Source of the DNA: an uncultured Burkholderiales bacterium | GTDB lineage: Bacteria; Pseudomonadota; Gammaproteobacteria; Burkholderiales; Burkholderiaceae_C | Assembly: GCA_903876885.1 (NCBI GenBank) | Contig: CAIRBP010000032.1 | Span: 1 to 64,000, forward strand | Direction: 5' to 3' | DNA length: 64,000 nucleotides | In this document: positions 1 to 64,000 of the stretch, piece by piece | Position numbering within the stretch: position 1 is the first letter of the stretch | How the letters are laid out: each line of letters opens with the position of its first letter | Made by a program: the position numbers and the translations under genes | Notes under the pieces: generated by a model | What the model was told of the DNA's origin: nothing | The model's database searches: none | The model's input: the letters and a program-made list of their open reading frames with translations, nothing else

Positions 1-812
1 CCCAGCTGGTAGTTTACGAATGAAGCCATTCCGCAGACCCGAAAGTTATCCTGCCCTTTAACCAAATTAGCAGTTCTTGTAAGGAGGACACGGGCGTTAG
101 CGTTAGCGTCTGCTTCACTCCCGCCCTTACCGTAATACTCGACCAAACCAAGGTTAAATATTGCGGGTGGATAGTTCTTGGAGGCTGCGGCTTGGTAAAG
201 GGAGGTTGCTTGCTGGATATTTCGATGAGTTCCGAATAAACCAATTTCATAAATCAAGCCCACAAAATTCTCGGCTTCTGGAACACCACTCTTGGCTGCG
301 TTTGCGATTGAATTCAACAGAGTGCTCTGAATCTCACCTTTTGCAGTTGAAAGAGCGCGGATTTTGTCGATTACCTCTGCTCCCTGGGGGGAGACAGTGA
401 TATGAGCTCCAAATTTAACGGAGTTAACTGTGCGGGGAAGACGGGCTTTAACTTTGTCTAAAAGATTTCCTTCTGTGCTGGCCTCTTGAACTGCCAAGGC
501 AGCCCTTTGTTTCTCCTCGGAAATGGAGACATTAAAAGTAGCAGAGTTAGTCATCTCCTTGGTTGGGAGAAGTGAGGGGCCAACGGTTGTTGGGAGAGCG
601 TTTATGGTGCTTTGTGCTTTGGACTTCCAATCCGCTGTGGAGTCTGTAATGGTTGGGGAATTAACGAGTGCACCAATAGGATTAGAGTAAGAATCCATAT
701 ATTGGATAGTCTGAGGGGTCTGAGTAGTTCGAGTAGGTTGTGCAGTCACGCCCCAAGAGGTCGAAAAAAGACAGAGAGAACTTATTAGAAGTGTATTGGA
801 GGAGTATGTCAT
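1..812 (-). CDS. Secreted Sel1-repeat protein, 3' end outside window
   Basis: The ORF track misses this frame because it has no stop inside the window. I read an ATG at 812 and an open frame to base 1. The product starts MTYSSNTLLISSLCLFSTSW, a signal peptide with likely cleavage after TAQ. A Ser/Thr-rich linker follows, then from about residue 180 two Sel1-like repeats (AENFVGLIYEIGLFG and PAIFNLGLVEYYGKGG) with the usual Ala/Gly/Leu/Tyr spacing. Sel1 repeats bind proteins, so a periplasmic scaffold or partner-binding role is an inference. It is divergent from the secretion ATPase at 880, with only 67 bp of AT-rich DNA between, so the two may be co-regulated. Substrate and function are unknown. 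Confidence 0.75.
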   Translation of the reverse strand, partial: MTYSSNTLLISSLCLFSTSWGVTAQPTRTTQTPQTIQYMDSYSNPIGALVNSPTITDSTADWKSKAQSTINALPTTVGPSLLPTKEMTNSATFNVSISEEKQRAALAVQEASTEGNLLDKVKARLPRTVNSVKFGAHITVSPQGAEVIDKIRALSTAKGEIQSTLLNSIANAAKSGVPEAENFVGLIYEIGLFGTHRNIQQATSLYQAAASKNYPPAIFNLGLVEYYGKGGSEADANANARVLLTRTANLVKGQDNFRVCGMASFVNYQL

Positions 813-879
813 GAATTCTTTAAATATACTGTATTATGCAATGAATTACATAAATAGCATAAACAATTAACTTTATTCA

Positions 880-2412
880 ATGAATACAAATCTAATAGAT
901 AGTCCTGAATTTGTAAAAGTGTCGAATTACTTTGATCAGCTTACTGAGATTGAGGCCAATAAGATTTTGTTGGTGAACGTGACACGAAAAAATGAGGCAT
1001 TGCTCAGAAAAATCATTATTTACACCATCATCAAGGGCTTTAGTGACATTCACATCGAGATAGAGAATACCAGTAGCGGGCATGAAACCAACATCTTCGT
1101 CAGAGACGGAGATGATTTCCAGGGCGTAGAGAATTTGAATGACAAGAGTAAGGAAATTAAAGAAAGACTTTTCTCGCTCTGTAATTTTATGGGTGGTGCG
1201 GTGGAGGGGGTTAACTGGTCAGCTAGCTTTAAAGTCCAGTTGCCTGCGGATGTTGCCCTGCATTTTGGGCTAAAACCTTTTGAAGGACTACCCTACTCTG
1301 TTAATTTCAGGGTTGAGTACATAGAGACGTTTTCAGGGATTGCATTTACCTGCCGTCTGATTGATCCCCAAACAACGCCAAAGTTTCAAGACCTAAAGCT
1401 ACCCAAGTTACTGAGTGAGACGATCATGGAGATTTGCCGAGCCCCTAGTGGTTTCGTTGTGATCTCTGGTCCAACGGGTTCGGGTAAGTCGACCTTGCTC
1501 AACGCAATATTTCAGGCTTTGAATGATGGTTCCAAATCTGTAGTCACGATCGAGAACCCTGTCGAATTTAAGATATTTAAGAAAGGCGCACCTGTTAAGC
1601 AAATCCAGGTGAGAGGAGAGATCACATTCTCAAGCGCACTGAGAGCAACACTAAGACTTGACCCTCAACTCATATTGGTTGGGGAGATAAGGGACTTCGA
1701 GACAATGGACGCCGCTATTGAGGCGGCTAATACGGGGCACTTGGTATTTGCAACCGTTCATGCCAATGATGCACACAACACTTTGCAACGCATGAACCAG
1801 CTAAAAGCCGATGCATTCAGACTCTCAGAGAGTTTGACACTGGTTTTGGCGCAAAGGTTGTTGACTACTTACGCAGGGCCTGGTGTCAAACGTGAGTTAA
1901 CGTTTGATGAGAAAGCGTGGCTCGGTAAGAACGGCATCTACATGGATCACATTACGGAGAACATGGGACCTAAATGCGGGAAGGTTCCTGTTATTGAGGC
2001 GATTGTGATGGACGCAGGTGTTAAGAATGAGATTCGCAAAGGAGAGAAGATTGATACGTTAGCAGTTTACAAAGCTGCCAGACACCAACATACCTATGAA
2101 TCGATGGTTTCATTCGGGGTTAGGTGCGTCCTTGACCACGGCTGTAGGCTCTCCCAGGTTCAACAAAGTTTAGAGCAGAATCCCCATGCTAAAGAGTTTC
2201 CAGGATTCAGGGTTGAATTGGCCCGGAAATACGGAGTATCCCTATCGGATGTTTCATTATCCATAGAAGACTACTATGCCAATAGAAACCAGGATACGCA
2301 AGAGAGCTTGGAGGAGACCTTAAACGATAAGTTCGGTTACGTACCTAACAACATTACCCCCTTAGTTCCACGGGGGGTGTTGCCACCCTCTTCGCATCAC
2401 AACCTTAGATAG
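880..2412 (+). CDS. GspE/PilT-type secretion ATPase (pilus or IncI/Dot-like)
   Basis: This is a hexameric secretion or pilus motor of 510 residues. The N-terminal domain carries DIHIEIEN, similar to the ASDIHIE element of GspE/PilB proteins. The ATPase core has Walker A GPTGSGKST near residue 200, an Asp-box region (TIENPVEF), Walker B LILVGEIRD near 265 and a His box (GHLVFATVHAND). Type II secretion, type IV pili, R64 thin pili (PilQ) and the IncI/Dot type IVB systems (TraJ, DotB) all use such ATPases. I cannot tell which group this belongs to. The C-terminal 120 residues are not recognised. The next gene, for a secreted thioredoxin-fold protein, starts 3 nt after the stop, which suggests an operon belonging to a mobile or pilus locus that continues left of the window. 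Confidence 0.85.
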   Translation: MNTNLIDSPEFVKVSNYFDQLTEIEANKILLVNVTRKNEALLRKIIIYTIIKGFSDIHIEIENTSSGHETNIFVRDGDDFQGVENLNDKSKEIKERLFSLCNFMGGAVEGVNWSASFKVQLPADVALHFGLKPFEGLPYSVNFRVEYIETFSGIAFTCRLIDPQTTPKFQDLKLPKLLSETIMEICRAPSGFVVISGPTGSGKSTLLNAIFQALNDGSKSVVTIENPVEFKIFKKGAPVKQIQVRGEITFSSALRATLRLDPQLILVGEIRDFETMDAAIEAANTGHLVFATVHANDAHNTLQRMNQLKADAFRLSESLTLVLAQRLLTTYAGPGVKRELTFDEKAWLGKNGIYMDHITENMGPKCGKVPVIEAIVMDAGVKNEIRKGEKIDTLAVYKAARHQHTYESMVSFGVRCVLDHGCRLSQVQQSLEQNPHAKEFPGFRVELARKYGVSLSDVSLSIEDYYANRNQDTQESLEETLNDKFGYVPNNITPLVPRGVLPPSSHHNLR

Positions 2413-2415
2413 ACC

Positions 2416-3102
2416 ATGTATAAACGAAATCTATTAATTGGACTTCTAGCGGCTACAGCGATTAGTTCGTTCGCTCAGACTAATGAAGCCCGTATTACCC
2501 AAGTAAACACAGCCACTGGGTCTGGTCCAACTGCATCTTTAAAGCCATACCTAGAAGTTACGCCCTATAAGCCAGACGCTAATGCGGTAAGGATTTTCTT
2601 CTCACCGACTTGTATGTATTCACGAGAGTATCTGAGCTTCTTTAAGAACCTAGATACTACTTTGAGTGCGAAGACCGCAAAAACTACAATCTTTACCCCA
2701 ACAACGAATTTTGTTGACGGAATTAATTATGCGATGGCATTTGCAGCTGTTCGAAGATTCCATCCTGCCTATCTTCAAAACTTTATTGAAGCGAGTATGA
2801 CCGCATCACAGGATAAGCATATTAATGTATTTGGTTGGGCTGGAATTGAAACTGTTGGAGCTGCTGTGGGATTTGGGAAATCAAAGCAAATACCTGAATC
2901 TTTGCCTTTACTAGTTTCAAAGAATAAAGTAATCTTGTACAAGGATGTTCAAGAGTATCAGGCAGCACAAAAGGCGTTACAAATCATAGGAACACCTTCA
3001 GTTGCAGTTGTAGGGACTTATGTGATTTCACCTGAGTTCACACTAGGGGATGCCGATAGGTTTAGCGAATTAATTAATGCTGTTGTTTCAATGACTTTAT
3101 AA
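2416..3102 (+). CDS. Secreted thioredoxin-fold protein with CxxS active site
   Basis: The 228-residue product begins with a signal peptide (MYKRNLLIGLLAATAISSFA) and has a DsbA/DsbC-like fold. The redox motif sits in FFSPTCMYSREYLSFF, and the cis-proline loop in IIGTPSVAVVG near residue 195. The active site is CMYS, not CxxC, so the resolving cysteine is replaced by serine. Such proteins can form mixed disulfides or act as isomerases but are poor dithiol oxidases; that is family knowledge and is not shown here. The gene is 3 nt downstream of the secretion ATPase, so it probably helps fold or hold Cys-containing parts of that apparatus in the periplasm. Confidence 0.7.
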   Translation: MYKRNLLIGLLAATAISSFAQTNEARITQVNTATGSGPTASLKPYLEVTPYKPDANAVRIFFSPTCMYSREYLSFFKNLDTTLSAKTAKTTIFTPTTNFVDGINYAMAFAAVRRFHPAYLQNFIEASMTASQDKHINVFGWAGIETVGAAVGFGKSKQIPESLPLLVSKNKVILYKDVQEYQAAQKALQIIGTPSVAVVGTYVISPEFTLGDADRFSELINAVVSMTL

Positions 3103-3121
3103 TAGTTCTAGAAATCATCAA

Positions 3122-3213
3122 TTAATAAGCACCGCCATTGGCATGAATCGTCTGACCAGTGATATAACTTGCCTTCGCACTATACAGTGAGCCCGATGGT
3201 GCAAACTTAAAGT
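3122..3213 (-). pseudogene. 3' remnant of a short-chain dehydrogenase (FabG/PhaB-like)
   Basis: Reading the minus strand gives a short open stretch ending ASYITGQTIHANGGAY then TAA. This is the typical C-terminus of FabG/acetoacetyl-CoA reductase-type SDR enzymes (SYITGQ..HVNGG). Upstream the frame runs only about 28 codons before a TGA, and none of the Rossmann or catalytic parts are present. It is therefore a gene tail left by a deletion or insertion. It lies between accessory genes on both sides, which marks a probable rearrangement junction. Confidence 0.7.
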
Positions 3214-3465
3214 CAACTATTCAATAAGTGTTGCACAGTAGTCGCTTACTGATTTAATAGAAAATAAGGAGTAATAAAAAAAGACATCCTGCCAACTTGA
3301 AAACTAATTAAGCAGTCTCTAACTACATTAATAAATACTTAAATCCTGTCAGACTTAGTGGACTTTATTGGCTGTAACAAAGCTACAGCTCTGATGATAT
3401 GCTTTGAGTAGTCTAGCTTCCCACCTGCTCAGGCATGCATTGTTATGTATTTTTGCGAAAAAACG
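3214..3465. other. Non-coding junction region
   Basis: With the SDR remnant this completes a gene-free stretch of about 360 bp between the secreted thioredoxin-fold gene and the GIY-YIG gene. It is AT-rich with no credible ORF. It contains a small inverted repeat (GCTGTA..TACAGC near 3371). I searched by eye for a copy of the tRNA-Val 3' end that would mark the left end of the integrative element and found none. Confidence 0.4.
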
Positions 3466-4380
3466 CTAGTTCCAGTTAAGCTCACTGCCAATTTTTCTTT
3501 TGAGAAGCTGTTCGAAATGAAGAACTTCAGACTTTGTAGTTGGACCTCTTGGAGTAACATGGTGTATGGAGTACATAAAATTCTCACAATGAGTTGGGTC
3601 TAAGTCAGTCAGCACAACCAGACCTTTGTTACCATTATTCCCCGTCTTGACATACCCAGACCACCGCCCCCAAATTCCTCCAGAACCATCTCTATCAGAG
3701 TAGGCAGAGCCAACATAGCGCTGATTGGTCTTTTTGTCCAATATTAAGTAAACTCCGTCATGTCCAGATAAAAAGCGATGCCAATCTTTATTACCCTCTG
3801 GATTATTGATTAATCCCCGTAACATTTGATGACTAATAAATACATTCTCCCATCCTGGAAAATCAGATATAAAACCTTTTGGCATTATTTCCGAAATTTC
3901 TTTATTTATTTGCTTTTGCACCCAGCTTACTGTTGAACCGCCCCAATCAATTATTAATCGGTTTTGAAATTCACTTAGCACATCGCTTTTTTCAAGTTCG
4001 AAATAAAAATGGTCACCCTCATTTACAGCAATATTATTTTCGTTTCTGAAATCGCAATATTCCTTATACTTCGGGTGCAAGGAAGTAAATCTGTCTTTAG
4101 AAACTATTCCTTTCGAAGTGAATCCACCTCTAAATAGGCAGCGACCACCTTCTGTTGCAACAAAAACCAATATTAGCTCCGAATCTTTATATTTATTCTC
4201 AGATTGCTCTGCAGTAAAAATGAGTAATAAATCGTTGTCGAATTTAAGTCTCTCATCAAACCCAGCCCAATCACCATCAGTTCTATTTTTCATGGTGTGA
4301 CGGACTAGCCTGATCTTGTTTCTTGCAATTAAATGCTCAACTTCAGGATTCACTACCCGCAATAACTTTTCTAAATTCAT
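3466..4380 (-). CDS. GIY-YIG domain protein
   Basis: The 304-residue product has a C-terminal GIY-YIG nuclease-like domain: GVYLILDKKTNQRYVGSAY (about 208-226) followed by GGIWGRWSGYVKTG, which matches the GIY, YIG and catalytic Arg region. The N-terminal 190 residues are unlike UvrC or SLX1 and I do not recognise them. It is the second gene of a pair: the LprI-Sel1 gene ends 32 nt upstream on the same strand. GIY-YIG nucleases with a large extra domain occur in mobile elements and in several phage-defence systems; a defence role here is inference. Start ATG at 4380. Confidence 0.75.
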   Translation of the reverse strand: MNLEKLLRVVNPEVEHLIARNKIRLVRHTMKNRTDGDWAGFDERLKFDNDLLLIFTAEQSENKYKDSELILVFVATEGGRCLFRGGFTSKGIVSKDRFTSLHPKYKEYCDFRNENNIAVNEGDHFYFELEKSDVLSEFQNRLIIDWGGSTVSWVQKQINKEISEIMPKGFISDFPGWENVFISHQMLRGLINNPEGNKDWHRFLSGHDGVYLILDKKTNQRYVGSAYSDRDGSGGIWGRWSGYVKTGNNGNKGLVVLTDLDPTHCENFMYSIHHVTPRGPTTKSEVLHFEQLLKRKIGSELNWN

Positions 4381-4412
4381 TTAAGATTAGTTCGCAAAAA
4401 TAATTTGTGGGA

Positions 4413-6068
4413 CTAGGCTACAGAAACAGTCTCTCCCCTTTCGCGTATGCCCTCTATCCAAGCACCAAGCCAACTCAAGTCTAAGTCACTGGCTAGATCT
4501 ACTCGATACCCACATTCAGTGCCCCCACCGAACTGAAGGTATCGCACTTTTACTTGACGACTGGATACAACAGAGTAAGGGAAAAGTGGCTCACAAGGTT
4601 CAACAGCTTCACTAAAGTCAAAGGTATATGTGAATTGCCACATATTATCTTCCTCAGCTAAAGTTTTGCTAATAGCGTCAGTGTTGGAAAATGATATGCC
4701 GTCATAATCTTTCAATCGGTATAACGTCATTTCATCATAATTTTCAAGAAAAATACCCGGATCATCAATGCTTTCCTCTTCTGAAGAAATTTGAACGGAG
4801 CCATCAATTATGAATGAACCAGTAGAGCCATCCGGGAACCAGGTGTCATCATTAATTGTCGAAATCAAAACAGACATTTGATAGCCTAAGGATTCTTTAT
4901 TTACCCCGTCCCAATCAGGGACATCATCTGCATCACTATCAATAGCACTATCCTCGCTGATATGTTCCGTAGAAACTTTCTGATTTTCGTCCTGAAGTTG
5001 ACTGAGGAAATCAACGGCTCGTTGAGGGACCTTATCAACTTTACGCCATTTTTCGATTTCGTTTAAGGAAATCTGAAAGTGATTGGTGACTCGGTCTAAC
5101 CCAATACCTTGATCAAAGAGTTTTTTATACCATTCATCAAATGACATGGAGCTGAAAATCTCAACTACAGAATCGGTGGCGGATTTATTAAGCGAATTTA
5201 AAAATAAGATCGCACTAGGATGTTGTAGTGATGCAGCCTGTTTCATCCAGGCTATCCCGGCCTGATAATGAGAGTCACCATCAGCAGAGGATTGCTCAAG
5301 CATCAATTTACCTAATTGATATTGACTATTTAGATGTCCTCTATTTGATAACTCATCTAACAATTGACTCGCTTTGCTCAAACTCCCTGCCTTAAGCAAT
5401 TCCAAGGCTCTTTGATACATTTCTTCAGTAGGATCTTTAGACTCGGTCACGGGAACTATCGGAGCTATAGTCTGGACTTTTCTAGTCTCTTGCAAATCTA
5501 TCATCTGTTGAGACTCATCACTACCAGAAGTTTTCTTTCTATTCCTAAACACCATGAATATAACTGCCATAATTGCCGCAACAATAGCTGCAACAAATCC
5601 TGATCGAAAAGAAGATTTATTATCTTCTGATGAATTTTTTTCAGTTTTTGAGCTGTCACCTGAAGACTTAGGCTGCACCTGCTCAACAGTATTCATATTA
5701 TTTTGAGATGGAGCTACAAAGGAACTTGACGCAATATTATCTGGAGGATTTTGTAACTTTTTATCTAAATACTGTATTCGATCATAAAACATTGGCTTTA
5801 AGCAGGAGGCTATAGCATCAATATCGCCGTTACATTGCTTTAATGACTTCAACCACTCCCTTTGCTCCTCTTTTACACCTGGATTTACCTCATATTCTTT
5901 AGCGTAAGCTGAAGCCAACTTATCATCAAGCGCAGATAATTCTGGATCAATACAGATAGCCTTATCTATTGGTCTTACTGCATTAGTGCAATCGAAGCTT
6001 GCCGCATAAGTCAAAACAGAAAACAATAAAAAAACCCAGAATAAAATAAATTTACTTTTATTGTTCAT
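4413..6068 (-). CDS. Membrane protein: LprI domain, TM, Sel1 repeats, HTH-like segment
   Basis: The 551-residue product begins with a signal peptide (FILFWVFLLFSVLTYA). A periplasmic LprI/DUF1311-type domain follows (about 24-105, with FDCTNAVRPIDKAICIDPEL). A single membrane span lies near 158-174 (VAAIVAAIMAVIFMVF) and ends in RNRKK, placing the rest in the cytoplasm. The cytoplasmic part has Sel1/TPR-like repeats (about 215-295) and then a segment that reads like a Cro/CI helix-turn-helix (VTNHFQISLNEIEKWRKVDK). The last 160 residues are acidic and unrecognised. The layout suggests a transmembrane sensor or scaffold; this is inference. It is first in a pair with the GIY-YIG gene. The HTH call is by eye and uncertain. 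Confidence 0.7.
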   Translation of the reverse strand: MNNKSKFILFWVFLLFSVLTYAASFDCTNAVRPIDKAICIDPELSALDDKLASAYAKEYEVNPGVKEEQREWLKSLKQCNGDIDAIASCLKPMFYDRIQYLDKKLQNPPDNIASSSFVAPSQNNMNTVEQVQPKSSGDSSKTEKNSSEDNKSSFRSGFVAAIVAAIMAVIFMVFRNRKKTSGSDESQQMIDLQETRKVQTIAPIVPVTESKDPTEEMYQRALELLKAGSLSKASQLLDELSNRGHLNSQYQLGKLMLEQSSADGDSHYQAGIAWMKQAASLQHPSAILFLNSLNKSATDSVVEIFSSMSFDEWYKKLFDQGIGLDRVTNHFQISLNEIEKWRKVDKVPQRAVDFLSQLQDENQKVSTEHISEDSAIDSDADDVPDWDGVNKESLGYQMSVLISTINDDTWFPDGSTGSFIIDGSVQISSEEESIDDPGIFLENYDEMTLYRLKDYDGISFSNTDAISKTLAEEDNMWQFTYTFDFSEAVEPCEPLFPYSVVSSRQVKVRYLQFGGGTECGYRVDLASDLDLSWLGAWIEGIRERGETVSVA

Positions 6069-6789
6069 GCTAGTCGGTACTCCTTAAACGTGCGCAAAAG
6101 TGTAGAACTGATTTTCAAGTCTTAGCTACGACGAAAGTAATATCTCAATTTCCACCGGGCTTAGAGGTAAATCGCTTATACAAGTATAACTAACTATTTT
6201 TGTTTTAATTGCGATTGATTAACAGCTAGTCAGGCCTTAACAATCGCAATAGTGCTTATCTTACAAATTATTATTACTTAATCAGTAATTAAAGTCAAAC
6301 CTATCATTTTTTAACGAGGCTACGCCAACCTCTCTGCAATCGTAATTGACATTAATTCGTTTATATGTTTTACATGCACTCCTGCAATATTACTAATTTA
6401 TTTAATTGAATTTTGCTTATCCGTTCCTGCCATCAGTTCTTGAGTTGCAGAGGTATGGCGAAAGATATACAAGGTACACTTTTCATTAAGCATGTAAGTG
6501 TGTCTAACGTTTAGGAACAACCGTCTTATTTGTTAGGCTGAAAACTGATGTGATGACCGTGAACTTCTCCATTAACCTCATTTTTGTATTTATTAACTGG
6601 CACTTAATCAATAGGGCTTCCTGACAATCATCCCGAGAAGACTTATGGAGCTCTGTGTGATCCTTGGGCTTTAGTGCTCTCAGCAGTTTCCATAGCGATT
6701 TCATAAACCCCAGCATCACAACGACATTAAAGCCAGTTCAGTTACATACACATTAAACAGAAAAAAAATGTAATCAAAGATTTAATTAT
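6069..6789. other. 721-bp AT-rich intergenic region with a perfect inverted repeat
   Basis: This separates the cargo pair from the replication/regulation genes of the integrative element. It is AT-rich. It contains a perfect 10-bp inverted repeat, ATTGCGATTG at 6208-6217 and CAATCGCAAT at 6241-6250, with a 23-nt spacer. The only ORF on the track (6504-6719, minus, 71 codons) has no recognisable motif and I do not call it. The region may hold the promoter of the LprI-like gene and possibly a replication origin, but nothing decisive is visible. Confidence 0.4.
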
Positions 6790-7074
6790 TCATGGAATCG
6801 GATCATAGCCCTCTCCGAGCAATCCAATCTTATATAAATAGGCATTTACTTCCACGTCAGATGCACCATCCAACACAAAATCTGAAGATGGAGTTGGAGA
6901 CGCTCCTTCAGGGCTAATCAATTTTGACCTCAGGTTGTATAAGCCGCTTGCTTGCCCCCTCAAATGCTCCGCTTTATGGGCAGAGCTCCAGTCCCCAGCT
7001 CTCGCCGCTGCGTCCCTTATAACCCTCAAGTCTTCAAGGTGCTCTTCTAAAGTAATAGTTGGAGAATTAGTCAT
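6790..7074 (-). CDS. Small unknown protein of integrative element (94 aa)
   Basis: I do not recognise this protein. It has an Ala/Arg/Glu-rich helical N-terminal half (LEEHLEDLRVIRDAAARAGDWSSAHKAEH) and an unstructured-looking C-terminus. The helical part resembles short phage and satellite proteins of unknown role. Its start overlaps the end of the upstream 96-aa ORF by 4 nt (ATGA-type overlap), which supports translation of both. It is the last gene of the leftward block that starts with the AlpA-like gene. Confidence 0.55.
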   Translation of the reverse strand: MTNSPTITLEEHLEDLRVIRDAAARAGDWSSAHKAEHLRGQASGLYNLRSKLISPEGASPTPSSDFVLDGASDVEVNAYLYKIGLLGEGYDPIP

Positions 7075-7361
7075 CTTCTCGTCCCTGACTTGTCAAAATA
7101 TTTTTTAAGTGGCTTTTCTTCAAAGATATTATTCCCAGTTTTCTCATCAAGTTTTTTTAGACTAAGCACTATTTCCGAGCCAAGTGCTTTGAGTCTAAGG
7201 TTGATTTCGTCAATATAAACTCCATTGTTATGTTGAAAAGCTAAATATATTTCATCAGTAATTTTTCTAAACTCTATTTCTTCGATCTCCTGCTTTTTGA
7301 ATAATTTAGTGTATTCGGAATGTCGTAGACGTCTTTTTAGATTTGATTTGTTTAATCTCAT
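7071..7361 (-). CDS. Small unknown basic protein of integrative element (96 aa)
   Basis: A short, very Lys/Arg-rich protein with an N-terminal basic stretch (MRLNKSNLKRRLRHSEYTK) and predicted helices. No family is recognised. A nucleic-acid-binding role would fit the basic N-terminus but is a guess. It lies in the leftward gene block of the element, overlaps the next ORF by 4 nt, and is separated from the upstream phage-type gene by about 70 bp. Confidence 0.5.
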   Translation of the reverse strand: MRLNKSNLKRRLRHSEYTKLFKKQEIEEIEFRKITDEIYLAFQHNNGVYIDEINLRLKALGSEIVLSLKKLDEKTGNNIFEEKPLKKYFDKSGTRR

Positions 7362-7431
7362 TTTTTATCCCATATATTAGAAAATCTCGATAATTGGCGA
7401 CTGAGATGGACTGTTAATCATTGCAAAGTCA

Positions 7432-7998
7432 CTACCCGCCTTTACTCTGCTTTAGATATTCACTCTGTTCAGCATTTTCTTCTTCAAAGCCCTTAAGCCA
7501 CTCTTTGTGCTCATCTGTAATACCTTCCTTACTGATAAACTGAATTGATTTGATTGAATTTGAATTAATTTGACTTAAAGAACCTTCAGGTATACCTTGA
7601 GGTTTACCATCAAGTACCCCATTAAGGTATTTGGCATTTACTTTCTTGATGGCAGCCCCCAATTTCCCTCCATCAGACTGCGCTTGTCGAGTTAGAGTCA
7701 CATTACTCTTGTATCCATCTAATTCAGGACATCTCATTTGATCTCCGTCCACGACAAAGTAGCTGAGCACCCGAGGAGTCAGAGAATCCATGATCGTTTT
7801 CTCGTCATAGCCAAAATATCTAGCTAGCTCACTCGGATTTCGAGGCAGGAAATTATTAACCCAGTATTCGTTATAAAGAGTCCATAAAACCCCCCTTTCG
7901 GGGAGACTCATCAGTTTGAACCTCCTATCAGAATTCCAATTCGCGCTGTAGTTGTAGAAGTAAGGAAGAGGCTTTAAGACTTTTTGAGATTTATCCAT
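7432..7998 (-). CDS. Phage-type replication/regulatory protein (DUF1376/YdaU-like)
   Basis: The product has an N-terminal segment of the kind seen in phage replisome-organiser/YdaU-like proteins: RRFKLMSLPERGVLWTLYNE, then LPRNPSELARYFGYDEKTI, where each animal-free element matches the pattern of dense-growth, low-similarity phage winged-helix domains. Next comes TRQAQSDGGKLGAAIKKV, similar to the basic Gly/Ala linker of that group. The assignment is by pattern and tentative. The ORF track starts at 8022, but ATG 7998 (MDKSQKV) is preceded by a good ribosome-binding site (GAGGAGAAAGAATA), so I use it. It overlaps the upstream gene by 8 nt. Confidence 0.55.
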   Translation of the reverse strand: MDKSQKVLKPLPYFYNYSANWNSDRRFKLMSLPERGVLWTLYNEYWVNNFLPRNPSELARYFGYDEKTIMDSLTPRVLSYFVVDGDQMRCPELDGYKSNVTLTRQAQSDGGKLGAAIKKVNAKYLNGVLDGKPQGIPEGSLSQINSNSIKSIQFISKEGITDEHKEWLKGFEEENAEQSEYLKQSKGG

Positions 7999-8341
7999 TA
8001 TTCTTTCTCCTCGAATTACCACAAATCAAATCTAAGGCATTTGAAATATTTTCGGGCTCAGGTTTAAGCCAATAGCGCTTTACAGAGATTGTTGCCTTTC
8101 CCCCCAAACACGGAACGATTTCAAATTTTCGATCTATCAAAATGCCGAACTTACCCAATGTCGCCACAGTTGAATTTAAACAATGATCGTTTAGTTTTTC
8201 AGCCTCAAAGCGATTAAGGGTATGTCCATCAAGGAATTGAATTAAAATGTTCTCGAGTTTGTTTTGTCTTTTCTTTAAATCAGGACAAGCTTTTACACAG
8301 GCCGTGGCTAGCCCCACGGCCTTTTCTTTTAAGTTGTTCAT
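7991..8341 (-). CDS. Phage-type small protein, possible winged helix (116 aa)
   Basis: The product has a middle segment HTLNRFEAEKLNDHCLNSTV, then TLGKFGILIDRKFEIVP and RYWLKPE. I have the impression of a recurrent prophage small-protein family with a helix-turn-helix layout that acts on DNA, but I cannot name it. It sits 3 nt after the AlpA-like gene and overlaps the following replication-type gene by 8 nt, so it is translated in the same operon. Confidence 0.55.
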   Translation of the reverse strand: MNNLKEKAVGLATACVKACPDLKKRQNKLENILIQFLDGHTLNRFEAEKLNDHCLNSTVATLGKFGILIDRKFEIVPCLGGKATISVKRYWLKPEPENISNALDLICGNSRRKNNG

Positions 8342-8344
8342 GAT

Positions 8345-8560
8345 TCATACCTCCAGTTGCTGACTGGCTGCAATTCGAGAAATAACCCATCCTCTAACCT
8401 TACTTTGTTGCCATCGACGTATCTTCGAAGTTAATTTGATTGGCCTTGGGAACTCGCCATTTTTCATTAGTTGATAGATCGTCGATCTACCTAAGCCCGA
8501 TTCCTCTCCAACTTCATCTATATTTATTAAGGGATCGTAAGATTCAATAATTGCGGACAT
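8345..8560 (-). CDS. AlpA-family HTH regulator/excisionase
   Basis: The 71-residue protein matches the AlpA family of MerR-like DNA-binding proteins. A helix-turn-helix (NIDEVGEESGLGRSTIYQLM) is followed by the typical FPRPIKLTSKIRRWQQSKV and a Trp-containing C-terminus (VRGWVISRIAAS). AlpA/Cox-like proteins of P4-type satellites activate integrase or act as excisionases. It begins the leftward gene block, 273 bp downstream of the integrase stop, and probably controls excision or the block itself. A reasonable ribosome-binding site (AAAGGTAT) precedes the ATG. Confidence 0.85.
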   Translation of the reverse strand: MSAIIESYDPLINIDEVGEESGLGRSTIYQLMKNGEFPRPIKLTSKIRRWQQSKVRGWVISRIAASQQLEV

Positions 8561-8833
8561 TTAGATACCTTTTCTAAATGCGCTAAGTATTCAAATTAAA
8601 AATAGCATAGCGCAAAACACTCTGATCAAGGTGCTTTAGGCTACGCCCCAAGCAATAATGCTTACAGACGCTACTCTAAATTTAGTGACAATGTGGTCGT
8701 AACAATAAAGCTATGACATTAACAGTCAAACCCGCTAAGTTTTGTAAGTGATCTTAAAATCTTACTAGCTATACTCGTGGTATGTCTTGAGTCTATTACA
8801 CATTCGTGTATAAACTGATAAATTCATTTGGAT

Positions 8834-9997
8834 TTAAACAACAAGTCTGGATAAAGCCTCTTTTGAATGCTTTTGGGTCAAATGTCCATAATGCTTTTCA
8901 ATCATCATTATGCTGGTGCCTGCTAACTGAGCTACAGTTAAGGTATCCAATCCACCATGAACTAAGTCCGTAATCACTGAGTGCCTAATAGTTCCCATTG
9001 TTACGTTAGAGGGCAATTCAGCTTTTAATACTGCGGCCCTTATAGGGTCTTTCCATGCGTCTTTATTCCAAGTCATGCCATCCAACCTGGTGAAGATACT
9101 TGCCCCGGGTAGCTTGTCCTTGATTTTCAAATTAAACAAGTCCGCTGCTTCTGGAGGCAGGGATATTTTGCGATGGCGCTTAGTTTTATCTTTAAAAACG
9201 CTGAGCGTTCCAAAATTGCTATCGTAATTTCCTACAATTAGCTTTGCAATTGCCCCGCACCTAAGCGGTATCAAGCAGCAGCACTTAACGAAGTCAGCTA
9301 AATCTGGAGGACATGAAATATAAAGTTTTCTACGCTGGGCTAAATCTAAATAGGCCTCCCTTGCATGTTCAGCATTCTTAATTGGAACAAGCTTCCCTTG
9401 CCAGGCAAAATCACTTGTTATCAGTCCCTCTTTAAAAGCTAAATTAAGAGCAGAGCGCAAACAAGTCATATCCCTGTTCAACGTACTATCCTTTCGCAAT
9501 TCCCCCTTATTAGGGCCGCTTTCAGTTACTGTTTCTTCGAGTAGTTTTCGCCAGTCGACAAAATGGGATGGTTTTAGTTTGGTTACATCAAGTTTTGAAA
9601 GCTTCGTTTTGTAAACATAGCGCTTGAATCGAAGATGAGCATCATTAGCACCGGATTCATTTTTCTCATTCTTTTTATGAACAACGTACCTTTCGCAGAT
9701 ATTTTGAACTGTCAGCACTTCAGCAGTACCGCCACGCCCAAGATGTTCAAACCAATTTAAAGCATCTTTGCGGGCAAGTTCAAATCTTTCGTTATCAGGG
9801 CGTTCAGAGTAAGCTCCGAGCGTGATCTGGTGCCTTTTCCCGGTGTCCTTATCGCTAAATCTTGCAGAATACGATCCATCACTTGAAGTGCTCATTTTTC
9901 TGAAGCCCATGTAGCATCCCGCCATTAATTTTGTCCAATAGGGATCGCGCTTGGGTTTAAGTTTGTCTCGCTCTATTACCTTAGAAAAGGCTGTCAT
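8834..9997 (-). CDS. Tyrosine recombinase (integrase) of the tRNA-Val element
   Basis: This 387-residue site-specific recombinase begins 126 bp from the 3' end of tRNA-Val, the usual position for an integrase that uses the tRNA as attachment site. The C-terminal catalytic domain shows the first Arg region (CLIPLRCGAIAKL), the second Arg (GTIRHSVITDLV) and the nucleophile Tyr in MIEKHYGHL. The usual His of HxxR is replaced (MGTIR) and the second His/Trp position reads AGTS. Relatives with AGTS...MIEKHYGHL exist as far as I recall, so this is probably a subfamily feature and not inactivation. An SD-like AAGGGA precedes the ATG. Confidence 0.9.
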   Translation of the reverse strand: MTAFSKVIERDKLKPKRDPYWTKLMAGCYMGFRKMSTSSDGSYSARFSDKDTGKRHQITLGAYSERPDNERFELARKDALNWFEHLGRGGTAEVLTVQNICERYVVHKKNEKNESGANDAHLRFKRYVYKTKLSKLDVTKLKPSHFVDWRKLLEETVTESGPNKGELRKDSTLNRDMTCLRSALNLAFKEGLITSDFAWQGKLVPIKNAEHAREAYLDLAQRRKLYISCPPDLADFVKCCCLIPLRCGAIAKLIVGNYDSNFGTLSVFKDKTKRHRKISLPPEAADLFNLKIKDKLPGASIFTRLDGMTWNKDAWKDPIRAAVLKAELPSNVTMGTIRHSVITDLVHGGLDTLTVAQLAGTSIMMIEKHYGHLTQKHSKEALSRLVV

Positions 9998-10122
9998 AAA
10001 TCCCTTAGTAGCTAGGCTCCTTTCCCAATATAGTATGGAAAAAGTATGGAAAACCTAGTGGGATTATTATGGATTATTGCGGACTTAAAAGATAGTACCA
10101 AGAGCCCTGTCAGAGGGAAACT

Positions 10123-10199
10123 TGGTAGGCGCGAATGGACTCGAACCATCGACCCCCACCATGTCAAGGTGGTGCTCTAACCAGCTGAGCTACGCGCCT
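10123..10199 (-). tRNA. tRNA-Val (anticodon GAC)
   Basis: The minus strand reads AGGCGCG at 10199-10193, a D arm (GTAGCTCAGCTGGTTAGAGC), the anticodon arm CCACC-TTGACAT-GGTGG with anticodon GAC, a T arm (GGTTCGAGTCC) and CGCGCCT with discriminator A and an encoded CCA at 10125-10123. All stems pair. The 3' end faces the integrase at 9997, so this gene is the likely attachment site of the element to its left. It is followed by relA on the same strand, upstream in transcription sense. Confidence 0.95.
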
Positions 10200-10264
10200 G
10201 TAAAGAGGGTAAATTCTAGCACATATTTATCGGTTCAACCCCAGGGCAACCCAGCAGCATTGAA

Positions 10265-12616
10265 TTATCGCCTCCTAGACGAAATCACGCTAGGGACAGA
10301 TCTCATAACAGCCAAGACCTTTTGTAACTTAGTTGAATCTGCAATCTCAACCGTAAACGTCATCCAAGCCAAGCCTTTTATAGATTCAGTTTTAACCCCA
10401 ATGACGTTCATCTTTTCTTTTGCAAAGACTTCGGAGATGTCCCTTAAAAGCCCCTGCCGATCATGAGCTCTGATCTCTACATCAACTGGATAAAAAATTG
10501 GTGTATTTGTTGCTGATTGGTTAACACCCCCCCACTGGACCTCTATGACTCGGTCCTCATTGCGCAGCACCAACTCTTTAAAATTTAAACACGAAGTCCT
10601 GTGAATGCTGACACCTTTGCCACGGGTGATGAACCCCCTAATATCGTCGGGGGGGGCGGGTCGACAACACCTTGCTAACTGAGTCATCAAAGAATCTACA
10701 CCCACAACTAAAATTCCACTTTGAGCGGGTGCGGGGCGGGACTCTTTGAGTCGAGCATTTTTTAAGAAAAGCTCATCCTCAGTCTCATTAGATTGCACTC
10801 TTGGGTGAAGGATTACTTCTATATTTCTAAGCGAGAACTCATCCTTTCCAACAACCTCAAACAAGGCTTCCGCATTTTTAAAGCCGAGTTGACTCGCCAA
10901 ATCCTCCAAATTAGTGCTGGTCTTACCCTCCCTTTGCAATAGCTTCTCGACCGACTCGCGCCCCTTTGAGACATTTTCCTGCGTTGCTAGTGCGTTAAAC
11001 CAAGCGCGCACCTTAGAGCGCGCTCTGGGACTCACCAAAAAACCTAGCTCCGGGTTCAACCAATCTCGTGAAGGTCCTCCCTCTTTCGCAGATATGATTT
11101 CTACAGTTTGACCATTTTTAAGCGGGGTATTTAGCGTAACCATAGCGCCGTCAACACGGGCTCCCCGGCAACGGTGTCCCAAATTAGTATGCAACGTGTA
11201 AGCAAAATCAACACACGTTGCACCAGACGGCAACTCCACAATAGCAGCGTTGGGAGTGAGCACATAAATCCAGTCACTCAACGTGTCAATATTGGAGAGC
11301 GAGGAGTCCCCCGCCCCTCCCGTCTGTGATGATATGTCCTGCTCCCAGGCTAAGAGTTGCCTGAGAACCGCTATTTTTTGATCGTAAGAGGAGTCCGCAC
11401 TTACGCCACCATATCCCTTTGCACCGGCCTCCTTATAAGCCCAGTGCGCCGCAACTCCGTGCTCTGCGTGATCGTGCATTTGCTGAGTGCGAATTTGTAT
11501 CTCAACTGGCAGATCTCTTTGATCCGCAACAACAGTGTGAAGCGACTGATAACCGTTAGGTTTGGGACGAGAGATGTAATCATCAAATTCATTCTCTAAC
11601 GGTCTAAGCTTAGAGTGGACATGGGCTAAAGCGGCGTAGCATTCATCATTGGTTTGGACAATTACACGCAGTGCTCGTATGTCAAAGACTTTATCAAATC
11701 CTAGGGATTTACCACGCATTTTCTTGGCAATACTATAGATATGTTTGGGTCTTCCAAACACCTGCGCACTCACTCCGATCTCCCTTAACTCTCTCTCTAG
11801 TTGTGCCCGGAGTTGCTCTACGTACACTTCACGCTCAGTCCTTTTATCCTCTAAAAGCTTTGCTATCTCTTTGTACGCGAGAGGCTCTAAAAATCTAAAC
11901 GCCAAGTCCTCCATTTCCCACTTGATCTGCCAAATACCAAGCCTATTGGCTAAGGGTGCAAAAATAGTAAGTGCCTCTTGTGCAATTTCTTTAGGAGCTA
12001 TTTCCTTTTGAGCTGCGTAATACCTCAGTGTTTGAACACAAGAGGCTAGTCTGAGCATCACAACTCGAAAGTCCCTTGAGAAAGCTAAAAGCATGCGCCT
12101 AACGTTCTCAGTTTGTGCGACGCCCTCTAATTTTGGTGGACGAGATATTTGCTTTGCTCTGGTTTGCTTTTCTAGTCTAAGCAACTCTGTGGCCTCTACC
12201 GCTAAAGCGGTCATGCTTTCACCGAATACCTTGCCAATGATCTCTGCAGGCTTGGAGAGATAGGCACTTGCATAAACCAAATAGCTAGCGGCTTGAAGGG
12301 ACTCAGAGCCACCAATTTGCTTCAAAATCGCCGCAACAGCATCTGCATGAGCCAATGAGTTTTCACCACTATCAAGTGACTCAAATTCAAGTAGTCTTTC
12401 TGCAAAAATTCTGGCCTTTGAAAGAACCTCAGACTCCTCAGTAGAGCCTGCAGATGTTACCTGTGAAGCCAAAGCAATAGAGACAAAGTCGGTCATTGGA
12501 TTGGTAGCGCTGGTCTTTGAGGCCAAAGGAGCACTATGCTCTGTGCTCGTGGCAGCGTAATTCTGGGTGGTCTTAGGACTCAACGTTTCCAAACAAATAC
12601 CTTTAAAAATTTTCAA
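10265..12616 (-). CDS. relA: GTP pyrophosphokinase RelA
   Basis: This 783-residue enzyme of the RelA/SpoT group makes (p)ppGpp in the stringent response. The N-terminal region corresponds to the HD hydrolase domain but lacks the His-Asp pair (AASYLVYASAYLSKP), so hydrolysis is presumably lost. The synthetase domain (about 230-400) has RPKHIYSIAKKMRGK and the RelA-type acidic motif NEFDDYI, where SpoT would have RFKDY. A TGS domain (DWIYVLTPNAAIVELPSGAT) and a C-terminal ACT domain (HDRQGLLRDISEVFAKEKMN) follow. Both signatures favour RelA. Start ATG at 12616; it follows an alpha/beta hydrolase gene on the same strand, 42 nt away. Confidence 0.93.
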   Translation of the reverse strand: MKIFKGICLETLSPKTTQNYAATSTEHSAPLASKTSATNPMTDFVSIALASQVTSAGSTEESEVLSKARIFAERLLEFESLDSGENSLAHADAVAAILKQIGGSESLQAASYLVYASAYLSKPAEIIGKVFGESMTALAVEATELLRLEKQTRAKQISRPPKLEGVAQTENVRRMLLAFSRDFRVVMLRLASCVQTLRYYAAQKEIAPKEIAQEALTIFAPLANRLGIWQIKWEMEDLAFRFLEPLAYKEIAKLLEDKRTEREVYVEQLRAQLERELREIGVSAQVFGRPKHIYSIAKKMRGKSLGFDKVFDIRALRVIVQTNDECYAALAHVHSKLRPLENEFDDYISRPKPNGYQSLHTVVADQRDLPVEIQIRTQQMHDHAEHGVAAHWAYKEAGAKGYGGVSADSSYDQKIAVLRQLLAWEQDISSQTGGAGDSSLSNIDTLSDWIYVLTPNAAIVELPSGATCVDFAYTLHTNLGHRCRGARVDGAMVTLNTPLKNGQTVEIISAKEGGPSRDWLNPELGFLVSPRARSKVRAWFNALATQENVSKGRESVEKLLQREGKTSTNLEDLASQLGFKNAEALFEVVGKDEFSLRNIEVILHPRVQSNETEDELFLKNARLKESRPAPAQSGILVVGVDSLMTQLARCCRPAPPDDIRGFITRGKGVSIHRTSCLNFKELVLRNEDRVIEVQWGGVNQSATNTPIFYPVDVEIRAHDRQGLLRDISEVFAKEKMNVIGVKTESIKGLAWMTFTVEIADSTKLQKVLAVMRSVPSVISSRRR

Positions 12617-12658
12617 TAACTATAACAAACAGCAATAAGCTTACTCCACTCACCTACC

Positions 12659-13597
12659 CTAATCTCTCACCAAAAACGACTTGAGTTTGAGCAACTGATC
12701 CTCTTGAACTAAAGTAGGGGCATGCCCAACCCCTTCAACGCTGTAAAGCGTGGGTTTAGGACCTCGTGAGCACATTTGGGCTGCGTCACCAGGAGTTAAA
12801 AGATCGGAGTTAGCACCTCTTATCAATAAAGTCTCGCAAGTTATTTGATCATAAATATTCCACATTACCTGCTCAGCCGCTTTAGAGCTTTCCCGCGTCA
12901 TTTGTTTAATCGGCTCAGATATCTTAGGATCATAGTGAAAGATCCACTGATGGTTAGAACCAATTTTGAGCATAGGACGGGATAATGCTTCCCACTGTTC
13001 AGTGGTATGTGGACCAAAGCTTTTAAAAATCTCACCCAACTTTTGAACCCCTAATTCCAAAGTATCAAATCGCTCATCCAGTCCAAGATATGTTTTCAAA
13101 CGTTCGATAAAAGCCCATTGAACAACTGGACCCACATCATTTAAAACCAACCTGCGTACTGGAACCTTGAGTTTAAAGGCGTCTACACCGCATACGAGCA
13201 TCCCAATCAATCCGCCCATACTCGTACCTACCCAGTCAACACTCTTAATGCCTGCGTCCTCTTCCTCTGTAAGGTGATCTGATAAACATTTAACTCCATA
13301 AGCGTAGGTTGGCAATTGATAGGATAGCCCGCTATTTAACCAATCACTTTGGCCACGCCCGGCAATATCTGGGCAAATCACCTGAACAGAACTACCCTTA
13401 GTTCCGTAACTATCTAGCAAGCATTGAGCCAACACATCAAAATCCCTACCTTGACGAGTGAGCCCGTGCACACAAATAACCAAATGACTGGCGTGTGGAT
13501 TCCCCCATTGGTAATAGGCCATCCGATGAGACTCAACTTGGAGTGGTTCACTTGAAGGGACTTGAAAGTATTGTAGTTTCGGGGAATAAGTGCTCAT
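12659..13597 (-). CDS. Alpha/beta hydrolase
   Basis: An alpha/beta-hydrolase fold protein of unknown substrate. Features include the oxyanion HG (ICVHGLTRQGRDFD), the nucleophile elbow GTSMGG, an Asp region (LLIRGANSDLLTPGDA) and a C-terminal His (VEGVGHAPTL). The track starts at 13744, but the first 49 residues are Cys/Trp-rich and unlike the family. The ATG at 13597 (MSTYSPKLQYF) gives a normal length of 312 residues. It lies upstream of relA on the same strand and may be cotranscribed with it. Esterase or lipase activity is probable from the fold only. Confidence 0.8.
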   Translation of the reverse strand: MSTYSPKLQYFQVPSSEPLQVESHRMAYYQWGNPHASHLVICVHGLTRQGRDFDVLAQCLLDSYGTKGSSVQVICPDIAGRGQSDWLNSGLSYQLPTYAYGVKCLSDHLTEEEDAGIKSVDWVGTSMGGLIGMLVCGVDAFKLKVPVRRLVLNDVGPVVQWAFIERLKTYLGLDERFDTLELGVQKLGEIFKSFGPHTTEQWEALSRPMLKIGSNHQWIFHYDPKISEPIKQMTRESSKAAEQVMWNIYDQITCETLLIRGANSDLLTPGDAAQMCSRGPKPTLYSVEGVGHAPTLVQEDQLLKLKSFLVRD

Positions 13598-13792
13598 GGA
13601 TTTATAAAAGTAGCGATCAACGGAATATTTTTTCAAGACTTTACTCCATTTAAGAGTTGATCTTGGTGTCAAACATTGGAGATTTAGAAGAGAATGCCAG
13701 GGTGCGCACCAATTAAAGGCACATTCGGTCCTTGCCATGCCCAACCAAAAGAGCCCAGATGAACGAAATTACAGGAATAAGTAGGTCAACTA

Positions 13793-13981
13793 ATGCGTGT
13801 ACAAAGTGATTCGAGCCAGATCGGCCTATGCGGTTGCGGCAGAGCCCCAAACGGCAAATGTAACGGTTGGCACGGTTTAAGCGAAGAAGCTTACTTAATG
13901 GAGCTTCAGCTATGGCAGGAGGATGCGAACAATCCAAATTTAAAATGCACTGACTCCTCAGACCACAAAAATCCAGAGTGA
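13793..13981 (+). CDS. Small Cys/His-rich protein (CDGSH-like pattern)
   Basis: A 62-residue product with a compact metal-binding-like motif CGCGRAPNGKCNGWHGL followed by a helix (SEEAYLMELQLWQED). The spacing C-x-C-x7-C-x3-H is close to, but one residue shorter than, the CDGSH iron-sulfur motif (C-x-C-x8-C-x3-H). I recall similar small proteins with CGCGRSP..KC.GWHGLSEE in betaproteobacteria but cannot name a function. The ORF lies alone on the plus strand between the hydrolase and ispF, with a modest SD (TAGG) before the ATG. Iron-sulfur or zinc binding is inference. Confidence 0.6.
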   Translation: MRVQSDSSQIGLCGCGRAPNGKCNGWHGLSEEAYLMELQLWQEDANNPNLKCTDSSDHKNPE

Positions 13982-14043
13982 GACATAGCGCTTGGGGCTA
14001 GCTGTTTTTGCTCTTAATTACGAGCTTTGATGACGTTCTTTAA

Positions 14044-14532
14044 TTAGGCGCGGTGTAACAACGCTACTGCCCTGGCCTCTATAGACTGCCCCAGACCAAC
14101 TGGGCCCATTTTTTCTGCCGTCTTTGCTTTAACGTTAATTTGTTCGGACCCCACTTGCAAGGCCTTACTTAAGTGTTCGATCATTTGGGAGATGTGAGGG
14201 GCCATCTTAGGTGCTTGAGCAATAATGGTTGAGTCTATATTGCCAATTTGCCAGCCCCTGTCTCGAATTAGCTTTCCTGTTTGAATTAATAATTCGATTG
14301 AGTCTGCGCCCCTAAATTTTGGATCCGTGTCAGGAAAGTGACGCCCAATATCTCCCAAGCCCGCAGCCCCCATTAATGCGTCTATAACTGCATGAATCAG
14401 AACATCTGCATCAGAGTGGCCCTTTAGGCCCTTCTCAAACGGAATAGTCACGCCCCCAATGATTAAAGGCCGATCTTCAACGAGTGCATGTACATCCCAT
14501 CCCTCGCCAATTCTAAAATTAAAGTTTGTCAT
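14044..14532 (-). CDS. ispF: 2-C-methyl-D-erythritol 2,4-cyclodiphosphate synthase
   Basis: IspF catalyses the cyclisation step of the MEP isoprenoid pathway. The 162-residue protein has the zinc-binding GEGWDVHAL near the start, [34 protein letters not shown] in the active-site region, and the C-terminal [23 protein letters not shown], all characteristic. Length is normal. It follows ispD by 28 nt on the same strand, the common ispD-ispF order. Confidence 0.97.
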
Positions 14533-14560
14533 TTTAAAAAGATATAGAAAAGTTTACTTA

Positions 14561-15304
14561 TCACCTTAACCTAGACTCAAGGACCGCTTGCGCAATTTCA
14601 AAGTCTTCTGGGTAAGTGATTTTAAAATTTGTAGAGTGGCCTCTCACTAAGATCGGTTGCAGACCTAGTGACTCAATGGCACTCGATTCATCGGTCACCA
14701 ACTCAGCATGCTTACTTAATTCGCTTTGCAAGGCACGACCTAGCATTTCTAGCCTAAACATTTGAGGCGTTTGAGCAGACCATTTACCCCCTCTGGTTAT
14801 CGTGTTTTTTACCCTTCCCCCCTCCTCTTGCTTCAAAGTATCAGCAACCGGTACAGCCAATAATCCACCCACTTCATCGTCTTTGCATGTTTTAATTAAA
14901 TGCTCTACAAGCTCTGGAGAAATCAGACACCGTGCGGCGTCGTGCACAAGCACCCAAGCATCTTTTGGAACTCCAATTCCCTCAAGGTGTTTAAGTCCAG
15001 CTAGAACACTTAGCGCCCGCGTATCGCCGCCTTTTTTAACAACAACAACCTTAGATAGATTGCCATGAACGTACTTGGATAAGATATCTTCTATAAGGCT
15101 ATCCGATGGACTAACCACGAGACAAATTGTCTTAGCCGACTCAACTCTTAGCAAAGCTTCCAATGTATGAGCAATCATGGGCTTAGCTGCAAGTTGTGCG
15201 TATTGCTTTGGGGTATCCCTACCCGCACGTGCGCCTACTCCCGCACAAGGAATAACAAAGTGAATGTTAGGTGATTTTGGATCCATGACGGGTTGTTTGT
15301 TCAA
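14561..15304 (-). CDS. ispD: 2-C-methyl-D-erythritol 4-phosphate cytidylyltransferase
   Basis: IspD transfers CMP from CTP to methylerythritol phosphate in the MEP pathway. The 247-residue protein has the N-terminal nucleotide-binding stretch PCAGVGARAGRDTPKQYAQL and the substrate-binding VLVHDAARCLISPE, plus AQTPQMFR and VTDESSAIE further on. All are IspD signatures. It is divergent from mfd, 69 nt away, and upstream of ispF. Confidence 0.96.
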   Translation of the reverse strand: MNKQPVMDPKSPNIHFVIPCAGVGARAGRDTPKQYAQLAAKPMIAHTLEALLRVESAKTICLVVSPSDSLIEDILSKYVHGNLSKVVVVKKGGDTRALSVLAGLKHLEGIGVPKDAWVLVHDAARCLISPELVEHLIKTCKDDEVGGLLAVPVADTLKQEEGGRVKNTITRGGKWSAQTPQMFRLEMLGRALQSELSKHAELVTDESSAIESLGLQPILVRGHSTNFKITYPEDFEIAQAVLESRLR

Positions 15305-15373
15305 TCAATCTAGAATGATAGCTTTTAAGCAGGGCAAACTAAGTTAAAAATTGCCATTTCAGTCAGATATTTA

Positions 15374-18300
15374 ATGTACACCCCTAAATTATTACCCGGC
15401 AAGCGTCTGAGCATTCAAAGACCATTTAGTTCCTCAGATGCCCTACTTTTATCCTCACTAAGTGCCCAAGAGATCAAGGGCAAAAATAAAGTAGCCATCA
15501 TCACCTCTGACGCAGGCGACGCGCAAAGACTCCTGGATGAGATGGGGTTGTTCAATCCTGATTTGCGCTGCGTTATTTTCCCAGACTGGGAAACCCTTCC
15601 CTATGATAGTTTCTCTCCTCATCAAGACCTAATAAGTGAGCGACTTGCGACGCTTTGGCAGATCTCCCAAGGCGAGGCGGACATCATCCTTATCCCAGCA
15701 ACGACTGCTCTTTACAAAATTGCCCCACCGTCTTTTCTCGCTGGATATACCTTTCACTTTACGGTTAAACAAAAACTAGATGAGGCTAAATTACGCTCTC
15801 AACTCACCCTTGCCGGTTACGCACACGTATCTCAAGTTATAAGTCCAGGCGAATACTGCGTCAGAGGTGGACTCATTGATTTATTCCCGATGGGTTCGCG
15901 GTTTCCCTATAGGGTTGATTTATTTGATAACGAGATTGACTCTATCCGCACCTTTGATCCGGATACACAAAGAAGCCTGTACCCAGTGCCAGAGGTTAGG
16001 CTTTTGCCAGGCCGAGAGTTCCCCATGGATGAGGACTCTCGGGCCAAATTTAGGAACCGCTGGCGCGAGCTTTTAGAGGGCGATCCAACGCGAAGCCGAA
16101 TCTATAAGGACATCGGTAATGGCGTAGCTACAGCTGGTATTGAGTATTTTTTACCGCTTTTCTTTGATGAAACCGCCACTGTATTTGATTATTTAGGTCA
16201 AAACGCCACTATCGTATTGCATGGGGATTTAGAGCCCATATTTCAAAGATTTTGGCAAGATACCCAGGATCGCTACAGACTTGCACAGGGCGATCCCGAC
16301 CGACCCGCGTTAGCGCCTGCTAATTTATTTTTAAGCAGTGAAGAGTTTTTTACGCATTGCAACACTTACACACAGCTGGTTCTAAGACCTAACCCTCAGT
16401 CCAATGCGCTCACCCAACTTCAATCAAAATCATTTACTGACACAGTAACTGAAGACCTAGCGACGGCTTCTCCTAGAGTAACAACTGAGGCAACTTCCGA
16501 GGCAACGTCGGAGGCCCTAAACTCCCAAAGCTTTGCAAAAGCACTGCCAGATCTAAGCGTACATAGAGGCGCACAGGATCCATTAATTCAACTAAAAAAC
16601 CATTTAAGAGAGACTTCAAATAAAGTCTTAATCATTGCTGAGAGCGAAGGCCGGCGTGAGAGCTTACTAGACTTTCTACGAGCCAGTAACGTCTCGCCAC
16701 CCAGTTTTGATAGTCTTAAAGAATTTTTAGACAGCCCCGAGCCTCTTGGCATTATTGCAGCCACGCTGAACTATGGATTTCACGCCACTGAGCTATCTCT
16801 TGACCTTATTACGGAGTCTGAACTCTTTGACGCTGGACCTACTACTCGGCGAAAACGAAAACAAGAACAAACCAGCGACGTAGAATCTTTAATTAAGGAT
16901 CTATCGGAGCTACAAGTTGGGGATCCAGTTGTTCATAGCGTGCACGGAATTGGGCGTTACAGGGGCCTTATTCATATGGACCTTCAAGGCGTATCAGGCG
17001 CACAAGAGGACGAAGCCTCCACATCCAAAGCTCAGGAGTATTTACACCTTGAGTATGCAGATCAAGCGATGCTTTATGTGCCTGTTAGCCAGCTGCATTT
17101 AATCAGTCGCTACAGTGGTGTAAGTCCTTCAGAGGCTCCACTTCACCGTCTTGGCTCGGGTCAATGGGATAAGGCTAAGCGCCGTGCAGCAGAACAAATA
17201 CGGGACGCCGCCGCGGAGCTATTGAATATCTACGCGAGACGTGCTCTTCGAGAGGGACATCCATTTCGGTATTCAGCCAATGATTACGAAACTTTTTCAA
17301 ACGACTTTGGCTTTGAAGAAACGCCGGATCAAAAAGCTGCTATTCACGCAGTGATTCAAGACATGATTAGTCCAAGACCCATGGACCGCCTAATCTGCGG
17401 GGATGTAGGTTTTGGAAAAACAGAGGTCGCACTCAGAGCTGCCTTTGTAGCGGTTATGGGAGGAAAACAAGTCGCCTTTTTAGCGCCTACAACCCTACTC
17501 ACGGAGCAACACTTTCAGACTCTTTGCGACCGCTTCTCCAAGTGGCCCATCAAGATTGCTGAGATGAGTCGCTTTCGTTCAGCAAAAGAAATTAAAACGG
17601 CGATGGCAGGAATTGAAGACGGATCGGTAGATATCGTTGTTGGCACCCACAAACTCATCAGTGGTTCACTTAAATTTAAAGATTTGGGTCTTCTGATTAT
17701 TGATGAGGAGCACCGATTTGGCGTTAGACATAAAGAGATGATCAAATCTCTTAGATCAGAGGTTGATGTACTAACTCTCACGGCAACCCCAATTCCCAGG
17801 ACACTTGGCATGGCTTTAGAGGGTTTAAGAGAGATAAGCGTTATAGCAACCGCACCACAAAGACGTTTAGCTATAAAAACATTCGTCAGAAGCGAGGGTA
17901 ACGGCGTGATTAGAGAGGCTGTGCTTAGAGAGCTTAAGCGAGGTGGACAGTGCTACTTTCTTCATAATGAGGTTGAAACCATTGAGAACAGAAAGCTTAG
18001 ACTACAAGAGTTAATCCCAGAGGCGAGAATTGCAATTGCGCACGGTCAGATGCCAGAGCGTGATTTAGAGCGTGTGATGCGAGAGTTCATCAACCAAAGA
18101 CACAACATCTTGCTGTGCTCAACCATTATTGAAACAGGAATTGATGTCCCTAGCGCTAATACAATAATAATGAGCCGCGCAGATAAATTTGGCCTTGCAC
18201 AGTTGCACCAACTCAGAGGAAGAGTTGGTCGCAGCCACCACCAGGCGTATGCTTACCTTCTTGTACCGGATGTAGAGAGCCTCACCAAACACGCCTCCCA

Positions 18301-18970
18301 ACGACTTGACGCCATTCAACAAATGGAGGAGCTGGGTTCTGGGTTTTATCTCGCCATGCACGATCTCGAGATCAGAGGTGCAGGCGAGGTTCTTGGGGAA
18401 AACCAGAGCGGTAATATGTTGGAGATTGGGTTTCAGCTTTATAACGAGATGCTCTCAGAGGCGGTTCGGGCACTTAAAAACGGCGAGGAACCAGACCTAC
18501 TCAGTCCGCTGCAAGTAACAACCGAGATTAATTTACACTCACCTGCGTTGCTGCCCGACTCATACTGCGGGGACGTTCACTTACGGCTGTCGTTCTACAA
18601 AAAGCTCGCAACTGCTAAAACACTAGATCAACTTGACACACTTCTTGAAGAGATCGTGGACCGGTTCGGCAAGTTACCCACTCAGGTTCAGACCTTGATA
18701 GATGTTCATAGGCTGCGAATTTTGGCCAAGCCCTTTGGAGTTGCAAAGGTAGACTCTGCACCAGGCGTAACTACGATTAGCTTTCGTCCCAATCCCCCCA
18801 TTGACGGTATGAAAATTATTGAGATGGTTCAAAAAAATAGGCATATCAAACTTGCGGGTAATGACAAGCTAAGGATTGAGCGAGAACTCCCGGAGGTCAA
18901 AGATAGGGCTCAACTGGTAAGGGATGTTCTGCGTAACTTGGGTCAACCACTTACGCCTACAATTCATTAA
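15374..18970 (+). CDS. mfd: Transcription-repair coupling factor Mfd
   Basis: Mfd removes stalled RNA polymerase at lesions and recruits UvrA. The 1198-residue protein has the UvrB-like N-terminal part (TLPYDSFSPHQDLISERLATLW), an RNA-polymerase-interaction segment (about 510-590, DPVVHSVHGIGRYRG), and a RecG-like translocase with Walker A GDVGFGKTEVALRAAF, the DEEHRFG box and motif VI QLRGRVGRS. The C-terminal TRCF domain is present (LPDSYCGDVHLRLSFYKKL). A low-complexity insert (TTEATSEATSEAL near residue 375) is unusual but in frame. It is divergent from ispD and precedes serB by 19-28 nt. Confidence 0.97.
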   Translation: MYTPKLLPGKRLSIQRPFSSSDALLLSSLSAQEIKGKNKVAIITSDAGDAQRLLDEMGLFNPDLRCVIFPDWETLPYDSFSPHQDLISERLATLWQISQGEADIILIPATTALYKIAPPSFLAGYTFHFTVKQKLDEAKLRSQLTLAGYAHVSQVISPGEYCVRGGLIDLFPMGSRFPYRVDLFDNEIDSIRTFDPDTQRSLYPVPEVRLLPGREFPMDEDSRAKFRNRWRELLEGDPTRSRIYKDIGNGVATAGIEYFLPLFFDETATVFDYLGQNATIVLHGDLEPIFQRFWQDTQDRYRLAQGDPDRPALAPANLFLSSEEFFTHCNTYTQLVLRPNPQSNALTQLQSKSFTDTVTEDLATASPRVTTEATSEATSEALNSQSFAKALPDLSVHRGAQDPLIQLKNHLRETSNKVLIIAESEGRRESLLDFLRASNVSPPSFDSLKEFLDSPEPLGIIAATLNYGFHATELSLDLITESELFDAGPTTRRKRKQEQTSDVESLIKDLSELQVGDPVVHSVHGIGRYRGLIHMDLQGVSGAQEDEASTSKAQEYLHLEYADQAMLYVPVSQLHLISRYSGVSPSEAPLHRLGSGQWDKAKRRAAEQIRDAAAELLNIYARRALREGHPFRYSANDYETFSNDFGFEETPDQKAAIHAVIQDMISPRPMDRLICGDVGFGKTEVALRAAFVAVMGGKQVAFLAPTTLLTEQHFQTLCDRFSKWPIKIAEMSRFRSAKEIKTAMAGIEDGSVDIVVGTHKLISGSLKFKDLGLLIIDEEHRFGVRHKEMIKSLRSEVDVLTLTATPIPRTLGMALEGLREISVIATAPQRRLAIKTFVRSEGNGVIREAVLRELKRGGQCYFLHNEVETIENRKLRLQELIPEARIAIAHGQMPERDLERVMREFINQRHNILLCSTIIETGIDVPSANTIIMSRADKFGLAQLHQLRGRVGRSHHQAYAYLLVPDVESLTKHASQRLDAIQQMEELGSGFYLAMHDLEIRGAGEVLGENQSGNMLEIGFQLYNEMLSEAVRALKNGEEPDLLSPLQVTTEINLHSPALLPDSYCGDVHLRLSFYKKLATAKTLDQLDTLLEEIVDRFGKLPTQVQTLIDVHRLRILAKPFGVAKVDSAPGVTTISFRPNPPIDGMKIIEMVQKNRHIKLAGNDKLRIERELPEVKDRAQLVRDVLRNLGQPLTPTIH

Positions 18971-18998
18971 CTTTAATATCTTCAGCTAGTTGTCTCAT

Positions 18999-19754
18999 AT
19001 GACTACACCTTCGCCATCACCGCACTCATCATCCTCAAATAGATTAAAGGATGGCCTAGTGCTTAAAGAACGTGTTGTACCTCTTAAGCTTAAAGACTTT
19101 AAATTAATTGCATTTGATATGGACTCAACCCTCATCAATATCGAATGTATAGATGAAATAGCAAGCGTAGTAGGGCTAAAAAAAGAGGTTGCCCATATCA
19201 CCGAACTCACCATGAAGGGAGACATTAAAGACTTTAAAGAAAGTTTAAAGCAACGCGTAGCACTTTTAAAGGGTACACCTGAGAGCGCACTCCAAGAGGT
19301 ATACGAAAACAGTTTGAAATTAAACCCAGGTGCACAAAGACTCTTAAGTGTTTGCAAAGCTTCGGGGCTTCAGTCTTTGTTGGTCAGCGGGGGATTTACC
19401 TATTTTGCAGAAAGGGTCAAAGCGCTCTTAGAGATTGATTTCTCCCGGTCCAACGAACTTGAAGTTCAAGGGGGCTTACTAACGGGTGAGCTAACGCCTC
19501 AAACTTGGGGGGTAATTTGTGACGGCGATGAGAAAAAACGCATGCTCATTGAAACCAGCCAGCAACTTGGAATTAGTCTCAGCCAAGCCATAGCGGTTGG
19601 TGACGGATCTAATGATATTCCGATGATGCTTGCCTGCTCACAAGCCGGTGGCCTGTCAGTTGCGTATCACGCGAAACCTATCGTGAGGGAGAAAGCACTA
19701 ATGAGTATTGAATCCGGGGGGTTAGACCGGATGTTGGAGATTTTTGAATTCTGA
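18999..19754 (+). CDS. serB: Phosphoserine phosphatase
   Basis: SerB hydrolyses phosphoserine in the last step of serine synthesis. It is a HAD phosphatase with the DxDxT nucleophile motif FDMDSTLINIECIDEIA, motif II LLVSGGFTYFAERVKALL and the DD motif VGDGSNDIPMMLACSQAG. Length is normal without an ACT domain. The track starts at a TTG (18990); I prefer the ATG at 18999. It follows mfd closely on the same strand. Confidence 0.95.
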   Translation: MTTPSPSPHSSSSNRLKDGLVLKERVVPLKLKDFKLIAFDMDSTLINIECIDEIASVVGLKKEVAHITELTMKGDIKDFKESLKQRVALLKGTPESALQEVYENSLKLNPGAQRLLSVCKASGLQSLLVSGGFTYFAERVKALLEIDFSRSNELEVQGGLLTGELTPQTWGVICDGDEKKRMLIETSQQLGISLSQAIAVGDGSNDIPMMLACSQAGGLSVAYHAKPIVREKALMSIESGGLDRMLEIFEF

Positions 19755-19763
19755 TCAAGATAT

Positions 19764-19785
19764 CAAAAATGAGCCCTCAGGCTCA
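19764..19785 (-). terminator. Rho-independent terminator of the zinc dehydrogenase gene
   Basis: On the minus strand TGAGCC-TGAG-GGCTCA forms a 6-bp stem directly followed by TTTTTG. The hairpin begins at the stop codon of the dehydrogenase gene. It lies between the convergent serB and dehydrogenase genes and has the U-run only on the minus side. Confidence 0.6.
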
Positions 19786-20823
19786 AGCCGCAAAATCAAG
19801 CTGTACTTTCATTGCTTGATTTCGGTCACCTGCTAATTTGAAGGCGTCCAAATAATCTTTAAGCGCAACGGTATGGCTAATTAGAGGTGTTAAATCTACC
19901 CTCTTTTGGTTCATAAGTTCAACGGCCTGCGCAAACTCCTCGTGAAATCTAAATGAGCCTCTAAAGTCAAACTCCTTTGCGACCATCACATTCAGAGGAA
20001 GTGTTACCTCCCCCCCAGTGCCGACTTGAACGAAGATACCTCGGGGTCGCAAAACTTCAAAGCCGGCTTTTATTGCGACCTCACTACCGCTGGCTTCAAA
20101 CATGACGTCGAAATAGCCTTTTTGTGCTTTAAAAAGCTCCAATCCCTGTGGGTGAGTAGCTGTATTGATAATCTGTGTTGCACCAACAATTTTTGCACGC
20201 GCAAGGGTCTGATCAGTAATATCGGTCACGACAACTTCGCTGGCTCCGGCTAATTTTGCAGCAACAACCGTTAAGCTTCCAATCGGACCACAACCCGTAA
20301 CCAGTACACGCTTACCCATCAAAGAGCCAGCTCTTGCTACAGCGTGCAATGCAACCGAGAAAGGTTCGGCCATTGCGGCGTGCGCATCACTGACATGAGG
20401 AGCAACTGGATAGGCTTGGGTCGCATCAATTACCATTTCTTGTCTAAAAGCTCCTTGGATGTGAGGCCAGGGCATAGCGCTCCCGTAAAAGCGCATATTC
20501 AAGCAATGGTTATGAAGCGCTCTTTGGCAATAATCACATTGTCCACAGGGGCGACTTGGGCTGATAGACACCCTCGTGCCTATGCTTAAATCTTTAACAG
20601 CTGCTCCAATAGCAGTCACAACACCGGAGACCTCATGGCCTAGAACCATGGGTTGTTTTATGCGCACAGAACCAAATCCACCGTGCTGGTAGTAATGCAT
20701 ATCAGAGCCACAAATACCACCAGCGCGAACTTGAACACGCACTTGACGCGTACCCATGGGTTCCAAGGCATATTCCTCTAACCTTAAGTCCTTTGCGCCG
20801 TGAATAATAAGTGCGAGTGCCAT
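19783..20823 (-). CDS. Zinc-dependent alcohol dehydrogenase, L-idonate 5-dehydrogenase-like
   Basis: A 346-residue medium-chain dehydrogenase that oxidises a secondary alcohol of a sugar or sugar acid with NAD(P). The catalytic zinc site is GGICGSDMHYYQ with VLGHEVSGVV, the structural zinc site is CGQCDYCQRALHNHC, and the Rossmann motif is VLVTGCGPIGSLTVVAAKLAGA. The opening and HYYQHGGFGSVRIKQPMVLGHE resemble L-idonate 5-dehydrogenases. The next gene on the strand is an SDR of gluconate 5-dehydrogenase type, which supports an idonate/gluconate role. No transporter or kinase is adjacent, so the actual substrate is open. Confidence 0.8.
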   Translation of the reverse strand: MALALIIHGAKDLRLEEYALEPMGTRQVRVQVRAGGICGSDMHYYQHGGFGSVRIKQPMVLGHEVSGVVTAIGAAVKDLSIGTRVSISPSRPCGQCDYCQRALHNHCLNMRFYGSAMPWPHIQGAFRQEMVIDATQAYPVAPHVSDAHAAMAEPFSVALHAVARAGSLMGKRVLVTGCGPIGSLTVVAAKLAGASEVVVTDITDQTLARAKIVGATQIINTATHPQGLELFKAQKGYFDVMFEASGSEVAIKAGFEVLRPRGIFVQVGTGGEVTLPLNVMVAKEFDFRGSFRFHEEFAQAVELMNQKRVDLTPLISHTVALKDYLDAFKLAGDRNQAMKVQLDFAA

Positions 20824-20916
20824 GAATAGATTTCCCTGAAAATAGTTTAAACCTTACTGAACTTAGACAATATTTAACTTGGCTGAGTAAGTAGTCAGAT
20901 TCTAAGCGCGTTAAAT

Positions 20917-21777
20917 TTACAAAGTCGCGGTTACACCGCCGTCCACATACAAAATATGTCCATTAACGAATTGTGAGGCAGAACTTGACAAAAATACTGC
21001 AGCACCAACCAAGTCCTCCACGTTACCCCAGCGCTTGGCTGGCGTTCGAGAGATTAACCAATTACTGAAGGTGGTGTCATTGACAAGAGCTTGCGTCAGC
21101 TCTGTTTTAAAGTAACCAGGGCCAATACCGTTGGCCTGAATGCCGTACTTGCCCCAGTCAATTGCCATTGCTTTGGTTAGCATTTTAAGGGCACCCTTGG
21201 ACGCTGTGTAGGGACCGGTTCCTGGGCGGCCTAACTCACTCATAACCGAGCAAGTGTTGATAATCTTCCCCTCTCCTCTTTTGATCATGTGCTTGACTAC
21301 GATTCGCGATACGTAAAAAACGCTATCGACATTTGTTCGCATGATGTTTTGCCACTGCTCGACGGGGAAATCCTGCAACTCCGATCTAAAGGTCATACCA
21401 GCGTTGTTGATTAAAATATCAATAGGACCTATCGAAGTTTCAATGTTTTCAATAGCCCTTTCGCAATCCTGTGCCGAGGTTACATCAAAGATTGCTTTGA
21501 ATACCCTGTCGGAATAATCCCCGCTAGCACAAGTTTTAAACCCCAACTTCGAACACTCAGCACTTAAACTCTCAAACGCTGCATCTAAGCGTTGTTGATT
21601 TCGTCCGTTTAGTATCACTTTTGCTCCAGCGCCTATTAAACCTTTGGCCAGAGCAAAACCTATTCCACTGCTAGAGCCCGTAACAAGAGCGGTTCTCCCG
21701 CTTAAGTTAAACATCTGCACACTTGGTAAATGTTGCAAAGACGGATTAGGTTGATTAGGTTGATCAGTTTTTGTCAT
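20917..21777 (-). CDS. SDR oxidoreductase, gluconate 5-dehydrogenase-like
   Basis: A classical short-chain dehydrogenase: Rossmann TGSSSGIGFALAKGL, NNAG, catalytic Ser in SVMSELGRPG, and Tyr-x3-Lys in YTASKGALKMLTKAMA. The C-terminus is FVNGHILYVDGGVTATL. GPYTASKGALKMLTKAMAIDW and the general layout fit gluconate 5-dehydrogenases, which work with L-idonate dehydrogenase (next gene, 93 nt downstream). The track starts at a TTG at 21822; ATG 21777 with a weak GAGAT element or the internal MFNLSGRTALVTG start are more usual. It is divergent from the Ldh-type gene, sharing a promoter region with a tandem repeat. Confidence 0.8.
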   Translation of the reverse strand: MTKTDQPNQPNPSLQHLPSVQMFNLSGRTALVTGSSSGIGFALAKGLIGAGAKVILNGRNQQRLDAAFESLSAECSKLGFKTCASGDYSDRVFKAIFDVTSAQDCERAIENIETSIGPIDILINNAGMTFRSELQDFPVEQWQNIMRTNVDSVFYVSRIVVKHMIKRGEGKIINTCSVMSELGRPGTGPYTASKGALKMLTKAMAIDWGKYGIQANGIGPGYFKTELTQALVNDTTFSNWLISRTPAKRWGNVEDLVGAAVFLSSSASQFVNGHILYVDGGVTATL

Positions 21778-21910
21778 GAAATCTCTATGTTGTGCCAAAA
21801 ATGTATGCAGCATTTTATTCAAATTAACAATGCTAAGGAATTGATGAAACTACTACAAGAATTCATTTAATATTCAAAAAGCCGTTTTATTTCTTTTTTG
21901 ATGTCTATTT

Positions 21911-21958
21911 ACCGTATCAGAATTGGGATTCCTGGGTAATCACCGTACCTGAATTGAG
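21911..21958. promoter_or_regulatory. Tandem direct repeat, candidate operator for divergent sugar-acid genes
   Basis: ACCGTATCAGAATTGGG at 21911-21927 and ACCGTACCTGAATTGAG at 21942-21958 match at 14 of 17 positions and are offset by 31 bp, about three helical turns. They lie in the intergenic space between the divergent SDR and Ldh-type dehydrogenase genes. Such phased repeats are typical of repressor or activator sites. No regulator gene is adjacent, so the binding protein is unknown. Confidence 0.4.
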
Positions 21959-22030
21959 CCATTTTCGCTTAAGATTCGCAATCTCGTTTTACCCTGTTTC
22001 ACCCCCCATTTTGAATGTGCACTTTGACAA

Positions 22031-23089
22031 ATGAATACGCTATACGACTCCAAGAAATTAAATCACTACGCACTGAGTCTTTTAAAGGCCTCGGGAGTTG
22101 AAGAGAAAATTGCACGCGTTGTAGCTCAAACCCTAGTTGAGGGCGATCTCTTAGGACACGACACACACGGCCTGGCCCTTCTCGCCAGCTATATCAAGGA
22201 GATTGAGGCTGGGCGCATGAGTAAAACAGGGGAGCCCATCGTCTTATCAGACAAGCCTGCAGCACTTTTGTGGGACGGTCAAAGACTGCCCGGCCCGTGG
22301 CTCCTTCACTTGGCTTACGAACAGTTATCCTCTAGGGCGAGAACCCTGGGAGTTTCAAGCCTTGCGATTAAACGAAGCCATCATATTGCGTGCCTAGCTG
22401 TTTATTTAATGAAAGCTTTAAAGGACGGATTTTTGATGGTCTTAGCTTCATCTGATGCGAATAGCGCCAGTGTTGCACCTTACGGAGGGACTCAGGCAGT
22501 TTTTACGCCTAACCCTATCGCTATTGGATTCCCGGTGAATGCAGACAGTGGGGTGATGGTTGACATCTCTGCATCCATTACTACAAACGGTATGACTAAC
22601 CGTAAATTCAAAGCAGGAGAAAAATTCGAACACGAGTGGTTAATGACCGCAGACGGCAAACTGAGTAATGATCCCGCTGTCATGTTCACAACACCCCCAG
22701 GTACATTGCTGGGCGTTGGGGGCCTGAATCACGGTCACAAAGGATACGGTTTGTCCTTGATGGTTGAGGCACTTACTGCCGGTCTAGCAGGCAGAGGACG
22801 TGCAGATCCCAAAGAAGGCTGGGGAGCAACAGTTCATGTAACTTTGTATGACATCAATGCCTTTAGTGGCGAGGCTGAGTTTATTAGACAGATGGATCAT
22901 GTTGCCACACTTTGTAAAACCAATATTCCTCTTGATCCATCAAAACCAGTAAGACTTCCAGGTCAATCTGCCTTTGGCAAAAGAGATGCACAGGTAAAGA
23001 ACGGTGTTGTGCTTCACCCCTCGATTGCGCCCTCATTAGATGAAGCAGAGCGTAAATACGGATTTAAACTATCCGATTGCATCTTGTAA
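22031..23089 (+). CDS. Ldh/malate-dehydrogenase-2 family oxidoreductase
   Basis: The 352-residue enzyme belongs to the family of NAD(P)-dependent 2-hydroxyacid dehydrogenases with non-Rossmann fold (malate/lactate/ureidoglycolate/2,3-diketo-L-gulonate reductase group). Seen are LVEGDLLGHDTHGLALLASY, RSHHIACLAVY, FTPNPIAIGFP and the C-terminal GLNHGHKGYGLSLMVEALTAGL. Which 2-keto or 2-hydroxy acid is used cannot be read. Divergence from the idonate/gluconate-type genes suggests a role in the same sugar-acid pathway. Confidence 0.85.
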   Translation: MNTLYDSKKLNHYALSLLKASGVEEKIARVVAQTLVEGDLLGHDTHGLALLASYIKEIEAGRMSKTGEPIVLSDKPAALLWDGQRLPGPWLLHLAYEQLSSRARTLGVSSLAIKRSHHIACLAVYLMKALKDGFLMVLASSDANSASVAPYGGTQAVFTPNPIAIGFPVNADSGVMVDISASITTNGMTNRKFKAGEKFEHEWLMTADGKLSNDPAVMFTTPPGTLLGVGGLNHGHKGYGLSLMVEALTAGLAGRGRADPKEGWGATVHVTLYDINAFSGEAEFIRQMDHVATLCKTNIPLDPSKPVRLPGQSAFGKRDAQVKNGVVLHPSIAPSLDEAERKYGFKLSDCIL

Positions 23090-23167
23090 TTAATTCATAA
23101 CTCAGCAGCGGTGAGCTATCTAGGTTCATAGTCTAGACCGCTTGGTCAAATCTAATGCACGGGCAAG

Positions 23168-25246
23168 TTAGCGCAGTGCTAGGTATATAGCTTGTGCCAA
23201 TTCTGGTGAAATGCCCTCCACACTCATCAAATCTTGAGCACTCGCTTCTGCTACGCCCCTAACGCCTCCAAAACGCTGGAGTAATTTTGCTCGCTTCTTT
23301 GGGCCAATCCCTGGGATGTCCTCTATTTTGCTGGCACCGATCCTTACTTTAGCTCTTTTTGCACGCATCCCCGTAATCGCAAATCTATGCGCTTCATCCC
23401 TAATCTGTGCAACCAACATCAAAGCAGCAGAGTCTTTACCTAGATAAATTTTCTCTCTTCCATCAGCAAATACTAGCTCCTCAAGGCCCACCTTACGCCC
23501 CTCACCTTTTTCTACACCCACGATTCGGGATAGATCTAAATCCAGAGATTCAAAAACATCCTTAGCCATAGATACCTGCCCCTTACCGCCGTCAATTAAA
23601 ACTAGATCCGGGAACTTGGCTTCTCCACTTCTGACGAGCTCAGCCAATTTGGAATATCGCCGAGTTAGGACCTGCTTCATAGCTGCGTAGTCATCACCTC
23701 CGGTTATGCCTTCGATGTTGTAGCGTCTATATTCGCTAGGTTGCATCTTGTGGTGATGAAAGACTACGCAGGAAGCCTGGGTTGCCTCCCCACTGGTGTG
23801 TGAGATATCAAAACACTCAATACGGAAAAGTGCTAAATCCTCGGGTGCCAAATCAATTGATTCAACTAATGCACGCGTTCTTTCTTGCTGTGAACCTTCC
23901 TCTGCTAGGAGTCGGGTGAGTTGCAGGTTAGCATTTTGTACTGCCATCTCCTGCCAAGTTTTACGCTGCTCCCTGGGTTGATGAACTGCAGTAATTCGAA
24001 CCCCAGTTTGTTCAGCCAACACTCTTAGCAACTCTTTGTCCACGGGTTGATTTGTTATCAGTGTCGGGGGCGGGGGAATCTCAAGATAGTGCTGAGCAAC
24101 AAATGCCTCCAAAATCTCACCGGTACTGGCATCGTCAACATGAGTTGGAAAATAAGGTCTGTCGCCCAGGTGTCTGCCGCCTCTGACCATTGCAAGATTT
24201 ACACACGCTCGACCACCCTGGACGACAACAGCTAATATGTCAACATCTCGATCATCTACTGTGTCCACTGACTGTTGGTGAAGTACTTTTGAGAGTGCGC
24301 TTAGTTGGTTTCTTAGTTCAGCAGCCTGCTCAAACTCCAATCGAGAGGAATGATCCATCATCCTAGTTTCAAGAGACTTCATGACGCCTTGGGTCTCGCC
24401 GTGAAGAAGCTCACCCGCATGCCTCACGTTTTGTTGATAGTCCTCAACGGAGATTTTTCCAACGCAAGGCCCAGAGCACCTTCTTATCTGATACATGAGA
24501 CAAGGTCTTGTTCGGTTACGAAAAACTGTATCTTCACAGGTACGTAGCCTAAATATTTTTTGCAATAATTCAATAGCCTCACGAACAGCCCAAACACTGG
24601 GATAAGGTCCAAAATAGTCGTGATTTTTATCTACTGCTCCCCTGTAATAAACCATACGAGGGATTAGCTTGGGACTAGGGTGTCCTAGTGCGTCTGTAAT
24701 TGATTTATCTTCCGTTGAAACGGTCCTGGTAAGCTTCAGGTAGGGATAACTTTTATCATCTCTGAATAGTATGTTGTAGCGAGGCTTAAGTGTCTTGATC
24801 AGATTATTTTCAAGCAGCAAAGCTTCCGCCTCTGAGCGCACAACAGTTGTCTCTAATCTCACTATTTTGCTGACCATGTGCCCTATTCGGGTACCATCAT
24901 GAGAGCGGTTGAAGTAACTTGATACGCGCTTCTTTAAATGAATGGCCTTCCCAACATACAGTAATTGATCATCTTTATCAAAATACCTATAAACACCCGG
25001 TAATCCGGGTAAAGAGGAAACCAACGCTAAAAGTTCATCTGAATGCTGGTGCACAGCTTCACCGCTATCACTTGCTCTGAGTGACGTAGCCTCAGATGCG
25101 TCGCCCTCAAAACTCTTTGAACCAGCAGCCAGATTAGTCTCCCCATCCTGGGTTGGCAATGCGGAGGGCTCAATTACTGATCCCGTTTTCGGAGTTGATT
25201 CTTTGATTGAAAGATTTTTCTGTTTGTTCACGAAATTAAAGCTCAA
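23168..25246 (-). CDS. uvrC: Excinuclease ABC subunit C
   Basis: UvrC makes both incisions in nucleotide excision repair. The 692-residue protein has the GIY-YIG 3' nuclease ([20 protein letters not shown] then [14 protein letters not shown]), a Cys cluster ([13 protein letters not shown]), a UVR motif ([15 protein letters not shown]), the RNase H-like 5' nuclease ([28 protein letters not shown]) and two C-terminal HhH motifs ([20 protein letters not shown]). The first about 65 residues precede the usual start and are low-complexity; a later start is possible but no strong SD decides it. Confidence 0.96.
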
Positions 25247-25316
25247 TTAAGAATTTTTACTTCTTACCTAAGAAATTCAAAGGCAATTTAAGAATACACT
25301 TTAATCACTAAAGTTA

Positions 25317-26534
25317 ATGTCTATTGTGCCGTTAATTTGGCTATCCCGCCCCATGCCCTCAATACCCCCTTTGAAACCTATGCGTTGGAGCATTTTTTGC
25401 CGCGTTATTGATAACTACGGAGATGCCGGGGTTTGCCTAAGATTGGCTAGGGAGTTAGCGCATCGAGGACAGTCAATTGATTTTTTTATTGACAACCAAG
25501 AGATACTGAGCTGGATGGAGCCAGAAATACATCCTAATATTAAAGTTCGGGTATGGTCTAGTAAGCAGGAGGAAGAGGATTGGCTTTTAAAAAATCAGGG
25601 GTTTTATGTCGGCGAAAATGATTTATTTGCAGATGTGATTGTTGAAGCCTTTGGCTGCGAAATTCCTGCAGCTTTTAAGGAATTAATATCCAACCAATCT
25701 AAACGCGGGCAACAGACCACTCAGTGGATTAATTTGGAATACCTAAGTGCAGAGGGCTACGCACAACGAAATCACGGATTAATGTCTCCCATTCTCAGCG
25801 GCCCTGGAGAGGGCTCTCATAAATGGTTTTTTTATCCGGGTTTTACAAAACTTACCGGGGGACTTTTAATTGAGAACAAAATTCGCGAAAAAATAAATAC
25901 TTCTATACCCGACACTCAAATATCTTCCCCCTTCAAAATTGGTCTGTTTTGCTACGCAAATGCTCCCTTGGTGCAACTATTAACGGACCTTAGAAAACAC
26001 TGCGAGCACTCAGAGCGAAAAATAGTAATAAATATTTCAAAAGGTAACCAAGGAGACGTTCAAAAATTTATGTCAGAGTTAATCATGACTGAGTTGCAAA
26101 TCAGTAAAGATTCAAGCGAAACCAGTTTGTCACTTTGTCTTTTAGATTCATTAACTCAAAATGATTTTGATGAAATGCTTTGGAACAACGATCTAAACTT
26201 TGTAAGGGGGGAGGACTCTTTAATCAGGGCGATATGGGCAGGTAAGCCATGGATTTGGCAAATTTACAATCAATCAAATGGCGCTCACTTCACTAAATTA
26301 AATGCATTCTTGGATTTAATGGAGTGCCCACTGTTCATAAAAGAAATCCATTGGGGGTGGAATCTTTTTGGTGACTATAACTTTGCATTACCCTCCTCTA
26401 AAGATGCTAGAAAATGGGCAGATTGGAGCGCTTGGTGTCTCCAAATTCGCAGTAAATTGCTCGAACAAGAGGATTTGGTGACTCAGTTGATGAAGTTTGT
26501 GGATGAAAAACGCCAGAAAACGGTAGAATACTAG
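25317..26534 (+). CDS. earP: EF-P arginine rhamnosyltransferase EarP
   Basis: EarP adds rhamnose from dTDP-rhamnose to an arginine of elongation factor P, needed for relief of polyproline stalling. The protein shows the EarP opening WSIFCRVIDNYGDAGVCLRLA, the central WINLEYLSAEGYAQRNHGLMSP and the C-terminal NFVRGEDSLIRAIWAGKPWIWQIY, all family marks. The gene for EF-P follows 120 nt downstream, as is usual. The family normally starts at MRWSIFC, here ATG 25380, so the first 21 residues from ATG 25317 may not be translated. Confidence 0.95.
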   Translation: MSIVPLIWLSRPMPSIPPLKPMRWSIFCRVIDNYGDAGVCLRLARELAHRGQSIDFFIDNQEILSWMEPEIHPNIKVRVWSSKQEEEDWLLKNQGFYVGENDLFADVIVEAFGCEIPAAFKELISNQSKRGQQTTQWINLEYLSAEGYAQRNHGLMSPILSGPGEGSHKWFFYPGFTKLTGGLLIENKIREKINTSIPDTQISSPFKIGLFCYANAPLVQLLTDLRKHCEHSERKIVINISKGNQGDVQKFMSELIMTELQISKDSSETSLSLCLLDSLTQNDFDEMLWNNDLNFVRGEDSLIRAIWAGKPWIWQIYNQSNGAHFTKLNAFLDLMECPLFIKEIHWGWNLFGDYNFALPSSKDARKWADWSAWCLQIRSKLLEQEDLVTQLMKFVDEKRQKTVEY

Positions 26535-26654
26535 GTTGTCCTGGTAAAACTTAACGAAGCGTTTAATGAGCTTAATAGCTTTTAAAAAACCCTAAAGGGG
26601 GTAAATGCTTTATTGGTAATACCATTTAACTTGAATGAACCTCGATTTAGTCTT

Positions 26655-27209
26655 ATGAAAATAGCTCAAGAAATTCGCGCTGGAAACGTAATTAAGTACG
26701 GAAAAGATCCTATGGTGGTCTTAAAAACGGAATACTCCAGGGGGGGACGTAACTCTGCGACAGTTCGTATGAAACTCAAGAGTCTGTTGAATAACTTCGG
26801 TACTGAAGTTGTTTTCAAAGCCGACGACAAAATGGATCAAATCATTTTGGACAAAAAAGAATGTACCTACTCCTACTTCGCTGATCCGATGTACGTCTGG
26901 ATGGACGCGGATTACAACCAGTACGAGGTGGAAAGTGAGAACATGGGTGACTCGCTTAACTATTTACAAGAGGGTATGACCGCTGAAGTTGTGTTCTACG
27001 AAGGCAAGGCCATCTCTGTTGAGCTGCCAACAAGCGTTGAGCGCGAAATAACTTGGACCGAGCCTGCTGTAAAGGGCGACACCTCAGGTAAAGTTCTCAA
27101 GCCCGCCAAAATTGCAACTGGCTTTGAAGTACCCGTTCCTCTTTTTGTGGATCAAAATGATATTGTTGAAATTGATACTAGAACTGGTGAATACAGACGT
27201 CGCGTCTAA
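26655..27209 (+). CDS. efp: Elongation factor P
   Basis: EF-P helps the ribosome form bonds at consecutive prolines. The 184-residue protein begins [20 protein letters not shown] and carries the modification loop [11 protein letters not shown], with Arg32 at the tip, the rhamnosylated residue in EarP organisms. KOW, central OB and C-terminal OB ([24 protein letters not shown]) are complete. The track uses a TTG at 26613. The ATG at 26655 is the family start, although it lacks a clear SD: the strong AAAGGGGG upstream instead faces a four-codon ORF at 26605-26619. Confidence 0.96.
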
Positions 27210-27283
27210 TCAATTTTAAATAAATCTAAGCTTCAAACTGAAACGATGGACTTATTAAGGTTCATCACAGAGGTACTAAAACT

Positions 27284-27322
27284 AACAAGCCCCAGAGTCA
27301 AATCAGGGGCTTGTTGTGTTTT
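27284..27322 (+). terminator. Rho-independent terminator of efp
   Basis: AACAAGCCCC at 27284-27293 pairs with GGGGCTTGTT at 27306-27315, followed by GTGTTTTG. It lies 75 bp after the efp stop. Confidence 0.75.
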
Positions 27323-27369
27323 GAGATCTACTAAAAATTAAGATCAACATAAATCTAGGACTCAATCTA

Positions 27370-28239
27370 ATGGACGGAATGATCAACAACAAAGATCCGC
27401 GAATTGCTGATGCATGGAGCGACTTAAGAGCAAATATTGACGGCAAACAGCAACTTACACCCATCTCCAACCGACTTGCATTTGCGGATGCAGAATTTTT
27501 ACTGAGACGTGAGACCCGTGGAATTAGGTTTCAACTCGAACTTCTAAAGCCTGACCTAGCTCAACAAGAGCTGGGAATCAACAACACGGTAGTTGTATTT
27601 GGAAGCGCCCGCTTTAAAAGCGAAGAAGAGTCCCACGCTCAACTTGCACTAGCAATGGAGTCGGGAGATCCGCAGAGAATCAAAAAGGCCAAGATTCTTT
27701 TAAAAAATGCGGCCTATTATGAAAAAGCTCGTGCGTTTGCAAATTTAGTCACTCATGAATGTAGAGACTTAAAGCCAGAGGAACAATTCTTCGTTTGTAC
27801 AGGAGGGGGGCCTGGCATTATGGAGGCTGCTAATCGCGGTGCACAAGAGGCTGGAGGTTTAAGCGTAGGTTTAAACATTGCGCTACCCCACGAACAAGAG
27901 CCCAATCCGTACATTACTCCTAATCTCAGCTTTAAATTTCATTATTTTGCGCTCAGAAAAATGCATTTCATGATGCGCGCCAAAGCGCTTGTGGCATTTC
28001 CAGGCGGATTTGGAACTATGGACGAACTCTTTGAGACGCTGACTTTAGTTCAATGCAAAAAATCTAAACCAGTTCCGATAATCTTATTCGGATCGGATTA
28101 CTGGAAGCGTCTCTTCAATTTAGATATGTTAGTTGAGGAAGGCGCAATCAACGAGGAGGATTTGGAGTTATTTAAATACGTTGACGATATTCGGGAAGCT
28201 TGGAACATCATTCAAGAATTTTGGAAAAATGAGGCCTAG
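27370..28239 (+). CDS. LOG family protein (TIGR00730-type)
   Basis: A 289-residue Rossmann-like protein with the LOG signature PGGFGTMDELFETLTLVQ and the preceding GGGPGIMEAANRGAQEAGG. Members release cytokinin bases from nucleotides in plants and are nucleotide 5'-monophosphate N-glycosidases or PpnN-like enzymes in bacteria. The N-terminal about 60 residues before VVFGSARFKS are additional. The bacterial substrate cannot be read here. It is downstream of efp but separated by a terminator. Confidence 0.85.
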   Translation: MDGMINNKDPRIADAWSDLRANIDGKQQLTPISNRLAFADAEFLLRRETRGIRFQLELLKPDLAQQELGINNTVVVFGSARFKSEEESHAQLALAMESGDPQRIKKAKILLKNAAYYEKARAFANLVTHECRDLKPEEQFFVCTGGGPGIMEAANRGAQEAGGLSVGLNIALPHEQEPNPYITPNLSFKFHYFALRKMHFMMRAKALVAFPGGFGTMDELFETLTLVQCKKSKPVPIILFGSDYWKRLFNLDMLVEEGAINEEDLELFKYVDDIREAWNIIQEFWKNEA

Positions 28240-28254
28240 TCCATAACCACGTCA

Positions 28255-28584
28255 TTAAGATTCATTGGTCTTACTTGTAATAGAACGACTTTGAGTTTCT
28301 AAAGAATTAATTGCAGACTCAATTTTGTCTAACCGCTCAAGGACTTCAGGTGAGGCGGGTGTATTGGCGTAAAGGGCTTGAAGACTTGCGATAGATCTTG
28401 AAATATCATTTAACTCGTACTTGAAAGCCCTGTCTAAGCGCTCAAATTTTTCAATAAGCAGCTGATTTTGATCAACCGACTCACTCTTTGATTTTGCATT
28501 TTTCTTGGATAGTTGTATAAATACTTGGTAAAAAACCAAGAAAACTAAAACAAGCAAAATAATCGATCCCAAATCCATATCCAA
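28255..28584 (-). CDS. Small membrane-anchored coiled-coil protein
   Basis: The 109-residue product has one N-terminal membrane span (GSIILLVLVFLVFYQVFIQL) followed by a charged stretch and heptad-rich helices (LIEKFERLDRAFKYELNDIS, VLERLDKIESAINSLETQ). I do not recognise a family. It is 14 nt downstream of the hydroxyacid reductase gene on the same strand, so likely cotranscribed. It could be a small scaffold of the inner membrane; that is only inferred from its form. Confidence 0.65.
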   Translation of the reverse strand: MDMDLGSIILLVLVFLVFYQVFIQLSKKNAKSKSESVDQNQLLIEKFERLDRAFKYELNDISRSIASLQALYANTPASPEVLERLDKIESAINSLETQSRSITSKTNES

Positions 28585-28598
28585 ATCTCTTCTAAAAA

Positions 28599-29570
28599 TT
28601 AAAAAGTGTTAACCGGCGTAAGCGCGTGCCCTTTTTCAAAGTAAGCGATTAGATTGTCTGCCGCCAACTCAGCCATGGCTAGCCTTGTTTTTCTTGATGC
28701 ACTGGCAATATGCGGAGTCAGAACTACATTAGGCAGCTTCAGCAACTCTGGATTCAAGGCTGGTTCATTTTCAAAAACATCTAAACCTGCAGCTGCGATT
28801 TGTCGGTTCTTAAGAGCGAGCGCCAGAGCCGCATCGTCCACTATACCCCCTCTAGCAATATTGGTCAGTGTAGCAGTGCTTTTCATCATATTCAATTCAG
28901 CGGCTCCAATGGTGTGATGTGCCTGAGGGGTGTAGGGGAGCACCAAGACGAGGTGATCGCAAGTCTGCAGTAACTCCTGCTTTGAAACATAATGCGCTTT
29001 ACACGCCCCTTCAAGCTCTGCAGGGAGTGGAGAGCGGTTGTGGTAAATCACTTTCATTCCAAAACCGTATGCCCCCCTCTTGGCAATGGCTTGGCCAATT
29101 CGCCCCATACCTAAAATGCCAAGTGTGCTTGCAAAAATATCGGACCCGGTGAACATGTCCAGGCTCCACTTACTCCATAAGCCTTTGCGCAAATAGTGCT
29201 CGCTCTCAGCAATTCTTCTTGCTGTAGCCATCATTAGTGCAAAACCAAAATCTGCAGTGGTCTCTGTCAAAACGTCAGGTGTATTTGTAGCAAGCACTTT
29301 CCTGGCAGTCATACTTGCTACATCAAAGTTGTTATAACCGACTGCTATATTCGCGCAGATCTTAAGTTTAGGACAAGCCTTTAAGACATCATCATCGATT
29401 CTCTCAGTCCCAGTAGTCATTGCAGCATCCATACCCTGGAGCTTTTGTATTAAACCCTCCTTAGAGTAAACCTCATCAGTTTTGTTGTAATCCACTTCGA
29501 AATGCTGTTCCAACTTGGAAAGTGTCTCGGGATAAATACTGCGAGTAACAAGTAATGATGGCTTATTCAT
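28599..29570 (-). CDS. D-2-hydroxyacid dehydrogenase (glyoxylate/hydroxypyruvate reductase type)
   Basis: The 323-residue enzyme reduces 2-keto acids such as glyoxylate or hydroxypyruvate with NAD(P)H. The nucleotide-binding motif is GILGMGRIGQAIAKRG, the catalytic Arg lies in NIARGGIVDDAAL, Glu in DVFENEPALNPELL and His in VLTPHIASASRKTR. NRSPLP after the Rossmann strand suggests NADPH preference as in GhrB; this is an inference. It is followed by a small membrane protein gene and preceded by pncB on the same strand. Confidence 0.88.
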   Translation of the reverse strand: MNKPSLLVTRSIYPETLSKLEQHFEVDYNKTDEVYSKEGLIQKLQGMDAAMTTGTERIDDDVLKACPKLKICANIAVGYNNFDVASMTARKVLATNTPDVLTETTADFGFALMMATARRIAESEHYLRKGLWSKWSLDMFTGSDIFASTLGILGMGRIGQAIAKRGAYGFGMKVIYHNRSPLPAELEGACKAHYVSKQELLQTCDHLVLVLPYTPQAHHTIGAAELNMMKSTATLTNIARGGIVDDAALALALKNRQIAAAGLDVFENEPALNPELLKLPNVVLTPHIASASRKTRLAMAELAADNLIAYFEKGHALTPVNTF

Positions 29571-29591
29571 GATAATTTGAAGATTAAAAAA

Positions 29592-30776
29592 TTAATTAGG
29601 TGCGTCAATTTCAAAAACTTGTCTTAGGTAAGCAAGGTATTTCTCATCTTCGCACATATTCTTGGACGGTGTGTCAGAGAGCTTAGCAACTGGTTGTCCA
29701 TTGCATTTAACCATTTTAATTACGATTTGAAGTGGCTCATACCCAAGGTCATTGGTCAAGTTGGTTCCTATACCAAAAGCCATTAGGCAACGCCCTTTGA
29801 AACGTTTGTACAACTCAATCGTTTTAGGCACCGTCAAACCGTCGCTGAAGATAAGTGTTTTAGTCAGAGGATCAACTCTATTTTTTATGTAATGCGCGAT
29901 CATCCTCTCGCCCCAATCAAAGGGGTCACCGCTGTCATGACGCGATCCATCAAAGAGTTTACAAAAGTACAAATCAAAATCTCTGAGGAAAGGACCCATT
30001 CCATACACATCACTCAGTGCAATACCTAGGTCTCCCCTGTACTCTCGTGCCCAGGTCTCAAAACCGTAAACTTGGCTATCCCTTAAACGTGGACCTAGAG
30101 CCTGGCATGCTTGCAAGTATTCGTGAGCCATCGTGCCTAGGGGCTTAAATCCAAGCTTCATTGAGAACAGGACATTACTTGAACCAGCAAATTGCCCTGA
30201 TTTTTGGACTCCCAGACTACCCCACAAAACCCGGAGAACCTCTTCGTGCCAAGCTTTAGAAAAACGCCGCCGAGTTCCGTAGTCTGCTATTCGAATATCC
30301 ATTAAATCGTTTGAGCTTAAAAGATTTACTTTCTCCGCTAACCTTCTCCTCCCCTCAACAAAATCTGGAACAGCTTGAGTGTTTCTAAAATAAACCTCAT
30401 TCACAATTGCCAAAACTGGTATTTCAAACAAAATAGTGTGCAACCAAGGTCCTCTAATGGTTATATCTATTTCTCCGTTCTTTAGTGGCTCAATCTGAAT
30501 GCACTTCTCATTTAGTTTGAAGATACCTAAGAAATCAACGAAGTCACTTTTTATAAATCTGAGTGACCTTAAATAACGAAGCTCATCCTCCTTAAAATGG
30601 AGACCACATAATGAACGAACTTCCGCTCGAATCTCATCTACCAAAGGAGCTAGCTTAACTCCTTGAGTTCGACATTTAAATTTATATTCAACCTGAGCAC
30701 CTGGAAACTGATGAAGAACAGCCTGCATCATGGTGAATTTGTAAAGATCAGTGTCTAGGAGGCTGGTAATAATCAT
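29592..30776 (-). CDS. pncB: Nicotinate phosphoribosyltransferase
   Basis: PncB forms nicotinate mononucleotide from nicotinate in NAD salvage. The 394-residue protein begins [20 protein letters not shown], has the His-containing [16 protein letters not shown] (phosphorylated His in the family), [12 protein letters not shown], the PRPP-related [14 protein letters not shown] and [11 protein letters not shown]. All are PncB signatures. It lies 21 nt upstream of the hydroxyacid reductase gene on the same strand. Confidence 0.96.
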
Positions 30777-30863
30777 ATTAGAAAACTTTTCGAAGCTTGG
30801 TCAAATGACATGAATGTTCAATGGTCGTACAAGAGGTCAATTTAAAGACGGTGATAAGTGAAC

Positions 30864-31571
30864 TCAAACCCAACTGAGAACTGTATCTACCCCTTCCCTT
30901 GGTGTTTCAAATGTATTTACTAATGCGGTCTCATCCTCATAGCCCAAACTCATTGCACAAACAAGCATCTCATCAGGTCCGGCCTTGATGTGTGAGAGAA
31001 CAATTTTGGAGAACGCAAGCCAAGCGGCCTGAGGGCATGTTGATAATCCGACTCCCCTAGCCGCCAGCATTAAAGTTTGAATAAACATTCCGTAATCAAG
31101 CAATGACCCTCGCCCCATTACGGTGTTGAGTGTAAATACTAGGCCTACAGGAGCATCGAAAAATTTGAAATTTCTTTGTTGCTGTTCATGCATCTTATCT
31201 CTTTGAGTTTTATCAATGCCCAGTAATCCGTATAAACTCCATCCATTTTGACGCCTCCTATCAATGAATGGGCTGATCCATTTCTGCGGATAGTAGTCAT
31301 AGGAGTCTGTATATTCTTTAGCTATCTCAGGGTCCTTCGCCATTGCATCGTGTATTTTGCACACCTCATTGACTAGTCCATTCTTTGCATCCCCCTCCAA
31401 AGCGTAAACACGCCACGGCTGGGTATTGGTTCCAGACGGAGCACGGCAGGCTGACTCGACAATTGCCTTCAATAGCTCCTTTGGCACGGGTTTGTTTGTA
31501 AACGCCCTCACTGATTTACGAGTAAAAATTGCGTGATCCAAAGATCCGGGGACAAATTTAGGCTGAGACAT
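30864..31571 (-). CDS. Nitroreductase family protein
   Basis: An FMN-dependent nitroreductase-fold oxidoreductase of 235 residues. FTRKSVRAFTNKPVPKELL, the FMN-binding RAPSGTNTQPWRVYALEG and the C-terminal AMSLGYEDETALVNTFETPR are typical. The natural substrate (quinone, flavin or nitro compound) is unknown. The start overlaps the thioesterase gene upstream by 14 nt, so the two are probably translated together. Confidence 0.88.
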   Translation of the reverse strand: MSQPKFVPGSLDHAIFTRKSVRAFTNKPVPKELLKAIVESACRAPSGTNTQPWRVYALEGDAKNGLVNEVCKIHDAMAKDPEIAKEYTDSYDYYPQKWISPFIDRRRQNGWSLYGLLGIDKTQRDKMHEQQQRNFKFFDAPVGLVFTLNTVMGRGSLLDYGMFIQTLMLAARGVGLSTCPQAAWLAFSKIVLSHIKAGPDEMLVCAMSLGYEDETALVNTFETPREGVDTVLSWV

Positions 31572-32010
31572 AAATATTCTCTAATGAAAGTTTAAAAGAG
31601 GAAGGCAACTGTTCAACCGGCTTACGAGTAAGCTTAGATACGTATACATGAACAAAATTACCCCAGGCTGAACTTTGATCCAGACCTTTAGTGAATATTC
31701 CAATTCTATATTCAACACTTGATTTACCTAACCTAGTCACGGCTATGCCAACCTCAACAGGTTCAGGGTAGGATATAGATTCGAAATAGTTACAGCTAGA
31801 ACTAACAACGAGTCCTATTGTTTCACCCTCCGAGGGATCTAATACGCCCTCCTGAATCAGATAAGCATTAACCGCTGTATCAAACCAACTGTAATAAACC
31901 ACATTATTGATGTGACCATAACAATCATTGTCCATCCAACGAGTGGTTATTGGGATAAAAATCTTAAATTGATTTCTAAATAAGGGTTGTTGCCGTGAAG
32001 ATTTACTCAT
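31558..32010 (-). CDS. Acyl-CoA thioesterase (YbgC/4HBT-like hot-dog protein)
   Basis: A 150-residue hot-dog-fold thioesterase. The motif TRWMDNDCYGHINNVVYYSWFD holds the conserved Asp, HINN and Tyr/Phe of the 4-hydroxybenzoyl-CoA thioesterase group; LVVSSSCNYFESISYPEPVEVG follows. Acyl substrate unknown. It is in a leftward row of deacetylase, thioesterase and nitroreductase with short gaps or overlap. Confidence 0.85.
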   Translation of the reverse strand: MSKSSRQQPLFRNQFKIFIPITTRWMDNDCYGHINNVVYYSWFDTAVNAYLIQEGVLDPSEGETIGLVVSSSCNYFESISYPEPVEVGIAVTRLGKSSVEYRIGIFTKGLDQSSAWGNFVHVYVSKLTRKPVEQLPSSFKLSLENIYVSA

Positions 32011-32031
32011 TAATGAACTCTCGCTTTAGCT

Positions 32032-32988
32032 TTAAGCTGAACTATCAAAATGAAATTCATATTTCGAAAAATATTCAGCTGCTATTTTAAATGTATTGAT
32101 ATTAATCTGAACGGTATCATCAATCGGCACTGAGTATCCTCCAGCCATCGAAAAGGCAATTGGAATACCTCTTTGCCACGCCCACTCAAAGACCTGTTTA
32201 TCTCGACTCTGCAATCCTTCCATACTCAGGGCTAATCGCCCTAATCTATCGCCAGTGTAAGGATCTGCTCCAGCAAGGTAAATAATTAAGTCAGGACAAA
32301 AATGTGCATCAAACGTTTGTAACGCATCTTCTAATGCGTTTAGATATTGATCGTCTGTGCACTCATCGGGTAATTCAATATCTAGATCACTTAACTCCTT
32401 TCTAAATGGGTAATTTTTGGCGCCGTGAACAGAGAGCGTAAAAACAGATGAATCACTTGCAAAAATCTTAGCAGTTCCATTGCCCTGGTGAACATCCAAG
32501 TCAATGACTCCAACCTTTAAAACCTTTGCTGAACCAAATTTACCAGGGGCTGATCTTTGAGCCTCTAGTTGTACAGAGCGTATTGCAACTGCACTATCGT
32601 TAAATACACAAAAACCACCGCCACGGTCTTTATAGGCATGATGTGTACCTCCAGCAATGTTGGCAGAAATTCCCTCTTTTAGGGCGGTCCTGCAAGCCAT
32701 TAAAGTAGCTCCTGAAGAACCCCTAGCTCGATCCACCATTCCATGCGACCAAGGAAATCCTATTTCACGTTGTTGGGCTTGACTTAGTTTCCCATCAAAA
32801 ACGGCATTAACATATTCAACATCATGGGCTAAAGCTAACTGCCCTGATGTAACGGGAGGAGCCAAATTAAGCTCACATGAAGGCAATTCATTCGCAAGCC
32901 TTAGCCTAAGTAACTCATACTTCTCCATTGGGAATCTATGCCCAGGAGGGAGTTTTTGAAGATTGGGGGCTGCATAGAAAATTTTCAC
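32032..32988 (-). CDS. Histone deacetylase-family amidohydrolase
   Basis: The 318-residue enzyme is a zinc-dependent deacetylase of the class II/AcuC-like bacterial group. The His pair and substrate channel appear in ANIAGGTHHAYKDRGGGFCV, the zinc ligands in GVIDLDVHQGNGTA (DxH) and LAGADPYTGDRLGRLALS (Asp). Natural substrates in bacteria include acetylpolyamines or acetyl-lysine proteins; which is meant is open. First gene of the leftward row with thioesterase and nitroreductase. Confidence 0.9.
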   Translation of the reverse strand: MKIFYAAPNLQKLPPGHRFPMEKYELLRLRLANELPSCELNLAPPVTSGQLALAHDVEYVNAVFDGKLSQAQQREIGFPWSHGMVDRARGSSGATLMACRTALKEGISANIAGGTHHAYKDRGGGFCVFNDSAVAIRSVQLEAQRSAPGKFGSAKVLKVGVIDLDVHQGNGTAKIFASDSSVFTLSVHGAKNYPFRKELSDLDIELPDECTDDQYLNALEDALQTFDAHFCPDLIIYLAGADPYTGDRLGRLALSMEGLQSRDKQVFEWAWQRGIPIAFSMAGGYSVPIDDTVQININTFKIAAEYFSKYEFHFDSSA

Positions 32989-33298
32989 AAGGTATCAATT
33001 GTCTCTCGAATTGACCACTCCCCTAGACGGCATCCCTCAGGCGAGCGGCCGAGCGACAGAACATAGCAGTTGAATTCAAAATTGTTGACTGCAGAAATCG
33101 TAAGTAATTGATTTTTAATGATTTTTTAAAATTTTAGTTTAAAAATTGGAGTTTAGGATCTAGGCTCTAATCAGCACACCCGCCCCCCTTTTAGGCTTGT
33201 TTTAAATAAGGAGACTCATATACTTATCACATGCTGCACCGCAACATCGGGGTGTAGGCAAAGAGAATTTCACCTCACTTTAAATACTGGAGAACACC
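32989..33298. promoter_or_regulatory. 310-bp intergenic region upstream of phasin gene
   Basis: Between the divergent deacetylase and phasin genes. It holds an AT-rich tract, an SD-like AAGGAGA at 33208-33214 with no good ORF behind it, a CTGCACCGCA element at 33234-33243 that resembles PhaR sites (CTGC-N3-GCAG), and a good SD (TGGAGA) just before the phasin ATG. The PhaR-like match is a by-eye call with one base off and needs testing. Confidence 0.35.
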
Positions 33299-33844
33299 AT
33301 GCTTACACCTGAACAATTAGTTTCCGCTCAAAAGGCCAATGCTTCAACCCTTTTCGGTCTAACTGAAAAAGCCTTCGAGGGCGTAGAAAAACTTATCGAA
33401 CTTAATGTTGCTGCAAGTAAAGCTGCAATCAACGAGACCATGGGTCACGCTCAATCTTTATTGAGCATTAAAGATCCTCAAGAATTTATCAGCGTTCAAA
33501 CAGCAATGTTTCAACCTATCGCTGAGAAAATGACTTCATATGGCCGCCATGTATATGACATCACTTCCGCAACAACAGCTGAATTCACAAAGACAGCTGA
33601 GGAAAAAGTTGCTGAGGCTCAGCACACAATTTCTAGTCTAATTGACGCAACTTCCAAAAATGCCCCAGCTGGTACAGAGTCAGCAGTTGCAATGTTCAAA
33701 AACGCATATTCAGCTGGTACAAATGCAATTGAATCAGTTCAAAAAGCAGTTAAACATGCGACTGAAGTTGCTGAGGCAAATATTCAAACTGCCACTCACT
33801 CAGCAATTAATGCAACAAAATCAGCTTCTAAAAAGCGCGCTTAA
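33299..33844 (+). CDS. phaP: Phasin (PHA granule-associated protein)
   Basis: A 181-residue phasin that coats polyhydroxyalkanoate granules. The N-terminus [20 protein letters not shown] and [21 protein letters not shown] are hallmark sequences of the betaproteobacterial PhaP family; the rest is amphipathic helix with an Ala/Lys-rich end. It implies PHB storage in this organism, although no synthase is in the window. Strong SD TGGAGA before the ATG; a terminator follows. Confidence 0.94.
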
Positions 33845-33852
33845 TTAAACTT

Positions 33853-33880
33853 CAATCAACTTTTAAAGTTGATTGGATTT
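33853..33880 (+). terminator. Rho-independent terminator of phaP
   Basis: CAATCAAC at 33853 pairs with GTTGATTG ending at 33875, with a TTTTAAA centre, then GATTTTTAG. It lies a few bases after the phaP stop. Confidence 0.65.
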
Positions 33881-33888
33881 TTAGTTTA

Positions 33889-33917
33889 AACAGGCCCATC
33901 AGTTTGATGGGCCTGTT
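33889..33917. terminator. Bidirectional terminator between phaP and traB
   Basis: AACAGGCCCATC at 33889-33900 and GATGGGCCTGTT at 33906-33917 form a 12-bp perfect stem with a 5-nt loop. The leftward tra operon ends one base later at 33918, so this hairpin overlaps the region just after the traB stop and can end transcription from both sides. Confidence 0.75.
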
Positions 33918-35315
33918 CTATTTCTGGGTAACAGAAACTAAGTCAAAAGACTCCTGAACTACCCAAGATACTCTTGTGCCTGCATTAACTTCTACAATAG
34001 GGAACATCTGACGTGCATAGTCCAAATAAAATTTCGATAACTGTCCCAAAGACGTACTAACACCCTGACCCACTGCACTTCCAGCTATAAGACTTGTATT
34101 TGGCATAACAAAACCCTGCTGGGAGCCGCTCGTAGCACTAGAGTTATATGACGGCAAAGCCTGAGGGGAAAAAGCAGCTCCTACCCCAGCAAACATTCCC
34201 GCTGCAGCCTCTTTAGCTAAGATTGAGCCTTGTTTGGTTACTAAACGCCCAGACAAGCCTTGAATACCATCAAGGTCGACACCATAGGCTCTAATTCTAG
34301 CTTCGAAAATCAATCCAGCAGCGTTTACACAAGTCAACTTATCTGCAGTAACGTTCGCCCTCTCGGTAGATAAAATACCAATTCCTGTGCCAGACAAAAA
34401 ACAATCAGTTAAGTCAGCTACTCGCCATCCATTAGGCAAAATCGCAGCCCCTTTTACTCTAGATATAAATGGAGACCCAACGTTATTAGCTGAAATAATT
34501 GAACCACCTGTAGTTCCGCCAGTAGCACTTGTTCGAGCATTGATTCCAGATAACATTACAGCATCGATAACAGATGTTGCTGGAATAGTAACAAATGATT
34601 TAACTGATGTACTTGGTTTTGTCTCTTGTACTTGGAGACCCCACTGATGAATGTTGTGGTGATCCTGGATACTAGTTAATAGCTTAGGAACATTACGATT
34701 CAAAGAGTTCGGCTTTGTAGATGAATTGAGATTTAAATGAGAATCTGTGGACTTAAAACGATTTGTTTCTTGCGCCAACTCTTCATCAGTCGATTGTGTG
34801 AAGTCAATTGGTGGAGGGAGGTTACTCTTAAAATCAACTTGACTAGAGCGCGACGCAGAGGTTAAAGTTTGCAAATTACTGGAGGAGGATGAAGAAAGTG
34901 AATTTTGCTTCATTTGTTCAAGCAAAGCTATTTTTGATTGCAATTGTTTATTTTGTTCCGCCATCAGATGCAACTCCTCTTTTGCATCAAAGACAACTTG
35001 TCTCGTATAGTCAAAGTCAGCTTTTAGCTCCTCAAGGCCTAAATTGCGGTTAGTTTGTGGCAAAAGAGTATTTATAACTATAGAGTCTTTAGTTTGCCTT
35101 AAATCGCCAGACGAATTTTGACTATTTGGCAGTCTGGATTGATTAGACGTGTCGCTTTTTAAACTCTTTAAATTTTGAACTCTATGATATTCATGATTCG
35201 AATAGACTTGCCAAGATAAAAGTAAAAAAACTAATGCAATACAAAAGCACCATATTTTTTTTGATTTAGGATCAGAATCAATCCACTTAACACGTAGTTC
35301 GTGGAACTTATTCAT
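33918..35315 (-). CDS. traB: F-type T4SS protein TraB (VirB10-like)
   Basis: TraB spans the cell envelope and forms, with TraK and TraV, the outer-membrane core of F-type type IV secretion systems. The 465-residue protein has a cytoplasmic start, one membrane span (CFCIALVFLLLSWQVYS), a coiled coil (about 80-125), a Ser/Asn-rich linker and a C-terminal VirB10-like domain (TIPATSVIDAVMLSGINART and DLDGIQGLSGRLVTKQG). This is the last gene of the operon; its start overlaps traK by 4 nt. Confidence 0.88.
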   Translation of the reverse strand: MNKFHELRVKWIDSDPKSKKIWCFCIALVFLLLSWQVYSNHEYHRVQNLKSLKSDTSNQSRLPNSQNSSGDLRQTKDSIVINTLLPQTNRNLGLEELKADFDYTRQVVFDAKEELHLMAEQNKQLQSKIALLEQMKQNSLSSSSSSNLQTLTSASRSSQVDFKSNLPPPIDFTQSTDEELAQETNRFKSTDSHLNLNSSTKPNSLNRNVPKLLTSIQDHHNIHQWGLQVQETKPSTSVKSFVTIPATSVIDAVMLSGINARTSATGGTTGGSIISANNVGSPFISRVKGAAILPNGWRVADLTDCFLSGTGIGILSTERANVTADKLTCVNAAGLIFEARIRAYGVDLDGIQGLSGRLVTKQGSILAKEAAAGMFAGVGAAFSPQALPSYNSSATSGSQQGFVMPNTSLIAGSAVGQGVSTSLGQLSKFYLDYARQMFPIVEVNAGTRVSWVVQESFDLVSVTQK

Positions 35316-36358
35316 TGATATTCAGACTTAAATGGCTGTTTTTTTGATATGACTAGAATTTTGGTGTTTTCACCTTTTGCTAAGATGGGAGAGGGAAAAA
35401 TAGATATAGCCAAAACTGTCTCACCGTCAAACTCTTTCTCACTAAGAGTTGCTGTGTTTGAGCTAGGATTGCGAGCTTCATATATATAAATCTCTTGATC
35501 AATGCTGGACATACGAGTAAGCGGAATAACGACTAGACCATTCATAACAATTGGAGATATATTCTTTAAAGAAATATTAGTGAATCCAGATGGATTTTGA
35601 TTATTTACTGCCATTTCCATAGTATTTACGATCAGAGAAATATAGTCATTTGATCTACTTTGCCTTACTAATCCTCTAGAAATGCCTGAATTATCAACAA
35701 CCTTTATAACCTGAGAAGCTATTGATTTTGGTATCAACTGAAGACTCAGAACAGTACTTGACTGAGATTGATTTTCAACAAATAATTGAATGGGTTTCGA
35801 TGAGCCAGGTTTAAATTGAAAATATATATTTGAATCAGATTGCTTTATTTCCAAATCGTCTGTAGAAGTGATGAGAGGATGTGAAAAAGGAATTTGAATT
35901 AAATTTATATCATTTTTTGAAACATATACCGATGATGATCCACCATTGACGAATTCAACTATTTGCCCCCTTGTTGGATCGATAGTCTGCGCATTTACAC
36001 CAGGTATATTTATTACCCCAGGAAGGATGATTTCTTTAAATGGTGAATCTTTAATTGGTAATAGCCCAGAAGAATCAATAGTAGGATTAACCTCCGTTAA
36101 ATTCTTATTTATATGCCTTAGAGCAGTAGTTCGAGACTTAGCTTTTGAGCCATCAGCATGTTCAAAATTAGATGATTTAGTGCTATTTTTTGATAACGTT
36201 GAGGAATTATGTAATTGAGAATCCATTATATTTGCACTATATTGAGCATCTATCCCAACAGTTGATGTTTGGGTTTGGGTTTGTGTTTGGGTTAATCCAA
36301 TTTCGAAGATAGATAAAAGTAGCAATATAAATGCAAGCTTCAGAAAAAAATTACTCAT
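35312..36358 (-). CDS. traK: F-type T4SS protein TraK (VirB9-like)
   Basis: TraK is the secretin-like outer-membrane core partner of TraB. The 348-residue product has a signal peptide followed by a QTQTQTQTQT tract and an unstructured linker. Its C-terminal two thirds has the TraK layout, with VEFVNGGSSSVYVSKNDINL and IPFSHPLITSTDDLEI. Assignment relies on position (TraE-TraK-TraB order) and these segments. It overlaps traE and traB by 4 nt each, so translation is coupled. Confidence 0.78.
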   Translation of the reverse strand: MSNFFLKLAFILLLLSIFEIGLTQTQTQTQTSTVGIDAQYSANIMDSQLHNSSTLSKNSTKSSNFEHADGSKAKSRTTALRHINKNLTEVNPTIDSSGLLPIKDSPFKEIILPGVINIPGVNAQTIDPTRGQIVEFVNGGSSSVYVSKNDINLIQIPFSHPLITSTDDLEIKQSDSNIYFQFKPGSSKPIQLFVENQSQSSTVLSLQLIPKSIASQVIKVVDNSGISRGLVRQSRSNDYISLIVNTMEMAVNNQNPSGFTNISLKNISPIVMNGLVVIPLTRMSSIDQEIYIYEARNPSSNTATLSEKEFDGETVLAISIFPSPILAKGENTKILVISKKQPFKSEYQ

Positions 36359-36969
36359 AATGATAATTTCTTTTGATTTTCAAGCCACAATGAATCATGA
36401 AATTCATTACCAGAGTATGTTTCAAGGACTGTAATCAAAGGTCTGTAATTTTCAACCCGCATAGTTATTTCATACACCCAAGATTGTGAAGTATTTTTCA
36501 CAACATTTACTGTGTGAATATCACCTTTAACAAAGTGCTTATTCAATATAGGATCAAACATATATTCTTTAAATTCAAAATAAAATGAACCAAGTTCATG
36601 TTGCTCAGTCATTCTTTTAACCTGAAAATCAATTTGATTAGAGATATTCGTGAAAACTTCTGGCGCCAAAAAACTTTGGATAAAAATTTTTTCATAACTG
36701 TAATTAATGCTATTTATCTGAGAAATGGCATTAACAGTTGCTAATATGATTGCCTTTTGCGAACCACTATCTAAGGTTTGTTTACCGTAAGTTGACTCGA
36801 TTAAAGAACCTCCTCCACCGGGAATCTGAACAACAACTATTTTATTTTGAAATACTAAATATAGTATCAATAAAGAAATAATAGCAAGAAGAAATATGTT
36901 TGAAATGCGTAAATACTTAACCCAAGTCATCATTTCGTTAATTGTCTTAGTATGCTGTTTTAGTTCCAT
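36355..36969 (-). CDS. traE: F-type T4SS protein TraE (VirB8-like)
   Basis: TraE is an inner-membrane assembly protein. The 204-residue product has a short cytoplasmic start, one membrane span (ISNIFLLAIISLLILYLVF) and a periplasmic domain of NTF2-like VirB8/TraE type (SINYSYEKIFIQSFLAPEVF, ITMRVENYRPLITVLETYSG). It lies between traL and traK, the same order as in the F plasmid, with 4-nt overlap to traK. Confidence 0.85.
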   Translation of the reverse strand: MELKQHTKTINEMMTWVKYLRISNIFLLAIISLLILYLVFQNKIVVVQIPGGGGSLIESTYGKQTLDSGSQKAIILATVNAISQINSINYSYEKIFIQSFLAPEVFTNISNQIDFQVKRMTEQHELGSFYFEFKEYMFDPILNKHFVKGDIHTVNVVKNTSQSWVYEITMRVENYRPLITVLETYSGNEFHDSLWLENQKKLSL

Positions 36970-37009
36970 TTGATTTCGTACTTTTAAAAAAATTATTTCT
37001 TTAAAATAT

Positions 37010-37348
37010 CTAAAGAAAACATATTGAAAGAGAAGTATTCAAAATAATTGAATTACCAATAAACAATTTGTTTTGCTTATTGAAAGCCTCCGAGTAACCC
37101 AATATTGAATATTGGTAAAGAACGGAAAGAATAAATCCATCCAACTGCTCTTTTTTATAACTAACAAAATATCTAGTTAATAAAAAGCCTATCAGAACAG
37201 TAATAAATGGAAGCATCAAACTTCCCATGCTTGAAATTGGTAAAGCAACGAATATTGAGCAAATAAGAGGTGCTGTATCCTTTAATTCAACGCCTAAGAA
37301 AGTTACCCCTAAATTCGCTCCTCGAGGTATTCTGTGTAATTTAGACAT
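37010..37348 (-). CDS. traL: F-type T4SS protein TraL
   Basis: The 112-residue protein has a short N-terminus (HRIPRGANLGVTFLGVELKD) and two hydrophobic segments (LICSIFVALPISSMGSLMLP, FITVLIGFLLTRYFVSYKKE), the layout of TraL/VirB3-like pilus assembly proteins. It begins at 37348, sharing its first base with the last base of the upstream gene, and precedes traE by 40 nt. The order L-E-K-B strongly supports the name. Confidence 0.82.
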   Translation of the reverse strand: MSKLHRIPRGANLGVTFLGVELKDTAPLICSIFVALPISSMGSLMLPFITVLIGFLLTRYFVSYKKEQLDGFILSVLYQYSILGYSEAFNKQNKLFIGNSIILNTSLSICFL

Positions 37349-37923
37349 TATTTAGTCAATTGTAATAATGAAGAATTTATAGATATTTCTGCTGGAAATT
37401 TTTCATTTTCAAGTAACGAATTAATTTGATAAGGCGAACATATTAAGTGCGACTTCCACTCTTTTCTTGTTGAAAAATCTATTTCAGGAACACATATTTC
37501 CGAATCCGATTGAATAATTAAGGGCCAATTTAGTTTTCGATATTTTGAAATTCTTTTTTCCTCATCGATTTTTAATATTTCTTTTTTCCTAATATTTTCT
37601 GTTTTTTGCTTAAGCCTTAAATATTCATTTAGTTCTTCATACGTATATGCATCAAAAGAGATACGCTCTACCCCACCAATCAAAACTCCCATCGAAAATT
37701 CTCTTAAGTCTTTTTCTGAATTACCATACACATACTGGCCTTTGGCAGGCATCCTAACTACAACTGTTCCAACTGAATCGATTAATTTGACAAGAAATAA
37801 TTCGCTAGGCCGTGCCAAATGACTCACAAATACTATTAATAAAAATAAAAACGTATTTTTTAATTTAAAAATATAGTACTGAAACATTAAAAAATAACAA
37901 TTTTTCAATCCCGTTTTATTCAT
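37348..37923 (-). CDS. Unknown secreted/membrane protein inside the tra operon
   Basis: I do not recognise this protein. It has an N-terminal hydrophobic segment (NTFLFLLIVFVSHLARP), likely a signal peptide or anchor, then a beta-rich part (FLVKLIDSVGTVVVRMPAKG), a charged helix (EYLRLKQKTENIRKKEIL) and a C-terminal part with two Cys. It lies between trbC and traL, where F has no such gene, and is tightly packed (ATG 37923 overlaps the trbC stop by 8 nt). The track uses ATG 37953; 37923 or 37887 are possible. An element-specific T4SS accessory is likely. Confidence 0.6.
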   Translation of the reverse strand: MNKTGLKNCYFLMFQYYIFKLKNTFLFLLIVFVSHLARPSELFLVKLIDSVGTVVVRMPAKGQYVYGNSEKDLREFSMGVLIGGVERISFDAYTYEELNEYLRLKQKTENIRKKEILKIDEEKRISKYRKLNWPLIIQSDSEICVPEIDFSTRKEWKSHLICSPYQINSLLENEKFPAEISINSSLLQLTK

Positions 37924-38416
37924 CCGGAAACTCTTTATAGGCGCTTTTAGCATCTGCTCTAATCAACGGATTTATTGCGCCTGCATAGATATATTTAAGG
38001 GCATTTTGCACAGACATTTCCCCGCTCACCATTACAAAATCTGATGGATTTAAAGGAGTTTTTTTTGATATTACAAAGGATGGACTTACTCTTACATTGA
38101 ATTTCTCAAAAAGTAGGGGATATATCATCCAACTCGGCCCATTTCTTGAACAACACGAATTATTGATCTCGAAAATTTTGATTTTTGTATGTTCAAGTCC
38201 AGCGCTACTTGCATCAATAAATCCAAAAAGTACCATCGTCATCTTCGATATTTGAGCTTGAGCAGCCAATTCAATAAGGTCTTGATCAGGCATCTTGGTA
38301 CTGACAAAAATATATCTGTCAATTTTTTGATCATTAGTAATTGTTTTAAATATATCGTGCCCCTGAACCTTACCTATCAAAAAAATCATTAAAGTAAATA
38401 TAAGTAATACTTTCAC
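37916..38416 (-). CDS. trbC: F-type T4SS protein TrbC
   Basis: F-type TrbC is a periplasmic thioredoxin-like pilus assembly protein. Marks are IDRYIFVSTKMPDQDLIELAAQAQ, MTMVLFGFIDASSAG and FEKFNVRVSPSFVIS. Signal peptide present (VLLIFTLMIFLIGKVQG). The track starts at 38455 with a 43-nt overlap into traU. I choose the GTG at 38416, which overlaps the traU stop as GTGA and has an AGGA six bases before it. TrbC lies after TraU as in several F-like systems. Confidence 0.82.
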   Translation of the reverse strand: MKVLLIFTLMIFLIGKVQGHDIFKTITNDQKIDRYIFVSTKMPDQDLIELAAQAQISKMTMVLFGFIDASSAGLEHTKIKIFEINNSCCSRNGPSWMIYPLLFEKFNVRVSPSFVISKKTPLNPSDFVMVSGEMSVQNALKYIYAGAINPLIRADAKSAYKEFPDE

Positions 38417-39456
38417 TGAATTCCTGAAGTCAAACCAGCTACCGCAGAGCAACAATCTTTCTTTTTAAAAATAAAATATCCGTAATCTTTATAAATTGGT
38501 GCAGCAGCTCCAACCTCTTGTAAGACTAATGGTCGGGAGATAGGTGTACATAAATTATCTGGAAATGGAAATGTACGATTAGTTTTATATTGTCTTTTAT
38601 CCATTAAAAACTCCGGTACACCTAAGGATCCACAAGATGCTTGCGCGATTTTTCCTGCAGAAGTTTGCTGAACACCTGCAGCATGTAATTTTGCAAAAAT
38701 TCGCGCAATCAATAAATGAGATATTTGCTCAGGCGTGTTAGCTGTGCTTACGTTACCTGTTACTGGGTACATTGAACCCCAAGCTCCAGCTGTCCAAAAT
38801 AATTGTTCTAAACCAAAACCCGTTGTAGCTGCGATTGCATCTGGGGCTTCAGCAGCTATGCTTGGTATACCAGCAAAAGGATAAGCGTATGGTGTCAATA
38901 TCATCGCTAGGGTATCGTCATTCCAAGTGGGGTCTGCCCATGAGACGTATGGTGTATCGAATCCCCTACTATCCAAACATGGATTATCAGAAATTATCCC
39001 AAGAGTTGTCATAACTGGATTTATATACTCATTTAACTGCAAGAAAGCTGCTTTAACGTGTCCACCAATTTGCGTATTGGTGACTACAGTAGATCCGTTT
39101 TCAGCAGAATTTGTAGGTGGATTTATTTGTACGCCACCAAGCAATGGCATACATCCAGCTACATTGGTTGTATCAACCATGTACATTGGCTCCCAAAATG
39201 AGGATGGTATGCCAATCGATAAATTGGAAGAACAACTACAGATCGGACTTTTTGATGCTCCAGTATCATAATCATCCAAATTTGCACTTAAACCAATCGG
39301 CAAGCCAGCTATTACGATTGGGAACATACAATCGTAACAAATATCTGTAATTAGATCAGGAAACTTTCCCTGACATGCTGGACCTGAGACTTGCGCTTTA
39401 GAATTATTTAAGACAATACAAAGCACCAATATCGACGATAGCTTGATTAATTGCAT
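38413..39456 (-). CDS. traU: F-type T4SS protein TraU
   Basis: TraU is a Cys-rich periplasmic protein needed for DNA transfer in F-type systems. The 347-residue protein has a signal peptide (ILVLCIVLNNSKA) and the TraU features CQGKFPDLITDICYDCMFPI, IAGLPIG, CSCSSNLSIGIPSSFWEP, DNPCLDSRGFDTPYVSWADP and many cysteines. The Cys content matches the DsbC-like gene in the same operon. It follows traW by 1 nt. Confidence 0.92.
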   Translation of the reverse strand: MQLIKLSSILVLCIVLNNSKAQVSGPACQGKFPDLITDICYDCMFPIVIAGLPIGLSANLDDYDTGASKSPICSCSSNLSIGIPSSFWEPMYMVDTTNVAGCMPLLGGVQINPPTNSAENGSTVVTNTQIGGHVKAAFLQLNEYINPVMTTLGIISDNPCLDSRGFDTPYVSWADPTWNDDTLAMILTPYAYPFAGIPSIAAEAPDAIAATTGFGLEQLFWTAGAWGSMYPVTGNVSTANTPEQISHLLIARIFAKLHAAGVQQTSAGKIAQASCGSLGVPEFLMDKRQYKTNRTFPFPDNLCTPISRPLVLQEVGAAAPIYKDYGYFIFKKKDCCSAVAGLTSGIQ

Positions 39457-39457
39457 C

Positions 39458-40108
39458 CTAAAATCCCCAACTAACTAGCATCGAATTACCACTCTGCGTC
39501 AATTTAACTGGAACAGTTTTAATCTCAATGTGATAAAGTCTAGATAACTGATTAATGATCATTTTGCGCTGATCAAAATAAAAAGGTACGGTGCTAGATC
39601 CCATCCAATTCGTATGTCTATATTTCAATCTCAATTCGTACGGGGAACCTGCTACTAAGATTATTTTTAACGGTGCAAATTTAATTTGTTCTAATGCATA
39701 GTTAATCTGTCGCTGATCACGACCATCAATAAATAATAGACCGTTCTTTAGTGTTGTAAACTTTAGCGGCTCAATAATTGTTCCTTTTTTTACAATTAAA
39801 TTACCACCTAGGTCATAAAAATCTTGATTAATTCGGTATTTCAAATCAACCAGTTCTGTTCGAAAAATCTGACTGGTAGTTATCCCACTTAGTGCGGTAG
39901 GATTTTTAATCAATGATACCGATCGCTCTGAGAAATTTTTCCAAAATCTCTGAACTTCGCCGTTAGAATATTTTTCTTGAATTAAATTTTTGATCTGTAA
40001 CCTTGCGTCAGCATCAATTTTAAAAGTTGAGTTTTTCGATCCTAAATCCTGAGCTGATACGGCGAAAATACAGGTTGCAAGATAACTAAAAAATAATTTA
40101 ATCAACAT
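39458..40108 (-). CDS. traW: F-type T4SS protein TraW
   Basis: TraW is a periplasmic pilus-assembly protein. The 216-residue product has a signal peptide (MLIKLFFSYLATCIFAVSA) and the conserved KYRINQDFYDLGGNLIVKKG, PLKFTTLKNGLLFIDGRDQRQ and LILVAGSPYEL-type segments (here KIILVAGSPYEL). TraW followed by TraU is the canonical F order. Gaps to the neighbours are 0-1 nt. Confidence 0.88.
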   Translation of the reverse strand: MLIKLFFSYLATCIFAVSAQDLGSKNSTFKIDADARLQIKNLIQEKYSNGEVQRFWKNFSERSVSLIKNPTALSGITTSQIFRTELVDLKYRINQDFYDLGGNLIVKKGTIIEPLKFTTLKNGLLFIDGRDQRQINYALEQIKFAPLKIILVAGSPYELRLKYRHTNWMGSSTVPFYFDQRKMIINQLSRLYHIEIKTVPVKLTQSGNSMLVSWGF

Positions 40109-40627
40109 TTATTTGAGTCCTTCTGCAAGTTGTAAATATTTATTACGAATATCTTCTAACCTAATATTTCCAAATATTTTTGCAACTTTATCAATATACT
40201 TTATCTGTGAACTCAACTTAACTGAGTTATATGCGCCAACAGCTTGCCATGTATTGCCGTAAGTTGATATATTTTGCGCAAGAACCCACGCAGCAATTTC
40301 AACACTAACGCACGGCTTAAAAAGATCTTCTTTATGTATTCCGTACTCCTCGAGTTTAGGAATCCAAGATGAGTTAATTTGCATTAAACCGAAATCTGTT
40401 GTTCCGTTGGTGTTAATTGGGCCAATTGCCAAGGGATTTACTCCGCTCTCAACGATTGCAATAGACCAGAGAAGTTTTTCCGAAATACTGTATTTAGCAG
40501 AAATTTTCTCTAAACAATTAGCGTGACAAAAACCACATAACAAAAGAAGGATACTAATCAGCTTAAATATACTTGTTATGTCATTTCTATTTTTTTCCTT
40601 AACCAATTTTCTTCCAAAGATATTCAT
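40109..40627 (-). CDS. Conjugation-type lytic transglycosylase
   Basis: A VirB1/Orf169-like lytic transglycosylase that locally opens peptidoglycan for the secretion apparatus. The 172-residue protein has a membrane/signal segment, the catalytic Glu in LWSIAIVESGVNPLAIGPIN, and the SLT motifs TTDFGLMQINSSWIPKL and WQAVGAYNSV. Its ATG overlaps the stop of the DsbC-like gene by 4 nt. All parts for activity are visible. Confidence 0.88.
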   Translation of the reverse strand: MNIFGRKLVKEKNRNDITSIFKLISILLLLCGFCHANCLEKISAKYSISEKLLWSIAIVESGVNPLAIGPINTNGTTDFGLMQINSSWIPKLEEYGIHKEDLFKPCVSVEIAAWVLAQNISTYGNTWQAVGAYNSVKLSSQIKYIDKVAKIFGNIRLEDIRNKYLQLAEGLK

Positions 40628-41346
40628 TGATATAAATCTTGTTTGTCATCAATATTTTTAAGCTTTAAATTTATTTGCTCAGCAGTCATTGCCCCTGGAA
40701 TGATTGTTCCATCTTCAAAAATGATAGTTGGAGTAGCATTAATTTTGTACCTATTTGCTAGATTTTTAATGTCATCAATCGGAGTAGAACATTTATTTAT
40801 TTTTGGATCAATTTCACGCTCTACATAATCACTCCAAGCTTTACTTCTGTTAGTAGAACACCAAATACTAGTTGATATTTTGAGTGAACCGGGGTGTATT
40901 GCCTCAAAGGGTAGAGGGAAAATATAAATTGATACATTTTCTAATTTCTTGAAATCCAGCTCTAATTGTTTGCAAAAAGGACATTTGGGATCGCTAAAAA
41001 CATATATTTTTCTAAAGCCAACTCCTAGTCGGATTGCATCCTCAATTTTCAAATCAGATATATTAAATTTTGATGGGATTATTAACTTATTTTGTACCGA
41101 TAAATTTTGTCCCGTCTCAAGATCGATAACTGAACCACTAATTAAAATTTTAAAATCATCTGAAATAAATACATTCTCAGAATTTGAATCCTTTATTAGA
41201 TAAAAATTCTCAAACGACTTTACAATTTTGACATCACTCAAGGCTGGAAATTTTGTATAAAATTCATCCTTGAAATCCGCCCTTGCCAAATTAAGCATAA
41301 TTAATAGATAAATAATAAAATATTTTTTAAGCACCAATATTTCCAA
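40624..41346 (-). CDS. DsbC-like thiol:disulfide isomerase of the T4SS locus
   Basis: The 240-residue periplasmic protein has a signal peptide (YLLIMLNLARADF), a DsbC-like N-terminal dimerisation part, the active site FSDPKCPFCKQLELDF (CPFC) and the cis-Pro loop KINATPTIIFEDGTIIPGAM. It is the same layout as DsbC proteins in F-like and SXT/R391-type elements, where they shuffle disulfides of TraU and similar Cys-rich proteins. It overlaps genes on both sides (20 and 4 nt). Confidence 0.9.
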   Translation of the reverse strand: MEILVLKKYFIIYLLIMLNLARADFKDEFYTKFPALSDVKIVKSFENFYLIKDSNSENVFISDDFKILISGSVIDLETGQNLSVQNKLIIPSKFNISDLKIEDAIRLGVGFRKIYVFSDPKCPFCKQLELDFKKLENVSIYIFPLPFEAIHPGSLKISTSIWCSTNRSKAWSDYVEREIDPKINKCSTPIDDIKNLANRYKINATPTIIFEDGTIIPGAMTAEQINLKLKNIDDKQDLYQ

Positions 41347-41671
41347 AAAAATTTTTCGTAAATAATTCGTGATTATTTAAAATCACAATCAAGTAAAACA
41401 AGCTAATTAGCGAATACACTGGATAAACTAATGCTTGAATCCACGGATCTAAATTTTTTAATCTATTGACACACCCAATCAAAACGGCGATTAGGGAAAG
41501 TTTCACTACTACCAATGTGAAAAAAATTGATCCTAATAATGTTGCCAACCAAATTAGAACTTGGTTACCCTCACTCGCACCATTTCTAGCTCCAATAACT
41601 GAAGATTCAAAATCTAATATTTGTAAAAAAATTAAAATAAAAATCAACCATCTATTATTTTGTAAATTCAA
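41327..41671 (-). CDS. Small membrane protein, DUF5658-like, start of tra operon
   Basis: A 114-residue protein with three or four membrane helices (WLIFILIFLQILDFESS, VLIWLATLLGSIFFTLVVVK, WIQALVYPVYSLISLFYLIV). The pattern QILDFESSVIGARNGASEGN resembles DUF5658 proteins (LDxxST..G..EGNP). It is the first gene in the leftward row and overlaps the DsbC-like gene by 20 nt. It is not a pilin by sequence: signal peptidase site and TraA-like features are missing. Role in secretion unproven. Confidence 0.6.
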   Translation of the reverse strand: MNLQNNRWLIFILIFLQILDFESSVIGARNGASEGNQVLIWLATLLGSIFFTLVVVKLSLIAVLIGCVNRLKNLDPWIQALVYPVYSLISLFYLIVILNNHELFTKNFFGNIGA

Positions 41672-41819
41672 ATGTGCTCCAGTGATATGACCAATCTTTT
41701 TGGCCTAAAGCAATTATGTTCTCTGCACACCCTTTTAATAAGGATTGTTTATTTAGGTATTAAATTAGAGCTTCTAGATCTATAAAGTTTGATCTATGTG
41801 TAATTTATAGATGATTAAA

Positions 41820-41848
41820 TTTTGACTTCGTTAGTTGATGAAGTCAAA
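41820..41848 (-). terminator. Rho-independent terminator of bactofilin gene
   Basis: TTTGACTTC at 41821-41829 and GAAGTCAAA at 41840-41848 form a 9-bp perfect stem. On the minus strand it is followed by ATTTAATC, a weak U-rich tail. It lies just after the bactofilin stop and would separate that gene from the tra operon. Confidence 0.5.
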
Positions 41849-41858
41849 TTCTCAAGAT

Positions 41859-42428
41859 TTATTTTTTTCGCCAAACTCTCTTAGGGCTATATGAATTTTG
41901 AGTTGATCCATTAAATTCAGTATTAGATGTATAGCTAGGGGCTGCCTTACTGCTAGGGATATAAACAGGTGTTTCGTTTTTGTATTCGCTCACAACTAAT
42001 TGTTCAGGAGATTCATGAGTGTAAGTGAGTGGCAATAACTGCGTTTGATTCTGATTGATGTCCTGAGCAGATTGCTGTATCAATCGACCATTTATGACAG
42101 CATTTTCATGAATCCCCAAGGTTTCGTAATATATATCACCTTGCACCGTACTGTTGGCCTCTAAGCTGATTTGTTTAGCGTATATGTTTCCCACTACAGC
42201 TCCTGTGATTGATGCCATCGCACACCTTATTGAACCGAACACTTTACCAGTGGTAGATATAGAAATTGAATCTGCTAATTTACCAAAGCCCTCAACGTCC
42301 CCATAAATAATTCCTTCTATCAAAGCTGACCCACTAAATTCAAACTTTCCTTTAATAGTTGCACCAGAGTTAATATGATTATCAAATTTGCCCTGACTAA
42401 CGAACATAATGGGTAAACTTGTATTCAT
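41859..42428 (-). CDS. Bactofilin, polymer-forming cytoskeletal protein
   Basis: Bactofilins form filaments that organise cell shape or protein positioning. The 189-residue protein has the repeating beta-helix pattern: GATIKGKFEFSGSALIEGII, GDVEGFGKLADSISISTTGK, GSIRCAMASITGAVVGNIYA, and LEANSTVQGDIYYETLGIHE, each rung 17-19 residues. A disordered Pro/Ser/Thr tail follows. It lies 187 bp upstream of the tra operon on the same strand, so a link is possible. The window has a second bactofilin at 60.7 kb. Confidence 0.88.
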   Translation of the reverse strand: MNTSLPIMFVSQGKFDNHINSGATIKGKFEFSGSALIEGIIYGDVEGFGKLADSISISTTGKVFGSIRCAMASITGAVVGNIYAKQISLEANSTVQGDIYYETLGIHENAVINGRLIQQSAQDINQNQTQLLPLTYTHESPEQLVVSEYKNETPVYIPSSKAAPSYTSNTEFNGSTQNSYSPKRVWRKK

Positions 42429-42775
42429 ATACTATGTTTCTTATCCGTTTGTTTGCTTATTAAATTAGAAATCATTGCAAATATGTGTTTTCAATTATTT
42501 AGATTAGCTCTTTTTCTAACTCTATATTACATTAAAAAACTCTATCAAAATTGAATTAGTATCTACTTTGGAGTACGAAATAACCCTTTATAAAAATCAA
42601 GATAAACCACCTGTATTTTTGCATTACAAAGTATTAATTATTTTTACTAGTGCATTTGATTTAGTTAATTTTAAAGATTATTGACCAATCGCCATTTGAA
42701 CTGCTCTTAATTGGTAATCAACCGAGCTATTTATTTTCGTGATTTAAACTATTCCTATATCGAACAGGAGATTTT
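42429..42775. other. 347-bp AT-rich intergenic region
   Basis: Divergent promoter region between the bactofilin and the GDT1-family exporter. It is AT-rich. I see no ORF and no yybP-ykoY (Mn) riboswitch signature. The only clear element is the SD AGGAG at 42766-42770, which serves the TTG start at 42776. Confidence 0.4.
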
Positions 42776-43354
42776 TTGGAAGCTTTTTTAATTTCAACGG
42801 GCGTAGTTGCGCTTGCAGAAATTGGGGACAAAACTCAATTACTTGCATTTATATTGGCTGCAAGATTTAAAAAGCCTATACCCATCATTCTTGGGATTTT
42901 TATAGCCACAATCTTTAACCACGGCCTTGCTGGGGCAGTTGGCTCTTGGATTTCATCAAATGTAGACCCAAGCATATTAAGATGGATACTTGGTGTATCT
43001 TTTATTGCCATATCTATATGGACGCTCATACCCGACAAGATCGAAGAAGAGAAAACCTCAATTACCTCAAAATTTGGCGTTTTTGGAGCAACATTAGTTA
43101 CATTCTTTTTAGCTGAAATGGGGGACAAAACTCAAATTGCAACAGTTGCATTAGCAGCACATTTTTCTCAACCACTATTTGTAGTTGCTGGGACCACAGC
43201 TGGTATGCTCGTTGCAGATATTCCTGCAGTTTTTATAGGAAACAAGTTTTCGGAAAAAATTCCAATGAATCTTGTTCATAAAATTGCTGCAAGTATTTTT
43301 GCTCTTTTAGGCTTTGTTACCTTGCTAGGAAATCCAATATCATGGCTTTCTTAA
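42776..43354 (+). CDS. UPF0016/GDT1 (TMEM165) family cation exporter
   Basis: A 192-residue membrane protein with the two hallmark motifs LAEIGDKTQLLAF and LAEMGDKTQIATV and six to seven hydrophobic segments. Bacterial members, such as MneA of Vibrio cholerae, export Mn2+; the eukaryotic ones move Ca2+/Mn2+. Start is TTG 42776, fixed by SD AGGAG six bases upstream and by the motif-close N-terminus. The CDF exporter gene follows after 30 nt, so two metal exporters form an operon. Confidence 0.9.
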   Translation: MEAFLISTGVVALAEIGDKTQLLAFILAARFKKPIPIILGIFIATIFNHGLAGAVGSWISSNVDPSILRWILGVSFIAISIWTLIPDKIEEEKTSITSKFGVFGATLVTFFLAEMGDKTQIATVALAAHFSQPLFVVAGTTAGMLVADIPAVFIGNKFSEKIPMNLVHKIAASIFALLGFVTLLGNPISWLS

Positions 43355-43384
43355 TTTCCTTTTTTCTTCCACTAAACTCAACAA

Positions 43385-44413
43385 ATGCAAAATAATCTTA
43401 TCAACACTGGCGTTCACGATCACTCTTTTCACGTGAGTAGTCTGGCTGCTGAAAAAGGAACTTTCTGGGTCATGTGGATCACTGCCGTCATGATGGTAAT
43501 AGAGATTTTTACCGGGTGGTGGTACAACTCCATGGCATTGTTAGCAGATGGATGGCATATGAGCTCGCACACTCTAGCTATCGGACTTAGTGCTTTTGCT
43601 TACTCCCAAGCAAGACGATACGCCAAAGATCCTAGGTTTGCCTTTGGAACTTGGAAAATTGAAGTGCTTGCAGGGTTCGCCAGTGCACTTTTTTTAATGG
43701 GCGTTGCAGCAATGATGGTTTACGGATCGTTGGAGCGTTTGCTCCTACCCGAGCCTATCCACTACAAAGAAGCTATTTTCATAGCACTGATTGGCTTAGC
43801 TGTGAACTTAGTGTGTGCACTGATTCTTGGTAACGCGCACGATCATCACGGTCACGGTCACGGTCACGCACATGATCAACATGATAACCATCATCACACA
43901 CATAACGAGCAGGATCACAAGGCAGCAGCTCATTCACATTCACATTCACATCGTGACCATAACTTAGCTCACAAATTAGAGAAAAAGCATCATGATCTTA
44001 ATCTTCGTTCAGCTTACATCCATGTTTTAGCTGACGCAGCTACCTCAGTGCTTGCCGTGGTTGCTCTGTTAGGAGGTATGAACTTTGGCTGGTCATGGCT
44101 CGACCCTTTGATGGGCATTGTTGGCGCAATACTTGTTGGAATTTGGTCTAAAAATTTAATAATTGAAACCGCAAAAGCCTTGCTGGACAGAGAAATGGAT
44201 GCCCCAGTAGTTGACTTGGTCAGAGAAAAGATGGTTGCGTTGCCACTAACCGTTATGACCGATTTACACATTTGGCGCGTGGGTAGTTCCGCCTATTCCT
44301 GCACCATGGCTTTAGCTACACAAGACTCAAGCATTACTCCAAATAAAGTTAAAGAACACCTCAAGGAGCTCAAGGAAATAGCGCATATAACGATTGAAGT
44401 ACATTACCATTAA
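43385..44413 (+). CDS. CDF cation efflux protein, DmeF-like (Co/Ni)
   Basis: The 342-residue inner-membrane exporter has six membrane spans, metal-site motifs MALLADGWHMSSHTLAIG (second helix) and HVLADAATSVLAVVALLGG (fifth helix), and a His-rich loop (HDHHGHGHGHAHDQHDNHH). The N-terminal HDHSF and EKGTFWVMWITAVMMVIEI fit the DmeF group that removes Co2+ or Ni2+. The C-terminal domain is complete (DLHIWRVGSSAYSCTMAL). No RcnR-type repressor gene lies nearby. Confidence 0.88.
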   Translation: MQNNLINTGVHDHSFHVSSLAAEKGTFWVMWITAVMMVIEIFTGWWYNSMALLADGWHMSSHTLAIGLSAFAYSQARRYAKDPRFAFGTWKIEVLAGFASALFLMGVAAMMVYGSLERLLLPEPIHYKEAIFIALIGLAVNLVCALILGNAHDHHGHGHGHAHDQHDNHHHTHNEQDHKAAAHSHSHSHRDHNLAHKLEKKHHDLNLRSAYIHVLADAATSVLAVVALLGGMNFGWSWLDPLMGIVGAILVGIWSKNLIIETAKALLDREMDAPVVDLVREKMVALPLTVMTDLHIWRVGSSAYSCTMALATQDSSITPNKVKEHLKELKEIAHITIEVHYH

Positions 44414-44513
44414 ACAACCTAATCTTACGACTCAACCGATAAATCTAATGATGTGCAGTTTGCTCGACCAGTAGCTGTTACAAATTGCCGCCCAGTTAGT
44501 GCACAATTAAGTT

Positions 44514-45644
44514 ATGTCAGACAAATTTATTCCTATCAAACCCGTTAACAGCATTAGCTCCGCTACTCCAAAGCCGCAATTAAATACTCCGATATTTTTT
44601 AATGGGCAAGTATTGGATAGATTGAAACGTCCACTCAAGGACTTGCGCATAAGCGTTACGGATAGGTGTAATTTTCGTTGCACCTATTGCATGCCCAAGG
44701 AAATATTTGATTCAAATTACAAGTACTTGCCACACTCTCAACTTTTGAGTTTCGAGGAAATTACCCGATTGGCAAAAATTTTTGTGACCCAAGGGGTTCA
44801 AAAAATACGATTAACCGGTGGTGAGCCGCTACTTCGGAAAAACATTGAAATTTTGATAGATCAGCTGTCTAGTATCAAAACGCTAGACGGTAAAAATCTA
44901 GACCTGACTCTAACAACCAATGGCTCATTACTTGCAAGAAAAGCCCGTTCACTGAAAGATGCAGGACTTAACCGAATTACAGTTTCACTTGATGGACTCA
45001 ATGACACCATTTTCAAGAAAATGAATGATGTTGACTTTGCTGTTTCCCAGGTGTTGGAAGGTATTGAAGCAGCAAAATCAGTTGGTTTGAACCCTATTAA
45101 AGTAAATATGGTCGTCAAAAAGGGGGTAAACCTGAGCGAGATTATCCCGATGACAGATTATTTTTTAAACTCGGGTGTTATCCTTCGCTTTATAGAGTAC
45201 ATGGATGTAGGAGCAACTAATGGTTGGAAAATGGATGAAGTTGTTCCCAGTTCAGAAATTTTGAAAATATTAGGCTCAGTCTTTGAACTTGAGAGATTCG
45301 AGACAGATTTAACTGGAGAAACTGCCACGAGGTTCCAGGTAAAGTCGAAAAACGGTAAAGAAGGCGAGATAGGACTTATAAGCAGCGTTACCCAGGCTTT
45401 TTGTGGCGACTGCAACAGGGCTAGGCTCTCTACTGAGGGGCAACTCTACCTGTGCCTATTTGCCTCCACCGGATTTGATCTCCGAACTCTTCTTAGGGAG
45501 GGAGCGAATGATCAAGAAATTAAAAACCAAATAGCCGCCATATGGAGCACCCGCGCAGATCAATATTCAATGCTACGCAGTGAACATGCACAACTACCTA
45601 ACAATGGTCTTAAAAGAGTTGAGATGAGCTATATTGGGGGTTAA
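44514..45644 (+). CDS. moaA: GTP 3',8-cyclase MoaA
   Basis: MoaA is the radical SAM enzyme that begins molybdenum cofactor synthesis. The 376-residue protein has the N-terminal cluster motif [26 protein letters not shown] for SAM binding, the C-terminal cluster [23 protein letters not shown] region, and the C-terminal Gly-Gly (SYIGG). A molybdopterin dehydrogenase is encoded at the right end of the window. I see no Moco riboswitch upstream. Confidence 0.96.
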
Positions 45645-45712
45645 GAAACTAAAACTCAAAACAATCTTAGCTGTTTATAGTTCCAAATAAATCAAGCGTG
45701 TGTCGAATTATT

Positions 45713-46186
45713 TCAAATCAAACCTTGCGCCTTCAACACGCCTTTATTAGCTAACTCATCCGCGCGCTCATTACCTGGATCCCCAGCATGTCCTTTTACC
45801 CAATGCCAAGAAATCTTGTGCTCCGCATTTTGGACTAAATCATCTAACCTCATCCATAAATCTATATTTTTTACAGGCTGTTTGGACGCAGTCTTCCAAC
45901 CTCTAGCTTTCCAACCCTGTATCCACTGAGTAATTCCTTGCCGAACGTACTCACTATCCATATAAATTTCGACTGAGCAAGGTCTTTTCAAAGCCAAAAG
46001 GGATTCAATGACCGCTGTGAGTTCCATACGGTTGTTGGTGGTTTGTAACTCACCGCCGAATAAATCTTTTTCTACATCTCCAAGCCTCAAATACACTCCC
46101 CAGCCCCCAGGCCCGGGGTTACCTTTGCAGGCACCGTCAGTGTAAATGACTACTTTAGAATCTATTGTTGAATTTTTCTCTGTCAT
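45713..46186 (-). CDS. rnhA: Ribonuclease HI
   Basis: RNase HI cuts RNA in RNA-DNA hybrids. The 157-residue protein has [20 protein letters not shown] (first Asp), [13 protein letters not shown] (Glu), [12 protein letters not shown] (Asp), and the C-terminal [19 protein letters not shown] (His and Asp). All catalytic residues are there. It follows the methyltransferase by 42 nt on the same strand. Confidence 0.96.
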
Positions 46187-46228
46187 ACTTAAACCATAAA
46201 AATAATGAAAAGTGGTTTTTCGAGCCGA

Positions 46229-47089
46229 TCAAACTAACGGATCTTTAATGCGGTTAATGGAGCTTGAGTTAATGCTTGGCACAGCTGCAGCGTTTATAGA
46301 GCGTGGCCGCTTCCAAACAGGTCCTAGCATTTTCATACCTCGAACTCTTTTGACCGCAACCAAAAAGTAAACAGACCCAAAAATAGGCCACCATCTATCA
46401 CCCGCCTTATCCATCCAAGAGAATCTACTAAGCCACGTCTGGGTCTTAAATGCGGGTCTATAGCATCCAAAACGCCCTCCCTCAACCTCGAAGCTCAACA
46501 ACTTTAACCAGTCTCTCAGACGCCAATATCCGATAAAGTCGCCGCTTTCGGGCAAAAAACTACTTTGAATACCCAATCGACGGTATGTGTTGACTCTTTT
46601 TTGATGCAAACCCCACAAACTTATGGGATTTAATCCACTGATCACGATCCTTCCTTCAGGAACAAGTACCCGCTCTACCTCCCGAAGCGTCGCGTGTGGG
46701 TCTGGGCTTCCCTCTAGTGAGTGGGGAAGCAAAATAAGATCCAAAGATTGATCAGGAAAGGGTAACGCTCGGCTATCAAGGACTACGGCATATTTCTGTT
46801 GGGCGTTTGAGTCTTCAAGATTGCTAAGATTGCCCTCACCAACACCAGCTTGGGTGTTCGTGACACTTTGAAAGCCTAATCCCTCGCTAACCTGCGCCGT
46901 CCATTTATGAGGCATACGGTTTGCACCTAAGGCCTCTAGATCAGGTAATCCGAGTTGGAGCGCGTGAAAGCCAAAAATATCGGAAACTGTCCTATCAAAT
47001 TGAGCTTTTTCCCAGTCCATCAAATATTTACCCGCAGGAGTCTTTAGCCACTCCTGCAGTTCAATACTTTCTATAATCTGGTGATTCAT
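46229..47089 (-). CDS. Class I SAM-dependent methyltransferase
   Basis: A 286-residue methyltransferase of unknown substrate. The SAM site appears as a degenerate motif I region, VVLDSRALPFPDQSLDLILL with the methyltransferase-11 motif PHSLEGSPDPHATLREVERV, then LVPEGRIVISGLNPISLWG. The opening (LQEWLKTPAGKYLMDWEKAQ) is the one found in genes lying between rnhA and gloB in betaproteobacteria. The start codon at 47089-47087 overlaps the gloB start on the other strand by two bases. Confidence 0.85.
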   Translation of the reverse strand: MNHQIIESIELQEWLKTPAGKYLMDWEKAQFDRTVSDIFGFHALQLGLPDLEALGANRMPHKWTAQVSEGLGFQSVTNTQAGVGEGNLSNLEDSNAQQKYAVVLDSRALPFPDQSLDLILLPHSLEGSPDPHATLREVERVLVPEGRIVISGLNPISLWGLHQKRVNTYRRLGIQSSFLPESGDFIGYWRLRDWLKLLSFEVEGGRFGCYRPAFKTQTWLSRFSWMDKAGDRWWPIFGSVYFLVAVKRVRGMKMLGPVWKRPRSINAAAVPSINSSSINRIKDPLV

Positions 47090-47858
47090 GAAACTTATAC
47101 CCTTACCCGCTTTTAACGATAACTATCTTTGGATGATAAGCCAAGATGGCTGCGCGATCATAGTTGATCCAGGAGACGCAGAGCCTGTAATCGATGCACT
47201 CAAGCAATACAATCTCAAACTTGAATGCATTTTAGTTACACATCATCACTCTGATCACATTGGTGGCATCCAAAGTTTAGTTCAAAAAACTGGAGCCCAG
47301 GTTATTGCCCCAAACCATCCAAGTATTCCAAAACCTTACCAAGTGGCTAAAGACAATGACCAGTTGATGGTGCTTGGTAACGAGATACAGGTTATAGCAG
47401 TACCTGGGCACACATTAACGCACTTGGCCTATTTCCTGCCCAATACTGAGAAAGGCCCCATCCTCTTTTGCGGTGACACTCTATTTAGCGGGGGTTGTGG
47501 TCGTATGTTTGAAGGGGATCCAGACGGGTTCTGGACCAGTTTAGAACGACTAACAGGGCTGCCGCCTCAGACATTAGTGTGTTGTGCTCACGAATACACT
47601 ATGTCAAACCTTAAATTCGCCTTGGCTGTTGAACCTACTAATCAAGCGCTGCAAGAGTACACAGAACTGTGTAAATCTTTAAGGGCTAAAAATTTACCCA
47701 CCTTGCCATCCTCCATTGGGAAAGAAAATGCTATTAACCCATTTTTAAGAGTTAGACAAAAGGAAGTTATTCAAAGCGCACAAAAATTAAACCCAAATGC
47801 ACACACCGAGGGGCAAGTATTTGCAACCTTACGCTCTTGGAAAAATGATTTTTCTTGA
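47088..47858 (+). CDS. gloB: Hydroxyacylglutathione hydrolase (glyoxalase II)
   Basis: GloB hydrolyses S-lactoylglutathione in methylglyoxal detoxification. The 256-residue protein starts MKLIPLPAFNDNYLWMI and has the binuclear metal site THHHSDHIGG, the VPGHTLTHLAYF and FCGDTLFSGGCGRMFEGDP motifs, and CCAHEYTMSNLKFA. It is divergent from the methyltransferase with the two ATGs sharing the CATG, and precedes mltD. Confidence 0.96.
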   Translation: MKLIPLPAFNDNYLWMISQDGCAIIVDPGDAEPVIDALKQYNLKLECILVTHHHSDHIGGIQSLVQKTGAQVIAPNHPSIPKPYQVAKDNDQLMVLGNEIQVIAVPGHTLTHLAYFLPNTEKGPILFCGDTLFSGGCGRMFEGDPDGFWTSLERLTGLPPQTLVCCAHEYTMSNLKFALAVEPTNQALQEYTELCKSLRAKNLPTLPSSIGKENAINPFLRVRQKEVIQSAQKLNPNAHTEGQVFATLRSWKNDFS

Positions 47859-47896
47859 TCCTATAGATAACCACTGTGTATGTGCTTTTCTACAAA

Positions 47897-49549
47897 ATGA
47901 ACTCCAAAAGGTCCGTCAAATCATATTTACCCGCGCTGGACAAAGCTGCCTTCATAAAGGTTTTAAGCAAAATCTTTCTACTTAAAATTACTGAACTACA
48001 AAACTTGAAAAATCTTATCTATAAAACTCTAATCCTATCAATTAGCAGTGCCTGCATTTTGCAACTTACTGGATGCGCATCGGGAATTGATCTTGATAGC
48101 GGCGCCACTCAGTCAAAGCAAGAACCGTTCAATTACCCGGCTCAAAATAAACCGTCAACAACTAGTTCCACCGGTCCTGCTAAATACTCAAAAAATAGTG
48201 CGCACAGCACCACTTTTACCGAACGCGATCGATCCTCATCAGAGGAGCTCTCTCCTATTCGGATTGAAACCATAAACGCCGATCAAGTTATGGAGGTAAA
48301 ACTTGCCAATGACTTGTGGGAAAGAATTAGGAAAGGTTACTCCATGCCCGACCTAGATACAGATTTAGTTCATGAACGAGAACAGTGGTATTCTTCCAAG
48401 GGAGAATATCTCTCAAGGACAACTGAGCGTTCAAGTAAATACCTTTATTACATAGTTGAGGAACTAGAGAATAGAAAGATGCCAACAGAGTTGGCATTGC
48501 TCCCCTTTATCGAGAGCTCCTTCAACCCCCAAGCTGTATCATCCGCTAAGGCTTCAGGTATGTGGCAATTTATGCCTAAAACGGGTAAGAATTTCGATTT
48601 AAAACAAAATGCTTTTAGGGATGACAGACGAGACGTACTGGCATCAACACGAGCTGCACTTGATTACCTGCAAAAGCTTTATTTGCAATTTGGCGACTGG
48701 CATCTCGCGCTCGCAGCTTACAACTGGGGAGAAGGTAACGTCACAAAAGCAATTCAGCGCAGCAAAAATGCAGGGCTCAGCGGAGCTTACACGGAGCTCA
48801 ACATGCCTGTTGAAACACGTTTTTATATACCCAAGCTTCAAGCTGTTAAGAACATTGTTAAAAACCCAAGTTCTTTTGGTATCAAATTATCAGATATACC
48901 AAATCACCCTTATTTCCAAACCGTCCCATTGCCTCGCGACATGGACGTTAGGGTAGCAGCTCACTTAGCCGATGTAACGATGGAGGACTTTACAGCGTTA
49001 AATCCCTCTGCTCACCTTCCAGTCCTACTTGCAGGTGGAACACCACAAATTTTATTGCCTTGGGATAACGCAGAGATATTTCAAAGAAATTATGAAGCCT
49101 TTGGAGGGAAATTAGCAAGTTGGACTGCTTGGGTAGCACCTACAACAATGAAGGTGTCTGAGGCTGCAAAAAAATTCAAAATGAGTGAGACAGACTTCAG
49201 AACTCTAAACAGTATTCCTCCGAAAATGCTCATTAAAGCTGGATCGGCGCTACTGGTTCCAAGAGGTGACAAAATTAAAAATGATGTATCAGCGGAAATC
49301 GCTGACTTAGGGCAAGTTAACTTAGCACCAGAGATTACCCTGAAAAAATCACAAATTCGAGTTACTACTAAAGAGACCCTCGAATCGTTTGCTACTAAAC
49401 ATCATATCAAAGCTGCTCAACTCTCAGAGTGGAACCAACTCGCTGTAAATGCCCCACTAAAACCTGGTCAAGTATTGATTATTTATACCGCTCAAAGTAC
49501 AGGCAATAGACATAAACACGTTAGAGTAGCTCAGCACCGCAACCATTAA
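47897..49549 (+). CDS. mltD: Membrane-bound lytic murein transglycosylase D-like
   Basis: A lipoprotein lytic transglycosylase with LysM domains that cuts peptidoglycan. Lipobox LQLTGCAS, SLT domain (LLPFIESSFNPQAVSSAKAS with catalytic Glu, then GMWQFMPKTGKNF and LALAAYNWGEGNVTKAI), and two LysM-like C-terminal repeats (TTMKVSEAAKKFKMSETDF, ETLESFATKHHIKAAQLSEW). The track starts with GTG 47876; ATG 47897 is next. TTG 48005 (MKNLIYKTLIL) would give a normal length lipoprotein signal, so the true start is open. Downstream of gloB. Confidence 0.9.
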   Translation: MNSKRSVKSYLPALDKAAFIKVLSKIFLLKITELQNLKNLIYKTLILSISSACILQLTGCASGIDLDSGATQSKQEPFNYPAQNKPSTTSSTGPAKYSKNSAHSTTFTERDRSSSEELSPIRIETINADQVMEVKLANDLWERIRKGYSMPDLDTDLVHEREQWYSSKGEYLSRTTERSSKYLYYIVEELENRKMPTELALLPFIESSFNPQAVSSAKASGMWQFMPKTGKNFDLKQNAFRDDRRDVLASTRAALDYLQKLYLQFGDWHLALAAYNWGEGNVTKAIQRSKNAGLSGAYTELNMPVETRFYIPKLQAVKNIVKNPSSFGIKLSDIPNHPYFQTVPLPRDMDVRVAAHLADVTMEDFTALNPSAHLPVLLAGGTPQILLPWDNAEIFQRNYEAFGGKLASWTAWVAPTTMKVSEAAKKFKMSETDFRTLNSIPPKMLIKAGSALLVPRGDKIKNDVSAEIADLGQVNLAPEITLKKSQIRVTTKETLESFATKHHIKAAQLSEWNQLAVNAPLKPGQVLIIYTAQSTGNRHKHVRVAQHRNH

Positions 49550-49555
49550 CGATGC

Positions 49556-50431
49556 TTAGTTGGTATTTGGTTGCCAACGCATCAATCGTCGCTCCATTCG
49601 CCCAACTACTGCGTCAAGCAATAATGCACAGACAGTTAAAACGACAATACCTGCAAAAACTGTATTAACGTCAAAAGTTCCCTCAGCCTGAAGGATCAAA
49701 TACCCCACACCTTTAGCAGAGCCTAGATACTCACCCACCACTGCGCCAACAAAAGCCAACCCTACAGAGCTGTGAAGGCTTGAGAAAACCCAGCTGGTTG
49801 CACTTGGTAAATAAACTGTTTTAAGTAACTGGGAGGAATTTGCCCCCAACATTTTGGCGTTAGCAAGAATTACAGGATTGACTTCACGTATGCCTTGATA
49901 AACATTAAAAAATACAACAAAGAAAACCAACGTCACCGCAAGCGCGACCTTACTCCAAATCCCAAGACCAAACCAAAGTCCAAAGATTGGCGCCAAAATA
50001 ACACGGGGCATAGAGTTCAGCGCTTTAATGTAGGGGTCCAGCAGTGCACTTGTTAAAGGAGAAAGCGCGAGCCATAGACCCGATGCAAGCCCAAGCGTAG
50101 TTCCAATCACAAATGCTAAAACTGTCTCTAACAAAGTAACCCCCAAGTGAATGTAGATCTCACCCGTGCCGTGGATACCCGTACTTAGCCATTCAGTAGG
50201 CTCAACGGTAATTGGAACAAACCACTCAATGATTCTGATAAATACTGCAGCGGGCTCGCCCAAGAAGAATGCCCACTGCTGGTCTTTAGAAACCCAGTTC
50301 CATATTCCAATGGTAATAATTGCAAGCATGAGTTGCCACAACCATAGCTGCTTTGTAATACCCAATCTTTGTGAGCTCTCACCCTTAGGATTAGGCTTAA
50401 GGGAATTAGCATTAGATTTAGACTTACTCAT
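49556..50431 (-). CDS. ABC transporter permease (NMT1/SsuC type)
   Basis: The 291-residue inner-membrane permease belongs to the nitrate/sulfonate/taurine-type group. The EAA-like loop is VNPVILANAKMLGANSSQLLKTV, with LKALNSMPRVILAPIFGLWFG-like text (IKALNSMPRVILAPIFGLWF) before it. About six membrane spans. It overlaps the ATPase gene by 8 nt and the three ABC genes form one leftward operon. Substrate not readable. Confidence 0.9.
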   Translation of the reverse strand: MSKSKSNANSLKPNPKGESSQRLGITKQLWLWQLMLAIITIGIWNWVSKDQQWAFFLGEPAAVFIRIIEWFVPITVEPTEWLSTGIHGTGEIYIHLGVTLLETVLAFVIGTTLGLASGLWLALSPLTSALLDPYIKALNSMPRVILAPIFGLWFGLGIWSKVALAVTLVFFVVFFNVYQGIREVNPVILANAKMLGANSSQLLKTVYLPSATSWVFSSLHSSVGLAFVGAVVGEYLGSAKGVGYLILQAEGTFDVNTVFAGIVVLTVCALLLDAVVGRMERRLMRWQPNTN

Positions 50432-51251
50432 TTTTTAACCCTTGACTGGGATTTAGAAGTTGTTGATATCCCTTTAAAACCTCTTCCCTTAATACATCCC
50501 AAATTTGAGCGTGTAGTCTTGTGTAATCTGCTTCATGCCGAATCTCCGCCACATTTCTTGGGCGGCCTAAGGAGATATCAAATTCACCGATGGGATGGGT
50601 TGCAGGTCCAGCCGAGAGTACGATGACCCGGTCACTAAGCGCTATTGCTTCATCTAAGTCGTGTGTAATAAACAGAACTGCCTTCTTTTGTTTTGACCAA
50701 ATATCCAAGAGCTCATTCTCCATCAGTTGCCTGGTTTGCACATCAAGAGCAGAAAAAGGTTCATCCATCAAAATAATATCTGGGTCCATCACGAGGGTTT
50801 GGGCTAAAGCCACCCTCTTGCGCATACCGCCCGAGAGTTGGTGAACGTAGTTATTTGCAAATTTGATCAAACCAACTTTTGACAACCAATCCATGGCTAA
50901 AGTGGTGGCCTCTAATTTAGGAACGCCTTTATATTCCAGGCCAAGCAAGACATTTTCTAGGGCGGTTCGCCATGGCAACAACGCTTCCGACTGAAACATA
51001 TAGCCCGCCCTTGTATTAAGTCCATACAAAGGGCTGCCAAATACCCTTACCCTACCCTTTGAAGGCGTTAGAAGTCCTGCAGCGACATTTAAAAGAGTAG
51101 ATTTACCGCAACCAGTTGGACCAACAACACTGACAAATTCACCCTCTCTGACTTGCAGCGTCGTATCTTTAACGGCCGTATAGGACGAGCCGTCTCCAGA
51201 GGTTGACGCAAACTCACACGTCACACGGTCAAGTTCAAGAGCGAAATCCAT
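50424..51251 (-). CDS. ABC transporter ATP-binding protein (SsuB/TauB type)
   Basis: The 275-residue ATPase has Walker A VGPTGCGKSTLLNVAAGLL, Q-loop GYMFQSEALLPWRTALEN, signature QLSGGMRKRVALAQTLVMDP, Walker B and D-loop ILMDEPFSALD, and H-loop FITHDLDEAIALSDRV. It energises uptake through the adjacent permease. Its ATG and the stop of the binding-protein gene share one base. Confidence 0.92.
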   Translation of the reverse strand: MDFALELDRVTCEFASTSGDGSSYTAVKDTTLQVREGEFVSVVGPTGCGKSTLLNVAAGLLTPSKGRVRVFGSPLYGLNTRAGYMFQSEALLPWRTALENVLLGLEYKGVPKLEATTLAMDWLSKVGLIKFANNYVHQLSGGMRKRVALAQTLVMDPDIILMDEPFSALDVQTRQLMENELLDIWSKQKKAVLFITHDLDEAIALSDRVIVLSAGPATHPIGEFDISLGRPRNVAEIRHEADYTRLHAQIWDVLREEVLKGYQQLLNPSQGLKNE

Positions 51252-52309
51252 TAAGCCTTAAATCGTTCTTTTGCACGAAGCGCAAAGTTATTGGTGAATG
51301 TTTTAGACAGATTAATCTTATCAGCGTGAATATCAGCTTCAAAACTAGTAATGGCCTTTAGAGCCGTAGGTGCAGCCTCAGGTACCATCACTCCATCTAA
51401 GGATAGTGCTTCTTTTATTTTGCTAAAAGAGGCTAAATATAGCGCTCGGTCCCCAAGCAAATAGTTCTCAGGAACTGTTTTAATAATGTCCGAGGGGCCC
51501 GCAGTCTGCAACCATTTAAGAGCTTGCACTATTGCGTTTGCAAGTGCTTGGCACGTATTAGGGTTCTTTTGAACAAAATCTTGTGACGCATACAAACAAG
51601 CAGCAGGCATTGGCCCGCCAAAGACTTGTTGAGTTCCTTTTAGAGTCCTGGTGTCATAGATGATCTTGACATCAGCTTTTTGCTCCAGCATCGTCATCAC
51701 AGGATCAATATTGCTGATCGCATCTATTTGCCCGCTCCTTAAAGCCGCTAGCGCCCCAGCGGCTGTACCTACCCCAATAAAACTCACATCACTAGACTTC
51801 AACCCCGCTTTGGATAAAACTAAATTCGCCGCGATGTTAGTGGAAGAACCGGGGGCACTTACCCCTATTTTTTTTCCTCTCAAATCTTCAAGACTTTTGT
51901 AGTTTGGCATATTCTTAAGCGATACACCGATTGCAATTTGGGGGGCACGCCCTTGAAGTACGAAGGATTGATAGATTTGATTTTTTGCCTGCAAGTAAAT
52001 CGTGTGCTCATATGCACCCGAGCAGACATCCGCTGATCCACCGACTACGGCCTGAAGTGCTTTAGCGCCCCCTGCGAAGTCACTTATTTCAACCTCAAGC
52101 CCCTCACTCTTGAAGTAGCCAAGTTGTTCTGCCAGCGTCAACGGAAGGTAATAAAAAGTCGCTTTACCGCCAACTGCAATGGCTACCTTTGTTTTCTCAA
52201 GTTTGGTCTGCGCGAAGCCCTCATTAGCGTAGCCAGTTAAACCAGAAAGTCCCAAAAGGGAAGCTGCAACTGATTTTGAAAAATCTCTTTTATTAATAGG
52301 ATTGAACAT
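51251..52309 (-). CDS. ABC transporter substrate-binding protein (NMT1/SsuA-like)
   Basis: A 352-residue periplasmic binding protein with an N-terminal secretion signal (FSKSVAASLLGLSGLTGYA). The NMT1-like domain is seen in YYLPLTLAEQLGYFKSEGLEVEI, DFAGGAKALQAVVGGSADVC and LRGKKIGVSAPGSSTNIAAN. Relatives bind nitrate, alkanesulfonates, taurine or thiamine precursors. No linked catabolic gene narrows the ligand. First gene of the ABC operon. Confidence 0.9.
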   Translation of the reverse strand: MFNPINKRDFSKSVAASLLGLSGLTGYANEGFAQTKLEKTKVAIAVGGKATFYYLPLTLAEQLGYFKSEGLEVEISDFAGGAKALQAVVGGSADVCSGAYEHTIYLQAKNQIYQSFVLQGRAPQIAIGVSLKNMPNYKSLEDLRGKKIGVSAPGSSTNIAANLVLSKAGLKSSDVSFIGVGTAAGALAALRSGQIDAISNIDPVMTMLEQKADVKIIYDTRTLKGTQQVFGGPMPAACLYASQDFVQKNPNTCQALANAIVQALKWLQTAGPSDIIKTVPENYLLGDRALYLASFSKIKEALSLDGVMVPEAAPTALKAITSFEADIHADKINLSKTFTNNFALRAKERFKA

Positions 52310-52471
52310 ATGAATTCCAAAATATTGAATACTCTCTTATGGGTTTGATATGAGAGTTACGAACCTTTTTCTTTAAAGAATCATATTACTAAATTCTAAA
52401 TTTGAAATTAGTAGCTTCCCGGTACAAATGCTTAAATTAAGCTAAGCATTTCAAGAATATTTATAAGCCAG

Positions 52472-53068
52472 TTAGGCGCTCCGTCTATCAACCATGGCAT
52501 GAGCAATAGTACCAATATCAACATACTCTAGCTCGCTACCGACGGGCACCCCTCTGGCTAGACGAGTCACATTAAGCCCTCTCTTTTTTAAAGCCTCGGT
52601 CAGTACAAATGCTGTAGCTTCTCCCTCAGCATTGAAGTTGGTTGCAAGGATGACCTCACTCACCACGCCGTCACAAGCCCTGTCAATAAGTGTTTGAAGT
52701 CCCATCTCCTTTGGTCCAATTCCTTCTAAAGGACTTAAAGTACCCATCAAGACAAAGTAGTAGCCCTTGTATGCGGCTGTTTTTTCAACGGCCGATTGAT
52801 CTGCGGGCGTCTCCACAACACACAACCTAGATGCATCTCTAGTCGTGTCTTGACAAGTGGCGCACACCGATTCCTCTGCCAAGGAGTGACAACGCTGGCA
52901 ATGCTGGACTGAATCGTAAGCCCTAATTAAGGCCTGGGAGAGAATTTGAACGCCCTCCCTGTCCCTCTCCATCAAGTGATAGGCCATACGTGAGGCCGAG
53001 CGCTCTCCCACTCCGGGAAGTCTTTTAAAAGCCTCTATCAAGGCCTCAATAGAGCTGGGTGCTCCCAT
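52472..53068 (-). CDS. recR: Recombination protein RecR
   Basis: RecR works with RecO and RecF in loading RecA at gaps. The 198-residue protein shows an N-terminal HhH ([20 protein letters not shown]), the zinc finger [18 protein letters not shown], the Toprim domain ([16 protein letters not shown]) and a C-terminal [22 protein letters not shown]. It follows ybaB by 4 nt, in the conserved dnaX-ybaB-recR operon. Confidence 0.97.
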
Positions 53069-53072
53069 TGAA

Positions 53073-53393
53073 TTAGAAAGGCAACTTCATGCCAGCGGGG
53101 AGGCCTGCGGATAATTTACCCATTTTTGCCTCGCTGGTTTCTTCTGCTTTACGGGCTGCATCGTTAAAAGCTGCGGTTAGCAAGTCTTCAAGCATTTCAT
53201 GATCGTCCATAACGGAGGGATCAATGTGCACACGTTTAACAACATGCTTACAACTCATATCAATCTTTACTTTACCGCTAGCCGCTTCACCCGTTACGTC
53301 AATGAGCGCAAGTTCATCCTGAGCCTTACGCAGGTTTTCTTGCATCATCTGAGCTTGCTTCATGAGTCCTGATAATTGACCTTTATTAAACAT
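53073..53393 (-). CDS. ybaB: YbaB/EbfC nucleoid-associated protein
   Basis: A 106-residue DNA-binding protein of the YbaB/EbfC family. [19 protein letters not shown] at the start, [20 protein letters not shown] in the middle and [18 protein letters not shown] in the last helix are characteristic. Position between dnaX and recR confirms it. Confidence 0.96.
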
Positions 53394-53431
53394 ATTTTTT
53401 CCTATTTTTTCCCATTACGTTGTGTTGAATA

Positions 53432-55351
53432 TTAACCGTGTTGACTAAGCTTATTTTTTGGTTCTATCGGCTTAATGCTCCCCATAATAATTTTTGCGTC
53501 AAAATCTTGAACCATCTTAATAACTAATGGATCATTTTGTATTCGCTCAATCAATTCTTTCTCACGCGCGGTGTTTTTGGCTATATTACGCCGAGCTGGG
53601 CTGTCCTTAACAACACCAATTTCAAATTGAAGCGAAACATCATAGCCTACCGCTTTTAATGCAACTTGGAGTTGATCCTTGTGATTTTTAACATTTAAAT
53701 TTTCACTCTCAACTCTCAATATCCAAGCATCACTTTCACGGCCTAACAACTGGGACTGAAGAGCGAGTTCGCGGTTCAATCCGTGGACCAGTTGGGACTC
53801 TACCAATTTAAAAACTACCTCGCTCCAAAAATCCCCTTCGGGCGTCATCACAAGCTCTCTAACAACGCCTGGTTTTGGCGTCTCTAGTCCTTGACTCGCT
53901 TGAGCTTGCTGGTGAACTGACACCTGAATCATCTCCGATGGTTCAACCTGCTCAGTCCTGGCTTGGTTGATTCCACTCACACTCATATCGCGAACTGGAA
54001 GTGAGAGTGAAGGTGAAGTGTCTAAATCAGCAGTATGAGTTGCGAGAGGCTCAGCTTGTTTGAGGGAATCAACCAAAGGTTGTTCAGGAGTTACTGCGTG
54101 TGAAGTGTCGTTTGAAGAGGTTTTTTGTGATTGGCCTGAGACTTCGAGCTCATGCCTTGCAAGTACCTGGGACGCCGGTTTGTCCTCAGTTTTTAAAGTT
54201 TTTTTTTGAGCCTCAGAACTTGAATCAACAGTTTGGGTTGAATTCACTTCGGATTTAAAAGCCAATAACCGCAGCAAAATCATTGCAAGACCAGTGTATT
54301 CGTCAGGAGCAAGCCCTAACTCAGCCCTCCCTTGAAGGCACATGCTATAAAGGAGTTGAGTTTCATCGGGCGGTAACTCCCTAGCCAAAGATGCGACTGA
54401 GTCAGCATCAGGGTCTACAGACTGACCCTCTTTTTGTTGAATTTGATCAAAATTTGGGACATTTTGAACCACAGCCATTCGCTGGAGTACGCGGGCCATC
54501 TCCTCAAGCGTTGAGGCAGCGTTAATGCCCATTTTGCGAATATTCTCACAAATCTCAAACACTGCGTTGCCATTCCCTAAAGACAAAGCCTTGATTAAGT
54601 CAAAAATATAGCCAACATCAACACTTCCAAGCATCAGCCGAACGTTCTCTTCTTTCAGCTCCCCGCCTCCAAAAGCTATTGCTTGATCCGTAAGAGATAA
54701 CGCATCTCTCATTGACCCCCTGGCTGAGCGAGCGATGAGTTGTAATGCTTTAACCTCGGCACTGACAACCTCGGTTCCCAAGACTGCCTGCAGATGTTCC
54801 AAAATAGTCTCGGGAGCCATGGGTCTTAAATTGAATTGCAAACACCTCGATAAAACGGTGACAGGTACCTTTTGAGGGTCAGTGGTTGCGAGTACAAATT
54901 TCAAATACTCTGGGGGCTCCTCCAGTGTCTTTAACATGGAGTTAAAAGCGTGATTGGTGAGCATGTGTACCTCATCAATCATAAAAACCTTAAAACGACC
55001 CTGTACAGGCTTATAAACGGCTTGCTCCAGTAGCTGTTGTACCTCATCAACTCCACGGTTTGAGGCCGCATCCAACTCTGTGTAATCTACGAAGCGTCCT
55101 GCATCGATTTGCGTGCAAGCATCGCAAACACCGCAGGGATCGCAGGTGATGCCTTTTTCGCAGTTAAGTGATTTGGCTAAGATTCTGGAAACAGTTGTTT
55201 TACCCACGCCACGCGTTCCCGTAAACAAATAGGCATGATGCAGGCGTTGCGTAGTTAAGGCATTGGAAAGTGCTGTAACCACGTGGGATTGCCCGACCAA
55301 CTCAGCAAAGGTTTTGGGTCTGTATTTACGGGCTAAAACAATATAAGACAT
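53432..55351 (-). CDS. dnaX: DNA polymerase III subunits tau/gamma
   Basis: DnaX loads the sliding clamp and links the replisome. The 639-residue tau form has Walker A YLFTGTRGVGKTTVSRILAK, a zinc module (CEKGITCDPCGVCDACTQID), Walker B FKVFMIDEVHML, the SRC box TVLSRCLQFNL and domain III up to about residue 370. A poor-complexity linker and a C-terminal tau part (about 510-630) follow. At codons 382-385 the sense strand reads C-A9-C (plus 54199-54207). One extra A gives stop TGA after QKKNFKN, one missing A gives stop TAA after QKKL. A slippage-made gamma form of about 385-390 residues is plausible but unproven. Confidence 0.96.
   Translation of the reverse strand: MSYIVLARKYRPKTFAELVGQSHVVTALSNALTTQRLHHAYLFTGTRGVGKTTVSRILAKSLNCEKGITCDPCGVCDACTQIDAGRFVDYTELDAASNRGVDEVQQLLEQAVYKPVQGRFKVFMIDEVHMLTNHAFNSMLKTLEEPPEYLKFVLATTDPQKVPVTVLSRCLQFNLRPMAPETILEHLQAVLGTEVVSAEVKALQLIARSARGSMRDALSLTDQAIAFGGGELKEENVRLMLGSVDVGYIFDLIKALSLGNGNAVFEICENIRKMGINAASTLEEMARVLQRMAVVQNVPNFDQIQQKEGQSVDPDADSVASLARELPPDETQLLYSMCLQGRAELGLAPDEYTGLAMILLRLLAFKSEVNSTQTVDSSSEAQKKTLKTEDKPASQVLARHELEVSGQSQKTSSNDTSHAVTPEQPLVDSLKQAEPLATHTADLDTSPSLSLPVRDMSVSGINQARTEQVEPSEMIQVSVHQQAQASQGLETPKPGVVRELVMTPEGDFWSEVVFKLVESQLVHGLNRELALQSQLLGRESDAWILRVESENLNVKNHKDQLQVALKAVGYDVSLQFEIGVVKDSPARRNIAKNTAREKELIERIQNDPLVIKMVQDFDAKIIMGSIKPIEPKNKLSQHG
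54199..54207 (-). promoter_or_regulatory. A9 slippery tract in dnaX, candidate frameshift/slippage site
   Basis: Nine consecutive A on the sense strand, at codons 382-385 just behind the ATPase core. Both alternative frames close within seven codons. Thermus dnaX uses A9 for transcriptional slippage and E. coli dnaX uses A AAA AAG for ribosomal frameshift to make gamma; the parallel is knowledge, the function here is inference. Confidence 0.5.
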
Positions 55352-55456
55352 AAGCCACTATTCTAATCGGCATAACAAGCGCGCGCAGTTCATTACTGTT
55401 TATTAAATTAACCTAGATTACGTACTTGTACGGAAGATTGCGTACAATCTCAAACT

Positions 55457-55550
55457 GACGGGCCTTCCCGCATGGTCTAGCAGCCAACCGGGTCAGGTGG
55501 GGAACCAAGCAGCCCTAACTGTAAAGCCAGTGCCGGGGTCAAGGCTCGTC
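55457..55550 (+). ncRNA. ffs: 4.5S RNA (small bacterial SRP RNA)
   Basis: A 94-nt RNA gene divergent from dnaX. The closing stem is GACGGGCCTT at 55457-55466 with AAGGCTCGTC at 55541-55550. The apical SRP signature is AGCAGCCAACCGGGTCAGGTGGGGAACC..AGCAGCCC, with GGTCAGG and the GGAA tetraloop-type hairpin and asymmetric AGCAG loop bound by Ffh. Location next to dnaX is the usual one. Confidence 0.93.
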
Positions 55551-55573
55551 AATTTACACCCCTAGACGTTGTG

Positions 55574-57211
55574 TCAAAATAATTTCAACGCGCTGAGATA
55601 AGTTTTATAACAGCCCCATGCCAACGGGACTGCAATTAGCGCCCAGTAAAACACGAGCCGACTCAGAGTTGATTCGTTGCCTTTTGGAGTATGTTGCTCG
55701 GCAGCGGAAACGCTGAGTCTAGCTTGGGCGATTTGTTTTTCTCGTGTTAGCTCCTCATCTGTCATGAACCATTTTTCATCGACAGGCCTAATGAGTAGAT
55801 TACAAATGAGTCCGATAACTAGCATGCCAACGAGTATGTACATCGTTTGGTTATAGACCTGCGCTTTGGGCAACCCCAAACTAAGCTGGTAGTCCCTCAT
55901 GTAGGTAACCACATAGGGACCTAAAACACCTGCTGTAGACCAAGCCGTCAAGAGTCTGCCGTGGATAGCCCCAACCATTTGAGTTCCAAACAAATCTGCC
56001 AGATAAGCGGGGACGGTCGCAAAGCCTCCTCCGTACATACTCAAGATGATGCAAAATGCACCTACAAAAAAGGGAAGACTCAAAGAGTTAGCGCTGCTAG
56101 GAACACTGAAATAAAGTAGTCCACCTAGTACAAAAAACACACTGTACGTTAAACGCCGTCCTAATGCATCTGAAACACTGGCCCAGATAAAGCGGCCAAT
56201 AATATTGAAGAAACTGATCAAAGCTGTAAATCCAGCAGCTACGCCGGCAATGGCACTCAATTGGGTCTTATCCAACTCGCTAAATTTAAGTGAGTTCCCG
56301 ATCAAATCGCCAGCGAATACTTCTTGGAGCATTGGAGAGGCCATGCTGATTACGCCAATACCCGCACTGACATTCATACACAAGACTCCCCATACCAACC
56401 AAAACTGGGGGATAAACCAAACGTTTTTTACATGGACACTTTTATGGGTGATCATGGACTTTGCAGAGCCATTTTGATCAGGCGTCCATCCTGGAGGAGC
56501 CCAGTCCGCAGCGGGGATGCGGTAACTAAAAGCGCCAATCATCATATAAATAAAATAAATGACACCCAAAATAATAAACGTTTCAACTACGCCCACGCTG
56601 GTCGGTGTCGAGTAAGTCTTCATGAGCATAGCGGCCAACGGAGATCCAATCATCGCGCCACCACCAAAGCCCATAATAGCCATACCGGTTGCCATCCCGC
56701 GTCTATCTGGAAACCATTTAATCAGAGTTGAGACGGGCGAGATGTATCCAATACCAAGACCAATACCCCCGACCACACCGGATCCCAGTAACACGATCCA
56801 AAACTGATGAATGTAGATACCAAAGGCAGAAATAAACATGCCACCGGCCCAACAAACCGCAGAGACGACACCCGCCTTGCGTGGGCCAACTCGCTCAAGC
56901 CATCCACCCCAAACCGCAGCTGACAATCCCAAAAACACAATGCCAACCGTAAAAGCCCAAACCAGAGTTGACACTCTCCAATCACAAGAGGTCGTAAACA
57001 ACTCTTCAAAAAAACCTACATCGGCACCGCATTTAATGGCATCGCTAAGTCCTTTTGAGACGCCAAGTGCTTTAGACAACGGCAACCAAAAAACAGATAG
57101 CCCATAAGCCATACCAATACAAAGATGAATAGCGATTGCAGCTGGGGGAACTAGCCACCGGTTAAAACCGCTACTGGCAACAATTCTTTGTTTATCTAGA
57201 TAACGAAACAT
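55574..57211 (-). CDS. MFS transporter of the oxalate/formate antiporter (OFA) type
   Basis: A 545-residue inner-membrane transporter with 12 predicted spans. The OFA-type features are LCIGMAYGLSVFWLPLSKAL in the first span, GGIGLGIGYISPVSTLIKWF and PDRRGMATGMAIMGFGGGAM in the fourth and fifth. Members exchange oxalate/formate or other monocarboxylates; the substrate is unknown here. The track uses GTG 57232, but ATG 57211 (MFRYLDKQ) has AAGGG seven bases before it and is preferred. It shares an intergenic region with the phosphatase gene on the same strand. Confidence 0.85.
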   Translation of the reverse strand: MFRYLDKQRIVASSGFNRWLVPPAAIAIHLCIGMAYGLSVFWLPLSKALGVSKGLSDAIKCGADVGFFEELFTTSCDWRVSTLVWAFTVGIVFLGLSAAVWGGWLERVGPRKAGVVSAVCWAGGMFISAFGIYIHQFWIVLLGSGVVGGIGLGIGYISPVSTLIKWFPDRRGMATGMAIMGFGGGAMIGSPLAAMLMKTYSTPTSVGVVETFIILGVIYFIYMMIGAFSYRIPAADWAPPGWTPDQNGSAKSMITHKSVHVKNVWFIPQFWLVWGVLCMNVSAGIGVISMASPMLQEVFAGDLIGNSLKFSELDKTQLSAIAGVAAGFTALISFFNIIGRFIWASVSDALGRRLTYSVFFVLGGLLYFSVPSSANSLSLPFFVGAFCIILSMYGGGFATVPAYLADLFGTQMVGAIHGRLLTAWSTAGVLGPYVVTYMRDYQLSLGLPKAQVYNQTMYILVGMLVIGLICNLLIRPVDEKWFMTDEELTREKQIAQARLSVSAAEQHTPKGNESTLSRLVFYWALIAVPLAWGCYKTYLSALKLF

Positions 57212-57305
57212 TGGTGACCCTTGTTGCAGCACATGACGTGCATCTTGCTTACTGTGAAAGACTAACGGTTTTATTCTAAGTCCTTATCAATACCAGGAGA
57301 ATTAA

Positions 57306-57905
57306 CTAATTATTAGTACCAGGACAGACCATAGGAAGTCCATCTAATCCTTCTTTATCAATGGAGAATTTAACGGTTCTTGTCGTGCCCTGCCCCTCGA
57401 GAGTAATTTTGTAGATGGAATCAAAATCTTTATCCCCCCAGTGAGGAACGGTTTGCGCCAGCGCGCTATCAAAGGGCGCGATCAATAACTTTGCAATTGA
57501 GTCAATTTGATGATGCTCCCACGCAATAAAGAACGTAGAGTCCTCGCTGCCCGGCGCCAACAAATAATTTGCCAGTGCCCCGTAGTCACTCAATTTGTAC
57601 CCAAGGTTAACTGGCATCTCTAAGCGGATAGCTGTAGGCTCTAGGGTTGCAAGTGGTCGTATATATGCAAAAAAACCTCCTCTATCGGGCTTTAACTCCG
57701 CTGGATTAGGGGCTAACAGTTCACGCGGTCGTCCGTACCTTGGAATTAATACACTGGGCAAGGCCAAGGCTCGCTGCAACCCTTGACAAGTGAGTTGACC
57801 AAGTCCTGCCTCGGGCTTCTCACCGTGACGAAATAAAAGGACTGTCTCGCTCGAACTAGCCTGAGCGCAATATAAAACAAGAATAATTAATAATATTTTC
57901 TTCAT
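57306..57905 (-). CDS. Secreted histidine phosphatase-like protein
   Basis: The product has a signal peptide (KKILLIILVLYCAQASS) and a histidine phosphatase/phosphoglycerate mutase-type RHG motif (VLLFRHGEKPEAG) near the mature start; a second His, the acid-base site, is in FIAWEHHQIDSIAKLL. Length after processing is about 180. The track starts at 58022, but that includes 39 residues overlapping the umuD promoter; ATG 57905 (MKKIL) is right. Substrate unknown. It is divergent from umuDC. Confidence 0.78.
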   Translation of the reverse strand: MKKILLIILVLYCAQASSSETVLLFRHGEKPEAGLGQLTCQGLQRALALPSVLIPRYGRPRELLAPNPAELKPDRGGFFAYIRPLATLEPTAIRLEMPVNLGYKLSDYGALANYLLAPGSEDSTFFIAWEHHQIDSIAKLLIAPFDSALAQTVPHWGDKDFDSIYKITLEGQGTTRTVKFSIDKEGLDGLPMVCPGTNN

Positions 57906-58003
57906 AAGATCCCATGCATTCGTTAATTTTAGATGATGACATCCGATTTTCAACTCTGTCGCTGACCAATCACACCGAACCGTCCAACCCGACAAATCAC
58001 CGG

Positions 58004-58032
58004 TAGACAGAGAAAAGTGCATGGGCTATACT
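58004..58032 (+). promoter_or_regulatory. Predicted sigma-70 promoter of umuDC
   Basis: TAGACA at 58004-58009, a 17-bp spacer, then TATACT at 58027-58032. Both boxes are close to consensus. The start point would fall near 58039, inside the LexA operator, leaving a leader of about 20 nt. Confidence 0.65.
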
Positions 58033-58036
58033 TAAA

Positions 58037-58056
58037 TACTGTATTTAAAATCAGTA
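58037..58056 (+). promoter_or_regulatory. LexA operator (SOS box) of umuDC
   Basis: TACTGTATTTAAAATCAGTA closely matches the proteobacterial LexA box TACTGTATATATATACAGTA, with CTGT-N8-TCAG in place of CTGT-N8-ACAG. It ends 3 bases before the umuD ATG and covers the predicted transcription start. LexA binding would block the promoter; release occurs in the SOS response. Confidence 0.8.
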
Positions 58057-58059
58057 TTT

Positions 58060-58506
58060 ATGTCGCTATCAACACCCCATTTCCCCGATTCAGAGCCTTT
58101 AGGATTAGATTCCAGTGCTCTCACACTGGACCTATGCGCATGGCCCATCCTTGCAGGTTTCCCGTCGCCCGCAGCAGACCACACTCGAAAGCGAATCGAT
58201 CTCAACGAGCACCTCATACACAACAAAGAGGCGACCTTTCTCTTTAGAGTAAAAGGGGACTCAATGATTGGAGTTGGCATCTACCAAGGAGACATGCTAG
58301 TTGTAGATCGTTCACTAGAGGCTAAGCACAATGACATCGTTATTGCGGTACTTAATAATGAATTCACCGTCAAGCGCCTATACAGACGAGGTGGTGTAGT
58401 CAAACTCATTCCGGAAAACAATCTTTACACACCCATCATTATCAAAAACGGAGAAGAGCTAAGCGTTTGGGGAGTTGTGACGTACAACCTGCATAAGCTT
58501 AATTAG
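58060..58506 (+). CDS. umuD: UmuD-type translesion polymerase accessory protein (S24 peptidase)
   Basis: UmuD is cleaved with RecA help to UmuD', which activates UmuC. The 148-residue protein has the cleavage region PILAGFPSPAADHTRKRIDL (between Ala/Gly), catalytic Ser in RVKGDSMIGVGIYQGDMLVV and Lys in EFTVKRLYRRGG. It begins 3 bases after the LexA box and has no SD; leader translation without SD is implied, or use of a weak start. It is followed by umuC after 1 nt. Confidence 0.93.
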   Translation: MSLSTPHFPDSEPLGLDSSALTLDLCAWPILAGFPSPAADHTRKRIDLNEHLIHNKEATFLFRVKGDSMIGVGIYQGDMLVVDRSLEAKHNDIVIAVLNNEFTVKRLYRRGGVVKLIPENNLYTPIIIKNGEELSVWGVVTYNLHKLN

Positions 58507-58507
58507 T

Positions 58508-59794
58508 ATGGCTATGCAAAGCCCCAAGTCCAGCGTAAAGCAGTTAGCTTTAGTCGATTGCAATAATTTTTATGTCAGTTGTGAGCGAGTCTTTAGACCC
58601 GATCTAATCAATACACCTGTTGTAGCGCTAAGCAATAATGATGGATGCATTGTCTCAAGATCGAACGAGGCAAAAGCGTTGGGAATCAAAATGGGGCAAC
58701 CTTGGTTCGAAATAAAAGCGCTCGCGCAAGAACACGGCGTCTTAGCATTAAGTTCTAACTACGCACTGTATGCAGACATGTCAAACCGAGTTATGAATAT
58801 ACTGCGTGAGTTCGCACCTCTTCAAGAGGTTTACTCTATTGATGAGTCATTTTTAGACCTCACCGGTACCGCAAATTTAAGAGGCGTAAGTTACCAAATA
58901 AAACAAAGAGTCATGCAGTGGGTAGGAATTCCAGTGTGCGTAGGTATAGGTCCAACAAAAACTTTAGCAAAACTCTCCAACCACATCGCAAAGAAACACC
59001 CCAGATCGAAGGGAGTCTTTAACTTCAATGATCTGAGCAACCTTCAAAAAGACTCTCTCTTAGCCAAAATTAGCGTGGACGAAGTATGGGGCGTGGGTAG
59101 ACGATTGAGCGAGCGCCTCGCGGCATATAACGTACGCACAGTTCAAGATTTAAAGTTGGCGCACACCGCAACACTTCGTGCACAGTTTGGGGTTGTAATT
59201 GAAAAAACTCAAAGAGAACTCCGTGAGCAACCCTGCATGGAACTCACTGAGGTCGAACCTGCGAAAAAACAAATTATCTCTAGCCGCTCTTTTGGGGAAA
59301 TGGTGACCGATCTAAACGCCCTCAAAGATGCGCTATCTTTGTTTGTGGCAAATGCCTGTCAAAAATTAAGAGCGCAAAACTCGCACGCCTCAATGATCCA
59401 AGTCTTCTTATCTACTAATCGTTTTAGGCCCGAACTCCCGCAATACAACCCAAGCATCAGCGTACCACTACCCCAACCCACCAACGATACCTTACAGATC
59501 AACAGATGGGTGGATTACTTAGCTGAAAAAATGTTTAAAGACGGCTACCAATACAAAAAAGCCGGCGTCATGTTGAGCGAGATAACTCCGTGTACATATC
59601 TACAAATGGACATGTGGGAGCCTAAATTCCAAGCTGACAACAGCCTTATGCGCGCGCTTGATAAAATAAATAGCCGTTACGGAAGGGGAACTCTAACCGT
59701 ATCGACACAAGGCGCCTACAAAGGCTGGCAAATGAAGCAAGAGAGAAAATCCCCCGACTATACAACTGACTGGAACTCGGTTCCTCTGGCCTAA
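58508..59794 (+). CDS. umuC: DNA polymerase V subunit UmuC
   Basis: A Y-family translesion polymerase of 428 residues. LALVDCNNFYVSCERVFRPD holds the first metal Asp, VYSIDESFLDLTG the catalytic Asp-Glu pair, GVGRRLSERL a HhH motif, and SSRSFGEMVTDLNALKDAL the little-finger start. The C-terminal UmuC-specific extension is present (RPSSS-like end replaced by QERKSPDYTTDWNSVPLA). SOS-induced mutagenic repair is the role known for the family. Operon with umuD. Confidence 0.95.
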   Translation: MAMQSPKSSVKQLALVDCNNFYVSCERVFRPDLINTPVVALSNNDGCIVSRSNEAKALGIKMGQPWFEIKALAQEHGVLALSSNYALYADMSNRVMNILREFAPLQEVYSIDESFLDLTGTANLRGVSYQIKQRVMQWVGIPVCVGIGPTKTLAKLSNHIAKKHPRSKGVFNFNDLSNLQKDSLLAKISVDEVWGVGRRLSERLAAYNVRTVQDLKLAHTATLRAQFGVVIEKTQRELREQPCMELTEVEPAKKQIISSRSFGEMVTDLNALKDALSLFVANACQKLRAQNSHASMIQVFLSTNRFRPELPQYNPSISVPLPQPTNDTLQINRWVDYLAEKMFKDGYQYKKAGVMLSEITPCTYLQMDMWEPKFQADNSLMRALDKINSRYGRGTLTVSTQGAYKGWQMKQERKSPDYTTDWNSVPLA

Positions 59795-59929
59795 ACCACA
59801 TCCGTAATCTAAGATTGAGTGCAAACCCAATACTTAAATCACGAGGGAAAACCCGCCGAATGCAAAGACACCAAATTAATGCTTTCACACTAGAATCAAG
59901 TAGCAAAGCTCTATTCAATTCACCCAACA

Positions 59930-60634
59930 TTGCCCTTGAAGTCAAAGACCAAGACTAGCGCTAACGAGCAGCAAGAATTTAGATCCTCCAACAAACAGGA
60001 GTTGGAGGCTATTTGTGCATGGATCAACACCAATATCAATAGTCCTATTGGTTGGGATGACCTATCGGGACACAGCAAACGCAGTCATAAAGATCTCATT
60101 GAACTATTTAGACAGATCAATACAACGCCAATGGCGTATATCCGCTATGTCAAAGAGACTTTAAAACTTAAAGAGGACATTCAAACAAAGACTTCCAAGG
60201 TTGTAAAAGGTATTGAGCAAACAACAGTTAATGATGCCCCCTTAAAACGTAGCGAATTAATCACTCAGAACCGAATTGCTGCGCAAAACAACCCCTCTAG
60301 GACAAAATTGCCAGCCGTGGAGAAAAAAACTCCAACATTACAAGAATCTATAGAGCCTGTAGTCAATGCCGAGCGAACTTACCAATCGAGAAAAAATGAG
60401 ATTATTCATAAAATTCAATCGATAGATAACAAAGTACAGGTGAATATTGACGGTGATATGGATATGTATGAGAGCGTGAACCATATCATTGTTTTGCGCA
60501 AAGGTGACGAAATCAGAACCGTCGGGCTTAATAAAGATGAATTTTTAAACGTTGGCGATCAGTTCAATATAACTGCATGGCTTCGCATCATAACGGCACT
60601 TAACGAGATCCGCGAGATCCGCGAGATCCGCTAA
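59930..60634 (+). CDS. AraC-like HTH protein with unknown C-terminal domain
   Basis: The 234-residue product starts with a single AraC-type DNA-binding segment: AICAWINTNINSPIGWDDLS, then HSKRSHKDLIELFRQINTTP and MAYIRYVKETLK, in the family's order. A Lys/Thr-rich linker (about 75-155) follows, and then an unrecognised C-terminal domain (VQVNIDGDMDMYESVNHIIV and RKGDEIRTVGLN). The last residues are EIREIREIR, encoded by a three-fold 9-bp repeat. An AraC half without the usual second HTH and with the domain at the N-terminus is uncommon. Start TTG 59930, the first one after stop 59891; there is no ATG. Confidence 0.65.
   Translation: MPLKSKTKTSANEQQEFRSSNKQELEAICAWINTNINSPIGWDDLSGHSKRSHKDLIELFRQINTTPMAYIRYVKETLKLKEDIQTKTSKVVKGIEQTTVNDAPLKRSELITQNRIAAQNNPSRTKLPAVEKKTPTLQESIEPVVNAERTYQSRKNEIIHKIQSIDNKVQVNIDGDMDMYESVNHIIVLRKGDEIRTVGLNKDEFLNVGDQFNITAWLRIITALNEIREIREIR
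60606..60632 (+). repeat. Triple tandem 9-bp repeat at gene end
   Basis: GAGATCCGC occurs three times in a row, encoding EIR three times, directly before the stop codon of the AraC-like gene. Copy number changes would keep the frame. Confidence 0.8.
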
Positions 60635-60655
60635 ATTAGCGTCTACTCCATAAAC

Positions 60656-60681
60656 AAATGGGCCCCTAAAGGGGCCCATTT
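60656..60681. terminator. Bidirectional terminator between AraC-like gene and bactofilin
   Basis: AAATGGGCCCC at 60656-60666 and GGGGCCCATTT at 60671-60681 form a perfect 11-bp stem with TAAA loop. A second small hairpin, CTCCC-TATTGAG-GGGAG followed by TTTT (60695-60715), points to the plus-strand gene. Convergent genes meet here. Confidence 0.75.
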
Positions 60682-60720
60682 AAACGCATTAATTCTCCCT
60701 ATTGAGGGGAGTTTTAGGGT

Positions 60721-61158
60721 TTATTTTTTTGCTGGTTTTTGGATCATGGATCCAGCGAATTTACCACCACGCTCTATCTCCATGTCTGAATACTCTAAGG
60801 TACCAGAGACCATGCCAGAGGAACGGATGTGGAGGTACTCTTCACAATGAATTTCTTTATTAATTTCACCGAGCACATCCATTTCGCGTGCGGTAACGGT
60901 ACCAGTGATTTTGCCTTGCAAACCAACCAGTAAATTGTCAGCCTTGAGCTCCCCGTTAACTGTACCGTGAATTTCGGCCTTCCCAGGTACGGAGAAAGTA
61001 CCCTGAATAACTACACCTTCGCCAATGTAGATGTCTTGCCCTTGCGATCTAGGCTTCCCAGCAGGATTTGCATTAGGGTTGAACGCACTATTGGGATTAG
61101 GATTAGGATTAGGAGCTAAATTTGAATTAGGATTTGGTTTAAAAGTATTGCCGACCAT
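60721..61158 (-). CDS. Bactofilin, polymer-forming cytoskeletal protein
   Basis: The 145-residue protein has an Asn/Pro-repeat N-terminus (NPNSNLAPNPNPNPNSAFNP) and a bactofilin beta-helix: DIYIGEGVVIQGTFSVPGKA, EIHGTVNGELKADNLLVGLQ, GKITGTVTAREMDVLGEINK and SSGMVSGTLEYSDMEIERGG. It resembles standard betaproteobacterial bactofilins more than the one at 41.9 kb. The flexible N-terminal tail comes from GGATTA-type DNA repeats and may vary in length. Confidence 0.92.
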   Translation of the reverse strand: MVGNTFKPNPNSNLAPNPNPNPNSAFNPNANPAGKPRSQGQDIYIGEGVVIQGTFSVPGKAEIHGTVNGELKADNLLVGLQGKITGTVTAREMDVLGEINKEIHCEEYLHIRSSGMVSGTLEYSDMEIERGGKFAGSMIQKPAKK

Positions 61159-61451
61159 AGTAAATGTTTCTCATTTAATCATTTTGTGCATTAATTCTAA
61201 TAGAGAAAGTCCAACCCAACTCCAAATACCGCTTTAAAAGCCCAGAATTCAATCTACAGGCGAGTAAATAGGAGGAGGTTTCCCCAAAAAAGACTGGTTT
61301 AGACCCTAAAACCTGTAACTAAAAAGTCACGAGGCGGATATGCTTCAAAGAATTCAACCTCCATACCACCTAGGACTAGAAGCTCAGCATTTATGAAGAG
61401 TCATAAGCTAGCTTAAAATAAATTAATTAAACCCCAACCCTGGGAAATCTA
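61159..61451. other. 293-bp intergenic region with a possible small ORF
   Basis: Between the divergent bactofilin and PCuAC genes. It has an SD-like GAGGCGG directly before ATG 61340, which opens an 18-codon frame (MLQRIQPPYHLGLEAQHL) ending at 61396. I do not call it a gene. No further structure was seen. Confidence 0.3.
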
Positions 61452-61952
61452 ATGAAAAGCTACATGAATCAAAAATCAAAACTCCCAACAGCCCTACTCG
61501 CTGTCTGCGTAACCTTGCTCACAAGCCTATCGCTTGGAGCACAAGAAGTTAGAGGCTCAAACATTGCTGTATCCGGCGCCTATAGCAAAGCCACTGTTGC
61601 GGGCCAAATGGCTAGTTCAGGCTTTATGAAAATCACATCCACAGGAATTAGTGACCAACTCGTCGGGGTCAGTAGTCAAGTGGCTGGCGAGGTCCAACTA
61701 CACAGCATGAGCATGGAGGGCAACACCATGAAAATGCGGCAAATAAACTCCATTGATATCCCAGCCAATTCAACTGTCGAGCTCACCCCTGGGGGCTTGC
61801 ACTTAATGTTCATGGGACTTAAAACTCAGCTCAAAGTCGGGGACACCGTCAAAATTAAGCTTAAATTTGCCTCTTCTGGGGAAATCGAAGTCAACTTACC
61901 CGTCCAAGCAGTAAGCCCTGATCAGTCCATGCACAACCACATGATGAAATAG
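61452..61952 (+). CDS. PCuAC-type periplasmic copper chaperone
   Basis: The 166-residue protein has a signal peptide (PTALLAVCVTLLTSLSLGA) and the PCuAC copper site H(M)X10MX21HXM: the region VQLHSMSMEGNTMKMRQINS holds the first His and Met residues and PGGLHLMFMGLK the second His-x-Met. Such chaperones deliver Cu(I) to the CuA site of cytochrome oxidase. The Met/His-rich tail MHNHMMK may bind further copper. It stands alone, followed by a terminator. Confidence 0.88.
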   Translation: MKSYMNQKSKLPTALLAVCVTLLTSLSLGAQEVRGSNIAVSGAYSKATVAGQMASSGFMKITSTGISDQLVGVSSQVAGEVQLHSMSMEGNTMKMRQINSIDIPANSTVELTPGGLHLMFMGLKTQLKVGDTVKIKLKFASSGEIEVNLPVQAVSPDQSMHNHMMK

Positions 61953-61988
61953 CACCCTAGACTAAAAGTGAGCTTGAGCTCGACCCAA

Positions 61989-62010
61989 ATGCGTTCGCAT
62001 ATGCTTTTTT
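61989..62010 (+). terminator. Rho-independent terminator after PCuAC gene
   Basis: ATGCGTTCGCAT forms a short stem at 61989-62000, followed by ATGC and six T (62005-62010). The stem is small, so moderate confidence. Confidence 0.5.
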
Positions 62011-62046
62011 AGGTTGATTTTGATTGATTTTTTTATTTTTCTCATG

Positions 62047-62110
62047 TTATTCGGTGTAAATCCGAATAATAATGTGTAGGCTCATCTCAATTATTTTCAT
62101 GATTGAGATG
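62047..62110. promoter_or_regulatory. Two consecutive inverted repeats upstream of 121-aa ORF
   Basis: TTATTCGG-7nt-CCGAATAA (62047-62069) and CATCTCAAT-10nt-ATTGAGATG (62083-62110) are two perfect inverted repeats in the 190-bp gap before the ORF at 62144. TTGAGAT recurs at 62130. They could be operators or RNA hairpins; neither has a U-tail after it. Confidence 0.4.
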
Positions 62111-62143
62111 GTATTCGAAGTGCACTAACTTGAGATTCAAACT

Positions 62144-62509
62144 ATGCTTGATGAGTTCACAAGGCAAAATAGAATTGAAGCTGTCAATTCACTTAAAGAG
62201 TCAATTGTTAACCTAGAGAGCTCTCACGCAACTCTGGAAGTAACGAGCCAAATATTTAAAGAATCTATCGCCAAGGAAAAAGCACTATTTGGCTTAGTAC
62301 TAGAGATGGAGGTTACACCACCCTCTACACCGCTGAGCCAAGACAACACCGCCGAAATGCCTACTGATGTTGGCATCGCCATAGCAGAGTCCGTGGTCCC
62401 CGTAAAGAGCTACCAAAAACAAAAGGAAAGTCTCAGCGAACCTGAAGACTCGGAAGGCATTGAGGGCATTATGTCTACTGAGACAGTACCGACCATAACT
62501 TCAAAATAA
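62144..62509 (+). CDS. Small unknown protein, helical N-terminus
   Basis: I do not recognise this 121-residue protein. The first half is a coiled-coil-like helix (RIEAVNSLKESIVNLESSHA), the second half is acidic and Ser/Pro/Thr-rich (EDSEGIEGIMSTETVPTITS) and presumably unstructured. No signal peptide or membrane span. It is flanked by a terminator and two inverted repeats upstream, so is probably a separate transcription unit. The ATG has no SD. Confidence 0.5.
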   Translation: MLDEFTRQNRIEAVNSLKESIVNLESSHATLEVTSQIFKESIAKEKALFGLVLEMEVTPPSTPLSQDNTAEMPTDVGIAIAESVVPVKSYQKQKESLSEPEDSEGIEGIMSTETVPTITSK

Positions 62510-62542
62510 TAGCCCCCTCAATTCAATCGAAGGCGAGTTAAT

Positions 62543-63199
62543 TTATTCAAGCCGAGGGGAAACTTTCTTCATAACATCTAAGAAGAGTTGAGAGTGCTCA
62601 AAATCGTTCAACCAACTTATTAGTTTTTTAAAGGATTGATTGGTGAACCACTCAACATCTACACGTGCAAACTGACGAATAAAGGGTGCAATTGCAGCGT
62701 CCACCATTCCAAAACGATCGCCACTCAAGAAGCTTCTCTGACTAAGCAGCTGCTCTAATCTAAGCAGAGTATTTAGCGCAAGATCTCTTTGTTTTATAGC
62801 ATTTGCTTGATCTAATCCAAACCTTACCGGATATTTGTATCGATCTAATTGGGACTTGAAGAGCTCATCATTGTTTTGAAGTAATAACTTTGCTTGAGTC
62901 GTATCTTGTAAATCACCGGGCAGCCAGCCTAGCGGGTCATTGCTTCTCAGTGCCCAGTCCATAATCTCTAAACTCTCGTCAATAACTACGCCCTTTTGTT
63001 GGGCGTCTTCGCCTGGCAACCAAAGTACTGGAACAGTGCCCTTTGGAGAAAGGCTCAGCATGTGAGTGGGCTTACTCTTTAATTCCACCTCCCTGTGTTC
63101 GTATTTAATTTGACTGGCATGCAAAGCCAGCCGAGCCCTCATTGCGTATGGACACCTCCTAAATGTGTACAGGACAACGTTTTTGTATTCTTTCGACAT
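62543..63199 (-). CDS. Glutathione S-transferase family protein
   Basis: A 218-residue GST-fold protein. The thioredoxin-like N-terminal domain has LYTFRRCPYAMRARLALHA, in which Cys of CPYA takes the omega-type active-site place, then SPKGTVPVLWL with the cis-Pro for glutathione and ESLEIMDWAL. The helical C-terminal domain has FGMVDAAIAPFIRQFARVDV. Conjugation, reductase or unknown role; the Cys suggests thiol-transferase chemistry. It lies 66 bp downstream of the molybdopterin dehydrogenase gene on the same strand. Confidence 0.86.
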   Translation of the reverse strand: MSKEYKNVVLYTFRRCPYAMRARLALHASQIKYEHREVELKSKPTHMLSLSPKGTVPVLWLPGEDAQQKGVVIDESLEIMDWALRSNDPLGWLPGDLQDTTQAKLLLQNNDELFKSQLDRYKYPVRFGLDQANAIKQRDLALNTLLRLEQLLSQRSFLSGDRFGMVDAAIAPFIRQFARVDVEWFTNQSFKKLISWLNDFEHSQLFLDVMKKVSPRLE

Positions 63200-63264
63200 A
63201 CTTAACTAGGAACGCATTGGTGGCGAGAAAGCGTTTTCAAACAATCGCCTTATCGTAGTTAGTT

Positions 63265-64000
63265 TCAGCGGGCAAAGGACGCTTCGTGTATTGCAGTCCA
63301 AACCTTTACCGGCGTGAAAGGCATATCCATTTGATGGATGCCGTATTCACTCAAAGCGTCCATTACCGCATTAGCCAAAGCGGGCAATGAGCCCGTACAC
63401 CCGGACTCGCCAACACCTTTTGATCCTAATAAGTTGAGCGAAGTACCTAACTCAACTGTCTCATTCGTTAAGTGCATTAACGAGTCTGCCCTAGGCATTG
63501 CATAGTCCATGAATGAGCCAGTGATGAGCTGCGCTTGTTCATCATAGACCACCTCCTCCAAGAATGCCTGGCCTAGTCCTTGAACCACACCTCCGTGCAC
63601 TTGGCCTCTGACCAAATGAGGAGAGATGATGCGCCCCAACTCATCAACTGCTAAATACCGAACTACTGTGGTCTCGCCAGTATGTGGGTTGATCTCTACC
63701 TCAGCGATGTGACATCCGTTGGGGAAAGTGGCGCCAGAGCTTGCTTCGCCAATGCCAGCCAATGCATTCAACTCCGATGGGTCAAAAAGCTTTAAAAGCT
63801 CAAGTGTTGTCGCTGTTCTTTTGGAGTTCTGCCCAGAAACCTCAAGATTAGGCAAGGTCCAAACCCCGTCTAAGAACTCAATAGAGGATATGTCGATCTT
63901 TGTATGCTTTGCAACATGAGCTTTGATGAGTTCTCTGAGCTTTGCACAGAGATCTTTGATCGCGCTACCAGCACCGTAAAGCGTTCTAGAGCCACCGGTG
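63265..64000 (-). CDS. Xanthine dehydrogenase-family molybdopterin subunit, 5' end outside window
   Basis: C-terminal part of a large Moco-binding oxidoreductase subunit (xanthine dehydrogenase/CO dehydrogenase/aldehyde oxidase group). The frame is open through the right edge (TGGSRTLYGAGSAIKDLCAK), so the track start at 63855 (TTG) is not real. Typical family pieces are FPNGCHIAEVEINPHTGETT, GQVHGGVVQGLGQAFLEEVV, ITGSFMDYAMPRADSLMHL and GSKGVGESGCTGSLPALANA, where Glu of GVGESG is the active-site base. Substrate unknown. moaA in the window supplies the cofactor path. Confidence 0.92.
   Translation of the reverse strand, partial: TGGSRTLYGAGSAIKDLCAKLRELIKAHVAKHTKIDISSIEFLDGVWTLPNLEVSGQNSKRTATTLELLKLFDPSELNALAGIGEASSGATFPNGCHIAEVEINPHTGETTVVRYLAVDELGRIISPHLVRGQVHGGVVQGLGQAFLEEVVYDEQAQLITGSFMDYAMPRADSLMHLTNETVELGTSLNLLGSKGVGESGCTGSLPALANAVMDALSEYGIHQMDMPFTPVKVWTAIHEASFAR

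Follow-up and report, generated by a model that had tools for sequence, protein, structure and literature searches.

The second of two closely spaced leftward genes on a probable integrative element almost certainly encodes the anti-phage nuclease UzuA (ORF B), and the gene directly upstream (ORF A) encodes a membrane protein with an LprI–TM–Sel1–HTH-like architecture. Both lie in a 64,000-nt stretch of DNA from an uncultured bacterium (the window). ORF B belongs to a known defence family and so is not new itself. The architecture of ORF A is rare and new, having been found twice, in one genus and at one tRNA slot, and the combination of ORF A and ORF B is likewise new, though unproven as a system. 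By analogy with the membrane-bound nuclease SNIPE we tentatively favour the reading that the two proteins act as a functional pair, in which ORF A would tether or gate the UzuA nuclease at the inner membrane like a SNIPE split over two chains. A chance adjacency of the two genes is almost as likely.

Table 1 Features of the gene pair, of the integrative element and of the relative in a second species (window coordinates unless another contig is named)
Feature	Position	Strand	Basis or remark
ORF B, UzuA family nuclease (Uzume), 304 aa	3466..4380	-	PADLOC PDLC03973, E 2.4e-64; AlphaFold pLDDT 91
ORF B residues 205-300, GIY-YIG domain with Y211, Y222, R239, E290	3481..3768	-	conservation and structure match
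ORF B residues 1-200, conserved UzuA N-terminal domain	3781..4380	-	alignment; invariant H28, R141, W146
ORF A, signal peptide - LprI - one TM - Sel1-like - HTH-like - orphan C-terminal domain, 551 aa	4413..6068	-	domain searches, codon usage
ORF A residues 385-551, orphan C-terminal domain	4416..4916	-	coding by codon usage; no relative found
ORF A residues 310-356, HTH-like segment	5001..5141	-	predicted helices 310-319, 324-331, 335-344, 349-366; strong conservation with G789 copy; no Pfam match
ORF A residues 212-295, Sel1/TPR-like helices, predicted cytoplasmic	5184..5435	-	two-sequence profile vs PDB 6ok3, E 4.7e-8
ORF A residues 154-176, single membrane span, then RNRKK	5541..5609	-	hydropathy peak 2.65; predicted helix 154-178
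ORF A residues 27-105, LprI-type domain, predicted periplasmic	5754..5990	-	Pfam LprI 15 bits; phrog_4675 E 1.6e-23; phage/plasmid relatives; 47% identity to G789 copy
ORF A residues 1-22, signal peptide or first hydrophobic segment	6003..6068	-	hydropathy; predicted helix 3-24
AlpA-type excisionase/regulator	8345..8560	-	Pfam Phage_AlpA, E 8.5e-12
Tyrosine integrase	8834..9997	-	Pfam Phage_integrase, E 3.1e-7; phrog_1, E 1.8e-38
tRNA-Val(GAC), integration site	10123..10199	-	3' 48 nt (10123-10170) recur perfectly on contig C2, same genome
L150 protein, LprI-PDZ-TM-Sel1-HTH with 14 DUF4116 repeats, 1491 aa	G789 contig C133, 3920-8395		no integrase adjoining

The nuclease gene and its transcriptional context

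ORF A lies upstream of ORF B on the same strand with an intergenic gap of 32 nt, exactly as in the original prediction (Table 1). By codon usage, only the frame given there fitted coding in either gene, and the last third of ORF A, scored separately, proved to be coding as well. The G+C content of the pair was 38.5%, compared with 44.5% in the window's core stretch. A good Shine-Dalgarno sequence (AAGGAG) precedes ORF A; upstream of ORF B no strong ribosome-binding site specific to this gene was found. Terminator-like sites were detected neither between the two genes nor elsewhere in the pair region, and promoter-like sites were not commoner there than in shuffled sequence. Since genes on one strand with a 32-nt gap and no terminator-like site between them are usually co-transcribed, ORF A and ORF B presumably form a short operon.

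The C-terminal GIY-YIG motif that had been noticed in ORF B was borne out. The UzuA profile of PADLOC (PDLC03973) matched residues 18–300 of the 304-aa protein over profile positions 14–271 of 278, while Pfam and NCBIfam yielded no usable match to ORF B. All 61 aligned relatives matched the UzuA family in PADLOC as well, and within this alignment Y211, Y222 and E290 were invariant and R239 was kept in 60 of the 61 sequences. An AlphaFold model computed from the family alignment (pLDDT 91, pTM 0.85) supported the GIY-YIG fold, and Foldseek retrieved the I-TevI catalytic domain with a probability of 1.00 (E = 2.5e-3) as the only convincing match to the model. An ASCH domain at rank 30 of the Foldseek list (probability 0.15) is a mere lead with very weak resemblance. 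The N-terminal 200 residues are a family-specific UzuA domain. In the UzuA tree, ORF B falls on a small, deep and fully supported branch shared only with its closest relatives L060 and L061 (44–47% identity), which stem from a Comamonadaceae MAG and a SAR86 MAG. A search of viral contigs with the single ORF B sequence gave no match.

As UzuA/Uzume is already catalogued as anti-phage, the defence role that had initially been put forward as inference is better founded for ORF B, and its novelty is correspondingly lower. The genetic surroundings of the family could also be explained by the assumption that ORF B serves the element itself, as a restriction-like or competitor-excluding endonuclease, and is not a general defence gene. 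GIY-YIG domains occur in homing enzymes too, one UzuA relative in the tree comes from a viral contig, and the pooled neighbours of 51 UzuA-like loci included 7 N6/N4 DNA methylases, 4 ParB_N proteins and 5 DUF5681 proteins. PADLOC names among the neighbours of 51 UzuA loci were counted with no background set, so that no enrichment is claimed. However, no methylase was seen adjoining ORF B, and both the catalogued anti-phage role of UzuA and the family-specific N-terminal domain of ORF B make a purely element-serving enzyme very unlikely.

Architecture and relatives of the membrane protein

ORF A had been read as a periplasmic LprI domain followed by one membrane span, cytoplasmic Sel1 repeats and a segment like a Cro-type HTH. 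An LprI-like N-terminus, a single predicted span and Sel1-like repeats were recovered, but the HTH was recognised by no Pfam family. LprI (PF07007) scored 15 bits in ORF A against a curated cut-off of 22, and 23 bits in a relative from a second species (G789). The phage family phrog_4675 matched residues 6–159, and LprI-annotated relatives of the N-terminus came from plasmids and from phages such as RB49 and SSU5. Hydropathy analysis indicated a signal peptide at the N-terminus and a single span around residues 152–177 that is flanked by basic residues towards the C-terminus, an arrangement that would place LprI in the periplasm and the remainder of the protein, including the Sel1/HTH part, in the cytoplasm. 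The Sel1 assignment was weak from the single sequence (Pfam E = 0.083) and became clear with a two-sequence profile, which matched a Sel1 protein of the PDB (6ok3). Envelope proteins of these bacteria often contain LprI domains; the same genome (G000) encodes another single-span LprI protein of 256 aa (L152; contig C8, 4556–5326) that by eye reads as zinc-ribbon–TM–LprI.

Pfam returned no HTH family, Cro/XRE type included, either for the isolated segment of ORF A or for the relative in G789. Structure prediction, which had supported the nuclease fold of ORF B, gave a poor single-sequence model of ORF A (pLDDT 44 overall) with only short helices at the HTH-like segment (pLDDT about 75), and this model was used as secondary structure only. 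Predicted secondary structure and conservation of the mid segment are compatible with an HTH, which may bind DNA. For the orphan C-terminus, no convincing relative emerged from plasmids, IMG/VR or 101 relatives.

The sole relative with the same architecture was found in another species of the genus (G789, locus L150), where it occupies the same tRNA-Val slot beside relA. This protein carries an added PDZ domain and shares 47% identity with ORF A in the LprI domain, 37% from the span to the HTH (E = 4e-45) and 45% across Sel1–HTH, with strong conservation of the HTH-like segment. Its C-terminus consists of 14 DUF4116 repeats, unlike the orphan C-terminus of ORF A. The presence of a homologue at the same tRNA-Val slot indicates that ORF A is a real island gene. 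The gene adjoining the L150 protein encodes a 339-aa product that is not UzuA and belongs to no recognised family, and UzuA was not found in the G789 genome. By eye the 339-aa protein had resembled an Mrr-type nuclease (FETLVAKIF..DIDLFV..IQIK), but searches against Pfam, PADLOC and the PDB and a whole-genome search with Mrr_cat all failed, and it is therefore not called a nuclease.

The commonest gene order in the genus is relA–tRNA-Val–phaR–rimO, and no ORF A relative was present at the tRNA-Val slot of the closest genomes examined (G813, G828 and G781; some of these contigs are short). Beyond the two copies, the architecture did not recur in plasmids, IMG/VR, 101 relatives (where G789 was the only hit), 301 family genomes or 312 class genomes; none of the matches listed for the class genomes extended beyond profile position 118 of 155, so that they covered essentially Sel1 only. 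Judged by these sequence comparisons and within the reach of our searches, ORF A appears to be a modular membrane protein that is confined to one genus, belongs to a tRNA-Val island and has an exchangeable C-terminus.

The strong conservation of the HTH-like segment between the two copies would also suit a membrane-bound transcription regulator that turns the nuclease gene on after envelope stress, in place of a partner of the nuclease. A WYL-domain regulator is encoded directly upstream of UzuA in L060, the closest UzuA relative, and another WYL protein was met next to UzuA in the survey, which is in line with such a role. Against it, the HTH of ORF A is recognised by no family, and the segment sits mid-protein after the span with a further domain behind it, a domain order that differs from that of ToxR/CadC-type regulators. 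Being located upstream in the same presumed transcript, ORF A would moreover control itself. We consider a regulator quite unlikely.

Element boundaries and conservation of the pairing

The tRNA-Val integrative-element setting found support, as the integrase and AlpA genes adjoin tRNA-Val(GAC). The pair had also been placed at the distal end of the element, which the data did not support: window position 1 is the start of contig C32 in a draft assembly that is 68% complete, no repeat of the tRNA-Val end occurs within window positions 1–10400, and the perfect 48-nt copy of the 3' part of tRNA-Val was located on contig C2, roughly 2 kb short of the contig end. This copy, on a contig separate from C32, likely represents the far att of the element. 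If C2 indeed holds the far end, the gene pair lies inside the element, whose length would be 12 kb or more. No tRNA fragment marking the far end was detected on the contig that carries phaR and rimO (C23).

Several further genes were observed in these regions. A rightward gene for a GspE/PilT/TraJ-like ATPase and a gene for a secreted protein (window 880–3102) adjoin the pair and are probably part of the same element, and a minus-strand frame at 1–790, by eye a secreted Sel1-repeat protein, runs off the contig start. Between the 48-nt copy and the end of C2 (about 200–1280, L202), proteins of 224 and 123 aa are encoded; the former resembles by eye a uracil-DNA glycosylase, and neither was matched by PADLOC. 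Well away from the pair, a low-G+C (34%) F-type conjugation cluster at window 33918–41346 comprises genes for TrbI/TraB-like, TraK, TraE, TrbC, TraU, transglycosylase and DsbC-like proteins.

Uzume is described as a single-gene system. A set of 91 distinct UzuA neighbourhoods was assembled from plasmids, viral contigs and public genomes, some of them cut by contig ends; none, L060 and L061 included, contained an LprI gene or a relative of ORF A at E values up to 10. The pairing is thus not conserved, and the association of ORF A with UzuA was observed once. Of 45 genes close to UzuA on its own strand, 11 (24%) were predicted to encode a membrane span, compared with a background of 22% among nearby genes, and a general membrane partnership of UzuA was rejected on these numbers. 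The sole ORF A relative adjoins a different gene. These results do not support a conserved sensor-plus-nuclease pair. It had been stated beforehand that homologues occurring mostly alone and in core chromosomes would speak against the module; they did occur mostly alone, but many resided on plasmids or beside mobile, methylase or regulator genes and not in core chromosomes.

The neighbours that recur beside UzuA are of other kinds, namely N6/N4 DNA methylases, ParB_N or DUF5681 proteins and WYL regulators. Several loci of an Alphaproteobacterial-type UzuA clade (L086, L087, L090, L092, L094, L096 and the viral contig L139) carry a same-strand gene for a protein of 434–475 aa about 260–360 nt after UzuA. 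Three Bacteroidota loci (L097, L102 and L122) encode, directly next to UzuA, proteins of about 180 aa that look alike and possibly form a real partner family.

A chance adjacency would mean that ORF B suffices as an Uzume gene by itself and that ORF A is unrelated LprI-family envelope cargo of a variable island, with no functional meaning in their proximity. The general lack of a fixed partner among UzuA genes favours this explanation, and the different gene beside the ORF A relative in G789, the frequency of LprI domains in envelope proteins of these bacteria and the second such protein in the same genome all agree with it. It is at odds with the shared strand, the 32-nt gap and the missing terminator-like site, which usually signify co-transcription.

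A possible mechanism and comparison with known systems

The functional pair is favoured by the UzuA membership of ORF B with its intact active site and I-TevI-like predicted fold, by the common strand and the short gap, by the topology signals of ORF A and its homologue at the same tRNA-Val slot, and by the precedent of SNIPE. It is opposed by the absence of an ORF A relative beside the 91 UzuA genes and of UzuA near the relative or elsewhere in G789, by an HTH without family match, by the missing strong ribosome-binding site of ORF B and by membrane neighbours at background level. If the pair is functional, ORF B would be the UzuA anti-phage nuclease carried as cargo of the integrative element, and ORF A an accessory protein of the inner membrane, expressed together with it from the short operon. 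The periplasmic LprI domain might sense an event at the envelope during phage infection, most likely a local breach of peptidoglycan or genome injection, whereupon the cytoplasmic Sel1/HTH part would anchor either the nuclease or the DNA being injected to the membrane. UzuA could thereby cut phage DNA while the chromosome is spared. This scheme presumes sensing by LprI, a physical interaction between ORF A and ORF B, and defence activity of the pair.

A more far-reaching version, which we regard as rather unlikely, is a modular two-protein defence platform at the tRNA-Val hotspot. Here the conserved LprI–TM–Sel1–HTH protein would be combined with exchangeable C-termini and partners, and in the present case the normally solo UzuA would be tethered or gated where phage DNA enters the cell, as a split SNIPE. 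A natural UzuA gene adjoining a membrane protein offers a concrete test of whether UzuA, like SNIPE, can work at the membrane while DNA is entering. A positive outcome would imply that defence nucleases can be tethered to the membrane by combining separate components that are exchangeable; if the pairing is meaningless, what is left is one more UzuA gene and a rare, genus-restricted membrane protein.

With LprI/DUF1311 envelope proteins, ORF A shares the N-terminal domain, to which it adds the span, Sel1-like repeats, the HTH-like segment and the orphan C-terminal domain. ORF B agrees with Uzume in matching nearly the whole UzuA profile and sharing the invariant residues of the 61 relatives; it differs in having an LprI–TM–Sel1–HTH gene 32 nt before it, which none of the 91 other UzuA genes has. 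The mechanism of Uzume has been described as unknown (PMC10482375), and in the Bacillus cereus group the majority of Uzume genes are plasmid-borne (PMC11811056). CMoRE (PD-T4-3), a single-protein GIY-YIG modification-dependent restriction enzyme (PMC12923530), resembles UzuA as a single-chain defence nuclease with a second domain, but its domain order is reversed, with GIY-YIG at the N-terminus in CMoRE and at the C-terminus in UzuA. SNIPE (PD-lambda-1) is a GIY-YIG nuclease anchored in the membrane that cleaves lambda DNA as it is injected; it is built from a periplasmic N-terminus, one span, a cytoplasmic DNA-binding domain and the GIY-YIG nuclease (PMC13190303). The pair was rejected as a member of SNIPE, as nuclease and TM reside on separate genes and DUF4041 is absent (Pfam matched it to neither protein, even with E values up to 1 allowed). 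Despite the division into two chains and the N-terminal LprI domain of ORF A, SNIPE is the closest working analogue: ORF A and ORF B together would supply the same parts, with the HTH-like segment as the candidate for the nucleic-acid-binding one.
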